Of a DNA stretch of 64,000 bases, positions 1 through 64,000 are shown piece by piece. The notes beneath the pieces are model-generated. The model did not search any database and had not been told where the DNA came from. It worked only from the letters and a program-made list of their open reading frames with translations. The DNA is from Austropuccinia psidii (Eukaryota > Basidiomycota > Pucciniomycetes > Pucciniales > Sphaerophragmiaceae). The stretch covers positions 50,157,662 to 50,221,661 of the forward strand of contig JALGQZ010000001.1 of NCBI GenBank assembly GCA_023105745.1, read 5' to 3'. Every line of letters begins with the position of its first letter. The first letter of the stretch is position 1. The translations under genes and the position numbers were made by a program.

Positions 1-1544
1 AGAACTGCAAGCAATTATTTAAAGAAAAAAGTCTTTAAGAAGAATATTAAAGAGAAAACACGCCCAAAAGTGACCAGAGTGAATTTGGAAAAAAAGTGAC
101 AAAGTTTACAGTGATGAAAGATGCTTTAATTCACTTTTGGGGTGGTTCAGGGGTAAAAATGATTATAAAAGTTACAAACAATGATTATAAAGATTTTTTC
201 ACGTGGTTAAAAGGATTAAAATAATTTAAAAATGGTGGTTGGAATCTTTTATTGATTGGTTTAACAGTGTTTAAACTAATTAATAAAAGGAAAAGATTCT
301 AACATGAAGAGAAAAGTGGGGCAAAGAAGACATTCTTTTATAGTCATCAATTCTCTTACTCTAAAAGTAAAATTTACTCTTTTCAGTCGTGAAAAACAGT
401 CTGATCACAGAAAAGCCAATTATGGCATCATTGAACCCTGGTTTAAACCAAAAAAGGCTGGTTTAAGCCATTTTTAGCCATTTTAGACCCTTAAATCAGC
501 CATTACTATAGCAATACCAGGCCTAGAGCTGTCAAAACACGTCAGAATGTGTGTAAGAGGCGTAGAAACCAGTTAAAACTGTTTTTACTATGATTGTTTT
601 ATCTTAAGGGTAGTTTTACCCTCTTGGCAACAGCTAAAACTACCCCAGTTGGTATCAAAACCTCATCATCAATTGAGTCCAAAGACCCTGTAACTCAATT
701 CCAGGCCAAAAGTGATGAACTTTTGTGTGAATGTTGACATCCCACGCCTGTCAGCAAGGATTTTGGGGGTCTAGCTCCCCCTTAGAGCTGGAGTTCCTTT
801 TCCCCCCAAATTTAATCTTTCCAATTTATTTTTCCTTTAATTCCTCATTATGTATTATACTTAGAATTTACATATGTAATTCAATTGAATTGTACAGTAC
901 AATACAGTAATAATTGATACCTCATATGTAAATCAAAGTTCACTTATGTAATACACGCGCACTTTTTGACATTTCAATTGAATTCAACTGAACATACTTC
1001 AATTCCTCATAGCTTCTAAACTAAACACAACACCGCAATTTTAACACAAAAATTGATTGGTAACACCACATTTGGTGTGAATTAAATTAAGGTTTTGAGG
1101 ATTTTCAACTTTTGTATTGAAAATACTAAAAACTTAATTTAAGCTTATTTAGAGTTGAGTTACAAGAATTTCACTCAGAGGTGACCCCACCTTATTTTTT
1201 ATGAATAATCCAATGGTGAAATAATTTTCATATGTTTATTTATTGGATAAAAAGCTATAATAATTTTAATTTAACTTTTTTCCAAATTTATTTAATTTTT
1301 TACAATTTTGTTAAAATTTCATTTTTACTTAATTTTTTCAAGTATAAATGTAATTTTATAATTCCAAAATTTAATGTAATTTTATTTTTAAATTGTAATT
1401 AATTTTGTTATTTTGAATATAATTTTATATTTATATTTTGATTTCAATTTTAATAATATAAATAGATTTATTGTATTTATATTTATATGTTAATTTTGTT
1501 ATTTGTGGTCTTTTGGGTATATGAAATTACCTCTAAGGCTCACA
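1..1544 (-). mobile_element. Partial minus-strand LTR (D-related subfamily)
   Basis: Read on the minus strand this begins TGTGAGCC at 1544 and matches the complete solo LTR at 19794-21629 along its whole length. About 280 bp of its far end lies beyond the left window edge. It has the shared LTR start: TGTGAGCC, then a GGTA...TACC inverted repeat and a run resembling CCCAAAAGACCACAA. No long coding frame is present. Whether it is a solo LTR or belongs to a full element cannot be decided without the sequence to the left. Confidence 0.85.
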
Positions 1545-1857
1545 GGCCAGTTCCAGTAGAAGAAGGGATGGTTTGTCTCCATTGCTGTTTCCTGCTGCTC
1601 AAGGCTTTCAAAGAGGAGATTGTTGGCCTATCTGAATTATCAGAGAAGATCCCAATGTGGCAAGTGAAAACCAAGAAGATGTGGCCAGATTATTCAGGAG
1701 GGATGATAGAAATAGCAGCAATGTGATTGTGTATGCTAATGATAGAATGATTCCGGGTACTGATTCTGATGAGATGGCTGCAAAATTTGCATGGTATGAA
1801 GATGAATTAATAAATGACTTCCAGGGAACCTTTGATGATTTAGGTAGAGATAACTAG
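1545..1857 (+). pseudogene. Unidentified coding fragment next to LTR
   Basis: Directly after the LTR edge one frame stays open to a TAG at 1855-1857, broken only by one TGA near 1634. The better-preserved end (from about 1636) reads DPNVASENQEDVARLF... and ...GTDSDEMAAKFAWYEDEL..., ending in GRDN. Composition is acidic, hydrophilic and protein-like, unlike the LTRs around it. I do not recognise the family. It could be the last exon of a host gene or the end of another transposon's ORF, cut off upstream by the minus-strand LTR. There is no clear start codon, since the upstream part is lost at the LTR. Confidence 0.4.
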
Positions 1858-2159
1858 TTTACTTGTCCTTGTTTGCGTTTGGTTTGACTTCTATCCCCAC
1901 TCCTATAACTACTAAAAATGAAAATTAAAAAATAAAATGGAACCTCCCAATACATGATTTGGAAGGGGATGCTTCTGCTTTAAAGAAATAAAAGAAAAAA
2001 ATTATACAAGTAAAGAAAAGAAAGAAAATGAGACAAAAAGAGAGTAGACAAAACGAAATAAAAAAATTCCTGATGGTTTGTACTTCTTGTAGTGAGTTGC
2101 TTGATTTTGGCCAAGAATGTCTGAAAAATGAAAACCAAGAAATTGATGCTCACAGAGTG
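1858..2159. other. AT/purine-rich spacer, no gene seen
   Basis: Between the coding scrap and the 3' end of element A is purine-rich low-complexity DNA with many short A and GA runs. I see no conserved frame or structural RNA here. It may include decayed 3' LTR sequence of element A, but I could not match it to the 5' side of that element. Confidence 0.4.
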
Positions 2160-2580
2160 GCCAAGGTAATGTTTTACAAGAAGTAGAACCCTCAGGGATG
2201 CATAGCAGGAGATGGAACTTACTTTCATAACTCCCAATCCCCACCAAGCACCATGAAATGAAAACAAATTGCCACAAATGACTTGAAGTAATGAATGTTT
2301 TTAATAATGCCAATTGGCATAAATTGAAATATTGATAAAGAGAAAGAAAATGAAAATGAAAGAAGAGATTGGGCCATATCTTGATAAGGTCCAAATTGGA
2401 AGGTATTGATGTTGTAAGGCCTTCTGAATCTGTCCAAAAAATTGACAAGTGCTCACAAAGTGGCCAAGGTGATGCTTACAACAACATATGGGTAGAATAC
2501 CCCCTTAAAGGCGCATGACAGGAGAGGAACTTGCTCTCATAACTTCTTCTCCCCACCAAGCACCATAACATCAAACTCTT
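2160..2580 (-). repeat. Duplicated 3' terminus of element A
   Basis: Two copies of the same pol-end segment lie about 300 bp apart, at about 2140-2270 and 2440-2580. Both contain, on the minus strand, the end of the polyprotein reading MVLGG followed by a stop, then a short pyrimidine-rich stretch and a TGTAA sequence followed by CCTTGGCCACT. The TGTAA sites near 2482 and 2183 could be two 3' LTR starts. The segment between the copies is unique. An imperfect tandem duplication, or two remnants of sister elements, would explain this. Confidence 0.55.
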
Positions 2581-3893
2581 GAGGTATTTGGGCCAGGCTT
2601 GTATGGATATAATGAATGGAAATCCTTGACAAGTTCTGGTGAGTTGGTAAGGTTGGAAGCTGATTCCCAAGTGGTTCTTTCTGGGTCTTCACTGAATCTT
2701 TCCACTCTACAAGATACCATAATTTACCTCTCTCCAGTTTGGAGTACAGAACCTGAGCCACTTCCCATTCTTCTTGCTCCTCCACTAAAACTGGTGGTGG
2801 TGGCAATTGATTTCGATTTGGGATAGCTGATTTCTTCACTGGTTCTAATAAGGACACATGGAATACAGGGTGAACTGATTTCCATTGTTGAGGCAACTTG
2901 AGGTGATATGCATGGCTGCCAATCTTCTTCAGAACTTCAAAGGGTCCCAACCATCTTTCTGATAATTTATTGGTGGGTCTTGTTGTCTTGATGTTCTTGG
3001 AAGCTAGCCATACCTTGCCCCCAGGTTGGAAATCAGGTGGAATTGACCTATTTCTATCTGCATACTTCTTGAATCTCCTTATTGCTGCCTCTAATTCTTC
3101 TTTGACCACTTGCTGTACTGATTGGAGTTTTGTTGATAACTTTCCAGCAGGTGAGTCTTGAGAAACATGGATTGAGTCAAAGCTGGGATTTTTTCCATAA
3201 ATGGTGAAAAAAGGTGATTTCTTTGTTGATGAATGTTTTGCATTATTATAGGCAAATTCAGCCAGAGGGAGCCAGGTGTGCCAGTCATCATGATGGTAAC
3301 TGACATACATCCAAAGATACTGTTTGAGAATCTGATTTAACCTCTCTGTCTGTCCATCTGTTTCAGGGTGGAAAGCAGTTGAAAGATCTCTTGATATCTT
3401 GAGCTGCTGACATAATTGAGTCCAAAATGATGAAAAAAAAAGATCCTCTATCACTAATAATACTGACTGGAAGGCCATGCTTGGAAAATACATGACTAAT
3501 AAATCACTGAGCTAATTCCAGAGTAGTGATTGTTCCATAAGTTGGAATGAAGATGTCCGTTTTTGAGAGCCTGTTGACAAATACTAGAACTGAATCAAAG
3601 TTGTTTGACAAGGGAAATTGAGTGAGAAAGTCCATTGATAAGGAATTCCAAGGAACAGATGGAATTTGAAGAGGCTTGAGTAATCGAAACTTCTTGTGAT
3701 GAATGTTCTTGTTTCTTGAACATTGCTGACATGAGGACACATAGTCCTTAATGAATTGATTCATGCCAGCCCAATAAAAATCCCTCTTGATGAGCTTGAG
3801 GGTCTTCTCCTGGCCAGGATGGCCAGCCAATGGTGAGTCGTGACACTTTTGAAGAATATCGAGTTGGATTTCTTTAGTGTTTGGGATTACCAC
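2537..3893 (-). pseudogene. Element A integrase with chromodomain
   Basis: The 3893-3504 frame holds the HHCC zinc-binding region (CHDSPLAGHPGQ..., then C-x2-C in SSCQQC) and the first integrase aspartate (SMDFL). The second aspartate (ISDRG) is readable near 3455, but only in another frame. A run of nine A at 3433-3441 separates it from the downstream frame 3493-2537, so a homopolymer indel broke the core. That frame continues with FHPETDGQTERLNQ (third acidic residue E), a GPF-type module (WLGPFEVLKKIG) and a C-terminal chromodomain (EEWEVAQVL...LWYLVEWKD). The chromodomain would target integration to heterochromatin in the known family. Confidence 0.85.
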
Positions 3894-5842
3894 TCTATCT
3901 CTGAATAATAATAACTTGGCTTGAGGTTCAAGAGAATAATCTGGAACTGATTCACCTCTTGCTAGTTGCTTGAGTATTTCTTTATAATCATTGTATTGCC
4001 ATACTTCTTTTTGAATTTTGTCAACTAAATCTGAGAATATTTCAGCTTTGATTGAGAAGAATCTTGACTCTTGAATTCCATCTTGCTTGATGACTTGATG
4101 AAGCTTTGAGGATTCTTGCTGATGACATCCACCTCCCTCTCTGGGTACAGGTTGTCCAATGTGACAAGGCAGCTGGTAAAGTGGCCAGTCTGCCTGGGCG
4201 GTAAGTGATAGTGAAATGAAACTCAGAAAGAAATTCAGCCCAATGGGCCTAACAATGAGTAAGAACTTTAGAAGACATGAAATATTGAAGAGAAGAGCAG
4301 TCTTTTAAGACTTCAAAAGGATTGGAAAGAGACAGAAGAAAGGCCCTCCAGCGCTTGAGAGCCCAAACTATGCCAAGGAGTTCCTTGTCATGAATTTCAT
4401 AGTTGAGCTCAGGTGGGAGAAGCTGCAACTATCAAATTCAATGGTATGCTTTCCTGAGTCATTCACCTGACTCAGTACAGCACCCAAGGCATAATCAGAA
4501 GCATCAGTCTCTACAATAGTTGGTAGAGAAGGATTGAAATGAGAAAGCATAGGAGCGGTGGCAAATGCTTCTTTGAGTAATTAAAACTGGCTAAGAGCTT
4601 CCTCATTGAAGATAAAGGGAGAGTATTTTTTGAGAAGGGAAGTGAGAGCAGTCAGTTTTTTAGAGTAATTTTTAATGAAAGGACAATAGAAATTGGCAAA
4701 GCCAAGAAACGTTGGAAGAACCGTGATGTTCTTTGGCTGAGGCGAATTGAGGATTTGCTAAACCTTTGAAGAATCCATCTTGAGGCCCTCACTTGAAACA
4801 ACATAGCCCAAGTATTCCAAACTTGAGGCATGGGATACACACTTGGAGGCTTTGGCAAACAGATTATTGTCTCTCAGTCTTTTGAGGACAGAGGCCACAT
4901 GTTTGACATGTTCCTCCTCAGAACTGGAAAAGACAATAATATTGTCTAAATAAACTGAAACAAAAACATCCAAGAAATCTGAAGATATATCATTCACAAG
5001 ATTCTGGAAAGAAGCTGGAGCATTGGTAAGGCCAAATGGAATAACCAAATACTCATAACTACCATATTTGGTTCTAAAGGCAGTTAAGTGCTCATCCCCT
5101 CCTTGAGTCTCAGGGGATTATATGCACCACAAATATCTATCTTGGAGAAGATAGTGGAACCGTTGAATATGGTAAGAAGCTGGTTCATAGGAGGAACAGG
5201 ATACCCGTTCTTCCTAGTGACAGAATTGAGTTTGCGTTAGTCAACACACAAACGAAGACCTCCATCCTTTTTCTTAACAAAAAGTACAGGTGCTCCTGTT
5301 TAAGAGGAGCTTGGCCTTATGAAACCTTTCTCTACATTCTCTGAAATGTAGTCCCACAGTGTTTCTGACTCTTTATTTGATAATTAGTAGATAACACCGA
5401 CTGGAGGTAGCAAACCCTCCAATTCAATATGATGATCACAGGTGCGGTGTGGAGGAACTTTCTCTGCTTTCACCTTGGACAATACATCCAAGTATTTGTG
5501 ATAAGCAGGAGGAACTGCCTTCAACACAGTTTCAATTTCTTCTGGCTCTTCCTCCTCATCCCACTGTTCCTCCAGGGAGGAAGGTCCATATCCTCTTGAA
5601 AGAGATGAAGTGAAGATATAGCAACATCTTCTCCAACATATTTTTATCTCTTTGAAGACTTCATCTCTTAATGGAAGTAATGACTGAGAGGGAATGATGA
5701 AAGGGATATGGACAGAAGAAGGAAAGGAAGGTGTCTTAAGTTCACCAACCAGAGCAACACTGCTGACAGCAGTGGCAAAGTCATGACTAGCAGAAGGAAG
5801 AATACCACTAGAATCCCTATGACTAGAATCATAGGTGATCAA
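3894..5842 (-). pseudogene. Element A reverse transcriptase and RNase H
   Basis: The frame at 5842-5384 carries the RT approach (VPPAYHKYLDVLSK, DHHIELEG). The palm domain at 5048-4758 reads PFGLTNAPASFQNLVND, then YLDN at about 4941-4952. Active gypsy RTs have Y-x-D-D, so the second catalytic aspartate is replaced by asparagine. RNase H is recognisable at 4550-4368 ([16 protein letters not shown]). Several stops and frame changes lie between the pieces, and 4368-3894 is only faintly readable as the RNase H end and tether. Confidence 0.8.
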
Positions 5843-5875
5843 TCCATTTTCCCAATCAATAATGGCATTGAAATG

Positions 5876-6190
5876 CTAAAGGAAATCATAGCACAATATC
5901 AGGTGTTCTCCTTTGGGTGAATCTATGATAAAAAAGTCCCATTCAAAGCTTGGGAAGGAAGGAAAGTCAACTACCCACTTGGTATAATGGGTGATGAACA
6001 AGGCAGGGGATTCATTAGAATCCAGAATGAGAAAAGGAATCTTTTCAAGGAGCTCTGACATAGTCAATGAGTACTTGAGAACACAATTCTTTGCAATAAA
6101 CGACTTTGTAGAGCCAGGATCAATGAGAATATTGTAAAACAATATCAGAGACAGAAGTAAAAATAAGAAACGTTGAGGATTTCTTGACAC
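5876..6190 (-). pseudogene. Element A aspartic protease remnant
   Basis: The retroviral-type protease would process the polyprotein. The active-site region reads LIDPGSTKSFI, so the usual D-S/T-G triad is D-P-G here and the essential middle residue is lost. About 100 residues are open, in line with part of a gypsy protease. It lies between Gag and RT, as expected. Confidence 0.7.
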
Positions 6191-6262
6191 TAGTATTCAG
6201 AGTGCACAATTGTGCTCTTGAAGGAAATAAGTGCGAACCATTGAACACATCATGATCCCCAC

Positions 6263-7625
6263 TCAGGCTTTTCCCTGCTTGCTAGGGAAGCCTCTTGATG
6301 ATGACCCAGGCTTGTTCTGAGGTCTCTTGAAGAATTTTTCAATTGGGTTCTTTCCAACACAATAAGTACACAAACCCTCCTTAATCCTCCTCTCCTTTTC
6401 AGAAATGATTAATTTATTGTCCTTATTGAGGAGAGCAGCATGAGGTTTGTCCTTTGAAGATTGAAATTGCTTGCGCTTCTTATTCTTCTTTTGGTGATGC
6501 CTCTTTGAAGATGAGTTGTGAGGAGGCCTAGATTGATTGGACCCAGTAGCAGGAGGCTTCTTCTCTTGATTGCCACCCTTTTCTTTTTTGCCTCTCATGA
6601 TATCTTGCACCTAATTCTAAAGTGACATCCATAAATTCTTGAAGAGTATCAAAGGTTCCAGGGTGAGAAGCCGACTGATGCAATAATCTTTATGCCAATC
6701 CTCTTCTGTAAACATGAATATAAGCTCTTTCCCCCCAATCTTCAATACTTGAAATTAAGTTTCTGAAATCAGCAATGTACAAGGATACATTACCACTTTC
6801 CTTCATCCTCAAATTATCCAACTCCTGTTCAGCTTCCCTGACTTCATTGGGGTCACCAAACAGAGTGAATAATTGAGTTTCAAATAACTGCCAATTATTG
6901 AGGAGGTAGGAAGGATCTTCATTGGAAATATTTTAGAGATAGGGTTCAATACATTTTCCAGCTCTACCAGTGAGAAAAGAAGTTGAGTAAAGAACTTTCT
7001 TCCTGTAAGAGAAGAAATTTTCCGAATCATTATGGAAAATCAATTTACAGGATTGGATAAATCCTCTCAATTTATGAGCTTTAGTACCATCAAAAGAATA
7101 AGGTGCCTTCATCGATAGAGTCTTGAAAGCAAGGGCTTTGGAATTGTCCCTGGGGGTAACTGCTTGAGTGAGTTGCCCCATGAATTGAGTCATTTGCTCC
7201 ATCATCTAGAGGAGACTTGGTTCAGTTTGAGAGACAAGAGGTTGACTAGAAAGGGCTAGATTAGAACCCTGAGGCACCTTTGGAGCATTTTCCAAGGCAT
7301 CTGCCACTTCAGTCTCCCCAGAATCTTCCTCTTCCACAGACTCTTCCCCCTCTTCAACTTCAACTTCCCCTAATCTTGCTCTTGCACCTTCAGATATGCC
7401 AGGGTAGCCACCCAAGAGTCCAGAGAAGGATCTTGATCTTCTAGATTTCATTCCACCTCTTCTTGAGGGTGCTTCTCCTTCTATTGGTGGTCCTCTGTCC
7501 AAATTTGCACTCAGTTGATGAACTGATGGTGTGCGGTCAAGAGGAACCCTTGCTGCAGGAGTGAAAACAGCTGGATTTCTTTGAGATCTAGTGTTCTTGG
7601 CTGGTGGGCTATGCTGAACTGTCAT
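6263..7625 (-). pseudogene. Element A Gag
   Basis: The start ATG at 7625 begins a disordered, Ser/Arg/Glu-rich N-terminus (SPPAKNTRSQRNPAVFTP..., then an EEEDSGE acidic tract). In-frame TAG at 7206-7208 and TAA near 6931 interrupt the capsid region (MKAPYSFDGTKAHKLRGFIQSC...). The C-terminus from 6610 is Lys/Gln-rich, followed by a degenerate zinc knuckle: CTYCVGKNPIEKFF lacks the His and the last Cys expected in a CCHC box. The protein would package element RNA. The capsid is readable with interruptions to about 6600. Confidence 0.8.
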
Positions 7626-8330
7626 TATGAAGAATTAGAATAATAAACTTATGGTATTGAAAAACATAAATCAAAGCTTGGCCAAATCAATCACAATAAA
7701 GGTCTTGATGAGTCTTGAGGAATCAATTCAAATCTTGAGGTGAAGTCCAATTCAATCAATAATCAGATCAATTCAATCAATAATCAACAATTAATTCAAA
7801 TTCAATATCACTAATCTTGCAGAATTCAATAAACAATCAGTAAATCAATCAATGAATGTGTTCAAGGTCAATTCAAGGTCTTGAGGAATCAATTCAGTCA
7901 ATCAATATCTTCAGGAATCAAAATCAATAAATAATCAATAATCAATTCTTTAGGATAAATCAGTTATCTTGGGGAATGCAAAAGTCAATCAAATCAATCC
8001 AAATAAAGTCCTGAATCGCTGAATCAATAACCCAAATGAATCCCAATCAATCACCAATCAATAACCAATCAATAACTCCCGATATGACATGAATAAACAA
8101 ACAAAGAGAATTTGATTGAAATAAAATGAAGTTAAATGAGATGGCCAGCAATGATTAAGAAAAATAAAAAGAGTCAATTTTCATATTAAAGAAATGAATG
8201 AGATGAAAATTGATGAGAGAAAAATCATAATCATGAAAAATCATAAGATCATTAAAGAGTTATAATTGATGAATGAGAGAAATGAATGCAAATGAATGAA
8301 AAGAAAGAATAAAATATGAGTTAATTAATT
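7626..8330 (-). repeat. Element A leader with degenerate CAATCA repeats
   Basis: Upstream of the A gag start is about 700 bp with no ORF. From about 7680 to 8110 it is built of imperfect tandem units around AATCAATCAA, with a recurring GGTCTTGAGGAATCAATTCA module at least twice. The rest is A-rich. This is probably the untranslated leader between 5' LTR and gag, expanded by replication slippage. No primer binding site could be fixed with confidence. Confidence 0.5.
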
Positions 8331-9099
8331 TGATGTCACAGGGGCTCTTCTAAGTGAAGAGGGCCTGGTACTGCGTAAACTGGGACTCACTTATGGAGGG
8401 CTCAGGATTTGGTAAGAAAGAATAAGCTTAAGAGTGTTAAGAGATGATGAACTACTAATAAAAGAAATATAAGAAAAGCAGCAACAAAAGAATAAGAGGA
8501 AGAAATAAAACAGCCAACCACAAACAAGTCCAAGTCCACTGGTTCAACCTGTCAGAATGGAAAGAGAAGGGTTAATAAGGATATTGCCACACAACTCATA
8601 CTGTAAAGGCAAAGAAAGAAAATGCAAAGACCAAATTAAGACTATATAATTATAATACCCAAACTAAGGATAAGAATAATAATGAAATAATAAATAAACC
8701 AAATTAATTAACTGGAGAAAAGTCCCCAGGGGGGAGAAAGAGGGGCTGGTATATGTGAGAATCACCAGCCCTGATCCAGAGAGAGAATTTCCTTGAAAGG
8801 ATTGAATGATTGAATTGTGTCTGGCCAATACAGGTACTTTACAGTTTTACAGAACCTGTACAAGAGGTGTGGTGGAGCTGAGTGATCGTACAGTTTCATA
8901 ATGGTGTATCCAAACTGTATTGGGTGAATCCAAGCTGTACAGATGTTGACAGGCTGTTATGAAGTACCAAGCTGTATGCATGTTTCAGCAAGGAAGAGTT
9001 TTGAAACTGAATGCTGATGCAAATAGTGGATCTGCTGATTTAAGGTGTTTGAGTGGGTTTATTAATGAATACCCTTACCCCTGGTGAGTGGTTGTTACA
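8331..9099 (-). mobile_element. Candidate 5' LTR of element A
   Basis: The minus strand starts TGTAACAACC at 9099 and runs to about 8331, where TGTGACATCA is seen. The length of about 770 bp is reasonable for a chromovirus LTR. No matching 3' LTR could be found on the left, so the inner boundary is a guess. The right edge is firmer because element B homology begins within a few bases of it. Confidence 0.4.
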
Positions 9100-9104
9100 A
9101 TTTC

Positions 9105-12003
9105 AAAGCAAATATTTCTGATATCTTCTGTCAAAGATGCTTATAAAGAAGAATTTGTGACGAATCAACTTTTTGAAGCCCAAATTAATCCAGAATTGTC
9201 ACCAAAGATGAAACATGAACTTATTGATGTGTAATGTACATATAATAATGCATTTGCCTCTGATAATGAACCATTAGGCACTATAAAAGGGAATGAAGTT
9301 GATATTACTCTTAATATTGACAGAGCATACCCTCCAGTACTTAAAACACCAGCTTACCCAGCCAGTCCCAGAGATAGAGAAACCTTGGAAAAACATATCC
9401 AAGAGTTAATCAAACTTGGTTTACTAAGGAAAGTAGGCCATAATGAAGAAGTTTAAGTGATGACACCTGTTATTATTGCTTGGAATAAGGATAAATCAAG
9501 GACGGTTGGAGATTTTAGAGCATTGAATACCTACACCATTCCAGATAGGTATCCAATTCCTCAAATTCAATAATTTTGAACCAATTGTCTAAAGCCAAAT
9601 ATCTAACATCAATGGATGCATTGAAAGGCTTTCACCAAAATGTGTTGACACCTAAATCCAAGAAATTACTTAGAATTATCACTCACTGTTGTATTTATGA
9701 GTATCTTAGGATGCCATTTGGTCTTAAGAATGCACCATCTCATTATCAAAGAATTATGAATGCCATCTTCCCCACAGAATTATATGAAGGATGGATTATC
9801 ATTTATATTGATGGTATCATCATATGTTCTGATTCATGGTATTTGCACCTTGAAAGACTTACAAGAGTGCTGCACAAAGTTGCAGAGGTGAAACTGAATA
9901 TTTCAGTCAGGAAATGAAATTTTGGTTTTGAAGAACTCAAAGCATCATGACATATTTTTTCTGGTTTAAGCTTGCGTATTGACAAGAATAAAGTTGCAGC
10001 AGTGTCACTTAAAAAATAATTCAGAATAAGAAAGAAATGATGCCTTTTATGGGATTTTCCAGTTATTATAGGCAACACTTGAATGACTTTGCAATTCTTT
10101 CCAAGTCACTCTATAGAATCTGTGATCAACAGACAGTATTTGAGATGACACAGGCGAGATTTGAAGCTTATGAGAAGATAAGGAAAGCTCTTACAGAAGC
10201 ACCTTTACTCCTCATGCCTGACTGGCATATACCTTTTAGTTTGTACATTGATGCATGTGGAGATGAATTAGGGGAAGCCCTACATCAAGGCCAAATTATT
10301 GATGACAAAGCTACAGAGAGACCAGTTTGTTACATCTCAAGACAAATCAAACCAACAGAAGCCAGATATGGTGCAAGCCAGATATGGTGAAAGCCAGATG
10401 GAGTGTTTATTTTTGGTAAGGGCACTTGAGAAATTGCACTATTACCTTAATGGAAGTGTTTTTGAAGTGATAACTGACTGTAATGCTGTGAAATACCTTC
10501 TTAACATGAAAACTCCCAACAGACATATGCTGAGATGGCAAATAGCCATTCAAGAATATAGAGGCAACATGACTATAGTTCATAAAGCAGGAAATATTCA
10601 CAAGAATTCTCATGGACTTAGCAGGTAGGAATTAGCCAATACTCCTGATAACCCAGCTTATGTACCCTTGAAAGCAGACCCACAGATTGCAATTGAAGGA
10701 ATTAACATAAGTGATATTGGGACTGAATTCTTGGAAGAAGTCAGAGAATCTCATAAGCAATACAAGAACTGCAATATCTTGACTTCCTTCCTGGATTAAG
10801 ACTGAAAAGATACTCCGTTAGTCAATTCACTGGATGAAGTTTGGAAAAATTCCTATTCTGAAGGAAGATTTTACTTGTTTGATGGAATAATTTACCACAG
10901 AACCAAACATTCGTGTGTAATAACATTATGTAGCAGACTGCTTATCAATATCATTCTTCATGAATGCCATGATAGCATCTATCAGGACACCTATCAGAAG
11001 ACAGAACACTTGAAAAAGTAAAGAACTGTGCATGGTGGGCATCTTGGAGAAAAGAGACCATTGAAGTTTCCTCCAAGTGGTGACAAACGTTATAATGCTT
11101 GTTTAGTCATTTTAGACAGATATAGCAAAATTCCCATATTCTTACCATGTCACCAATCTTTGCAGATTTTTTGAGACCAAGTTATCATTCTCAACAGCAT
11201 ATGACCCTCAAACAGATGGATTGGCAGAAAGAATGATTCAAAATCTAGAGGACATGATCAGGGCAGTCTGTGCTTCTGTGTTATAATTCAAATAATCAGA
11301 TGGCTTTACCCATGACTGGTGGACTCTGATACCTGCATTAGAATTGACATATAAGACATCAGTCCATCCTTTCACAGGTCAAACACCTGCTATGCTAGAA
11401 AAAGGATGGAATCCAAGACTCCCAGAACATACACTGAGGAAAGACTCAATTCACATTCATCCTACAGCTTCCAGATTAAAAATAATGCTTGATAAAGTGA
11501 AACATCATGCAAAGCAGAGCATGAATTGTGCTTTTGGCTATGCAAAGCAGAGGTGGGACAAGAGTCACAAAGTACCAGAATTCAAAGTAGGGGACTGGGT
11601 TCTAGTTTCAACCTTTAATTTTAATAATATCAAAGGCCCAAATAAACTTGAAGATTCTTATGGAGCACCTTTTTTTATTGTTGCCTTACATGGAACCAAT
11701 GCAGTTGAAGTGGAATTGAGTGGTTAATTGGGAAATAAACACCCCACCTTTCCTGTCAGCTTGATAAAACCTTATCAACTAACTGAAAAATAATTGTTTC
11801 CTTTAAGGAACCCAACTCCTTTAACTGTACAGAAAGATAAAGAAATTCATGAAAGAAAGGAGACTTAGGGGTAAAAATGAAAGAGAATATCCTATCAGAT
11901 ATAGGAATCCAGTACATGAAGATGAATGGCTGGCAGAATTAGAAATACCTGACTCAAATAAGCTCTTAAGAAGATGTAGACATGAAAGAGGGCCACAAGC
12001 TTG
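9105..12003 (+). pseudogene. Element B RT-RNase H-integrase remnant
   Basis: Readable pieces are the RT N-terminus (9170-9560, with stops), the RT palm (9576-9917: [23 protein letters not shown], then YIDG at about 9804-9815 in place of YIDD), RNase H (10037-10628: [28 protein letters not shown]) and the integrase end (11344-12003). Compared with D1, one deletion at about 11066 joins the HHCC region directly to the PSGGDK segment, removing the first catalytic Asp. A second at about 11153 removes the SDRD segment. The C-terminal chromodomain-like tail (YRNPVHEDEWLAE) is still legible. This copy cannot be active. Confidence 0.85.
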
Positions 12004-12148
12004 AATATGTTTAGAAATGTCCTTTAAATTACTTGATCTGAGTAATGTAAAGAGGTTTGACAGTGGACATTTACCCACTTTGGGGCCTTTTTATTCTTTA
12101 TACCATTTATCAAATTGTAGTACAATTTTATATTGTGGTTGGCGGGAA

Positions 12149-13973
12149 TGTGAGCCTTGAGGTATATTTTACATACCCAAACAGGCCACAATTATCTTAA
12201 AAATAAATTTTGAACTGTGCATAACCCATAAATCATGCATATATTCAAAATTCATAATTTTTGATTTCAGAAAAGATGAATAGCTTTGTATTGAGTAGGT
12301 AAATCCATGAGTTTAAGGCCAGATTTGGATTCTACACAAAATTCACCTAGGGTAGCTCCATAGAGTGAATAAGCTCAAATGAACTCTTTGAGGTGTTAAT
12401 ATGGAAAATACTTCAATACCACATCATCAATAACACATAAAGCATCTGTGAAAAATCTTCTTTTTCTCAATTTCACGCCAAAATAATGGGAATGTGAGAA
12501 ATCCCATGTTACATATACACTAAGAATAGTGTTATGCATTTTTGTGGCACTTAATATTATAGTATTCTTACATTCAATTTTAGGAAACCCATAGTGGATA
12601 TCTTGAAGCTTGAATTTTTATTTTGACGTGAAAAATAGTCAAGGAGGACAAAAGACATCAAAGAGAGCCAGGGTACCCAACTTCTTAGGCCTCTGAGTTG
12701 TGGACAGCTCCAAAGCTTGGATCCATGGCTGATAATGGCCCAATTAGTAAACTAAAACCTTTTGGGAACTTGGTTACCATGTTACAACTTCAGTAAATCA
12801 TGAGAAAATAGCAATTAACCTGCTATTTTGACATGCCAAGGAGGTAAAGAGCAACTTAGACTCCTGTAACCAGGTCAATTCTTGATGACTTTCCATGGAT
12901 AAACCCCAAAAGAGTAAGTAAAACCGTTTTTGGACTAGTATCCATTTGTTGACCTCATAGCAACCAGCCATATACTGGTATTTGCAATTTTCCATAGAAA
13001 TGAGGTAAAAACTTCAAAAATTCTTTAAAAATACAATTCTTAATCAATTTTTTTGAAACTTTCAGCCCCAATTGAGAATTGTTCACTTCATTTAAAAACC
13101 AAAAATAATTATACTTTTGTTGGAAAATTAAAAGTTTTACTTACAGTCCATTTCTGAAGATTCCATGTGAAACACAGAATCTTTAAAAATTTACAGAAAA
13201 TACATTCTTTGATGGAATTTCCAATAAAATTGATAACTTTGAGAAATCAATGATTATTTTGGAATAACAGAGGATTTACAGTTGTTACTCCTTTTATTCT
13301 TAACTATAAATGGGTTGGTAGTCACGTAAAACCCCAATTAAGTAATTATGATAATGTTAGGTGACAACAGATGATGCAATCAATAATTCAAAAACATTTA
13401 CTGTTTTCTCACACACTGGGCTTTTAGTTGCTCTATGGCACGCCTCTGTGAGCTGTCTTAGACTTAAAAGAGGCGTTCTCTTGCTGTTTTTTCCAAATCA
13501 TCACATTATTCAAATATAACTTTAGTACCAACCAGTAAGTATTATTTAAAACTATTCTATAAGTGTTTCATTCTTTCAGAAATCAATCAGAAAGACTTGA
13601 AGTCATATAAATCAACTATATATTGTTGTATTCTTGTTATAAATCAATTTTGAGTAATTTATCATAATTATTAAAGTTTTTCTCTAGTGATAGTTTTCTT
13701 CAAGAGTTATCTTTATAATTATTCTTGGAAAAGATAATCATATATTAAAATAGTTTTATTATTTTGATAAAAGAAGTTTTTATGAAGAAATTCTTCTTGT
13801 AGACAAATACTGCTTACTGTTATAATCACTAGTAGTGTAAAACACATAAAATTAATAATTGATTAATTATTTAATTTTGGTTATAATACTTTTTAATATT
13901 ATATTTCATAAGAACAGTCATAGTATTGTTAATTAATAGTAATATTATCAACCGTTTCATAGACACATTTTAA
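12149..13973 (+). mobile_element. 3' LTR of element B
   Basis: Starts TGTGAGCC just after a purine-rich tract (GGTTGGCGGGAA) and is alignable with both D1 LTRs throughout. Its end (CATAGACACATTTTAAA) is a decayed form of the CATAGTCACATCTTACA terminus in D1. The R-region splice-donor-like site CAGTAAGTATT is retained at about 13530. There is no protein-coding content. Confidence 0.85.
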
Positions 13974-14081
13974 ATATAATCAGGAAGTACTTGCTGATGT
14001 TGTGAATATAAGTGGAGTTAAGTTTGAATACCGCCTTCTCCTAGTAGAAGTTGTGACACTTGAACCATATCTGATGAATGG
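13974..14081 (+). pseudogene. Short coding-like remnant between two LTRs
   Basis: About 108 bp separate the B LTR end from the next LTR start. One frame is open across it for about 34 codons (EVLADVVNISGVKFEY and so on). It may be a scrap of the original target DNA or of another element. It is too short to identify. Confidence 0.25.
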
Positions 14082-15757
14082 TGTGAGCCTTCCAGTATAT
14101 TTTAAATTCCAAAATGGGCCACAATTGATATTAAACTAAATTCTCAAATATGCATAATGCATAAATCATGCATTTATCCAAAATTTACCATTTTTTATGC
14201 AAAAAAATATGAATAACTATTGCATGAATTCAGGGCCATTTTCTGATTATACACCAAATTTACCGAGGGTAGCTCCTCAGAGTGAATAAGCTTAAATTAA
14301 CCATATGAGGTGGTAATATGGAAAATACTTCAATACCACATAAAAGAATGGTGAACATGTTTGTTTTTCTCAATTTTACACCAAAATAATGGCAATGTGA
14401 GAAATGCCATGTTATGTATACACTACGATTAATGTTATGCATGTTTGTGGCCCCTAAAAATACAGTATTATTACATAAGGCTTTGTTACAACCATAGTAG
14501 ATATCAGTCTTGATGCCTTAATTATTATTTTTGACATGAAATAGCAAAGGCAGACAAAACAAATCAAAGAGATCCAGAAGACCCAACTTCTCACTCCTCT
14601 AAGGTGTGGATAGCTCCAAAGTTTGCATCCATGGCTGATAATTTCCCAATATTTATAATCAAAATCTTTTGGAACTTGGTGACCAAATCAATGTCCCATC
14701 AAATCATAAGAAAATAACAAATAAGCTTCTGTTTTGACCTGACCAGGAAGTAATGAGCTACTCTGACTGCTGTAACCATATAAATTCTAATGATTTTTCA
14801 TGCTTAAGCGTTGAAAGGGTAATAAGAACCATTTTTGGAGTAGTATCAATTCATTTACCTCCTGGCAACAAGCCAGTACTGTGATATTTGCAGTTCTACA
14901 TAAAAATAAGTTGAAAAGTTCAAAACTTTATTAAAAATACAATTATTAATCAATATTTCTCAACCTTTCAGGACCCATGGAGAAAGTGACTATCCAGAAA
15001 AAAACCAAAAATAATAATGACTTTGTAATTAAAATCATAGGTATTACTTACAGTCTCTTTTTCAAAATTTTGCACCTGAAACACTGAGTCTTCAAAAATT
15101 CACATAAAACACAACCTGAAAGAGAATTTCCAATAACATTGGTAAATTTGACAAATTAGTGTTTCTTTTGGAATAAAAGAAGATTTACAGTTGTTATACC
15201 ATTATATCTTAACCATAAATGGGTTGGTAGTCACATAAAATGACTCAATTGAGTAATTATGATGATATTGTGTGACAACAGATGATGAAATCAATAATCC
15301 ACAGAACAAAATAGGTTTCTAAACAAGTTGTGCTTCATTTTTCTCCATGTAAGGAATCAGTGAGCTGTTGTTTACTTAAAAGAGGCCTCCTCTTTCTGTT
15401 TTTTTCCAAATCATCTTATTATCCACTTGTGGCTTTAGTACCAACAAGTAAGTATTGGTTAATTCTTTTCTTAAGTGTTTTGAATATTTGAGAATCAATA
15501 AGGAAGTAGTTAAATCATAGGAATATATGATTTCAAGTAGTATTTAACTATCATATTGTTGTATTACTGTTATCATACCATTTTTATTGTCTAAATCCAC
15601 ATTTTAATCTGTCAAATCACTCTTCCAGTTATTTGAAAGGATTATTGGAGTACTAGTGAGTGTTTTGACTTAATTTTTGAATTTACTCTCTAGTAATGGT
15701 TCTCTTCAAGAAACATCTTTAGAATGATTATTGCAATATATAATCATCTATTAAAAT
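14082..15757 (+). mobile_element. LTR2: old D-family LTR, cut by element C
   Basis: Starts TGTGAGCC and follows the D1/B LTR along its length, but with more substitutions. CpG sites kept in younger copies appear here as CpA or TpG (for example TGACATG for TGACGTG). It stops at 15757, where element C begins, and lacks about its last 270 bp. The missing end is not found on the far side of C, so the locus has been rearranged. Confidence 0.8.
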
Positions 15758-17169
15758 TGTCAGCCTGTGACTCAAACCAGAGCACAAGCATGACAGCCAA
15801 ATACCCTAAATCAATGGTATAGCCAAGATAACACCAAAACATTGAGCTGAGCTAAACCATCTCAAAAAGTATCAAAGGAAAGAGGAAAGTCACCTCTTTT
15901 CAAATATACAAGTCCCATCATCATAGGACAAAGAATAACAAAGTTATTCCTGCTCAAAGTTGTTGCTGGACATGAACCTTAATTTTCACCTCTCATCTGA
16001 AATACAGAGTAAGAGGCTTAAACTCATCAAATGGGTATTTAAAATGAAGCTCCGAGCCAGGGATATCCAATGGCACCAGCCAAACTGAGCTAGCACAAGT
16101 ATTACAGACGGTATGGTCAAATTCAGGCCAAATAAGGGTGAATAAAATATTCACCTCCCATCTAACTTCTACAGTTTTAGTGTGAGATACTCAAAGTGGG
16201 GTCTTTTTGGAAACAGAAAAATCGGAACTCTCTGATGGTGCCATTTATTTCCCCATATCTCATCTAGAACAAAGGTTATAAGGCAAACAAGCCCAATACC
16301 ACTTTTTGCCTAAAACCAGCATTTGTACAAACATTTGTACATGGGATAACTTTGCCATATTTAATGCTAAACATAGCAAATGAGGTACCATTGTGGAGAA
16401 CACATGGAGGGCTACACATGGAACCATTTTTGAGGTTTATACTCCAAAAACTGACAAAGGTATAGCTGTTTTAAGGTCAAAATCACACAGTTTGGCCAAT
16501 ACAGCCTTACCATGGCATAATATTGAACAACCATGATTAAGAGGTGTCAAACAGACAAAGAAGCTTGTTTTTAATTCAATAACTCATAGTTCATTCAATA
16601 TAGGTCCCATACAGGTTGTGTACAGAATTCTACACGTCATACACGCCATAATCAGGCTGTGTGGTCCCCAGATGAAATTTTTCACCCTGTATTGGTGAAA
16701 ACTGCCCAGATGTGGTTTCAAAACCACATCTGAGCCCAATAAAGGCTATCAAGGCCTTTTAAAAACAACAATTCTGTCCTGGAGAGTGAAAAATCTTCAC
16801 TTACTCTATGTGAAAAGGTCTAGCAGCCTTTTCACCCCATTTCAGGATAAAAGGAGGCCTTTTCACTGCCAGAAAAGGAATTCCTATCCTGCTCTTGAAT
16901 TCCTATGTAGTACAACTGTCAAAAACAGTTATACTCTTGGAACATGATCAGGGTATACTATAAACTTTAGTATTTTAGTCTTTTATTATTGTAACCCAAC
17001 AGATAAAGGTGCACCCAGGGCTTTCAATGGTGCTTACCACCACTAATTCTCATTAGTAAAGCCCTTTTAGTTTATAATTAAACCTTTTTAATACTTTTTA
17101 TCTGTGTCACAGTCATATTGAAAGTTGTAAATAGCCTTATTACTTCTTTATCATAAACTCATCCTGACA
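15758..17169 (+). mobile_element. 5' LTR of element C
   Basis: Runs TGTCAGCCTGTG...CTGACA, 1412 bp, with terminal TG/CA. It is homologous to the LTR at 46725-48106, to the solo LTR at 49796-51218 (inverted) and to the partial LTR at 62932-64000 (inverted). It holds two strong hairpins at about 16676-16732. In the 3' copy a TATAAAAG lies just downstream of these; here the same site is TATCAAGG, so this promoter looks weakened. Confidence 0.92.
16676..16732 (+). promoter_or_regulatory. Paired hairpins in C-family LTR
   Basis: Two inverted repeats lie back to back. The first has arms TTTTTCACC and GGTGAAAA with a 7-nt spacer. The second, at 16707-16732, has perfect 12-bp arms (CAGATGTGGTTT) and a 2-nt loop. 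The second is also perfect in the LTR at 63390-63415 and has one mismatch at 47677-47702. It sits just upstream of the TATA-like position, so a dimeric factor site or cruciform is plausible. Confidence 0.6.
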
Positions 17170-17190
17170 TTTTGGGGGCCTAGCTATGTT
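17170..17190 (+). promoter_or_regulatory. Candidate primer binding site, element C
   Basis: Immediately after the LTR end is TTTTGGGGGCCTAGCTATG. D1, D2 and E have the near-identical TTTGGGGGCCTGGCC right after their LTRs. The position fits a primer binding site, with TGG pairing to a tRNA CCA end. I could not assign the tRNA. Confidence 0.6.
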
Positions 17191-17789
17191 TTTTGACTTC
17201 TTTGGACCTTACAAGTGAGTTTTCCCTTGTATTTTCTCTACTCTGACATACTTGATATATCTTTTCAGGCCTAATTTTTTAAAAATCAATATATAAAACA
17301 CATATTTTTTATATATTTCAGTGGTATATGTTATATACCACTAATATTTATCTTTTTTAATCATATTGTTGTGTGGTTGATTACAATTTAATCACCACAA
17401 AACCCTTATTTTTGGCGTTCTTTGCATATAAAAACACTTTATGCCATTAATACAGTCCTTTTTTTTAATTATATAACAAAACATCTTGTTGTAAAACCAA
17501 CAGTTGAGGCGTGGTTGGGTGCATTGTTAATTCAATTACCCTCTTACATACCACTTTTATCAGATTATATCTGCTAATTACAAGTTATTCTGTGAGATAC
17601 TGGCATACAAACAGTGTACCAGATATCTGTAAGCTGTATTTTTGACATGAAATTGTTAATTAAATTACACTGTCATTAAAAAAGGGTATATTGTAGTAAC
17701 ATACAAGCCCAGAGGCCATTCTTAGACGTGCAAACAGCATTTTAAGAAGTCTTAGGTGACATTAAGCCCTCTTTTCTGGTTTGATTCAG
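17191..17789 (+). other. Element C leader
   Basis: About 600 bp of AT-rich leader lie between primer site and first ORF1 exon. Near its start ATGTTTTTTGAC runs into CCTTACAA followed by GTGAGT, a strong 5' splice-site match at 17214-17219. Using it with the acceptor at 17789 would join an A to TG and create an ATG. No other conserved frame is visible. Confidence 0.4.
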
Positions 17790-18857
17790 TGGAAGAAAAC
17801 TACATACCACTTGAGACCCAGTCACAGGTAAAAACACTAGTGACACCCTCAGAACCAGAACGCAACAAGGGAAAAGGAAAGAGGCATAGTGAAGGCCTCA
17901 TAACACCAAGAAAGTGGACACCCATTGCCACTCAGAGGAATAGAAAACCATGAAACTCTGCTTCAATAAAAGGTAAACCAGCCGAACCACTTGTACAGGG
18001 AAGATTACCATAATGAACCCAGTTGTAACCTTTAAACGTAAATTGCCAATATCAGCAGACAAAGAGTTTGTACAAGGCACAGTCAAAGGTAAATACCCTA
18101 AGAACATGAAGTTTTTTACTGCTTCCAAACACTGATATGTCACCTGTACATCTCAGAAACCTTGGCTTCCAAAGTAACCAACCAGAGGACAGAGAAGGCG
18201 TGTCCAAAACCAGAAGACCTGGAAGAGGACACCTTGGACACAGTGGTGGATGGCAAGACACTGAGGGAAATCATACCCACTCTGCCATTCACTTTCCAAT
18301 TCAACAGGAACCTCAAACCAGAGGACTGGAAAGATATGGATCAAGTTCTTCAGCTCCACCAACTCTTCAAAGACTTATTTCAATTGAGCATGGACAACAA
18401 GAGGTTCAACCTTGCATCCCACTGCGCAGAACTTGGAGCAAGTTGCCAGAAGATTTCTCTCAAAGAGATAGAATTCAGAGACCTTATGGTAATCACCAAA
18501 GGTTGGAATCCCACCAGGAATTTCAGACTCCTGGAGGTGAGGGCAAACAGGATAAGGGAGAATCAAGCCACTATCCAAGCTATAGAACAACACCTGACCC
18601 AGACAGGGCATACTCAGATTCCTTCAGACTCACAAGAAGCAGGCCAAATCAGCTCTCCAGTGGCTTCACACCATTCAGAAACCAACAGATCAGTGGCCAA
18701 CAGTCACCATTCTTCACAATCCCAGGAAGTTTCCAGGAGAAGACAAGGATACAATGGCAAAAACAAGACCACCTTCAGCCAGAGGAAGAAAGAATCAGAC
18801 CCAATTATCCAGAAGCTGTTGGATTTGGTGAAAGAAGTGCACAAGAACCCAAATTAG
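17790..18857 (+). pseudogene. Element C ORF1 (spliced, overlaps gag)
   Basis: Inferred exons are 17790-17972, 18023-18088 and 18157-18857. Introns of 50 and 68 bp start GT and end AG, and both junctions are phase 1. The last exon is open for about 233 codons to a stop at 18857 and lies in the +1 frame relative to gag (start 18137). The first exon has one in-frame TGA at 17951-17953, so this copy is damaged. The product would be hydrophilic, with a long probably helical middle and a basic, Gln/Ser-rich C-terminus ending LLDLVKEVHKN. I do not recognise a named domain. The same layout recurs in D1, D2 and E, the main reason to believe it is a real gene. Its function is unknown; a Gag accessory or RNA-binding role is only a guess. 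Confidence 0.6.
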
Positions 18858-19793
18858 TTGTAAATAACTCTAGAATCAGTAGTTCCATTAATAGAAATAT
18901 TACCCCCAATCAGATTGATCACAATGTTGTCACACCTGAGAATACCCTAAACAGTGATTCACTGTGGTTACAAATGTCCCAATTTGCTGAGAAAACTCAA
19001 AAGCAGTTTGCAGAACTCCAAGTAAGCCAGGAGAGGATGAAAACATTAACATCATCCATGGACAAAATTGTCAAAAATCTGCAAGAGGGACATGCTCAGT
19101 TGAGCAAAGCCTCTGAAGAGACCAATAAAAGGCTGAATCTAGTATTTGAAGAACAACACCACAGAAAAGGGGACAGGCACTGTCTGGGTCAATACATAAA
19201 CAAACTGTTTAATGTCTACCATAACATGAAGCCCCAACCACAAAGGCATGTTATGGATAATCCATATCATCAAGATGAAATCAAAACAGATGCCTTGTTG
19301 ATAAATAAGGAAAGATCTCCATCACAATACCAGGATGGAGATAATATGTCTTATTCAGAGAAGGAAGCCCTGAAACAGCTTCCTGAGGCCTCAAGCTGGC
19401 CCAAATTCTCTGGAACAGGAGAATATGATCATATGGAGCTCATAGGCTATATTGATGGACTCTTCATTGATGTACCAAGCATTCCAGACTACTGGATTAA
19501 TGTAAGAATCAATACAGCAGTGAAAGGAAATGCTAGTATATTGTACACAGAAATGAAATAAATTCATGGAAGAAGAAGTTGGCCATGGTCAAAGAGTCAA
19601 ATAATCCAAAAGTACAGCAATGGTACTTGGATATGGAAAAATAACCTGACTTTTGAAAATGACAAATACTCTGTGGACAAAGATCCATATGAATGGTGTC
19701 TCAGACAGTCTAAAAGACTTAAAGCCATTGATCCTCAAATGAAAATTCAGATGAGGAATAATAAAGTCCTGACACAAATGCCAGGAGAACTAG
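18137..19793 (+). pseudogene. Element C Gag, 5' part
   Basis: The ATG at 18137 lies inside the inferred second ORF1 intron. About the first 240 residues overlap ORF1 in another frame and are low-complexity (Ser, Gln, Arg, Pro, Gly). From about residue 270 a coiled-coil-like stretch (SQFAEKTQKQFAELQVSQ...) precedes the capsid domain (LPEASSWPKFSGTGEYDH...). A TAA at 19559-19561 stops the frame after 474 codons. Capsid homology continues in frame beyond it to 19793, where a solo LTR is inserted. The rest of Gag resumes at 21635. Confidence 0.8.
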
Positions 19794-21629
19794 TGTAAGG
19801 TGTGGATATTGAACTTTGATTAAAAATCAAGTACTTTTCCTGTCCTCAAAATTTGTATAAGGTAAAAATAAAGTAAAAATAGTAAGAAATATTATTTTTA
19901 AGAGAAAACACGCCAATTTTATTGCTTATAGCTTTATTAGGATAAAACCATAATACTATAACGGTTTATTGTTTTACCAACAATAAAAATTTATCCAAAA
20001 ATACTTTACAAGAGATATTTAAGGCTACAAAAGAAAATTCTTCAAGAGCAATTTCAATTGGAATTAATTGAGAAAAGGACTGAAAGCAATCAATTGAAGA
20101 AAAGAGTCTTCAAAAATAATATTAAAGAAAAAAAACGCCCAATAGTGACCAGAGGGAATTTGGAAACAAAGTGACAAAGTTAACAGTGATGAAAGATGCT
20201 TTAATTCACTTTTGGAGTGTTTCAGGGGTAAAAATGATTATAAGAGTTAAAAACAATGATTATAATGATTTTTTCACGTGGTTAAAAGGTTCAAAATGAT
20301 CAAAAAAGGTGGTTGTAATCTTTTATTGATTGGTTTAACGGTGTTTAAACTAATTATAAAAGGAAAAGATTCTAACATGAAGAGAAAAGTGGGGCAAAGA
20401 AGACATTCTTTTATAGCCATCAATTTTCTTACTCCAAAAGTAAAATTTACTCTTGTCAGTCGTGAAAAACATTCTGACAACAGGAAATCCAATTATGGCA
20501 TCATTGAACCCTGGTTTAGACCAAAAAAGGGCTGGCTTTAGCCATTTTTTGCTATTTTCAGCCATTTTAGACCCTTAAATAAGCCATTACTATAGCAATT
20601 CCTGGTCTAGAGACTTCAAAAACCGTCAGAATGTGTGTAAGAGACTTAGAAACCAGTTAAAACTGTTTTTAATATGATTTTTTCATCTTAAGCGTAGTTT
20701 TACCCTCTTGGCAACAGCTAAAACTACCCCAGTTGGTATCAAAACCTCATCATTAATTGAGTTCACAGACCCTGTAGCTCAACTCCAGGCCAAAAGTTAT
20801 GAACCTTTGCGTGAATTTTGACACCACACGCCTGTCAGCAAGGATTTTGGGGGTCTGGCTCCCCCTTAGAGCTAGAGTTCCTTTCCCCCCCCAATTTTAA
20901 TCTTTCCGATTTATTTTTTCCTTTAATTCCTCATCATGTCTTATAATTGTAACTTACATATGTATTTTGATTGAATTGTACAGTAAAATACAGTAATAAT
21001 CGAAAACTCATATGTAAGTCAAAGCTCACTTATTTAATACATGTGCGCATTTTGACATTTCAATTGAATTCAATTGAAAATACTTCACTTCCTCATAACT
21101 TCTAAACTAAACACAATACCTCAATTTTAACACAAAAATTGATGTTTAACACCACATGTGGTGTGAATTAAATTGAAGTTTTGAGGATTTTCAATTTTTG
21201 TATTGAACATACTAAAAACTTAATTTAAGCTTATTTAGAGTTGAGTTACAAGAATTTCACTCAGAGGTGACCCCACCTAATTATTTATGAGGAATCCAAT
21301 AGTGTGATTATTTCTTTATGTTTATTTATTGGATGAAAATTTCTAATATATTTTATATAACGTTTTACCAAAAATACTTTAATTTCACAATTTTTATTAA
21401 AAATTCATTTTTACTTAATTTTTACAAGTAAAAATATAATTTCATAATTTTAAATTTTATTGCAATTTTATTTTTAAATTATAATTAAACTTTGATTTTT
21501 AAATATAAATTTGTATTTATATTTCAATTTTCATTTTTATAATATCAATAAATTCATTTTATTTATATTTGTATCTTAATTTATCTTTTGTGGTCTTTTG
21601 GGTATATGAAAATACCTCTGAGGCTCACA
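19794..21629 (-). mobile_element. Solo LTR in element C gag (TSD ACTAG)
   Basis: An 1836-bp unit bounded by TG...CA. On the minus strand it starts TGTGAGCC and ends CACCTTACA. ACTAG occurs immediately on both sides (19789-19793 and 21630-21634), a perfect 5-bp target duplication, so this is a clean insertion later reduced to one LTR. It matches 1-1544 closely. On the plus strand it contains GGGGGTCTGGCTCCCCC, a hairpin resembling an inverted primer binding site. Confidence 0.93.
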
Positions 21630-21634
21630 ACTAG

Positions 21635-22122
21635 AGAATTCAGTGAAATGCAGATGCATCCACAATTGCACTCTAGATGACATTGCAAATACCTAACAAG
21701 ATGTAAGGAAAAGAAATCATATAGGGAAATAAACCCCATATAAAAGCAGTGGTTTCAAAGAGAAACAACCTTTCAGGGTGGAGCTTAAAGACAAACCCAG
21801 AGAAGGAGTGGCAGAAGTGGCAAACAATAAATATTCTTGACACAACTGTGGCTCAACGGACCAACATGCTAACAACTGTCCAAAGGCAAAGAAAAAAGTC
21901 TATGCCATTGAGAAAGTCCCAGAGGAGGAATCCCCAACAGAGGATTTTGACTCATACTCTATGGGTGATGCCATCAGAGAACAATCTGATGAAGAGAAAG
22001 ACCCAAGACAAGAATTTCTTGTGGAATACCAAGAGGAAACCCCACTAGAAATCCAGGACATACAGTTAGAAGCCGGCATGCCACAAGACACTGCCAACAA
22101 AAACTTGTGCAAACACACACAA
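21635..22122 (+). pseudogene. Element C Gag, 3' part with zinc knuckle
   Basis: Continues the capsid from the left of the solo LTR, then a zinc knuckle and an acidic tail up to the D1 insertion at 22122. The knuckle reads HNCGSTDQHANNC, and the codon expected for its first Cys is TGA (21838-21840), one substitution from TGC. Frame is then kept to the end of the fragment (KNLCKHTQ), where it joins the protease region at 42993 once D1 is removed. Confidence 0.8.
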
Positions 22123-24041
22123 TGTGAGCCTTGAGGTATATTTTACATACCCAAATAGGCCTTAATTATCTTAAAAAGAAATTTTGAATTGTGCATAACT
22201 CATAAGTCATGCATGGATGCAAAATTCATCATTTTTGATTTCAGAAAAGATGAATAACTTTTTATTGAGTAAGTAAATCCATGGATTTAAAGCCAGATTG
22301 GGATTCTACACTGAAATTCACCTATGGTAGCTCCATAGAGTGAATAAGCTCAAATTAAGTCTTTGAAGTGGTAAAATGGAAGATACTTCAATACCACATC
22401 ATCAATACCACATAAAAGATCCGTGAAATTTTTTTTTCTTAAATTCACGCCAAAATAATGGGAAAGTGAGAAATTCCATGTTACATATATACTAAGAATA
22501 GTGTTATGCATGTTTTTAGCACTTAATGTCATGGTATTCTTACATGGACTTTTGGTACACCCATAGTGGATATCTCACTTTCAGCTTAAATTACTATTTT
22601 GACGTGAAAAATAGGCAAGGGGGACAAAAGACATCAAAGAGAGCCAGGGTACCCAACTTCTGAGGCCTCAGAGGCGTGGACAGCTCCAAAGCTTGGATCC
22701 ATGGCTGATCTTGGTCTAATTGGTAAACTAAAACCTTCTGGGAACTTGGTTACCATGTCACAACTACAGTAAAACTTAAGAAAATAGCAAAAAACCTGCT
22801 ATTTTGACGTGCCAAGGAGGTAATGAGCTACTTAGACTCCTGTAACCACGTCAATTCTTGATGACTTTCCATGACTAGACCCTAAAAGAGTAATTAAACC
22901 CTTTTGGGATCCATATTCAGTGATTTACCTCATAGCAACCAGTGAAACACTGATATTTGCAATTCTACCTAGAAATGAGGTAAAAACTTCAAAAATTCAT
23001 TAAAAATTCAATTCTTGATGAGTCTTTCTGAAACTTTCAGGACTAATACAGAACTGTATTATCTATAGTACAACCAAAAAGAATTATAGTTATACTAGTA
23101 AAATTAAAAGTTTTTACTTACAGTCCTTTTTTTGACTATTCTACATGAAACACTGAATCTTCAAAAATTCACAGTAATTACATCCTGTGATGAAATTGGC
23201 AATAACATTGATAACTTTGACAAATCAATGCATATTTTGGAATAAAAAATATTTACAGATGTTACTCCTTTTATTCTTAACCATATTGGGGTTGGTAGTC
23301 TTGTAAACACATCAATTAAGTAATTATGATGATCTTACGTGACTACAAATGATGCAATCAATAATACAAAAAGGTTTATTGTTTTCTCACTCACTGGTTT
23401 TTCAGTTTGCTCCATGGCACTCCTCTGTGGGCTGTTTTTGACTTAAAAGAAGCCTCTTCTTGCTGTTTTTTCCACATCATCATCTTATTATCATTTAAAT
23501 CATTATTACCAACAAGTAAGTATTAGTTCCAGCTATTCTTAAGTGTTTTAAATCTTTCGGAATAAATCAGAAAGACGTGAAATCATAGAATCCAACTATA
23601 TATTGTTTTAATACTGTTATGAATCCATTTTGATCCTTAAAATCCACAATTCTACGTCAAATCTCTCTATCTTATCTTTCAATAAGCTCTTTCAAATATT
23701 AGTGCGTGATTTATCTTTAATTCTTAAAGGTTTTCTCTAAAATTAGTTTTCTTCAAGAATCATCATTATAATTATTCTTGCAAAAGATAATTATATATTA
23801 AAATAATTTTATTATTTTAATAAAAGAAGTTTTATTATTAAAATCTTCTTGTAATTGGTTCTAGTAGACAATTACTTCCTCACTGTTAAAATCACTAGTA
23901 GTGCTTAACACGTGAAAGCAATAATTCTTTAATTATTTGCTTGTGGTTATAATAATATTTTATTATTATATTTAATAAGAACCGACACAGTACTGTTGAT
24001 TAATAGTGATATTATCATCAGTTTCATAGTCACATCTTACA
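22123..24041 (+). mobile_element. 5' LTR of D1
   Basis: 1919 bp from TGTGAGCC to CATCTTACA. Near the start a GGTAT...ATACC inverted repeat is present. A consensus-like 5' splice site, CAACAA then GTAAGTATT, lies at 23516 in the presumed transcribed part. It aligns with the LTRs at 12149, 14082, 41152 and (inverted) 48657. Confidence 0.93.
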
Positions 24042-24407
24042 TTTGGGGGCCTGGCCATGTTTTTTGAACCTTGTATCCTTAACTAATATATTTTTAAGTT
24101 CTAAAATATATTAATTTAATAATTTTTTCTTTCATTTTGAAGTTAAAATAATTCTTATTTTTGAAATTGTTTTGGAAATCTTTTTCATTGAGGAATTTGG
24201 TTTAATTTTATACTGTTTTTACACATGGCTTTTTCACATCCAAGAACTTATAAAATTATTCTTTGAGTTGCTTTGAATTGATTTTCATTCAAAATCTTAA
24301 ATTTCAATTTTTTTGATATTAAAAAATATAAAACTTATAAAAAAATCTTTAAAAATATTTTAAAAAGTATAAAAAATAATTTTTTCTCTTTTATAATTTG
24401 TTCCTAG
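24042..24407 (+). other. D1 primer site and leader
   Basis: TTTGGGGGCCTGGCCATG follows the LTR end and is the candidate primer binding site. A block at about 24187-24280 (TTGAGG...TTTGG, then GGCTTTTTCACATC and CTTTGAGTT) recurs in D2 (31269-31360) and E (56570-56660) amid otherwise diverged AT-rich sequence. A pyrimidine-rich tract ends in TTCCTAG at 24407, the inferred acceptor of the first ORF1 coding exon. The conserved block may be a packaging signal or an unrecognised exon. Confidence 0.5.
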
Positions 24408-25394
24408 TGTCTTTAATCAAATACTGTGCAGCTGGCAACAGACTCAGTAAAAAATATATTACTAGTCCAGAATCTTCAGAAGCAGAATCTGAAGACATTA
24501 ATGAGGTGCAAATTGCTAAAAGAGGCACCTTATTTAACTCAGAAAAGGCTAAATTACCACCAAAAGGTGTGTATTTTATCTTATATTTTCACCTTTTATC
24601 TTTAAATTGATGTGAAAATGGTGCATACCAGAAATGGAAGAAACTATTCAGTCCAACCAGATGGATGTGGACAAGGAAGAGGCAAGACCAAATCCAGAAG
24701 TGCCACGTCTTCCACAAGAAAGACACATTTGGAGGATGCCAGAGTTGCCCCCGATTCCCCAAGGTCTGTACCAACAGATTTTGACGTGAATTCTGAGCCT
24801 GAACTGATTCATGACCATATTTCCAGGGCTGAACCATTTTCAAGTGACAGCAATAGAAATATATCAATGCCAGTACAAAAATTGGTTCAGAGCAGCCAAC
24901 GAAGAGGAGTGGGAAATATGCCCAAGCCTCTGGCAGGGGGCCATGAACTCCTACTTACACATCAAGAGCTTGTGGGTCAGGAGAAGACCATAGAACTCTT
25001 AGGAGAATGGAGCCCCCTGTCTTGCAAAGACAAGGTCAAAAAGATAAAGAATTGGTTGAAGAACCAAAGTCTTTTATCCATAGACCAGAAGAAGGAACTG
25101 GAAATGACTCCAGCTTTGGAGACAGAGGCCCCAGTGGTGTCTACCAGCTCCAAACCAGCTCCAGAAGTATCCAAAGAAAAGCCCAAAGGACCTCAGAAGA
25201 AGCAGAGAGGTCCCAAGAGCCATCAAGGCAAGGGCAAAGGCAAAGCAAATTGGCACAGACCTTACCCACAAGGGTACAGGATCCCCAAATTGGAGCCTTC
25301 AGCAGTGGACAGTGTGTTCATTATGGCCAGAACTCTCATGGAATTCACAGCCAAGGAACAAGAAAGGATGAACAGGACTTTTCCACGCAAATAA
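24408..25394 (+). pseudogene. D1 ORF1 (spliced, overlaps gag)
   Basis: Inferred exons are 24408-24566, 24632-24763 and 24827-25394, with introns of 65 and 63 bp (GTGTGT...CAG and GTCTGT...CAG) and phase-1 junctions. The reading goes from acidic SPESSEAESED, through QMDVDKEEARPNPE and RHIWRMPELPPIPQG, to a Trp/Tyr-rich helical part (YQCQYKNWFRAANEEEWE). It then has a Lys-rich stretch (PQKKQRGP...GKGKGKANW) and a conserved tail ([16 protein letters not shown]). A 1-nt deletion near 24970 shifts both this frame and the overlapping gag frame. No known domain is recognised. The basic stretch suggests nucleic-acid binding, which is inference. Confidence 0.6.
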
Positions 25395-26640
25395 TTGATG
25401 AAATACACTTTGTTAAATCTAGTATTGATGTAGAACTTGGCAAATTTGATGCAAAGTTAAATAAAATCATATTGGACATAGGTGAATTAAAAAGAAATGC
25501 CAAAAATTTTACTGAATGGTATGAATTAACAAATTCCAGATTTGATTCAATGCCAAATTCTTGTAGCAGAATTGAGAGTACATGTCAGATTCAGAATAAT
25601 GAAATGGAAGATCTTTCTATTTTTAAAATGAATGATCAACTTAAGATTCTACAAGATCATATCTTGAAGATAGTTGAAAATACCAATCAGTTTGCTACAC
25701 ATTTAGCAAAAAGTGACAATGAAAGGCAGAAGTTAAAGAATTAAATCATTGCAAATGTAGAACAAATTCATAAGAATTATGAACCACATATGCCAAGACA
25801 TTCTACACCTTTGACTGAAGAAAAACTTTCTGTTAAAGGAAGTTTTATCCCACTTCTAGAAGAAAATGTTGTCTCTGTCAAAGATATTCCCAAATTAGAA
25901 GAATGGCCAAAATTCTCTGGTGAAGGAGAATATAACCATATTGAGTTCATCAGGACTATTGATATGTTACAGGAAGACTTTAATATACCTGATGAAATCA
26001 TAGTGGGGAAATTACACTCTCTGTTTTCCAAGACTGCACAGAAATGGTATTACAAGATGAGGATGGATCATGGAAAACATGATTGGTCTTGGTGGAAATC
26101 TGAAGTGATTACCAAATGGGCCAACAATTCTTGGAGGTTTAAAATGGAAAATGCTTTTGAAAGTGCCATTTTTAACTCAGAGAAAGATAAACCACTTACT
26201 TGGTTCTTCAAACAAAAAGACATATTATCTGCTTTACACCCAGATATGTCCGACCCTATGATTAATATGAAAATATTAAGAAAGTGGGGAGGAGAACTGG
26301 AACATGCTATCAAAAGCAGATGTGTAGAACCCTGTTCAACAGAGGACTAAATTAATGCAATGGAAGATATTATTACCAGAACAAGAATTGGTAAAACTTG
26401 GACTAGAATCCCTATGGAATCCAAGATGATCCCAAAGATTCCCAGGGAGGATAAAAGACCAGAAAGACCTGTCTTGAAGTGTCATAAATGTGGAAGTACT
26501 TCACATTTAGCTAACACTTGCACCAAAAAGACAAAAATCAATTAAGTTAAGGTCATTGAAGAAATTCAGTGTACTGAAGAGAAAGAAGAGTCTGATCAAG
26601 ATTCTGCAGTCTCTGAAGATACACCAGTGGAGGACTAACC
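24618..26640 (+). pseudogene. D1 Gag
   Basis: The ATG at 24618 lies 11 nt before the inferred ORF1 acceptor. After an N-terminal part that overlaps ORF1 comes a coiled-coil-like region (25390-25740), a TAA at 25742-25744, then the capsid domain (KLEEWPKFSGEGEYNH... to GGELEHAIKSRC). A further TAA at 26348-26350 (Tyr codon in D2) precedes an intact CCHC zinc knuckle, CHKCGSTSHLANTC, at about 26482-26523. More stops follow in the acidic linker (26543, 26636). The early frame changes at about 24970. Confidence 0.8.
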
Positions 26641-27239
26641 CATTGAAAACATTACAGCTTTCTTTGAGTTCAAATATGTCCATACCCACTTGCCACAGTA
26701 CAGTAAGGATTGCTGCAACCTGATCAATATCCAAGATGCCAGAATGTGTAAAACAAAACCTGCTAGAGGAAAGGGTTACACTTCTGGAGCATCCTGTATC
26801 ACATCAGTTTTGATGAGTGATATTGAAGCCAAAGTAAATTTGGATACAGGGGAATTTTGCACATGTGTGGGCAAAGATTATCTCCAAATTATACTTCCTG
26901 AATGGAAAAACCACTATTACCAATAGAAGGTGTGCAATTTAGTAGTGCTAGTAACAATATGTACCCCTTGGGTATATTAGACACTAATCTAAAACTGAGA
27001 TTGTTGTAATGGATAATTGCACATCTCAGCACATCATTCTTGGAAATGATTACTTGAATATCTATGTTATTGACATAAATAACCATAAAGACAGATATTT
27101 CACAATTGGGGATAACAAGAGACAAAAATTTGCTTTTTCCAATATGCCAAAACAAATATCTGTAGTATCTTCTGTCAAGGATAATTACAAAAATGAATTT
27201 GTGTCTAATCAACTTTTTGAAGCACAAATTAATCCATAA
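26641..27239 (+). pseudogene. D1 protease region
   Basis: The aspartic protease active site reads VNLDTGEFCTCVGKDYL with the D-T-G triad intact. A shift near 26926-27000 changes frame before NCTSQHIILGNDYLNIY, the conserved second half. The piece ends at a TAA (27237-27239) where D2 has a sense codon. It is homologous to D2 residues of about 730-920. Confidence 0.8.
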
Positions 27240-28875
27240 TTGTCACCAAAAATGAGGAATGAACTTATTAATGTGTTATACACATACAAAAACACATTTG
27301 CCTCTGATAATGAACCATTAGGTGCTATAAGGGGACATGAAGTTGATATTACTCTTAATATTGACAGGCCATATCCTCCAGTACTTAGAAGACCAGCTTA
27401 TCCAGCCAGTCCCAGAGCTAGAGAAGCCTTAGAAAAACATCTCCAAGAGTTAATCCAACCTGGTGTACTAAGAAAAGTAGGCCATAATGAGGAAGTTGAA
27501 GTGACAACACCTGTTATTATTGCATGGCATAATGACAAGTCAAGAATGGTTGGGGATTTCAGCGCATTGAATACCTAAACAGTTCCAGATAGGTATCCAA
27601 TCCCTAGAATTCAAGAAACCTTGACTCAATTGTCTAAAGCCAAGTATATAACATCAATGGATGCATTGAAAGGCTTCCATCAGGATGTTTTGATGCCTAA
27701 AGCTAAGAAATTACTTAGAATTATCACTCACTGTGGTATTTATGAGTATCTTAGAATGCCATTTGGCATTAAAAATGCTCCATCCCATTATCAAAGAATG
27801 ATGAACACAATCTTTCCCACAGAATTGTCTTAAGGGTGGCTTATCATTTATATTGATGATATTATCATATGTTCTGATTCATGGTCTTTGCACCTTGAAA
27901 GACTTGCAAAAGTACTTCAAAAAGTTGCAGAAGTGAACATGAAAATTTCACTTAAGAAATGCAATTTTGGTTTTGAAGAACTCAAAGCATTAGGACATAT
28001 TGTTTCTGGTTCAAGCTTGGGTATTGACAAAAACAAAGTAGCAGCAGTGTTACTTAAGCCAATACCCCAGAATAAAAAAGAAATGATGTCTTTCGTTGGG
28101 TTTTCCAGTTGTTATAGGAAACACTTGAAAGACTTTGCAATTCTAGCCAAGTCACTTTATAGAATCTGTGATCAACAGGATGTATTTGAGATGACACAGG
28201 AGACAATTAAAGCTTATGAGAAGATAAGGAGAGCTCTTACAGAAGCACCTTTACTCCTAATGCCTGACTGGAATATTCCTTTTCAAATTGTACATTGATG
28301 CATGTGGAGATGGATTAGGGGAAGCCCTACATCAAGTCCAAATTATTGATGACAAACCTACATAAGGACCAGTTTGTTACATCTCAAGGAAAATCAAACC
28401 AACAGAAGCCAGATATGGTGCAAGCCAAATGGAGTGCTTATGTTTGGTATGGGCACTTGAGAAATTACACTATTATCTTGATGGCAGTGTTTTTGAAGTG
28501 ATAAATGACTGTAATGCATTAAAATCACTTCTTAACATGAAAACTCCCAACAGACACATGTTGAGATGGCAAATAGCCATTCAGGAATATAGAGGCAACA
28601 TGACTATAGTTCACAAAGCAGGAAACATTCACACGAATGCTGATGGACTTAGCAGGTGGGCAGTAGCCAACACTCCTGATAACCCAACTTATGTACCCTT
28701 GGAAGCTGAACCACAGATTCCAATTGAAGGGATTGATATAACTGATATTGGGACTGACTTTGTTGAAGAGGTCAGAGAATATTATAAGCAAGACACGAAT
28801 TGCCATATCTTGACTTCTTTGTTAGATAAAGACTGCAAAGATACATCTTTGGTCAATGCACTAGATGAACTTTGA
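27240..28875 (+). pseudogene. D1 reverse transcriptase and RNase H
   Basis: RT runs from 27240 with [24 protein letters not shown] and [16 protein letters not shown] to the catalytic YIDD at about 27849-27860, intact here. Stops replace single codons at 27576 (Tyr in D2), 27831 (Glu in D2) and 28873 (Trp in D2). A small insertion near 28285 shifts the frame at the RNase H start ([11 protein letters not shown]), and RNase H continues to [13 protein letters not shown]. The lesions are scattered single events, typical of slow decay after insertion. Confidence 0.85.
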
Positions 28876-28905
28876 AGAAATTCCTATTCTGAAAGGAGAT
28901 TTCAC

Positions 28906-29109
28906 TTGTTTGATGGGATTATTTACCACAGAACCAAACCTTCTTGTGTAATGACATCATGCAGCAGATTGCTTATCAATACAATTCTTCATGAATGCCA
29001 TGATAGCATCTACTCTGGACACCTGTCAGAGGACAGAACACTTGAAAAAGCAAAGAACTGTGCATGGTGTCCATCTTGGAGAAACAAAACCATTGAATAT
29101 TGCCATACC
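28906..29109 (+). pseudogene. D1 integrase, 5' piece before D2
   Basis: Encodes the start of the integrase HHCC zinc-binding domain ([17 protein letters not shown]... to EYCHTC). It is interrupted at 29110 by D2, and the frame resumes at 39826 with the remaining Cys residues. Confidence 0.85.
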
Positions 29110-31136
29110 TGTGAGCCTTTGAGATATGACGACATACCCAATAAGGTCACAAAAAAGACTCAGAATAATTATACCTTTAATATAATTATATTAAAATTAC
29201 TTAGAATAATTATACATTAAGAATAATTACTTAAATATACAAAAAAATACCATAAATTGGTACAAAAATTGGTTTAACTTAAAAACCAATGAATCAACAT
29301 GTAAAATAAATTATACCATTGGGTTCCCCATGGAAAAATACACATATACCATTTTTATGGCATATCTGTAAAGTCAATATTTAAGGAATTATAAGGTATA
29401 ATACCTTATAAAAACCATAAAACCTTATTTATCTCAAGAACTAATGTAATAACATGTGAAATAAATTGTACCAGTGGATTCTCCATAAACATCCACACAT
29501 AAAACAATTAATAAGCTAATTTCCAATGTTAATACTTAAGGAATTAACCTGAATATATGCACTTTTTTGGTCAATGGATATATTCAAGGATCATAGCTAA
29601 TATCTTCTAAACTATACATGATAGAATGATGAACCAAAAATAAAGTTACCACGTAATTACTGTAAGAACGCAGATATGAACTTTATTTTACAAATTATAA
29701 ACAAGGTTAAAACCTGTGATGAAATATTGATAAAAATCAACAGAGCTGTTGACCACTTTGTTGTGAAAGTGCTCCAAACTTAAAAAAAAGTATACAGTTG
29801 GATTCTACTAGCTCATTCGTGAAGAATGATGTAATTTTTATTATTAAATTCACGGTATAACCCCCTGAAATCAAGGTTTGAAGTTTAAAATATTGAATTT
29901 CGACAGAAAAGATGAGTTACAAGAAAAAGCATCAAAGTTAGAGTTTTGATGATGTAATGAAAGCCTCTTGGCAGCATAATGAGGTTATTCCAGGCTATCA
30001 GAATTCACCCTCTGAATTGCTGTAGCGTGTAAATCTTAAAAGTTATTGAGGATCAAAGTTTGAGCTTAATTTGAGCAGTTATGATCACACACTGTAACCT
30101 TAATTTAAGTTTAACAGTCTTAAGAGTGATAAAATTGGTGAATACTATTAGTTTGTGATTAAGGCTATTAAAATACACAAAATTTGGGGTTCGGCCAAGC
30201 CTCTGATGTCATCAACTTGAGAGTTATAGTGATAACTCTAAATAATGGTGTAATAATGATGTAATATGGTTTGATAATGATGTAATCATCTCCAAACCTT
30301 AAAATATTGATCAATTCCAGTGGATATGATCAGTACACGTCTACTAGAAGCATGTTGGACTCTAGGAGGGAGGTATTTACTATAAATAGAGCTCTTTTTA
30401 CTCTATTTACCCCTCAGACGCATCAAAAACATTAAATCAATTAAATAAAAGGAAATTTCTTTATTCTTTATATATAAAACTCTTATATTATTAAAGACCA
30501 AAGACCATCTTAATATTAATCACTATTTTTGTGTGATTAAATCAATTCTTTAATTGTTTTTGTCATAAATCTCTCTATAAACTCATTTCCACGTAAAATC
30601 AAGAAATTTAGTAAATTTTCTTTATTTTTATTGTAACTACAATTTGAAAAAGTTGTATTATATTCTTTTGGCGTAAAATATCTCAAAATTATTATTTTAA
30701 GTGTTAAAAGTAGGTTATTTCATCTTATTATAATAATTTCTCTCTTATTATTACTCTTAATAACTCTTAATTAATATAAATAGTATTTATATTAATATAT
30801 AACTTTAATATTGGTAATATTATTGTTATTAATTGTTTTTTATTTTATAAAAAACAGTTTTTTACGCCTTTATTATTTGTTGGTAACAATAATAAAGAGC
30901 TTTATAATATATTAATTATTTTATATTAATATATTATTTACAATATTATAATTTCATATAATATTAATTATATTATTATATTTATTTAATAATATAATAT
31001 TTTTACGCCATAATAATAATATTTCTTTATTATTATTATTATTTTAATCTTATTTATTTCAATTATAAGGACATTCAGAGTACAATAAGTAATAAATTAG
31101 TAATTTTTACTTATTGCTTCATAGTAAAACCTTACA
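29110..31136 (+). mobile_element. 5' LTR of D2
   Basis: 2027 bp from TGTGAGCC to CCTTACA. It is AT-rich and contains a canonical TATA box at 30381, then a pyrimidine-rich likely start region (ACCCCTCAGACGC) and AATAAA at 30444. The second half has TTACGCC and TTGGCGT motifs that retain CpG. A decayed minus-strand relative is at 53007-54192. Confidence 0.95.
30381..30390 (+). promoter_or_regulatory. TATA box of D2 5' LTR
   Basis: TATAAATAGA is an exact TATA-box match, and the same sequence occurs at 39055-39064 in the 3' LTR. Transcription would be expected to start about 25-40 bp downstream, near the CTCAGACGC segment. That places the U3/R border about 1.3 kb into the LTR. Confidence 0.7.
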
Positions 31137-31658
31137 TTTGGGGGCCTGGCCGTGATATTTACTTAAAAGACCTTTAAAAAGATTCTATTTGGGTTTATCC
31201 AATAATAAATTATATTTATAATCATAAAATTATATAATAATTTTATATTTTATTGATTTTAAAAAGCTATTGAGGCATTTGGAAAGCAATTTTACTGTCT
31301 TACACGTGGTTTTTCACATCCTTAGACTTGCAAGAACTTTCTTTGAGTGACTCTAGTGATTAAAAAAGATAATTTATAAATTAAAAATAATTTTTATTAT
31401 AATCTAATTTTATAAAGAATCATATTAATTTTTATTTTATTCCTTAAAAATAAAAAATAAAAAATAATAAAAAAATATTAAAAAATATTAAAAAATCTTA
31501 AAAACCAATAAAAAAGTTATTTTTATTCATTTTTATTCATTTCTTTATTCATTTCAAGTTTTTAAAGATATAAAAGCAATTTCTATGTGGAAAATTGCCA
31601 TATCTTGCCAAAAAAAACACTTCTTATCAAAAGACTTATATTTATTTGTCTTTTTTAG
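31137..31658 (+). other. D2 primer site and leader
   Basis: TTTGGGGGCCTGGCCGTGA at 31137 is the candidate primer binding site. The leader is AT-rich, with the conserved block at about 31269-31360 shared with D1 and E (CTATTGAGGCATTTGG, GGTTTTTCACATC, CTTTGAGT). It ends in a T-rich tract and TTTTTTAG at 31658, the inferred acceptor for ORF1. Confidence 0.55.
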
Positions 31659-32576
31659 TGTTTGAAGATAACCCAACAGAAGACAACCAAGCTACTGTTG
31701 AGAAGTTGGTGGAAGAAACTTGTCAAAGTTCTCCAACACCAGTTATCACCAAAAGAAAGAAAGCTAAGAAATTAGACTTTCCAGGACCCACCATTCAAGA
31801 CTCTGAAGGTGAGCACCTCTTTTTAAATTGCCATAAAAGAATTTTATTCTAAAATACTTTTATTTTTTCTTATTCTTCAATTATGACTACCAGAAGAGGT
31901 TCCCAATACTCCATCCAATCAGATGGAGCTGGACTCAGAGGTAGAATTGATCCCTCAAAAGGGAAAAGAAAGGGCAATATCCCCAGTGGAACAGAATCCA
32001 CACAAGGAAGTTCCTTATCCCAAAGGCAAGTCCCAGAAATGCCCATGATATCTGAGCCTGAATTGGAACTAAGTATGAGTAACTCAAAGAGGTACAAATC
32101 ACATTCAGAAGGCTCAAATAGACATCTACATGAGCCAGTACAAGCAGTATTGCACAGTGTACAAGGACAAAGATTGGGAAATGTTGCCTCAAATACACCA
32201 AGGAGTGATGAACTCCTGGCACATCCTGAAAAAGTTCCTCAAAGAGGAGGAGATAGTGAAATACTCCAATGGATGGAATCCACTGTCATCCAAACCTCAA
32301 ATCAAAAAAATCAAGGACTACCATGCCAAAAAGAGGGAGGCAACCAAGGAAGAAGCCCCAGTAGCTTCTACCAGCAAGCCCCAAGCCAACCCACTTCCCC
32401 AAGAAGGGAAGAAGAACAAGAAAAAGCATTGGAAGAAACCATATTCCCCAAGCTACAGAATCCCAAGAATCCAAAAGGATGCCATGGACAATGTTTTCAA
32501 CATGGCCAGAACCTTGATGGAATTCAAGGACAAGGAAGAGCAAAGAATGAGACAACCTCATTTCCCAAAGAAATAA
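31659..32576 (+). CDS. D2 ORF1 (spliced, in +1 frame over gag)
   Basis: Inferred exons are 31659-31808, 31894-32025 and 32122-32576. Introns are 85 bp (GTGAGC...CAG) and 96 bp (GCAAGT...TAG, a GC-AG intron), with phase-1 junctions as in the sister elements. There is no in-frame stop, so this copy may be functional. Its start codon would come from an upstream exon supplying the base before TG. The protein has an acidic N-terminus, [13 protein letters not shown], a Tyr/Trp-rich helical part ([20 protein letters not shown]), a Lys-rich stretch ([13 protein letters not shown]) and the shared tail [16 protein letters not shown]. No named family is recognised. It overlaps the gag frame for about 690 bp. 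The splicing is inferred, not observed. Confidence 0.6.
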
Positions 32577-35500
32577 CCTTGTCCAAAGATGTTGTAAATA
32601 CTTTAACAGAAATTAAAAATAGTATATTACCTCTAAAAGAAATTAAAGATAGTTTATTATCACTACAAGAAATAAATAACAATTTATCTTCTTTAACAAA
32701 AATTGTTGTGCAAAACAAGAAAGAAATTGACCACATTAAGTTTATTGTTGAAAATAATAAAACAAAGAATTTAATTGAAAATACTCAAAAATTAATACAA
32801 GGACAACAAGAATTGTATAAATACATAAAAGATATCAAAGACAAGACTTTGACAATCAATTATGATGTGAGTATTGACAATCTTACAGAAAAATTAAATA
32901 AATTAAGTATTTCTGTAGAAAAATTTGAAGAAAAGACTTCATCACACCAAAAATTACTTTTGAACCATGTGGAAAAAAGTGATGAAGCAAGAATGCATCT
33001 AAAAGATGATATTCAAAGTGAAATAAGGCTTATAACTGAAAAAATGGATAAAATTAATGAGGCTAATTTAAATATGCCAAATTTATCAACACCATTTTCT
33101 CATATAAGAAGCCCTGTTAAAACAAAAGAGGAATTGTCAAATCCTTTCATAACAGACTTGAGTCACCAAGATAATAACCAAGTCTTAATGAAAGAAGCAC
33201 CTCAATTAAAAGAATGGCCAACATTCACAGGAGAAGGTGAATATGACCACATGTCATTTATTAAAAGAATTGACATGTTACAAGAAGACTATGCCATACC
33301 AGATCAATTAATCACTGCAAGATTACATTCACTGTTTGAGAAATCTGCAAAAAGATGGTATTATGGCATAAGACAAACAAATGGTAAAAATACCTGGTCT
33401 TGGTGGAAACAAGAAATAATCACCAAGTGGGCAAATGATGCCTGGAGGTATAAGATAGAAAATGCATTTGAAAACTCTTTCTTTGACCCAGAGAAAGACA
33501 AAACTTTAACTTGGTTCTTGAAACAAGTTGAAAGGCTTAATGCACTGTACCCAGAAATGTCACAAAAAATGGTGCACATGAAAATACTTAAAAAATGTGG
33601 AGGAGAACTAGAACATGCCCTAAGAAGCAAGTGTATAGAACCATGCTCCACAGAAGAGTATATAAATGCACTAGAAGATATAGTGACAAGAACAAAAATT
33701 GGCAGGACTTGGAAAAAATTGGACATTAAAAGCCCAAATAAACCATTTATCAAAAAAGATAAATCAAAAGAATCCTTTAAGCCCAATACATCCAACAATA
33801 ATGAGCAAAGAAAATGCCATAAATGTGGAGGTATTGGACACTTAGCCAATAATTGCCTTAAAAAAGCAAAGATTAATGAAATTGTGGAAACAGAAAACCA
33901 CAATGACAAAGAAGAGGAATCTGACTCTGAAAAAGAGACAGAAGAGTCAGAAAGCTCTGAAAGTGATGAAATCAATATAATTAATGCACAAATTAATAAT
34001 ATTGATATAATTTATGAAGTACTGGATGTTAATTCAAACTTGCCACAAGTTGGAACATCTGACACAAATCTGACAAACATACAAGATGCCAAAATGTATA
34101 GAACCAAACCTGCAAGAGGAATGGGATATACAGCTGGAAAATCAAGTATAAGTATTGTTATGGTTGATAACCAAGAAGGAAAGGTTAACTTGGATACAGG
34201 AGCATATTGCACTTGTGTTGGCAAAAGTTATTTAAAAACCATTGTCCCAGACTGGCAAGAAAAACTTATGCCAATACAAGGTGTCAAATTTAGTAGTGCA
34301 AGTGAGAGCATGAAGCCCCTTGGAATAATTGATTTAACACTAATTTTTCCTCATCCATCACAATGTGTCAGAATTAAAGTAGAGTTTGTAGTAATGGACA
34401 ACTGTACTAGTAATCACTTCATACTTGGGAATGACTACTTATCAATCTATGGTATAGATATCTCCAACCAAAAGGATAGATATTTTACCATAGGAGATAA
34501 CAAAAGACAAAAGTTTGGATTCTTAAATAACAAAAAACACATCACAGTTATTAAGAATGAAGAAAAAATTCCAGAAAAAGAACTTTTTATATCTGAACAA
34601 CTCAAAGAGGCAGAATTCAATCAAGAATTAACAGAAAAAATGAAAGAAAAATTGATTGACCTCCTATTTAAGTATAAAAATGCCTTTGCAACTGACAAAG
34701 AGCCACTAGGTGCCATAATTGGACATGAAGTGGATATAATTCTTAATGTAGAAAAACCTTACCCACCTTTATTAAGAAGACCTGCTTATCCAGCCAGTCC
34801 AAGGGCTAGAGAAGCCTTAGAGGTGCACATTAAAGAATCAATGGACCTTGGAGTATTAAGAAAGGTTGGACATAATGAACAAGTAGAAGTTACTACACCT
34901 GTCATTATAACTTGGAATAATGGAAAATCAAGGATGGTAGGAGACTTCAGAGCCCTGAATACCTATACCATTCCAGACAGATATCCAATACCCAGAATCC
35001 ATGAGACATTGACCCAATTGTCACAAGCTAAGTTCATCACAGCTATGGATGCTCTTAAGGGTTTTCATCAAAATGTCTTAACAGACAATGCCAAGAAACT
35101 ACTAAGAATAATAGTCCATTGTGGAATTTTTGAATACTTAAGAATGCCATTTGGAATAAAAAATGCACCTTCCCATTATCAAAGAATGATGAATACCATA
35201 TTCCCTGAAGAATTATCAGAAGGATGGTTGATTATCTATATTGATGATATCATAGTTTGCTCAGAAACTTGGGAAAATCACCTTACAAGACTAGAAAGGG
35301 TACTACAAAAAATAGTCCAAGTGAATATGAAAATTTCCTTGAAAAAATGTCATTTTGCATATAGTGAATTAAAGGCACTAGGACATGTAGTATCTGGCCT
35401 TAGTCTAGGCATAGACAAAAATAAAGTAGCAGAAGTACTACTTAAATCAATGCCTCAAACCAAAAAAGAAATGCAATCATTTCTAGGATTTGCTGGTTAC

Positions 35501-37177
35501 TATAGACAGCATATAAAGGACTTTGCAAAGATTGCTAAATCCTTGTATAAGCTATGTGACCAACAAACAGTCTATGAGATGACAGAAGAAAGAGTCAAGG
35601 CATATGAAGAATTGAAAAATTCCTTAACGAATGCCCCATTCCTTCTGATGCCAGATTGGAAACTACCCTTCAAACTGTACATTGATGCTTGTGGAGAAGG
35701 ACTAGGTGCTGCACTTCACCAAACACAAATTATCAATGATAAACCAGTGGAAGGACCAATTTGTTTCATTTCAAGGCAGATAAAGCCAACAGAAGCAAGG
35801 TATGGAGCAAGCCAAATGGAATGCTTATGCCTAGTGTGGGCTTTAGAAAAACTGCATTATTATTTGGATGGCACAGTATTTGATGTAATCACAGACTGTA
35901 ATGCTGTGAAATCACTATTAAATATGAAGACTCCAAATAGACATATGCTGAGATGGAAAATTGCTATCCAAGAATATAGAGGAAATATGACTATTGTTCA
36001 TAAATCTGGAAATATTCATAAAAATGCAGATGGTCTTAGCAGATGGGCTCTAGCAAATACCCCTGACAATCCAGCATGGGTACCACAAGAAGAGCACCAT
36101 ATAGAAGGGATATGTGTTACAGACATTGGCACAGAATTCTTTAACCAAGTTAAAGAAAGCTATAAGACAGACAAAAATTGCCATATCTTAAGCCAACTTC
36201 TAATGAAAGACTGCAAAGATCCATCACTTTCATCAAAACTAGATGAAATATGGAAAAAGGCATATGATGAAGGAAGATTTCACCTCCTTGATGGAATCCT
36301 TTACCATAGAACAAAACACACATGTGTTATTGCCTTAACAGACAGAACACTAATAAACACTATTTTACATGAGTGTCATGATAGTGTTGCATCTGGACAT
36401 CTCTCAGAAGATAGGACACTAGAGAGGGTGAAAACCTGCTCTTGGTGGCCAAATTGGAAGAAGGATGTTGCAGAGTACTGCCAAACCTGTGACAGATGTC
36501 AAAAAGCCAACAGAGCCACAGGAATGAAATTTGGAATGATGATCCAAATCCAACAACCAAAATCCCCATGGGAAATAGTTCATATGGATTGGGTAACAGC
36601 CTTACCTCCAGGAGGAGACAGGAGTTATAATGCATGCCTAGTGTTAGTTGACAGGTACAGTAAAACTCCCATGTTCTTACCATGTCATAAAGATGACACA
36701 GCTATGGATACAGCCATAATGATATGGAATAAAGTCATTAGCCACACAGGCTTATTCCAAAATATTATAAGTGACAGAGACCCAAAGTTCACTTCATCAT
36801 TATGGACAAATCTCCATAAATTGTTTGGGACAAAGTTATCATTCTCAACAGCTTATCATCCTCAAACTGATGGTCTAGCAGAAAGAATGATACAGACCCT
36901 AGAGGATATGATCAGAAGATTCTGTGCTTATGGGCTAGAATTCAAAGATTCTGATGGTTTTACCCATGATTGGTGTACACTAATACCAGCACTTGAACTG
37001 GTATATAAGACATCAATCCATTCTTCTACTGGAAAAACACCAGCAATGCTAGAGAAAGGTTGGAATCCAAGACTTCCTTATGATACCCTCAAAAAGGACT
37101 TAGTGGATATACATCCAACAGCAAGAAGTTTCAAGATAATGCTTGACAAAGCAAGACACCATGCAAGATTCTTTTAA
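31883..37177 (+). CDS. D2 Gag-Pol polyprotein (1764 codons)
   Basis: One frame encodes Gag and most of Pol. Residues 1-230 are low-complexity and overlap ORF1; about 232-392 is a long coiled coil; about 442-586 is the capsid domain ([13 protein letters not shown]). The CCHC knuckle [14 protein letters not shown] is near 643 and an acidic Ser/Glu stretch near 672-697. The protease triad D-T-G is near 770. RT spans about 930-1170 with YIDD at 1119-1122, and RNase H has its first Asp at 1268. Integrase follows with an HHCC region near 1500 and the triad D1569, D1631, E1667, the last two separated by 35 residues as in active integrases. Gag and Pol are in one frame, with no stop or shift between them. 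The frame ends early because of a 14-bp deletion near 37167. Confidence 0.93.
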
Positions 37178-37661
37178 ATATGCAAAAGAAAGATGGGATA
37201 AAAGTCATAAGCCACCTGATTTCAAAATAGGAGACTTGGTTTTAGTATCAACCCTTAATTTCAATGACATAAAAGGCCCAAAGAAATTGAAAGATTCCTT
37301 TGCAGGACCATTTATGATAAAAGCACTTCATGGACCCAATGCTGTGCAATTAGAACTCACAGGTGAACTAATGAACAAACACCCAACTTTCCCTGTAAGT
37401 CTAATAAAACCTTACAGTTCAAGTGACAAGGAGTTATTTCCACTAAGAAATAAACCCCCACTTGAAATTCCCCCCTTGGAAGAAGGAGAAGAAAAGAAAA
37501 TAGTAAAAGTCCTTAAAGAAAGAAGGACAAGAAACAAAAAAGAAAGGGAATACCTTGTAAGGTATAGAAATTCAACTCAAGAAGATGAATGGCTATTTGA
37601 GAAAGATATAACAAATGCTGATAAACTACTAAGAAGGTTCAGACATGAAAGAAAGCCTTAA
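37178..37661 (+). pseudogene. D2 integrase C-terminus, out of frame
   Basis: After the deletion the polyprotein continues in another frame (readable from about 37168). It holds the GPF module (KDSFAGPFMIKALHG), the PVSLIKPY segment and a C-terminal chromodomain-like module (KIVKVLKERR...EYLVRYRNSTQEDEWLFEKDI) before TAA at 37659-37661. Compared with B and E, about 14 bp (part of a Gln-Ser-Met-Asn-like stretch) are missing. The missing base count explains the shift exactly. Confidence 0.88.
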
Positions 37662-37767
37662 AAATAGAAATGTTAAGCATTATTGAGCTTCAAGACTAAC
37701 AAAGTCTAATGAAGAGGTAGGACAGTGGATGATACCCTAATCACACATATCAGATTGTGGTACAATC

Positions 37768-37785
37768 TTTTTTGGTGGTAGGGAA
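37768..37785 (+). promoter_or_regulatory. Polypurine tract before D2 3' LTR
   Basis: A T-rich stretch followed by GGTGGTAGGGAA lies directly before the 3' LTR. The same arrangement precedes the LTRs at 41152 (GGTGGGAGGGAA), 60938 (GGTGGTAGGGAA) and 46725 (AGAGGGAGGGTA). It is the expected plus-strand primer site for reverse transcription. Confidence 0.75.
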
Positions 37786-39820
37786 TGTGAGCCTTTGAGA
37801 TACGACCACATACCCAATAAGGTCACAAAAAAGACTCAGAATAATTATACCTTTAATATAACTATATTAAAATTACTTAGAATAATTATACATTAAGAAT
37901 AATTACTTAAATATACAAAAAATACCATAAATTGGTACAAAAATTGGTTTAACTTAAAAACCACTGAATCAAGATGTAAAATAAATTATACCATTGGATT
38001 CCCCATGAAAAAATACACATATACCATTTTATGGCATATCTGTAAAGTCAATATTTAAGGAATTATAAGGTATAATACCTTATAAAAACCAAAAAACCTT
38101 ATTTATCTCAAGAGCTAATGAAACAACATGTGAAATAAATTGTACCAGTAGATTCCCCATGAAGATCCACACATAAAACAATTAATAAGCTAATTTCCAA
38201 TGTTAATACTTAAGGAATTAACCTGAATATATGCACTTTTTTGGTCAATGGATATATTCAAGGATCATAGCTAATATCTTCTAAACTATACATGATAGAA
38301 TGATAAACCAAAAATAAAGTTACCACGTAATTACTGTACAAACACAGATATGAAATTTATTTTACAAATTATACACAAGGTTAAAACCTATGATGAAATA
38401 TTGATAAAAATCAACAGAGCTGTTGACCACTTTGTTGTGAAAGTGCTCCAAACTTAAAAAAAAGTATACAGTTGGACTCTACTAGTTCATTCGTGAAGAA
38501 TGATGTAATTTTTATTATTAAATTCAGGGTATAACCCCCTGAAATCAAGGTTTGAAGTTTAAAATATTGAATTTCAACAGAAAAGATGAGTTACAAGAAA
38601 AATCATCAAAATTAGAGTTTTGATGATGTAATGAAAAGCTCTTGGCAGAATAATAAGGTTTTGCCAGGATATCAGAATTCACCCTCTGAATTGCTGTAGC
38701 GTGTAAATCTTAAAAGTTATTGAGGATCAAAGTTTGAGCTTAATTTGAGCAGTTATGATCACACACTGTAGCCTTAATTTAAGTTTAACAGTCTTAAGAA
38801 TGATAAAATTGGTGAATACTATTAGTTTATGATTAAAACTAATAAAATACACGAAATTTGGGGTTCTGCCAAGCCTCTGATGTCATCAACTTTAGAGTTA
38901 TAGTGATAACTCTAAATAATGGTGTAATAATGATGTAATATGGTTTGATAATGATGTAATCATCTCCAAACCTTAAAATATTGATCAATTCCAGTGGATA
39001 TGATCAGTACACGTCTACTAGAAGGCTGTTGGACTCTAGGAGGGAGGTATTTACTATAAATAGAGCTCTTTTTACTCTATTTACCCCTCAGACGCATCAA
39101 AAACATTAAATCAATTAAATAAAAGGTAATTTCTTTATTCTTTATATATAAAACTCTTATATTATTAAAGACCAAAGACCATATTAATATTAATCACTAT
39201 TTTTGTGTGAGTAAATCAATTCTTTAATTGTTTTTGTCATAAATCTCTCTATAAACTCATTTCCACGTAAAATCAAGAAATTTAGTAAATTTTCTTTATT
39301 TTTATTGTAACTACAATTTGAAAAAGTTGTATTATATTCTTTTGGTGTAAAATATCTCAAAATTATTATTTTAAGTGTTAAAAGTAGGTTATTTCATCTT
39401 ATTATGATAATTTCTCTCTTATTATTACTCTTAATAATTCTTAATTAATATAAATAGTATTTATATTAATATATAACTTTAATATTGGTAATATTATTGT
39501 TATTAATTGTTTTTTATTTTATAAAAAACAGTTTCTTACGCCTTTATTATTTGTTGGTAACAATAATAAAGAGCTTTATAATATATTAGTTATTTTATAT
39601 TAATATATTATTTACAATATTATAATTTCATATAATATTATTTATATTATTATATTTATTTAATAATATAATATTTTTACGCCATAATAATAATATTTCT
39701 TTATTATTATTATTATTTTAATCTTATTTATTTCAATTATAAGGACATTCAGAGTACAATAAGTAATAAATTAGTAATTTTTACTTATTGTTTCATAGTC
39801 AAACCTTACAATACCTGTGA
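37786..39820 (+). mobile_element. 3' LTR of D2
   Basis: 2035 bp, nearly identical to 29110-31136, including the TATA box at 39055-39064. One difference changes AAAAGGAAATT in the 5' copy to AAAAGGTAATT here, which makes a GT after AAAAG and a potential 5' splice site. Confidence 0.95.
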
Positions 39821-41007
39821 CAGATGCCAAAAAGAAAACAGGAGTACAGGCAAGAAATTTGGACTTATGATCCATATTCAAGAACCAAAATCCCCCTGGG
39901 AAGTTGTTCACATGGATTGGGTCACAGCACTTCCTCCAAGTGGTGACAAGTTATAATGCTTGTTTAGTCATTGTAGACAGATATAGCAAGACTCCCATAT
40001 TCTTACCATGTCATAAAGATGACACTGCTATGCACACAGCTCTTCTTCTGTGGAGTAGAGTTATTTCTCATACAGGATTATTTCAGAATATCATAAGTGA
40101 CAGAGATCTCAAGTTCACATCTGCACTTTGGACCAATCTTAATAGATTGTTTGGGACTAAGTTATCATTCTCTACAGCATATCACCCTCAGACAGATGGG
40201 CTAGCAGAGAGGATGATTTAAACCTTAGAAGACATGATCAGGAGATTTTGTGCTTATGGGTTAGAATTCAAAGACTCAGATGGCTTTACCCATGATTGGT
40301 GCACTCTGATACCTGCATCAGAATTGGAATACAAGACATCAGTCCATTCTTCCACAGGACAAACTCCTGCTATGTTAGAAAAAGGATGGAATCCAAGACT
40401 CCCAGAAGACACACTGAGGAAAGACTTGATTGACATTCATCCTACAGCTTCCAGCTTCAAGATGATGCTTGATAAAGTAAAACACCATGAAAAACAAAGT
40501 ATGGATGATGCTTTTGATTATGCAAAACAGAAGTTGGACAAGAGTCATAAAGTACCAGACTTCGAAAGTAGGGGAGTCAGTTCTAGTTTCAACCTTGAAT
40601 CTTGATCATATCAAAGGCACAAATAAACTTAAAGATTCTTATGTAGGACCTTTTGTTATTGTTGACTTACTGGAACCAATGCAGTTCAAGTGGAATTGAG
40701 TGGTGAATGGGAAAATAAACACCCCACTTTTCCAGTCAGCTTGATAAAGCCTTATCAACCAGCTGATAAAGAATTGTTTCCTCTAAGGAACCCAACTCCT
40801 TTGACTGTCCCACCAGTGGAACAGAATGAAGACAAAAAGATAAAGAAAGTCATTGAAGAAAGGAGACTTAGGGGTAAAAATCAGAGAGAATATCTTGTCA
40901 GATATAGAAATCCAGTACATGAAGATGAATGGCTGGCAGAATCAGATATACCTGACTCAGATAAACTCTTGAGAAGATTTACGCATGAACGAAGGCCACA
41001 AGCCTGA
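39821..41007 (+). pseudogene. D1 integrase, 3' piece after D2
   Basis: Resumes the HHCC domain (CDRCQKEN), then [22 protein letters not shown] and [12 protein letters not shown], so the three acidic residues are present. Lesions are a shift at about 39950, TAA at 40219-40221 where a Gln codon is expected, and shifts near 40565 and 40670. The end carries the GPF module, PVSLIKPY and the chromodomain-like tail (EYLVRYRNPVHEDEWLAE), stopping at 41005-41007. Confidence 0.85.
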
Positions 41008-41151
41008 ATATTTCTATAAATGTGCTTTGAATTACTTGATCTGAGTAATGTAAAGAGGTTGGGCAATGGACATTAACCCCCCTTTGGGGCTTTTTATTAT
41101 TTCTATCATTGATGAAATTGTAGTACAATTTTATTTTTTGGTGGGAGGGAA

Positions 41152-42987
41152 TGTGAGCCTTGAGGTATATTTTACATACCCAAATAGGCCACAATTATCT
41201 TAAAAAGAAATTTTGAATTATTCATAACCCATAAGTCATGCGAATATCCAAAATTCATCATTTTTGATTTCAGAAAAGATGCATAACTTTTTATTGAGTA
41301 GGTAAATCCATGGAATTAAGGCCAGATTTGGATTCTACACTAAAATTCACTTAGGGTAGCTCCATAGAGTGAATAAGCTCAAATTAACTCTTTGAGGTGG
41401 TAAAATGGAAAATACCTCAATACCACATCATCAATACCACATAAAAGATCCGTGAAAATTTTTGTTTTTCTTAAATTCACGCCAAAATAATGGGAAAGTG
41501 AGAAATCCCATGTTACATATACACTAAGAATAGTGTTATGCATGTTTTGAGCACTTAATATCATGGTATTCTTAAATGTACTTTTGGTACACCCATAGTG
41601 GATATCTCACCTCAAGCTTAAATTACTATTTTGACGTGAAAAATAGGCAAGGGGGACAAAAGACATCAAAGAGAGCCAGGGTACCCAACTTCTGAGGCCT
41701 CAGAGGCCAGGACAGCTCCAAAGCTTGGATCCATGGCTGATCTTGGTCTAATTGGTAAACTAAAACCTTTTGGGAGCTTGGTTACCCTGCTATTTTGACG
41801 TGCCAAGGAGGTAAAGAGCTACTTAGACTCCTGTAACCATGTCAATTTTTAATGACTTTCCATGGATAAACCCCAAAAGGAGTAATAAAACCCTTTTTGG
41901 ACTTGTATCCATTGATTTACCTCATAGCAACCAGTGAAACACTGATATTTGCAATTCTAAGTAGAAAAGAGGTAAAAACTTCAAAAATTCACTAAAAATA
42001 CAATTCTTAATGAGTCTTTCTGAAACTTTCAGGACTAATAGAGAGCTGTATTATCTATGGTAAAACCAAAAAGAATTACAGTTTTACCAGTAAAATTAAA
42101 AGCTTTACCTACAGTCCATTTTTGACTATTCTACGTGAAACACTGAATCTTCAAAACTTCACAGTAATTACATCCGGTGATGAAATTGGCAAAAACATTG
42201 AGAACTATGAGAAATCAATGATTCTTTTGGAATAAAAGAAGATTTATAGATGTTACTCCTTTTATTCTTAACCATATTGGGGTTGGTAGTCATGTAAACG
42301 CATCAATTAAGTAATTATGATAAGCTTACGTGACTACATATGATGCAATCAATAATCCAAAAAGGTTTATTGTTTTCTCACTCACTGGCTTTTCAGTTTG
42401 CTCCATGGAACGCCTCTGTGAGCTGTTTCTGACTTAAAAGAAGCCTCTTCTTGCTGTTTTTTCCACATCATCATCTTATTATCATTCAAATCATTATTAC
42501 CAACAAGTCAGTATTAGTTACAGCTATTCTTAAGTGTTTTAAATCTTTCAGAATCAATCAGAAAGACGTTAAATCATAGAATCCAACTATATATTGTTGT
42601 AATACTGTTATAAATCCATTTTGATCCTTAAAATCCACAATTGTATGTCAAATCTCTCTATCTTATCTTTCAATAAGCTCTTTGGAATATTAGTGAGTGA
42701 TTTATCTTTAATTATTAAAGTTTTTTCTAAAATTGGTTTTCTTCAAGAATTATTTTATTATTTTAATAAAAGAAGTTTTATTATTAAAATCTTCTTGTAA
42801 TTGATTCTAGTAAACAATTACTTGCTCACTGTTAAAATTACTAGTAGTGCTTAACACGTGAAAGAAATAACTCTTTAATTATTTGATTGTGGTTATAATA
42901 ATATTTTCTTTTTATATTTCTTAAGAACAGACACATTACTGTTGATTAATAGTGATATTATCATCAGTGTCATAGTCACATCTTACA
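41152..42987 (+). mobile_element. 3' LTR of D1
   Basis: 1836 bp. It aligns with 22123-24041 except for two gaps of about 45 bp, one after CTTGGTTACC (about 41785) and one after TTCTTCAAGAA (about 42750). The splice-donor-like site seen in the 5' copy is GTCAGT here. It is followed by the duplication CACAA and the resumed element C frame. Confidence 0.93.
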
Positions 42988-42992
42988 CACAA

Positions 42993-44961
42993 GATGCAAA
43001 AACATTCCTAGTCACACCAACCAAAGGAATGGCATAAATACATGGAACAGCCACAAAAGTGACTGTTTGTATTGACAATGCTCAACATCCATTGATCATT
43101 CACAGTGGAGCACACTTCACCATAGTGGCCACAAATTATCTGGATACCCACTTCCCAAATTGGGAAAACCAGCTCTTGCCCACCAAGGAAAAGAGCTTCA
43201 AACGTGCTTCAGGGAAGATGACTTCAATTGGGACAATTATCAAAGAGATAATTATACAACACAGGAAGGGTAATATCAGACTCCATCCAGAGTTTGTAAT
43301 GCTTTATGAGTCCCACATCCAAGGGTTCTTGCTGGGGACAGATTACCAGAGCATGTATGGCATTGACATTTGCAACTGTAAAAACAGGCACATTACCATT
43401 GGTACCAACAAGGAAAAGAAATTTTCACTTGATATATACCAAGTATCTGCCCAAGATCCACTGGAAGAACTACTGAATGAATTCAGAGAGGGACAGTTTA
43501 GCACTACCCTCACCAGTAAAGAAAAACTAAGTTTACTAAAAATGCTGCAAAAGAATAGACCAGCATTTTCCATTGGTGAAGAACCATTAGACAAGGTCAG
43601 AGACCATGATATAGAACTATATCTGGATGTGGAAAGACCTTATCCACCCATTCTCAGGAGACCTCCTTACCCAGAAAGTCTGGAAACAGGAAGGAAATTG
43701 AAAAACATATCAATGAGCTCCTGGACATGGATGTCATCAGAAAGATTGGACACAATGAAATAGTGGAAATTACCACTCCTTTCCTAATCTCCTGGCATTA
43801 TGGCAAGTCTAGGCCGTTTGGGGATTTCAGAGCTCTGAATAACTACACCAAAGCTGACAGGTACCCCATACCCAGGATACCTCATGCATTAGACAAACTT
43901 GAAAAAGCCACATACATAAGCAAAATGGATTGTATGGAAGACTTCCACCAGAATGGAGTTAAACCTAACTCCATGAAACTACCAAGAATCATATGCCTAT
44001 GGGAATATATAAGTATACCAGGATGCCCTTTGGCATCAAGAATGCACCAGCCCACTTGCAAAGGATGATGGACACCATATTTCAAGAAGAAATATTGGAA
44101 GTCTGGATGGTAGTATATATTGATGAAATCATTATATACTCAGAGACATGGGAAGACAATGTGCAATACATAGACAGAGTACTAAGTAAATGCACACCCA
44201 TAAATCTGAAAATTTCACTTAAGAAGTGCAATTTTCGCCAACAAGAGCTACTAGCTCTAGGACATAAAGTCTCAGGTCTTAGTCTGGCAATTGACCAGAA
44301 CAAAGTAGCAGCAGTACTGCAAAAGCCAGTACCAAGAAACATCAAAGAGATGCAATCTTTCCTTGGGTTTGCTGGTTACTATAGAAACCACATCAAACGT
44401 TTTGCCCACATAACTAGTAGTTTATACAAATTATATTCAAAAGATGTAGTTTTTGAAATTAACAAGGAAAGAAGGGATGCATATGAGAGGATCAAATATG
44501 AACTCAAAAATGGACATGTGCTCATCTTTCCTGAATTTGAACTACCATTCAGGTTATACATAGATGCAGCATGTAGCCGAGGCTTAGGAGCAGCCCTTCA
44601 CCAAAGACAAATTGTGGATGGTGAACCAAGAGAGTTAGTATTATGTTACATCTCTAGGCAGCTGAAAGATTCAGAAGCCAGGTATGGGGCCACCCAGATA
44701 GAATTTCTATGCCTAGTCTGGGATCTAGAAAGACTCCATTATCATTTGAAGGGTGCAGTCTTTGAAGTATACACAGACTGCAAATCCTTGAAGTCCTTAC
44801 TGAACATGAAGACTACCAATAGACACATGCTGAGATGGCAAATAGCAATCCAGGATTATAGAGGGAATATGACCATCATATACAAAGAAGGTAAAAGTCA
44901 TACCAATTCAGATGGCTGCAGCAGATGGCCACTGGATAATGTCAAAATAAACCCAGCTTAA
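42993..44961 (+). pseudogene. Element C protease, RT and RNase H
   Basis: Continues the C polyprotein after D1. The protease site reads LIIHSGAHF, so the catalytic Asp (codon 43101-43103) is His. RT begins near 43570 (EEPLDKVRDHDIELYLDVERPYPP). Single-base shifts lie near 43690 and near 44000. The palm reads [17 protein letters not shown], then YIDE at about 44114-44125 in place of YIDD. RNase H is clear ([31 protein letters not shown]) and ends at TAA 44959-44961, a Tyr-like position. Confidence 0.85.
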
Positions 44962-46700
44962 GACCCTGAAGTAGAAGCTAAAATTCCTATCCATTTCATG
45001 AAAATAGACAGGAAGAAAAACTTCATATTTTCTGAATGGGCACCAGAAAGTGGTACCCCAGACAGTGCAAACACTGAATCAGAAGGAACAGAAGATCCCA
45101 TATTGGGAATAAGCTCCTCAGAACTGCACACTTAATTCTTCAATGCAGTTAGAAAACATATTCCAAACACAAACAGTGTGGCCCACTGTTACAGCTCCTA
45201 CAACAAAAGTACAGGAGCTCAGAACTGGAATCCCAGTTAGAGGAACCCTGGTTGAGGGACTATAAGGACAATAAATATTTCCTCATAGATGGCCTGCTCT
45301 ACCATAGAGAGAAGCACACTAGTGCACTCACAATAATAGACAGAGACCATATATGTTTGATCCTGCAGGAATGCCATGATTGCCCCTATATGGAACACAT
45401 GAGTGAAGATAGGACCAAAGAAAGGGTAGCAAGCACTGCTTAGTGGCTAAAATGGGAACAAGATTTGAGTGAATAAATCAACACTTGTTAATGATTCCAA
45501 AAGGCAAATAGGAAAAATGGGAAGAAGTATGGGTTACTTCAACACATAGAAGAACCTAAGCACCTATGGGCAAGCATCAACATGGAATGGGTTACAGGAA
45601 TTGTCCCAGGAGGCAAAGGATATTTCAATACCTGCTCAATCATAGTTGATAGGTTCAGCAAGAGTATGAGGTGCCTCCCATGTCACAAGTAGGATACAGC
45701 CATGGATACTGCTCTGTTATTACGCACCAACACCATATCCACCTATGGAGTCCCTAAGATCATAATCAGTGATAGGGACCCAAAGTTCACATCTGAATCT
45801 TGGACCAACCTCTATTACATTCCGGGTACTGAACTTTCTTTTTCTACAGCTTACCATCCACAAACAGATGGACTAGTTGAGAGGATGATCCAGACAATGG
45901 AGGACATCCTTAGAAGATTCTGTGCCTATGTCATGGAATATAAGGACCATGAAGGTTACACCCATGACTGGGTTACCCTTCTACCAGCAGTCCAACTGGC
46001 ATATAACACAAGTCAGCATTCTACCACAGGAAAAACGCCTGCCCTGGTAGAAAAATGGAGGAATCCCCTATTGCCTGTGGATCACTTGAGGAAAAACCTT
46101 CTGACCATCCACCCCACAGCCAAAGATTTCCATTAAATGTGGAAGATAGCTTGTTACACAGCTTCCAAATGCATAGCTGAGGCAAAAGAATATAACAACA
46201 AGAGGTGGGACAAATCACACATGGAACCTGACTTTAAACAAGGGGAACAAGTGTTAGTGTCTACATTGAACTTTAATAATCTCAAAGGACCTAAGAAAAT
46301 GAGAGACTCATTTGTAGGGCCCTTCACTATCATTAAATTGATAGGGAAAAATGCAGTGGAAGTCATACTAACAGAGGAGTTGTCCAGGAAACACCCAGTA
46401 TTTGCAGTGAGTTTAGTCAAGCCATACTTCCAGACAGAGGAGGATAAATTCCCCTCCAGGAAGAAGACTCCCACACCACCAGAAATAGTGGAGGTGGAGG
46501 ATTTGCCTGTACCAGTGAAGAAAATCATCAAAGCCAGGAAGATCAGACCTAATGGTAAGGATCAGAGACAGTACGTAGTCAGATTCAAGAACCAGACAGC
46601 TGATAAGGACAAATGGTTCGCAGAAGATGCCATAACAGATGGGGACCTTCATTTGAGGAGATTCAGAGCGTCTAGGAGGACTGAACAGTCTCATCAATGA
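44962..46700 (+). pseudogene. Element C integrase
   Basis: A linker with stops leads to the HHCC region (45252-45480: HECH-like QECHDCPYMEHMSEDRT). The first catalytic Asp is replaced by Glu (NMEWVTG, 45582-45590). The second (ISDRDPKF) and the Glu (DGLVERMIQ) are kept in 45702-46136. TAA at 46134-46136 breaks the frame before the C-terminal part 46137-46700, which has the GPF module (VGPFTIIKLIG), PVFAVSLVKPYF and a chromodomain-like end (QRQYVVRFKNQTADKDKWFAEDAI). Confidence 0.85.
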
Positions 46701-46724
46701 TGAGGCTTTTTTAGAGGGAGGGTA

Positions 46725-48106
46725 TGTCAGCCTGTGACACAAAACCAGAGCACAAGCATGACAGTTGAATACCATAAATCAATGGTAGAGCCAAGATACC
46801 ACCAAAACATGGAGCTGAGCCAAATCAGCTCAAAAGGTATCCAAAAAAAGAGGAAACACACCTTTTTTCAAATATAAAAGTTCCATCATCATAGGCCAAA
46901 GAATAACAAAGTTATCCCAGCTCAAAGTTGTTGCTGAGCATAAACCTTAATTTTCACCTCTCATCTGAAGTACAGAGTAAGAGGCTCAAACCCATAAAAT
47001 GGGTATTAAAAATTAATCTCCAAGCGGGGGCTATCCAATGGCACCAGCCAAACTGAGCTAGCACCAGCATTACAGAGGTTATGATCAAATTCAGGCCAAA
47101 TAATAGTGAATAAAATATCCATCTCTCATCTAACTTCTACAGTTTCAGTGTGAGATACCTAAAGTTGGGTCTTTTGGGAAATAGAACAATCAGGGCTATT
47201 TGATGGTGCCATTCATTTCCCCATATCTCATCTAGAACAAAAGTTCTAAGGCAAACAAGCCCAATACAGCTTTTTGCCTAAAACACGCATATGTACAAAA
47301 ATGTTGTACATGGGATAACTTTGCCATATTTAATGATAACCATATCAAATGAGGCTCCATTGTGTAGAACACACACAGGGATACACACTGAAAAAATCTT
47401 GACGTTGATATCTCAAAAACTGACAAAGGTATAGCTGTTTTAAGTCAAAATCCCACAGTTTGGCCATCACAGCCTTACCATGGGATAATATCCCACAACC
47501 ATGATTATGAGGTGTCAAACAGACAAAGAAGATTGTTTTTAATTCAACAACTCATAGTTCATTCAATACTGGGGTCCCATACAGGTTGTGTAAAGCATTC
47601 TACATGTCAAACACGTCAGAATCAGGCTGTGTGGTCCCCAGATGAAATTTTTCACCCTGTATTGGTGAAAAATGCCCAGATGTGGTTTAAAAGCCACATC
47701 TGAGCACAATAAAGGCTATAAAAGCCTTCTGAAAACCACAATTCTGTCCTGGAGAGTGAAAAATCTTCACTTCCTCTATGTGAAAAAGTCTAGCAGCCTT
47801 TTCACCCCATTTCAGGATAAAAGGAGGCCTTTTCACTGCCAGAAAAGGAATCCCCATCCTTCTCTTGAATTATTACGTAGTAAAACTGTCAAGAAAAATT
47901 ATACTCTTGGAAAAAAATCAGGTTATACTATAAACTTTAGTATTTTAGTCTTTTATTATTGTAACCCAACAGATAAAGCTGCAACCAGGGCTTTCAACAG
48001 TGCTCACCACCACTAATTATCATTGTTAAAGCCCTTTTAATTTTTAATGAAATGTTTTTAATACTTTTTATCCATGTCACAGTCATATTTAAAGTTGTAA
48101 ATAGCC
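46725..48106 (+). mobile_element. 3' LTR of element C, 3'-truncated
   Basis: Starts TGTCAGCCTGTGACAC after a purine tract and aligns with 15758-17169. It breaks off at about 48106 (GTTGTAAATAGCC), about 35 bp before the expected CTGACA end. TATAAAAG at 47717-47724 is intact here, unlike the 5' copy. The truncation explains why no right-hand target duplication is seen. Confidence 0.88.
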
Positions 48107-48656
48107 AATGGTGAGGCATTGAAGACCAAATTTTTTCATCCAAAATACGTTACATATCTGCAAGGAAGTTTTGTGGGGAAGGTTCATGGACATCAAGTTA
48201 TCCTCAATGGGGTAGTTAATTAGACTTAATGAGGGCCACTTCAGGGAACTAAGAGCTGTGTACAATCAGGTATTGGTAAGCTCATTTATGAAGTATCTGT
48301 CCAAGGGGATAATGTAAAGAGATCTTCAAAAAGAACTTCAAGATATAGTTACCTAATGAGCTGTCAAGTGTCAAATCTCCATGAATTAAATCACGAAACC
48401 ACACCAATTCAAGTAAATCTTACTTCATAGAAGCATTTATTTCACCAAAAGAAACTTGGAATGTTTTTTATTAAAGGTCATTTCCCCATATGGCAGGTTT
48501 CATTTTCCCAAAGGAATCAACATAGCTCAAAGGAATCCATATAGCTCAAGCCTCAAGTATGAAGTTATCAAGCCCTGAAGATTCCAACATACAAACCTTT
48601 TTTTTACCCCGCGGGTCTTTAACTCTGTCAATTCATTTACCAAAGTTTATTCTTAC
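48107..48656. other. Non-LTR island, left half, coding-like stretch
   Basis: Sequence unlike any element in the window. On the plus strand the first about 110 bp are open (GEALKTKFFHPKYVTYLQGS and on to NGVVN) before TAG. The remainder shows no clear frame. It is continuous with 52009-53006 once the solo LTR and one CTTAC are removed. It may be a host gene remnant or an unrelated old transposon. Confidence 0.35.
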
Positions 48657-51600
48657 TGTAAGATGTGTCTATGAAACTGGTGATAATATTACTATTAATC
48701 AGAAGTACTATTACTGTTCTTATGAGTTATAATAACAAAATGTTATTATCACCACAAGTAAATAATTAAAGAATTATTTCTTTCACGTGTTAAACACTAC
48801 TAGTGATTTTAACAGTGAGCAAGTAATTGTCTACAAGAATCAATTACAAGAAGATTTAAATAATAAAACTTCTTTTTATTAAATAATAAAATTATTTTAA
48901 TATATAATTATCTTTTGCAAGAATAATTCTAATGGTAATTCTTGAAGAAAACTGATTTTAGAGAACCACTTTAAGAATTAAATATAAATCACTCACTAAT
49001 ATTTCAAAGAACTTATTGAAAGATAAGATAGGGAGATTTGACATAGAATTGTGGATTTAAAGGATCAAAATGGATTTATAACAGTATTACAAGAATATAT
49101 AGTTGGATTCTATGATTTCACGTCTTTCTGATTGATTCTGAAAGATTTAAAACACTTAAGAATAGCTTTAACTAGTACTTAGTTGTTGGTAACAATGATA
49201 TAAATGATAATCAGATGATGATGTGGAAAAAACAGCAAGAGGAGGCCTCTTTTAAGTCAACAACAGCTCTCAGAGGCGTGCCATGGAGCAAACTGAAAAG
49301 CAAGTGAGTGAGAAAACAATAAACTCTTTTGGATTATTGATTGCATTATCTGTTGTCACGTAAGCTTATCATAATTACTTAATTAATGCTTTTATGTGAC
49401 TACCAACCCCAATATGGTTATGAATAAAAGGAGTAACATCTGTAAATCTTATTTTATTCCAAAATATTAATTGATTTCTCAAAGTTATCAATTTTATTGG
49501 CAATTTCATCACAGGATGTAATTACTGTGAATTTTTGAAGATTCAGTGTTTCACTTAGAATAGTCAAAAATGGACTGTAAGTAAAACTTTGAATTTTACT
49601 TGGAAACCATAATTCATTTGGTTGTACCATAGATAATACAGTTCTCCATTAGTCCCGAAAGTTTCAGAGAGATTCATTAAGAATTGTATTTTTATGAATT
49701 TCTGAAGTTTTTACCTCATTTCTACGTAGAATTGCAAATATCAGTGTTTAACTGGTTGCTATGAGGTAAATAAATGGATACATGTCCAAAAAGGGTGTCA
49801 GGGTGACTCTATGATATAGCTTCAGAATGATAATAAAAGCTATAACTCTGATTGTGACACAAAAATAATGATGATATTTAGAGTGAGAATATTAGTGAAA
49901 AGGGCTATACTAAAATAATTTAGTGATGGTGAGTACTGCTGATAGCCCTGGGTGCAGTGTTTGCCTGTTGGTTTACAATAGAAAACCCTACAATACTTAA
50001 ACTTAAAGTATACCTATTAAATTCTAAGAGTACCACTCCTTTTTTAAGAAGTTATACCATGTAAGAATATCAAGAACAGGATGCTGGATTTGCTTCCTGG
50101 TGAGGCAAAGCCTCCTTTTATCTTGTTCTGGGGTAGTGGGAGGTGGTTTACCTCCGCACACGACCACAGAGTGAAAGTTTTCACTGCTGTGGGCTGGTTT
50201 GTGGTTCTATACACTCAATGCAGGCTAGTATTGGGTTGAAATGTGGTTTTAGAACCACAAGTAGTCATTTTTACCCTATACAGGGTGAAACTTTTCACCA
50301 ATGGAGTTTACAGGTGTATTCTGGTGCTCCTGACGTTTCAGAAACTGTACAGAACCTGTATGGACCTCTGTATTTGACTTAATTATGAGGTATGGAAGTA
50401 TAAATAAGCTTCAGCATCTGTTTGACACCTCATAATCAGAGTACAACTGTATCCTGTCATAATACAGCTGTATTGGTCATATTGTGGGATTATAACATTC
50501 AAATAGCCATAACTCTGTCAGTTTTTGAGATATCATGCTCAGAATTGGTTCGTTGGATAGCTCTATATGGGCTCTACACAATGATACCCAATTTGGTATG
50601 GTTATCATTAAATATGACAAAGTTATCCCATGTACAAGGTTTTTTGTACATAGGCGTGGTTTGGGCAAAAAGCTGTATTGAGCTTGTTTGCCTCATAACT
50701 TCTGTTGTAGTTGAGATATGAAGAAGTGGATGGCACCATCAGATAGCCCTGATTGTTCTCTTTCCAAAAAGTCCCCTATTCAAGTATCCCACACTAAAAC
50801 TGTAGAAGTTAGATGAGAGGTGAATCTTTTGTTCACCCTTATTTGGCCTGAAATTGACCATAACTCCAGTAATATTAGTGCTAGCTCAGTTTGGCTGGCA
50901 CCATTGGATAGCCCTGCCTTAGAGCTTCATTTTGAGTACCCATTCGATGGGGTTAAGCCTCTTCTTCTAGATTTTAGATGAGAGGTGAAAATTAAGGTTT
51001 ATGCTCAGCAGTAACTTTGAGCAGGAATAACTTTGTTATTTTGTGTCCTATGGTGATGGGACTTATGTTTTCAGAAAGAGGTGAGTTTCCTCTTTCTTTT
51101 GATACCTTTTGAGCTGATTTGGCTCAGCTCCATGTTTTGGTGGTATCTTGGCTATAAGATTGATTTATGGTATATTGGCTGTCATGCTTGTGATCTGGTT
51201 TTGAGTCACAGGCTGAAAAAGGGCTTTAATTACTCTTTTGGGGTTTATCCATGGAAAGTTATTAAGAATTGACATGGTTACAGGAGTCTAAGTACCTTTT
51301 TACCTCCTTGGCATGTCAAAATAGCAGGTTATTTGCTATTTTCTTAAGATTTACTGTAGTTGTAACCTGGTAACCAAGTTCCCAAAAGGTTTTAGTTTAC
51401 CAATTAGGCTAAGATCAGCCATGGATCCAAGCTTTGGAGCTTTCCACGCCTCTGAGGTCTCAGAAGCTGGGTACCCTGGCTCTCTTTGATGTCTTTTGTA
51501 CCCTTTTGCTTATTTTTCACGTCAAAATAGAAATTTAAGCTTAAAGTGAGATATCCACTATGGTGTACCAAAAGTACATGTAAGAATACCATGATATTAA

Positions 51601-52003
51601 GTGCTCAAAACATGCATAACACTATTCTTAGTGTATATGTAACATGGGATTTCTCACTTTCCCATTATTTTGGCGTGAATTTAAGAAAAACAAAAATTTT
51701 CACGGATCTTTTATGTGGTATTGATGATGTGGTATTGAAGTATTTTCCATTTTACCACCTCAAAGAGTTAATTTGAGCTTATTCACTCTATGGAGCTACC
51801 CTAGGTGAATTTCAGTGTAGAATGCAAATCTGGCCTTAAATCCATGGATCTACTTACTCAATAAAAAGTTATTCATCTTTTCTGAAATCAAAAATGATGA
51901 ATTTTGGATATATGCATGACTTATGAGTTATGCATAATTCAAAATTTATTTTTAAGATAATTGTGGCCTATTTGGGTATGTAAAATATACCTCCAGGCTC
52001 ACA
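48657..52003 (-). mobile_element. Solo D-family LTR (TSD CTTAC), itself interrupted
   Basis: On the minus strand it starts TGTGAGCC at 52003 and ends ...CATCTTACA at 48657. CTTAC flanks it on both sides (48652-48656 and 52004-52008). Excluding the nested LTR at 49796-51218 it is about 1.9 kb, the normal D1 LTR length. Confidence 0.92.
49796..51218 (-). mobile_element. Solo C-family LTR (TSD AAGGG)
   Basis: 1423 bp, inverted relative to element C, inside the solo D-family LTR. AAGGG flanks it on both sides (49791-49795 and 51219-51223). Its outer right end reads GGCTGAAA in place of GGCTGACA, so one terminal base is mutated. The hairpin at about 50235 is decayed. Confidence 0.92.
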
Positions 52004-52008
52004 CTTAC

Positions 52009-53006
52009 CTTTATTTTCTCTCATCTTTCTAGTACACACTGAAATTATCAATCAAGTCAGTCATATTTGCCCCTTCTTTGAGTTTTCATTGGATATTGGT
52101 GGTAATATCCCCAACTAAGATTTTCTCTCCTTCTGACAGGTTGAAACTTTCAGTGAGGACTTAGTCAGCTTGCTCTTTGACATTGAATTGAACTTATTTC
52201 AATATTGTCTTGCACTCTTTGAAATGAGCTCCCTGATTACTGAGTGACTGGCCACACAAAATTTCCCCAAGAGCCCATGTAATAATATATTTCTCAGGTG
52301 CTCCCCAATTATGGCACAAATTATGTCTATGTGTAATTCAAATCCTAATCACAAGCATGAAATTTGAAAAGAACATAAAAATGGCAGAAAAGAAGGAGTG
52401 AAATACATACCTTCAAACTTTATGAAGTTAAGTAGGTGTGAAATAAGGGAAAAAATAAAAAAAATAAACTAACGAACCTAGTTTGTGAATGTGAAATTCA
52501 GAAAGAGTCAAACCTCCATTTCTCTAAATTATTATTCTCATTACAAAACAGTAAGGATAAACCAAGTTATTAAGGTTGTAAACTCTTTCTTATAAGAAGA
52601 GCTAATGTTCAACTCTTATTTGAAAATGAGAATTGGATCATAGGAAAATACTTCAGAGCCATTCATGGATTAAGTATTAGTTCTCAAATAATATCATAGA
52701 TTGTTTTTCAAATGAAGACAGGAACATGAAAGAACTCTTTTACTTCATGGAAGTCTCAAGGCATCAAAGAATTAGAGATTCATTCCTGCTTATAAGAGTT
52801 TATTTCTGGTAAAACCATGAATATTCAGTGTATTGTTGTTTTGTATGGAAGAGTTTCATAGGAGTGATTTTGGTGTTTCCTTTCTTACAAAGCTATTGAG
52901 GCTTTTCCATTAAATACTTCTACCTAAACAAGATTTGGGTGCAGAAGATTTGCATTTTTGGGAATTAAAGAGCTATATCCACACCTCATGTTGGTTCTTG
53001 AAAGCT
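52009..53006 (-). pseudogene. Non-LTR island, right half, possible coding remnant
   Basis: On the minus strand, from about 52330 down to 52060, one frame is mostly open with a few stops. It includes NWGAPEKYIITWALGEILCG, GAHFKECKTILK and LTESFNLSEGEKILVGDITT. This is longer than chance would usually give in such AT-rich DNA, but I cannot name a family. From about 52400 to 53006 only AT-rich sequence without a clear frame is seen. It could be a host gene fragment or an ancient transposon. Confidence 0.3.
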
Positions 53007-54192
53007 TGTGAGGTTTGACTACAAAACAATAAGGAAAAATTACTTATATTTTACTTATTTTACTTGGAATGTTCTAATATAGCAAATAATAAGATTAAAA
53101 ATAATTAAAAATATGTTGCAAGATTATTTATATTATTTGAATACTTAAGATCAATATAAATTAAATTATAAGAAAAATATAAAAAAATGAATATATTAAT
53201 ATTTAATAACTAATACATTGATGGAATTTCATCATTGTTGCCAACAGCTAATAAATGAGTAAAGAAAATTTTTATAATATTGAAAAAAATTTATAAAAAA
53301 AATGCCACTAATATTAAACCTGAATATTGATATAAATACTATTTATCTTAACAAAAGAGTTATTGAAAATTAAAGTAAAGAGAAAAAAGAGTTTAATAAG
53401 AGAGAAGAACCTCATTCAAAAACTTAAGATAATAATATTGATTTATTTCAGGGCTATGAATATAAATACAATTATTTAAATTTTATTTAAGATAAAAATA
53501 TAGAGAATTACAAATTTGACAAGCTTTACATGGATTTGTAGCTTTTTAAAGAGAATTCAAGAAAAAAAATAAGATATTGGATTTATAATGTCAAAGATAT
53601 TGATTACTAAAAAGTGGATATCTGGGTCTTTAATAAAATAATAGTTTCACATATAAATAATAAAGAATTTACCTTTTATTTTTTTATAGTAAATATCCTT
53701 ATTTCTGGTGGCCATAAGCAACTTCATAGATGTTTACTGGTTTAATCCACTGGAATTGATCAGTATTTAAATGTGTGGTGATGATTACATCATTATTAAA
53801 CCTTTTTATCTCATTATTACACCATTTTTCAGAGTTATCACTGTGAAGCTAACTTGATGACATCATAAGCTTGGAAAATGATGTATTTTAGCCGATTCTA
53901 ATGGATTTAATCATAAAATATTAATATCAAACAGATGAGCATTTTATTTAACTGTTAAACTTGAATTAAGATTAGAGTGAATGATCATAAATGATAATTT
54001 TCAAGACTAAACTTCAATCCTTGATGAATTTGAAGTTTTTCATGCTAAAGAAATTCAGACAGTTAATTCTGATAGGTTGGAATGTCTTTACAAAGCATAA
54101 AAAAGGATCTTATTACATCATCAAAACTCCATTTTTGATTTTTTTTTCTTCTGGCTCATCTTTTCTATTGACATTTACTATTTGAGACTTCA
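53007..54192 (-). mobile_element. Decayed D2-like LTR, cut by element E
   Basis: Inverted relative to D2. The left edge TGTGAGGTTTGACTAC corresponds to the D2 LTR end, and the segment around 53740-53880 matches D2 LTR sequence around the ATGATGTAATCATC region. It breaks at 54192, where E starts. The other half would lie beyond E, outside the window. It is strongly diverged and so old. Confidence 0.75.
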
Positions 54193-56375
54193 TGTGAGCC
54201 TGTGAGGTATGTATAACATACCCATAAGGCCACAAATAGCTTTATAAACAGTTTAATTTGTCTTCAACAGACTTTTTAATTGAATTTAAAACAAAAAAAT
54301 AACAAAAAATAAGTATAGCTTTTTTTTGGAAAAACAAAGTTAAATATCATGTCATTTTTGGATTCTACACCAAAAATAACCTAGGGTACACCCATAAGGT
54401 ATTATACCCAAAAACACTTATTTCTTATGTTATTGGAAGATTTAAGCATCTCACAGTACTAATGTAACTTTTTTAACATATTTTAAAATTGTTAAATTTA
54501 AGCTTAAATAAGCTTGAATTTATAGTGGCATAAAGTTTATGCAAACTTACGAAAATTTTACTTAAAATTGAGGGGTTGTGTATATTTACTGAATTAGCTA
54601 AGGATTGGCCATACAGAATGTAAATCCTGCGTGAGCTCAATGTAAAAGGGTTTAAGGCCATAGTATGGCTTTAAATAAATCAAAGGGCAAAATCCACGCA
54701 GAAAGGTGGATCAAAGGCAAAAGACCAAATAGAGCTGGGGTACCCAACTTTTTGGATCTGCAAGGATTCAATTAAGGTTTTCCACTTGTATTGGAGGATT
54801 TTCAACCTTATTTAAGGTTTAAGATTAGACTTTGATCCAACATTAAAGTTTAAACTGGTTTTATCCCAATTTAGACAACAATTTCAAGCTGCCAAAGGGT
54901 CAATCCCAATATGCAGGCTTGAATCTAAGGTTTTAAGAACTGTCAAAACTTAATTAAGCTTGAAAAGCATAAATAAGCTCAAACATTTAAGGCTACAAGC
55001 ATTAAAACCTTATCAAAAGTTAAGGTTTTGTGTGTATTGCTATTTGATGTGGAAAAATAGCAATAACTTTGAAAATTCATTAAAAATCCAATTCTTAATG
55101 GATTTGCTTGAAATTTTCACACAGCTTCCAAATTAATATTACCTATATATAAAGTAAACTTTAAGTATCTTTCATAAATAAATTTCCTGGGCACTTAGCC
55201 TGCAAATTTACTCTTTTAATTAAGCTCAAAGAAAATTATAATTTGTTTAAAAATTAATTAAAACTTGAGATTAAGAGATCTCTGCTTGAAACTCTATTTT
55301 TAAGTTGTTCATGTGATGAACTTTAATATAAATAAGTTTATTTATATTAAAAACTTAAAATAATTAGCTTAAATGAGGATTAAAGCTACATGGAGTTAAG
55401 AATAACACTGGTAACTTTGAATTGGAATTAAAAATAAATTACCTTAAGTTAAGAACTTTATTTTTAAGCATGGATTTTCAGTTGTGACCTGAGCACACAC
55501 TCTTTCTTCATTATGAATCATGAGAGTTGCTCTGAAGACATAAAAAGAGTCTTTTCATCACTGTTTTTTCCAGCATTCATTATTAATCCAATTGTATTAG
55601 AAATTTAAACAGGTAAAGTTTTATTAAATATAAAATCTTATTAGTAATTTAATTCTTAAGTTATTTTATTCTTTATTAATTAAAATTAAAGAATTAAAAT
55701 TGTAGAATTCTGATTCTTGTTGTGATCACCAATAATACATTTTATTATATAAAATTATCATCTTAAATATCTTTTAAAAATCCACAAATTCCTCTTAAAA
55801 ACTCTTTAATCATAATTTGTATTATAAAAAGCAGTTTTATCTTTAAAAATACTGATTTTTGGCGTGTTTTGAACTTATAATTATTATTTAATGTAATAAC
55901 TGTTGTTGTTTAACTTGTTGTATTAAGTAAATATTATAAGTAAGTTTTCTCTGAAGTTCTATTTTTTTTTATCTAGTATTAGCTTTTTTTATATAGAATT
56001 TTTCTATAAGAATTAATTCTGCACAGTGTGTGTCTTAATTCATTTATAAATAATATTTACATTATTTATAAGTGGTTCAATATTCATATTTTCCACGTGT
56101 AATTGTCTCATTAAGAGCTTTACACTTCTTATTGTTATAATTGTCAGTGACTATAACAATAATAGAATAATTATAATTTATTATAATTATTATATTTTTT
56201 ATTATCATATTCTTATAATAATAATTAAATTCATGGCTTTTATAATTATTTTTTTAATAATTATATTTAAATTTGTGGTTATAATATTTTATTATATTAT
56301 ATATCTCTACTGGGGACAGTCATAGTACTCTTGATATTACTACTATTATCAAGAGTTTCATAGACAAACATTACA
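54193..56375 (+). mobile_element. 5' LTR of element E
   Basis: 2183 bp from TGTGAGCCTGTGAGGTATG to ACATTACA. The start has a perfect inverted repeat GGTATGT...ACATACC. A 5'-splice-like AAACAG then GTAAAG lies at about 55612. Only the first bases and the general plan are shared with D1 and D2; the body is a separate subfamily. Confidence 0.92.
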
Positions 56376-56923
56376 TTTGGGGGCCTGGCCGTGATTTTAA
56401 CCAATTTTTGGGACATAAATCATATTCTAGACCTTATTTTACTATTTTTTGACGTAAAATTGCCATTTTTATCTTAATACTGGCTTTTTTGGGACTTATC
56501 CCTTATAAAGAATCTTTATAATATTAATAAAGTTATTTTTTCTTAAGAATATTTTTTGACACAATATACTATTGAGTGACTTGGAATAAATATCTTTTGT
56601 CTAACTAGTGGCTTTTTCACATCAAAGACTTGAAATTTATTCTTTGAGTTATTCTAGTATAAAGTGAATGATAATACAATTTTGATTAATAACTTGTTAA
56701 TTGCCTAATTATTATTTATTGAAAGAAAATATAAAATCAAATAAAAAATTTAAAAATTAAAAATCTTTATCAAAAACATTTTTTCTTTAATCTTAGAAAT
56801 TTTTCTTTATTTTTGACGTAATTTGCCATAAATTACATTAAAACAACTTTATTCAATAAGTTGAGTTTACAAATTATTTTTATTGTTTGAAAAAAGAACT
56901 TAAATTTTTCTTTTTTTCTCTAG
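56376..56923 (+). other. E primer site and leader
   Basis: TTTGGGGGCCTGGCCGTGA follows the LTR. The leader contains TTTTGACGTAAAATTGCC and TTTTTGACGTAATTTGCC, plus the conserved block at about 56570-56660 (GGCTTTTTCACATC, AGACTTG, CTTTGAGTTATTCTAG). It ends in a T-rich tract with CTCTAG at 56923. Confidence 0.55.
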
Positions 56924-57726
56924 TGTCATCAATTAGAGACAGCCCTTCAGACTCTGAAGCCTCAGAGTCTAGTATTGAAATTCAAACCAGCCCAGAACCA
57001 AGGGGTTTGATAACCAAAGAGCACTTCAAAGGTCCAGAAGGTGAATTCAATTCATTCTTAGTCTATTTTTTCTTGAAATTGACGTGAAATGACTCCTAAT
57101 AGAAGTGGAAGTAATTACTCCATCCAAACAAATGGATCTGGACCAGGACATTCCAGTCACAAATAAAAAAGACAAGAATGTCAGCCCAGAGGCGAGGCAC
57201 AAATGGAGGATGGCAGAACTTCCACCAGTTCCCAAAGGTTAGCCAGAACCTTTGAAACTGTTATTGAGAGTCCATAAGCTGACATAACTGCTATTTCTGT
57301 TAGACCTGAATCATTTTCAACAGGCAGCAGTGGAGATTTACCAGTCTCAGTACAAGAACTGGTTTATGGCCGCAAAACAGCAAGAGTGGGAACTTCTCCC
57401 AAGTCTTTGGATAGGCACAAGGAACTCTTATGTTCAAGTGAAGAAGTTCATGGGGCCAGAAAAGACAGAAGAACTTCTGAAGGGTTGGACACCAATGTCT
57501 TGCAAAGGACAAGTCCAACAGATAAAAGCTTGGTTGAAAAACCAAAGTATGTTATCAGAGGATCAGAAGAAGAAGTTGGCCCAAGGAAAGGAAAACAGCC
57601 CAGTGGAAGCTCCCCAAGCATCCACCAGCAAAAATCTGCCTCAAAAAGTACTAGAAAAGCCCAAGCAAGCCCAAAAGACCAATAGGAAGGGCAAGCAAAA
57701 GGCAAAGTCAAAGGAAAAGGCCAAAA
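56924..57726 (+). pseudogene. E ORF1 (spliced), fused to RT
   Basis: Inferred exons are 56924-57040, 57103-57237 and from 57304. Introns are 62 bp (GTGAAT...TAG) and 66 bp (GTTAGC...TAG), with phase-1 junctions. Segments match D1: an acidic Ser-rich start (DSPSDSEASESS), PSKQMDLDQDIP, RHKWRMAELPPVPKG and IYQSQYKNWFMAAKQQEWE. The C-terminal MARTLMEF tail is gone, because at about 57720-57732 the frame runs directly into the RT N-terminus (SPELTLEMKEEL). No stop interrupts the join. The gag ATG at 57089 is 14 nt before an ORF1 acceptor, but its frame stops after 25 codons. Confidence 0.6.
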
Positions 57727-58949
57727 TTAGTCCTGAATTAACACTAGAAATGAAGGAAGAACTTATTGAAGTTTTATTTCAATACAGGGAAGCCTTTGAT
57801 GCAGATAATGAACCACTTGGAGCTATAAAAGCCTATGAAGTGGACATTATTCTTAATGTGGAAAGGGCTTATCCGCCACTATTAAGAAGACCAGCTTACC
57901 CAGCTAGCCCTAGGGCTATAGAAGCATTAGAAAGTTATATTAATGAGCTAATGAAACTGGGAGTTCTTAGAAAAGCTGGACACAATGAGGAGGTAGAAGT
58001 CACAACTCCAGTAATCATTACTTGGCATAATGATAAGTCAAGGATGGTTGGTAATTTTGGAGCACTGAATACCTATACTATTCCAGATAGGTATCCAATC
58101 CCTAGAATTCATGAGACTTTAACTCAATTATCCAAAGAAAGATTCATTAATTCTATGGATGCTCTGAAAGGCTTTCATCAGAATGTTTTGACACCTCATG
58201 CTAGGAAATTATTGAGAATAATTGCTCATTGTGGGATTTATGAATATTTGAGAATGCCTTTGGGTATTAAAAATACACCCTCTCATTATCAGAGAATGAT
58301 GAATACCATCTTCCCACATGAATTGTCAGAAGGATGGTTAATCATTTAAATTGATGAAATTTACATTTGTTCAGAAACATGGCGATTACATTTAGAGAGA
58401 CTTTCATTAGTACTTAAGAAAATTCTTCAAGTGAACATAAAAATATCTCTTAAGAAATGTAATTTTGGGTTTCATGAGTTGAAAGCTCTAGGACAAGTAG
58501 TCTCAGGACTGAGCCTTGGTGTTGACAAAAACAAAGTCACTGCAGTTTTACTGAAACAAATGCCCCAGAACAAAAAAGAAATGATGGCTTTTTAAGGGTT
58601 TGACAGTTATTACAGGAAACACCTTAAAGATTTTTCAATCCATGCCAGATCATTATACAGAATTTGTGATCAACAAACTGTTTTTTAAATGACACAGGAG
58701 AGGATTAAAGCATATTATAAAATCAAGTATGCCTTGACCAATGCACCATTATTATTGATGCCAGACTGGAAACTTCCTTTCAAGCTGTATATTGATGCAT
58801 GTGGTGAAGGTTTAGGAGCTGCTCTTCATCAAGTTCAAATTGTCAATGACAAACCTTATGAAGGTCCAATTTGTTTTATTTCAAGACAAATTAAACCTAC
58901 TGAGGCCAGATATGGAGCTAGCCAAATGGAGTGCCTTTGCCTTGTTTGA
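57727..58949 (+). pseudogene. E reverse transcriptase
   Basis: From SPELTL the frame is open through [32 protein letters not shown] and MPLGIKNTPSHYQ. It stops at TAA 58347-58349, exactly at the Tyr of YIDD, and the next residues read IDE, so two positions of the catalytic motif are lost. Further stops lie near 58594 and 58686. RNase H starts at about 58785 ([16 protein letters not shown]). Confidence 0.85.
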
Positions 58950-60790
58950 GCTTTGGGAAAAGCTTCATTGCTATCTTGATGGTAGTGTGTTTGAAGTAAT
59001 TACTGATTGCAATGCAGTAAAATCACTTCTTAAAATGAAACCTCCAAACAGACACATGTTAAGATGGCAGATTGCTATACAGGAGTATAGGGGAAATATG
59101 ACCATAGTACATAAAGCTGGAAATATTCATAAGAATGCTGATGGCTCAAGTAGATGGGAATTACCAAATACACCTGACAACCCTTCCTATGTTCCTACAA
59201 GTGCAGAACCTCAAATTGCAATTGAAGTAATTAATATCATGTATGTTGGAACAGAATTCTTTGAAGAAGTTAGAGAAAGCTATAGAAAGATAAGAATTGT
59301 CATATTCTTACTGCTCTACTTGACAAAGATTGAAAAGATGTATGCTTGGATAATTCTCTGGATGATATTTGGAAAACATCTTATGATAATGGAATATTCC
59401 ATTTATTTGATGTTATACTATATCATAGATCTAAACACACATGTGTCATGGTCCTATGTAGTAGAATTTTAATTAACACCATACTACTAGAACGCCATGA
59501 TAACATATATTCTGGACATCTGTCTGAAGACAGAACTATGGAAATTATTAAGACATCTTCCTGGTGGCTATCTTGGAGGAGAGATGTCATTGAGTACTGT
59601 CACAGTTGTGATAGATGCCAGAAGGCCAATAAAGCTACTGGTAAAAGATTTTGTTTAGTGATCCATATTCAAGAACCAAGTACCCCAAGGGAGGTGGTTC
59701 ACATGGATTGGGTAACTGCCTTACCACCTGGAGGTGATAAAAGTTACAATGCATGTCTTGCTATTGTGGACAGATATAGCAAAACACCAATCTTTTTACC
59801 ATGTCACAAAGATGACACAGCTATAGATACAGCTCATTTGATCTGGAATAGAGTAATATCGCATACTGGTCTCTTTAAAAACATCATTAGTGACAGAGAC
59901 CCAAAATTTACATCAGCCTTATGGACTGATTTACATAAGCTTTTGGGTACAAGACTATCCTTCTCAACAGCCTACCATCCACAAACAGATGGGCTGGCAG
60001 AAAGAATAATTCAAAACTTTGAGGACATGATCAGAAGATTTTGCGCTTATGGCCTGGAGTTTAAATATTCTGATGGGTTTACCCATGATTGGTGTACTCT
60101 TATACCAGCATTGGAATTAGCCTACAAGACCTTCATCCATGCTTCAACAGGAAAAACTCCTGCAATGTTGGAGAAATGATGGAACCCCAAACTTTCAGCT
60201 GATACTTTGAAAAAAGATCTGATTGATATTCATCCAACTGCCTCAAGCTTTAAGTTATTGCTTGATAAAGTGAGACATCATGCAAATCTAAGCATGAATA
60301 ATGCTTTTGAATATGCTAAACAGAAATGGGATAAAAGTCATAAGACCCCAGAATTCAAAGGAGGGGACTTAATAATAGTTTCAACCTTGAACTTTAATAA
60401 TATTAAAGGCCCAAAGAAATTCAAAGATTCCTTTTCAGGACAATTTATTATTAAAGCCCTTCATGGGACAAATGCAGTACAAGTAGAACTGTCAGGAGAA
60501 CTGGAAAAAAAACATCCAGCTTTTCCTGTAAGTCTAGTAAAGCATTATACTTCAAGTGATAAGGAATTATTTCCTTTGAAAAATGAAACACCCTTAGAAG
60601 TACCCCCACTAGATCAAAGTGAGGATAAGAAGGTACTAAAAGTCTTGAAAGAAAGAAGACTTAGAGGAAAAAATGAGAGAGAATACTGAGTCAGGTATAA
60701 AAATCCACAACATGAAGATGAATGGATTGTAGAGAGCAAAATACCTGATTCCCAAAAATTCTCAGAATATTCAGACATGAGAGAAGACCA
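58950..60790 (+). pseudogene. E RNase H end and integrase
   Basis: RNase H continues in a shifted frame ([14 protein letters not shown]). Integrase at 59346-60179 has the zinc region ([24 protein letters not shown]), [22 protein letters not shown] and DGLAERII, with all three acidic residues kept. TGA at 60177 interrupts it. The C-terminal part 60207-60689 holds a GPF-like FSGQFIIKALHG, PVSLVKHY and the start of the chromodomain-like tail, stopped by TGA at 60687. Confidence 0.83.
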
Positions 60791-60937
60791 ATTGCTCAAT
60801 GAAAAGTTTGAATTGTGTGCTTTACATACTTAAAGGTATAGGTAGAGAGGTTGGACAGTGGATTATACACCCCCAAATAACTTGGGGGTATACTACAAAA
60901 GAAAAATTGTGGTACAATTTTTTTTGGTGGTAGGGAA

Positions 60938-62931
60938 TGTGAGCCTGTGAGGTATGGATAACATACCCATAAGGCCACAAATAACTTTATACACAGTTTA
61001 ATTTGTCTTCAACAGACTTTTTGATTGAATTTAAAATAAAATTAACAAAAAATAAGTATAACTTTTTTTTGGATAAACAAAGTTATAAATATTATTTCAT
61101 TTTTGGATTCTACACCAAAAATAACCTAGGGTACACCCATAAGGTGTTATACCCAAAAACACTTATTTCTTATGTTATTGGAAGATTTAAGAATCTCACA
61201 GTACTAATGTAACTTTTTTAACATATTTTAAAATTGTTAAATTTAAGCTTAAATGAGCTTAAATTTAAAGTTGCATAAGGTTTATGCAAACTTACCAAAA
61301 GTTTAGTTAAAATTGAGGTGTTGTGTATATTTACTGAATTGGCTAAGGATTTGCTATATAGAATGTAAATCCTACGTGAGCTCAATTTAAAAGGGTTTAA
61401 AGCCATAGTATTGCTTTAAATAAATAAAAGGCCAAAATACATGCAGAAAGGAGGGACATAGGAAAAAGACTAAATAGAGCTGGGGTACCCAACTTTTTGG
61501 ATCTGCAAGGATTCAATCAAGGTTGTTCACTTGTATTGGAGGATTTTCAACCTTATTTAAAGTTTAAGATTAGACTTTGATCCAACATTAGAGTTCAAAC
61601 TGGTTTATCCCAATTTAGACAACAATTTCAAGCTGTCAAAGGGTAAATCCCAATATGCAGGCTTGAATCTAAGGTTTTAAGAACTGTCAAAACTTAATTA
61701 AGCTTAAAAAGCATAAATAAGCTCAAACATTTAAGGCTACAAGCATTAAAACCTTATCAAAAGTTAAGGTTTTGTGTGTATTGCTATTTTATGTGGAAAA
61801 ATAGCAATAACTTCGAAAATTCATTAAAAATGCAATTCTTAATGGATTTGCTTGAAATTTTCACACAGCTTCCAACTTAATATTATCTATATATAAAGTA
61901 AACTTTAAGTATCTTTCATAAATAAATTTCTTGGGCACTTAGCCTGCAAATTTACTCTTTTAATTAAGCTCAAAGAAAATTATAATTTCTTTAAAAATTA
62001 ATTAAAACTTGAGCTTAAGAGATCTCTGCTTGAAACTCTATTTTTAAGTTGTTCACGTGATGAACTTTAATATAAATAAGTTTATCTAGATTAAAAACTT
62101 AAAATAGATAGTTTCAATGAGGATTAAAGCTACATGGAGTTAAGAATAACACTGGTAACTTTAAATTGGAATTAAAAATAAATTACCTTAAGTTAAGAAC
62201 ATTATTTTTAAGCATGGCTTTTCAGTTGTGACCTGAGCACGCCCTCTTTATTCATTATGAATCATGAGAGCTGCTCTGAAGACATAAAAAGAGTCTTTTC
62301 ATCACTGTTTTTTCCAGCATTCATTATTAATCCAATCATATTAGAAATTTAAACAGGTAAAGTTTTATTAAATATAAAATCTTATTAGTGAAGTAATTCT
62401 TAAGTTATTTTATTCTTTATTAATTAAATTAAAGAATTAAAATTGTAGAATTCTGATTCTTGTTGTGATCACCAATAATACATTTTATTATATAAAATTA
62501 TCATCTTAAATATCTTTTGAAAATCCACAAATTCCTCTTAAAACCTCTTTAATCACAATTTTTATTATAAAAAGTTATTTTATCTTTAAAAATATTGATT
62601 TTTGGCATGTTTTTAACTTATAATTATTATTTAATATAATAACTGTTGTTGTTTAACTTGTTGTATGAAATAAATATTATAAGTGAGTTTTCTCTGAAGT
62701 TCTATATTTTTTTTATCTATTATTAGTTTTTTATATATAGAGTTTTTCTATAAGAATTCATTTTGCACAGTGTGTGTTTTAATTCTTTTATAAATAATAT
62801 TTATATTACTTATAAGTGGTTAAATATTCATATTTTCCATGTGTAATGGTCTCATTAAGAGCTTTACACTTCTTATTGTTATAATTATCAGTGACTATAA
62901 CAATAATAGAATAATTATAAGATATCATAAT
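60938..62931 (+). mobile_element. 3' LTR of element E, interrupted
   Basis: Starts after GGTGGTAGGGAA and is closely similar to 54193-56375 up to about 62930. The last about 190 bp are displaced beyond the inserted C-family LTR at 62932. Similarity is high but visibly lower than between the two D2 LTRs, so E is older than D2. Confidence 0.9.
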
Positions 62932-64000
62932 TGTCAGGATGAAACTATGATGAAGGTGTAAATAGACTAAATACAACTTTATCAATGTTTGTGACATGGT
63001 AAAATAGTTTAAAAAGAGCTATAAGGTTTAGAAAGATATTTTAATTTAAGGTAAAAAGGGCTTTACTATATATAATATAGTGGTGGTGAGCGCTGTTGAA
63101 AGCCCTGGGTGCAGCTTTATCTGTTGGGTTACAATAATAAAAGACTACAATAATTAAACTTATAATTATACCTGTTTATTAACCAAGAGTAAAACTGTTT
63201 TTGACAGTTTACTACGTAGGTTATTCAAGAGCAGGATGGGGAGATGATTTTGGCTGTGAAAAGCCCTCCTTTTATCCTGAAATTGGGGTGGAAAGGCTGC
63301 TAGACCTTTCCACGTAGGGAAGTGAAGATCTTTCACTCTCCAGGACAGGCTTGTGGTTTGCAAACAGCCTGTATTCCCTGTATTGGGCTCAGATGTGGTT
63401 TTGAAACCACATCTGGGCGGTTTTCACCAATACAGGGTGAAAATTTTCATTTGGGGACCTCACAGCCTGATTCTGACGTGTATGACGCGTAGAATGCTGT
63501 ACAGAAACTGTATAGAACCCCAGTATTGACTGACATATGAGGTATTGAAGTAAAAACATGCTTCTTTGTCTATTTGACACCTCATATTCATGGTTATGGG
63601 ATATTATCCCATGGTAAAGCTGTATATGACAGCAGGTGGGATTTTGACCTTAAAACAGCCATACCTTTGTCAATTATTGAGATATCAACCTCAAAATGGG
63701 TTCAGTGTGTAGCCCTGTATGTGCTCTACACAATGGTACCTTATTTGATATGGGTATTATTAAATATGGAGAAGTTATCCCATGTACAAGATTTTTGTAC
63801 ATTTGCATGTTTTAGGCAAAAAGCTGTATTGAGCTTGTTTGCCTCATAGCTTTTGTTCTAGTTGAGTTATGGGGAAATGGATGGCACCATCAGATAGCCC
63901 TGATGGTGCTCTTTTGAAAAATTCCCCAATTCAGGTATCCCACACTAAAACTGTAGAAGCTAGATGAGAGGTGAATGTTTTGTTCACCCTTATTTGGCCT
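62932..64000 (-). mobile_element. Partial minus-strand C-family LTR
   Basis: Begins TGTCAGGATG, the inverted end of a C-family LTR, and continues to the window edge. About 340 bp including its TGTCAGCC terminus are outside. ATAAT (62927-62931) is the expected target duplication and should recur to the right. It has the perfect 12-bp hairpin at 63390-63415. Confidence 0.88.

Follow-up and report, generated by a model that had tools for sequence, protein, structure and literature searches.

A predicted spliced accessory gene over the 5′ part of gag in Ty3/gypsy-type elements of Austropuccinia psidii

How could a Ty3/gypsy element encode a second protein over its own gag? The question is raised by four elements (C, D1, D2 and E) of Austropuccinia psidii, in which a conserved protein, ORF1, had been predicted in the frame at +1 to gag. 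They lie in a window of 64,000 nt, the whole stretch of DNA analysed here (GCA_023105745.1, JALGQZ010000001.1, 50,157,662-50,221,661, forward strand). LTR pairs flank the coding region of all four elements in self blastn, with aligned identities of 97.1% (D2), 94.4% (E), 88.9% (D1) and 88.9% (C). The Pfam order in the D2 frame is zf-CCHC (20.7 bits, cut-off 20.8), RVT_1, RT_RNaseH, Integrase_H2C2 and rve, with RT-RNase H before integrase. The E window copy is truncated and has stops in its gag frame.

29110..31136, + strand: D2 5′ LTR (self blastn; partner 37786-39810, 97.1% identical)
31883..37177, + strand: D2 gag-pol frame from the gag ATG, with CCHC knuckle, RT, RNase H and integrase
18137..19561, + strand: C gag frame, from the ATG to the first stop in the window copy

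Judged by eye, the D2 region 37140-37661 resembles a chromodomain.

The +1 relation is present at all four sites as described; the gag ATG and an ORF1 codon start are at 31883 and 31896 in D2 and at 18137 and 18159 in C. The segments named in the original prediction are also found: QM(D/E) in D1, D2 and E, RHxWRMxELPPxP in D1 and E, a Lys-rich stretch, and the MARTLMEF tail in D1 and D2. Of the YQxQYKNWF segment, QYKNWF is present in D1 and E, while D2 has QYKQY instead. The 1-nt change in D1 (an indel near 24970) indeed moves the ORF1 and gag frames together. What does not hold is the description of ORF1 as a single open or nearly open frame: the frame of the acidic start does not continue into the rest of the protein and stops at a GT donor. 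Beyond that description, ORF1 looks like a spliced gene. The coordinates noted earlier as its starts (17790 in C, 24408 in D1, 31659 in D2, 56924 in E) each stand directly after an AG (AG/TG, the slash marking a proposed junction) and are the starts of exon 1 in the proposed layout.

31347..31658, + strand: D2 proposed intron 1, A/GTGACT ... TTTTTTAG/TG, read from the sequence with a putative donor
31659..31808, + strand: D2 ORF1 exon 1 (acidic)
31809..31893, + strand: D2 intron 2, phase 1, GTGAGC...CCAG, gag ATG inside
31894..32025, + strand: D2 ORF1 exon 2 (QMELD segment)
32026..32091, + strand: D2 intron 3, phase 1, AG/GCAAGT ... AG, GC-AG type
32092..32576, + strand: D2 ORF1 exon 3 including the stop
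24267..24407, + strand: D1 proposed intron 1, TTCTTTGA/GTTGCT ... CCTAG/TG, putative, from the window copy sequence
24408..24566, + strand: D1 ORF1 exon 1
24567..24631, + strand: D1 intron 2, GTGTGT...CCAG, gag ATG 24618
24632..24763, + strand: D1 ORF1 exon 2
24764..24826, + strand: D1 intron 3, GTCTGT...TTCCAG
24827..25394, + strand: D1 ORF1 exon 3, with the 1-nt indel
17215..17789, + strand: C proposed intron 1, TTACAA/GTGAGT ... TTCAG/TG
17790..18088, + strand: C ORF1 exon 1; one stop and a 1-nt length difference in the window copy
18089..18156, + strand: C intron 2, GTAAAT...CTGAT...CTCAG, gag ATG 18137
18157..18857, + strand: C ORF1 exon 2 including the stop
56648..56923, + strand: E proposed intron 1, TTCTTTGA/GTTATT ... 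CTCTAG/TG, putative
56924..57040, + strand: E ORF1 exon 1
57041..57102, + strand: E intron 2, GTGAAT...TAG, gag ATG 57089
57103..57237, + strand: E ORF1 exon 2
57238..57303, + strand: E intron 3, GTTAGC...CTGAC...TTAG
57304..57726, + strand: E ORF1 exon 3, ending where the copy enters the RT region

In this layout all four elements have intron 2, in phase 1 and with a length of 62-85 nt. It contains the gag ATG, 8-17 nt upstream of its end, and the downstream exon is read in frame with ORF1. A further short intron (intron 3), proposed for D1, D2 and E, would take out in-frame stops: the ORF1-frame stops between the ELPP-type and xNHxQ segments coincide with it. D2 intron 3 contains three such stops, and the gag frame is open through it. 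The A/TG joined across D2 intron 1 would be the ORF1 start codon; the intron 1 donors of D1 (GTTGCT) and E (GTTATT) are weak. Including the start Met, joined ORF1 has 255 residues in D2, 272 in two E copies and 333 in two C copies. Its bulk overlaps gag. Every exon found in the four elements is 5′ of or over gag, and none lies between pol and the 3′ LTR.

We suggest that these Ty3/gypsy-type families probably encode an accessory ORF1 of about 255-333 residues by splicing. The unspliced RNA would be translated from the gag ATG to Gag-Pol. Splicing of intron 2 would remove the gag ATG and link the exon before it to the +1 frame that overlies 5′ gag, and in D1, D2 and E the further short intron would be spliced out. 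The leader intron 1 would create the start codon (A/TG). The ORF1 AUG seems to be produced by this upstream splice, and the unspliced RNA would therefore have no ORF1 start. The splicing itself, intron 1 usage and the Gag-Pol/ORF1 switch are what we infer from sequence; the sites recur at the same position in four elements.

The splice sites are retained in most sampled C, D2 and E copies elsewhere in the ~1 Gb genome. Among the 30 D2-family rows, intron 1 has A/GT in 27 and AGTG in 28; intron 2 has the donor GT in 28, the acceptor AG in 29 and the gag ATG in 28; intron 3 has the GC donor in 28 and the ACAG acceptor in 28, the window copy being one of the two rows with AGAG at this acceptor. 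For C intron 1, 30 loci reach the relevant part, the motif is found in 27 and A/GT, read by eye, in 24 of these. AG precedes exon 1 in 45/49 C copies, and in 32/49 other copies exactly 298 nt separate its first complete codon from the donor. At C intron 2 the acceptor AG is kept in 49/49 copies, the donor GT in 42/49 (absent from 7) and the gag ATG in 45/49 (absent from 4). In the E family the intron 1 motif with A/GT is seen in 12 of 13 leaders sampled; donor GT, acceptor AG and gag ATG of intron 2 are kept in 24, 24 and 22 of 24 rows, and donor GT and acceptor AG of intron 3 in 22 and 24. The joined ORF1 frame can be read without a break in 9/49 copies of C and in 26/30 rows of D2; in E it ends at exactly 271 codons in 8/24 rows.

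These sites bear on whether a true overlapping ORF1 is reached without introns, by leaky scanning, by reinitiation at M[DE]xD or by ribosomal frameshift from gag. An ATG at 31923 in D2 does open the +1 frame 40 nt after the gag ATG, and annotated 148-residue models start from an internal Met of D2 exon 3. However, the +1 frame runs into stops in the proposed intron 3 of D1, D2 and E, and all 30 D2-family rows carry 3-6 of them there (three in 17 rows, four in 12, six in one). Such a route would also leave C exon 1, which is constrained in its own frame, without use, and the splice-site dinucleotides are retained in most copies. We consider it unlikely. Upstream of the gag ATG, exon 1 and intron 2 contain on average 0.67 ATGs in the 49 C copies vs 4.5 expected, none in D2 and E, two in D1 and three in the C window copy; the leaders of all elements have 1-4 additional upstream ATGs each.

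Is the amino-acid sequence of ORF1 kept by selection? For C, nonsynonymous/synonymous ratios (N/S) of singletons were compared with those of variants common to at least 3 of 49 copies. In ORF1 exon 2 the ratio falls from 3.27 (360/110) to 1.35 (69/51; p=5e-5), and in the gag frame it goes from 5.03 to 3.80 (p=0.28). Family copies were chosen by rank of similarity to ORF1 exon 2/3, and this can deplete nonsynonymous variants in those exons. C exon 1 lies outside gag and was absent from the query used to choose copies; it has 167/48 singletons vs 51/45 shared variants (p=3e-5), and the other two frames of this region show no fall. In 24 E rows the ratio of ORF1 exon 3 falls from 2.98 (149/50) to 0.88 (15/17; p=0.003), with 3.74 and 3.57 for gag (p=1); exon 1 has 38/10 vs 2/3 (p=0.09), and exon 2 shows no fall (40/14 vs 3/0).

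The comparison between elements used the window copies of D1, D2 and E, selected without regard to ORF1 similarity. Identities between them are 35-62% for ORF1, 21-36% for the gag frame and 21-38% for the third frame. ORF1 identity is above both others in 5/5 pieces of the overlap, and gag-frame identity is higher than that of the third frame in 3/5 pieces by 1-9 points and lower in 2/5. As judged from these substitution patterns, ORF1 is constrained at the amino-acid level within families C and E as well as among D1, D2 and E. The overlying gag frame remains open, while its sequence changes at about the rate of the unused third frame. A decay that affects both frames equally, named beforehand as the outcome speaking against a second protein that bears most of the constraint, is not seen; the N/S comparisons and the identities between elements support such a protein.

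Synonymous shuffling of ORF1 codons addresses the openness of gag. With an unbroken ORF1 overlap exon as the only criterion for choosing copies, gag has on average 1.37 stops vs 10.15 after shuffling in C (19/49 copies) and 0.88 vs 8.57 in E (17/23 copies), each copy at P <=0.01. These larger sets back nine single-copy shuffles, since open gag had been the reason for choosing five of those nine copies: eight have no gag stops vs 5.1-10.5, and the E window copy has one vs 5.2. In the reverse shuffle, of gag codons, few ORF1 stops arise (mean 1.2-2.8; P 0.01-0.16 in six tests), and the openness of ORF1 alone is therefore weak evidence. This small number of stops would fit a frame open by chance over a low-complexity gag leader. 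Against that stand the constraint in two families (C and E) and between elements and the coding-like exon 1 outside gag; on the N/S tests in C and E, the D1/D2/E identities and the gag-openness shuffles we reject a chance overlap as extremely improbable.

Joined-frame openness is likewise no proof of the exact junctions, because many GT-AG choices leave open frames: in D2, two-intron combinations do so in 2098 of 24849 cases (GT or GC donors). Single-intron GT-AG choices with an open frame number 3/211 in D2 and all lead into gag, and with an AG 5 nt past the proposed acceptor exon 1 would run on into gag in an open frame. Exon 1 might then belong to a longer Gag isoform, with ORF1 as a side product, and among the nine C copies whose joined ORF1 is unbroken, three also allow gag acceptors. 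However, splicing to the first AG downstream of the gag ATG would enter the ORF1 frame in each of the four elements, the sequence constraint is on ORF1 and not on gag, and only ORF1-frame acceptors stay open in 6/9 of those C copies, an argument that is weak because these copies have gag-frame stops anyway. We regard the longer Gag as quite improbable and retain the spliced ORF1.

In single comparisons with an E-family copy, D2 ORF1 has 43% identity (E 3e-44) and D1 ORF1 50% (E 4e-36). The original prediction had placed C as a diverged member of the same group. Its position, frame relation and size match the others and it shares their intron-2 layout, but homology of C ORF1 to D2/E ORF1 by sequence is unsupported (profile probabilities 0.5% and 0.3%, BLASTP E 0.11). 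ORF1 parts have no match over cut-off in a Pfam scan, ORF1 has none at E <0.1 in a PDB sequence search, and the PDB fold search with a weak model (mean pLDDT 65) gave no match, the best E being 1.8. No NES- or NLS-like pattern is common to all families. The best 120 of 828 matches in a protein search are all named Austropuccinia psidii MF-1. In the 12 annotated proteins examined the two frames are split up or mixed. MF-1 models combining parts of gag and ORF1 (e.g. P0023, P0059, P0089) do so through other junctions and are not counted as evidence.

As to function, we tentatively propose that ORF1 might be a basic, helical early regulator aiding export, protection or use of the unspliced RNA, by analogy with Rev and CERV. 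More speculatively still, splicing might act as a binary switch, making the ORF1 AUG and deleting the Gag-Pol AUG; spliced and unspliced products of the same nucleotides would therefore be mutually exclusive, and ORF1, a fungal counterpart of Rev/CERV, could have helped the families to spread. If the spliced gene is real, this 1 Gb rust genome contains many-copy element families equipped with a regulator and with an on/off choice at splicing. Public gene models that split or mix both frames would then need correction. It would also be a clean case of overprinting, in which ORF1 retains its sequence and the overlying gag leader mainly stays open.

Spliced accessory genes are typical of complex retroviruses; to our knowledge they are described for few LTR retrotransposons. 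HIV-1 Rev is a viral protein acting on unspliced RNA. This role is where ORF1 might resemble it, as a guess, and we know of no sequence link between the two. In the plant elements BARE and EVD splicing sorts the products of one LTR-element transcript, as is proposed here. Splicing in BARE, EVD and Bagy2 reportedly favours Gag over Pol or yields an env-like mRNA, and we know of no new other-frame protein over gag in them. Our literature search found no spliced accessory gene described for a fungal Ty3/gypsy element. Bagy2 env comes from a spliced RNA (PMC7264820), and additional ORFs of plant LTR elements are mostly located between pol and the 3′ LTR, in sense or antisense (PMC7264820); an antisense gene, brtn, is named for the fungal Boty element in a title cited there. 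These are likewise extra genes in LTR elements, and ORF1 differs in being sense and over gag.

The nearest precedents are CERV and the MDG1-group small ORFs, which lack the ORF1 layout as far as their sources describe them. In the Drosophila MDG1 group (412, mdg1, blood), sORF1 and sORF2 lie at the 5′ side, with low non-synonymous change reported for them; sORF1 is nuclear, and sORF2, a membrane protein, has been compared with fusogens (PMC11952523). They have ~110 residues each and are upstream of gag, unlike ORF1 with its 255-333 residues mostly over gag. The main text of that source does not use the word 'intron' and has 'spliced' once, whereas ORF1 has proposed introns. In Cer1, a Ty3/gypsy element of C. 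elegans, CERV (517 residues, five exons) is made from a spliced mRNA, partly in a non-gag frame. The unspliced RNA, which serves as genome and gag-pol mRNA with no stop between gag and pol, depends on CERV for its export; HIV-1 Rev is mentioned alongside this work (PMC10309623). Both CERV and ORF1 are thus accessory proteins of Ty3/gypsy elements, with a spliced origin observed for CERV and predicted for ORF1. The CERV gene lies partly between pol and the 3′ LTR, unlike the ORF1 exons found, which occupy the leader and the 5′ part of gag, where splicing would delete the gag ATG.

The original prediction described ORF1, a second protein encoded over the 5' part of gag in the Ty3/gypsy elements C, D1, D2 and E, as one open frame. 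All four elements indeed have an open frame there, at +1 relative to gag, and the named segments are present; however, these are spread over more than one frame. The frame of the acidic segment (exon 1) does not continue into the remaining segments, and the ELPP-type and xNHxQ segments are divided by stops in D1, D2 and E. Exon 1 begins directly after an AG in all four elements (17790, 24408, 31659 and 56924), its first bases being TG, and runs to a phase-1 GT donor. The first AG after the gag ATG leads in each case to the ORF1 frame, and D1, D2 and E have a further predicted intron, also in phase 1 and 63-66 nt long.

Predicted introns 2 and 3 of ORF1
18089-18156, plus strand: C intron 2; gag ATG (18137) inside, then 17 nt of intron
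24567-24631, plus strand: D1 intron 2; gag ATG (24618) inside, then 11 nt of intron
31809-31893, plus strand: D2 intron 2; gag ATG (31883) inside, then 8 nt of intron
57041-57102, plus strand: E intron 2; gag ATG (57089) inside, then 11 nt of intron
24764-24826, plus strand: D1 intron 3; phase 1, removes ORF1-frame stops
32026-32091, plus strand: D2 intron 3; phase 1, GC-AG type, removes ORF1-frame stops
57238-57303, plus strand: E intron 3; phase 1, removes ORF1-frame stops

The predicted layout suggests that ORF1 is a spliced gene, which would explain why its segments sit in different frames. The joined D2 window copy encodes a single unbroken protein of 254 residues after the start codon; the joined frame of E is open until its truncation and that of D1 until its 1-nt indel, and exon 1 of the C window copy has one stop and a length difference.

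Exon 1 starts with TG, that is, with codon positions 2 and 3, hence the leader part before intron 1 (exon 0) must supply one base. The C leader has a strong donor ending in A, ACAA/GTGAGT, at 17214/17215. This motif is present in 27/30 loci that extend this far, window copy included (24 with A/GT; 21 with GTGAGT or GTAAGT, read by eye); in the other 20 C loci the sequence is too short to include it. The leaders of D1, D2 and E share the motif TTCTTTGA/GT, with A/GT kept in 27/30 D2 rows and the motif present in 12/13 E leaders. Joining of exons 0 and 1 would yield A/TG, a start codon made by splicing. Since the leader donors of D1 (GTTGCT) and E (GTTATT) are weak, we infer this intron 1 step, in which splicing would create the A/TG.

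From the start of exon 1 to the gag ATG, D2 and E have no ATG (3.6 and 2.9 expected from base shuffling), D1 has 2 (3.7 expected), the C window copy 3 (4.9 expected) and the 49 C copies a mean of 0.67 (4.5 expected), with none in 24/49. Leaders further upstream retain ATGs (C 4, D1 2, D2 1, E 1). The scarcity before the gag ATG appears in keeping with gag translation from unspliced RNA. We suggest that on unspliced RNA the gag ATG would be translated to give Gag-Pol, and that on spliced RNA, with the gag ATG removed and an AUG formed at the exon 0/1 junction, ORF1 would be translated; the two products would be mutually exclusive on one RNA.

Family copies come from the same genome under one sampling scheme and are ranked by similarity to the ORF1 exon 2 or 3 protein, so the shares of kept sites are not those of random copies. 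The three family searches scored 150 copies each, from 39714, 15632 and 31621 first-look candidates, and retrieved 30, 50 and 24, respectively. The C family (49 copies, window copy left out) keeps the AG before exon 1 in 45/49, the intron 2 GT in 42/49 and AG in 49/49, and the gag ATG in 45/49; the joined ORF1 is unbroken in 9/49, with a common stop after 332 codons, and the gag frame over the overlap in 13/49. Four C copies (L041, L046, L070 and L072) have the same GT-to-TT change at the intron 2 donor, and none is among another's four nearest relatives. In the D2 family (window copy plus 29 copies) the joined frame (255 codons, stop counted) is intact in 26/30 and gag is open in 25/30; intron 3 has a GC donor in 28/30 and an ACAG acceptor in 28/30, and two rows, the window copy among them, read AGAG instead. 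The E family (24 rows; 25 with the window copy, minus L100, whose 5' part is unrelated) keeps both intron 2 sites in 24/24, the intron 3 donor in 22/24 and acceptor in 24/24, the AG before exon 1 in 20/24 and the gag ATG in 22/24; the joined reading frame closes after exactly 271 codons in 8/24 and after 265-267 in four more. The D2 ORF1 protein has 828 database relatives; each of the 120 matches listed is a hypothetical protein from Austropuccinia psidii MF-1, with at most 95% identity. Annotated MF-1 proteins (P0023, P0059, P0089) join gag-frame and ORF1-frame pieces.

We compared nonsynonymous/synonymous counts (N/S) between single-copy variants, mostly post-insertion decay, and variants shared by at least three copies, mostly inherited. 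N/S falls in the ORF1 frame of C exons 1 and 2 and E exon 3, with no significant fall in gag over C exon 2 and E exon 3, which supports the earlier proposal that ORF1 carries most of the constraint. For C exon 2 it goes from 360/110 to 69/51 in the ORF1 frame (p=5e-5), from 392/78 to 95/25 in gag (p=0.28) and from 371/98 to 99/22 in the third frame (p=0.61). C exon 1 does not overlap gag and is absent from the search query, thus the ranking bias is not directly relevant to it; here the ORF1 frame goes from 167/48 to 51/45 (p=3e-5) and N/S rises in the two others (165/50 to 84/12; 163/53 to 78/18). An earlier set of 30 C rows agrees in direction (ORF1 p=0.006, gag p=0.24). For E exon 3 the counts are 149/50 and 15/17 in the ORF1 frame (p=0.003), and 157/42 and 25/7 in gag (p=1); for E exon 1, 38/10 and 2/3 in the ORF1 frame (p=0.09). 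E exon 2, with three shared variants only, gives no sign of constraint in the ORF1 frame (40/14, 3/0). Over five aligned pieces of D1, D2 and E in an ORF1-guided alignment, identity is 35-62% for ORF1, 21-36% for gag and 21-38% for the third frame.

Copies chosen solely for an unbroken ORF1 overlap exon have far fewer gag stops than synonymous shuffles of ORF1: a mean of 1.37 vs 10.15 in C (19/49 copies) and 0.88 vs 8.57 in E (17/23 copies), each copy at P≤0.01, and the unbroken window copies agree. The reverse shuffle, with gag kept and ORF1 stops counted, is weaker (P 0.01-0.16). Together, constraint and shuffle results indicate, at the sequence level, that ORF1 is the carrier of sequence constraint and that the main demand on the overlying gag leader is to remain open.

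The assembly is 1.015 Gb in size; the published A. psidii genome is reported as just over 1 Gb, with >90% transposable elements, mostly Gypsy (PMC8063080). The window contains nested Ty3/gypsy elements, three deep over 15758-48106, where C holds D1 and D1 holds D2; E is separate.

LTRs, with identity over aligned stretches
29110-31136 and 37786-39810, plus strand: D2, 97.1%
22121-24041 and 41150-42987, plus strand: D1, 88.9%
15758-17136 and 46725-48106, plus strand: C, 88.9%
54192-56188 and 60937-62932, plus strand: E, 94.4%

A stretch like TTTGGGGGCCTGGCC lies 3' of the 5' LTR in C (17170-17185), D1 (24042-24056), D2 (31137-31151) and E (56376-56390) and is presumably the primer binding site; no tRNA genes were found within the window. 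The C and E LTRs probably extend to these presumed sites (17170, 56376). D2 gag-pol is a 1774-codon stop-to-stop frame that encodes a zinc knuckle, RT, RNase H and integrase. It stops at 37177, and the pol end seems to go on in another frame (37140-37661); by this apparent change D2, a young copy, seems to have a frame break near the integrase end. The E exon 3 ORF1 frame runs directly into the RT region (57686-57740), so the element lacks the protease and the greater part of gag, and LTR identity is still 94.4% despite this. A different Ty3/gypsy-like element lies at 2002-7634 on the minus strand. The list of stop-to-stop frames shows no second one of 100 codons at its presumed gag start (7206-7634), thus some elements of this kind in the window may lack ORF1.

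In D2 and E the start of ORF1 is followed by a helical central part, a stretch rich in Lys and Pro and a last helix; the N-terminal part is acidic in D2 and E and not in C. All five joined proteins analysed have a basic overall pI (9.2-9.7). The AlphaFold model of D2 ORF1 has five helices at low confidence (mean pLDDT 65), and a fold search with it gave no match (best E 1.8). D2 and two E copies have NLS-like stretches, and two copies each of C and E have NES-like ones; among the proteins compared, neither is common to all families. C ORF1 may be homologous to that of D and E, or just alike in layout.

Spliced accessory genes in LTR elements are already known in kind. In the open-licence literature searched we found neither spliced nor overlapping genes reported for Ty3/gypsy elements of rusts or other fungi, and no precedent for a gene over gag whose splicing deletes the gag start codon; two rust genome papers searched by term do not mention 'gag', and 'splic' stands in one of them once, within a reference title. 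ORF1 may act as an early factor in the nucleus like MDG1 sORF1, as a regulator that binds Gag or as a factor against silencing. Judged by position and expression logic, its nearest studied counterpart is CERV of the Ty3/gypsy element Cer1, described as made from spliced RNA itself and needed for export of unspliced RNA (PMC10309623); that ORF1 would have a role of this sort is our leading but tentative suggestion, which we regard as less likely than not.
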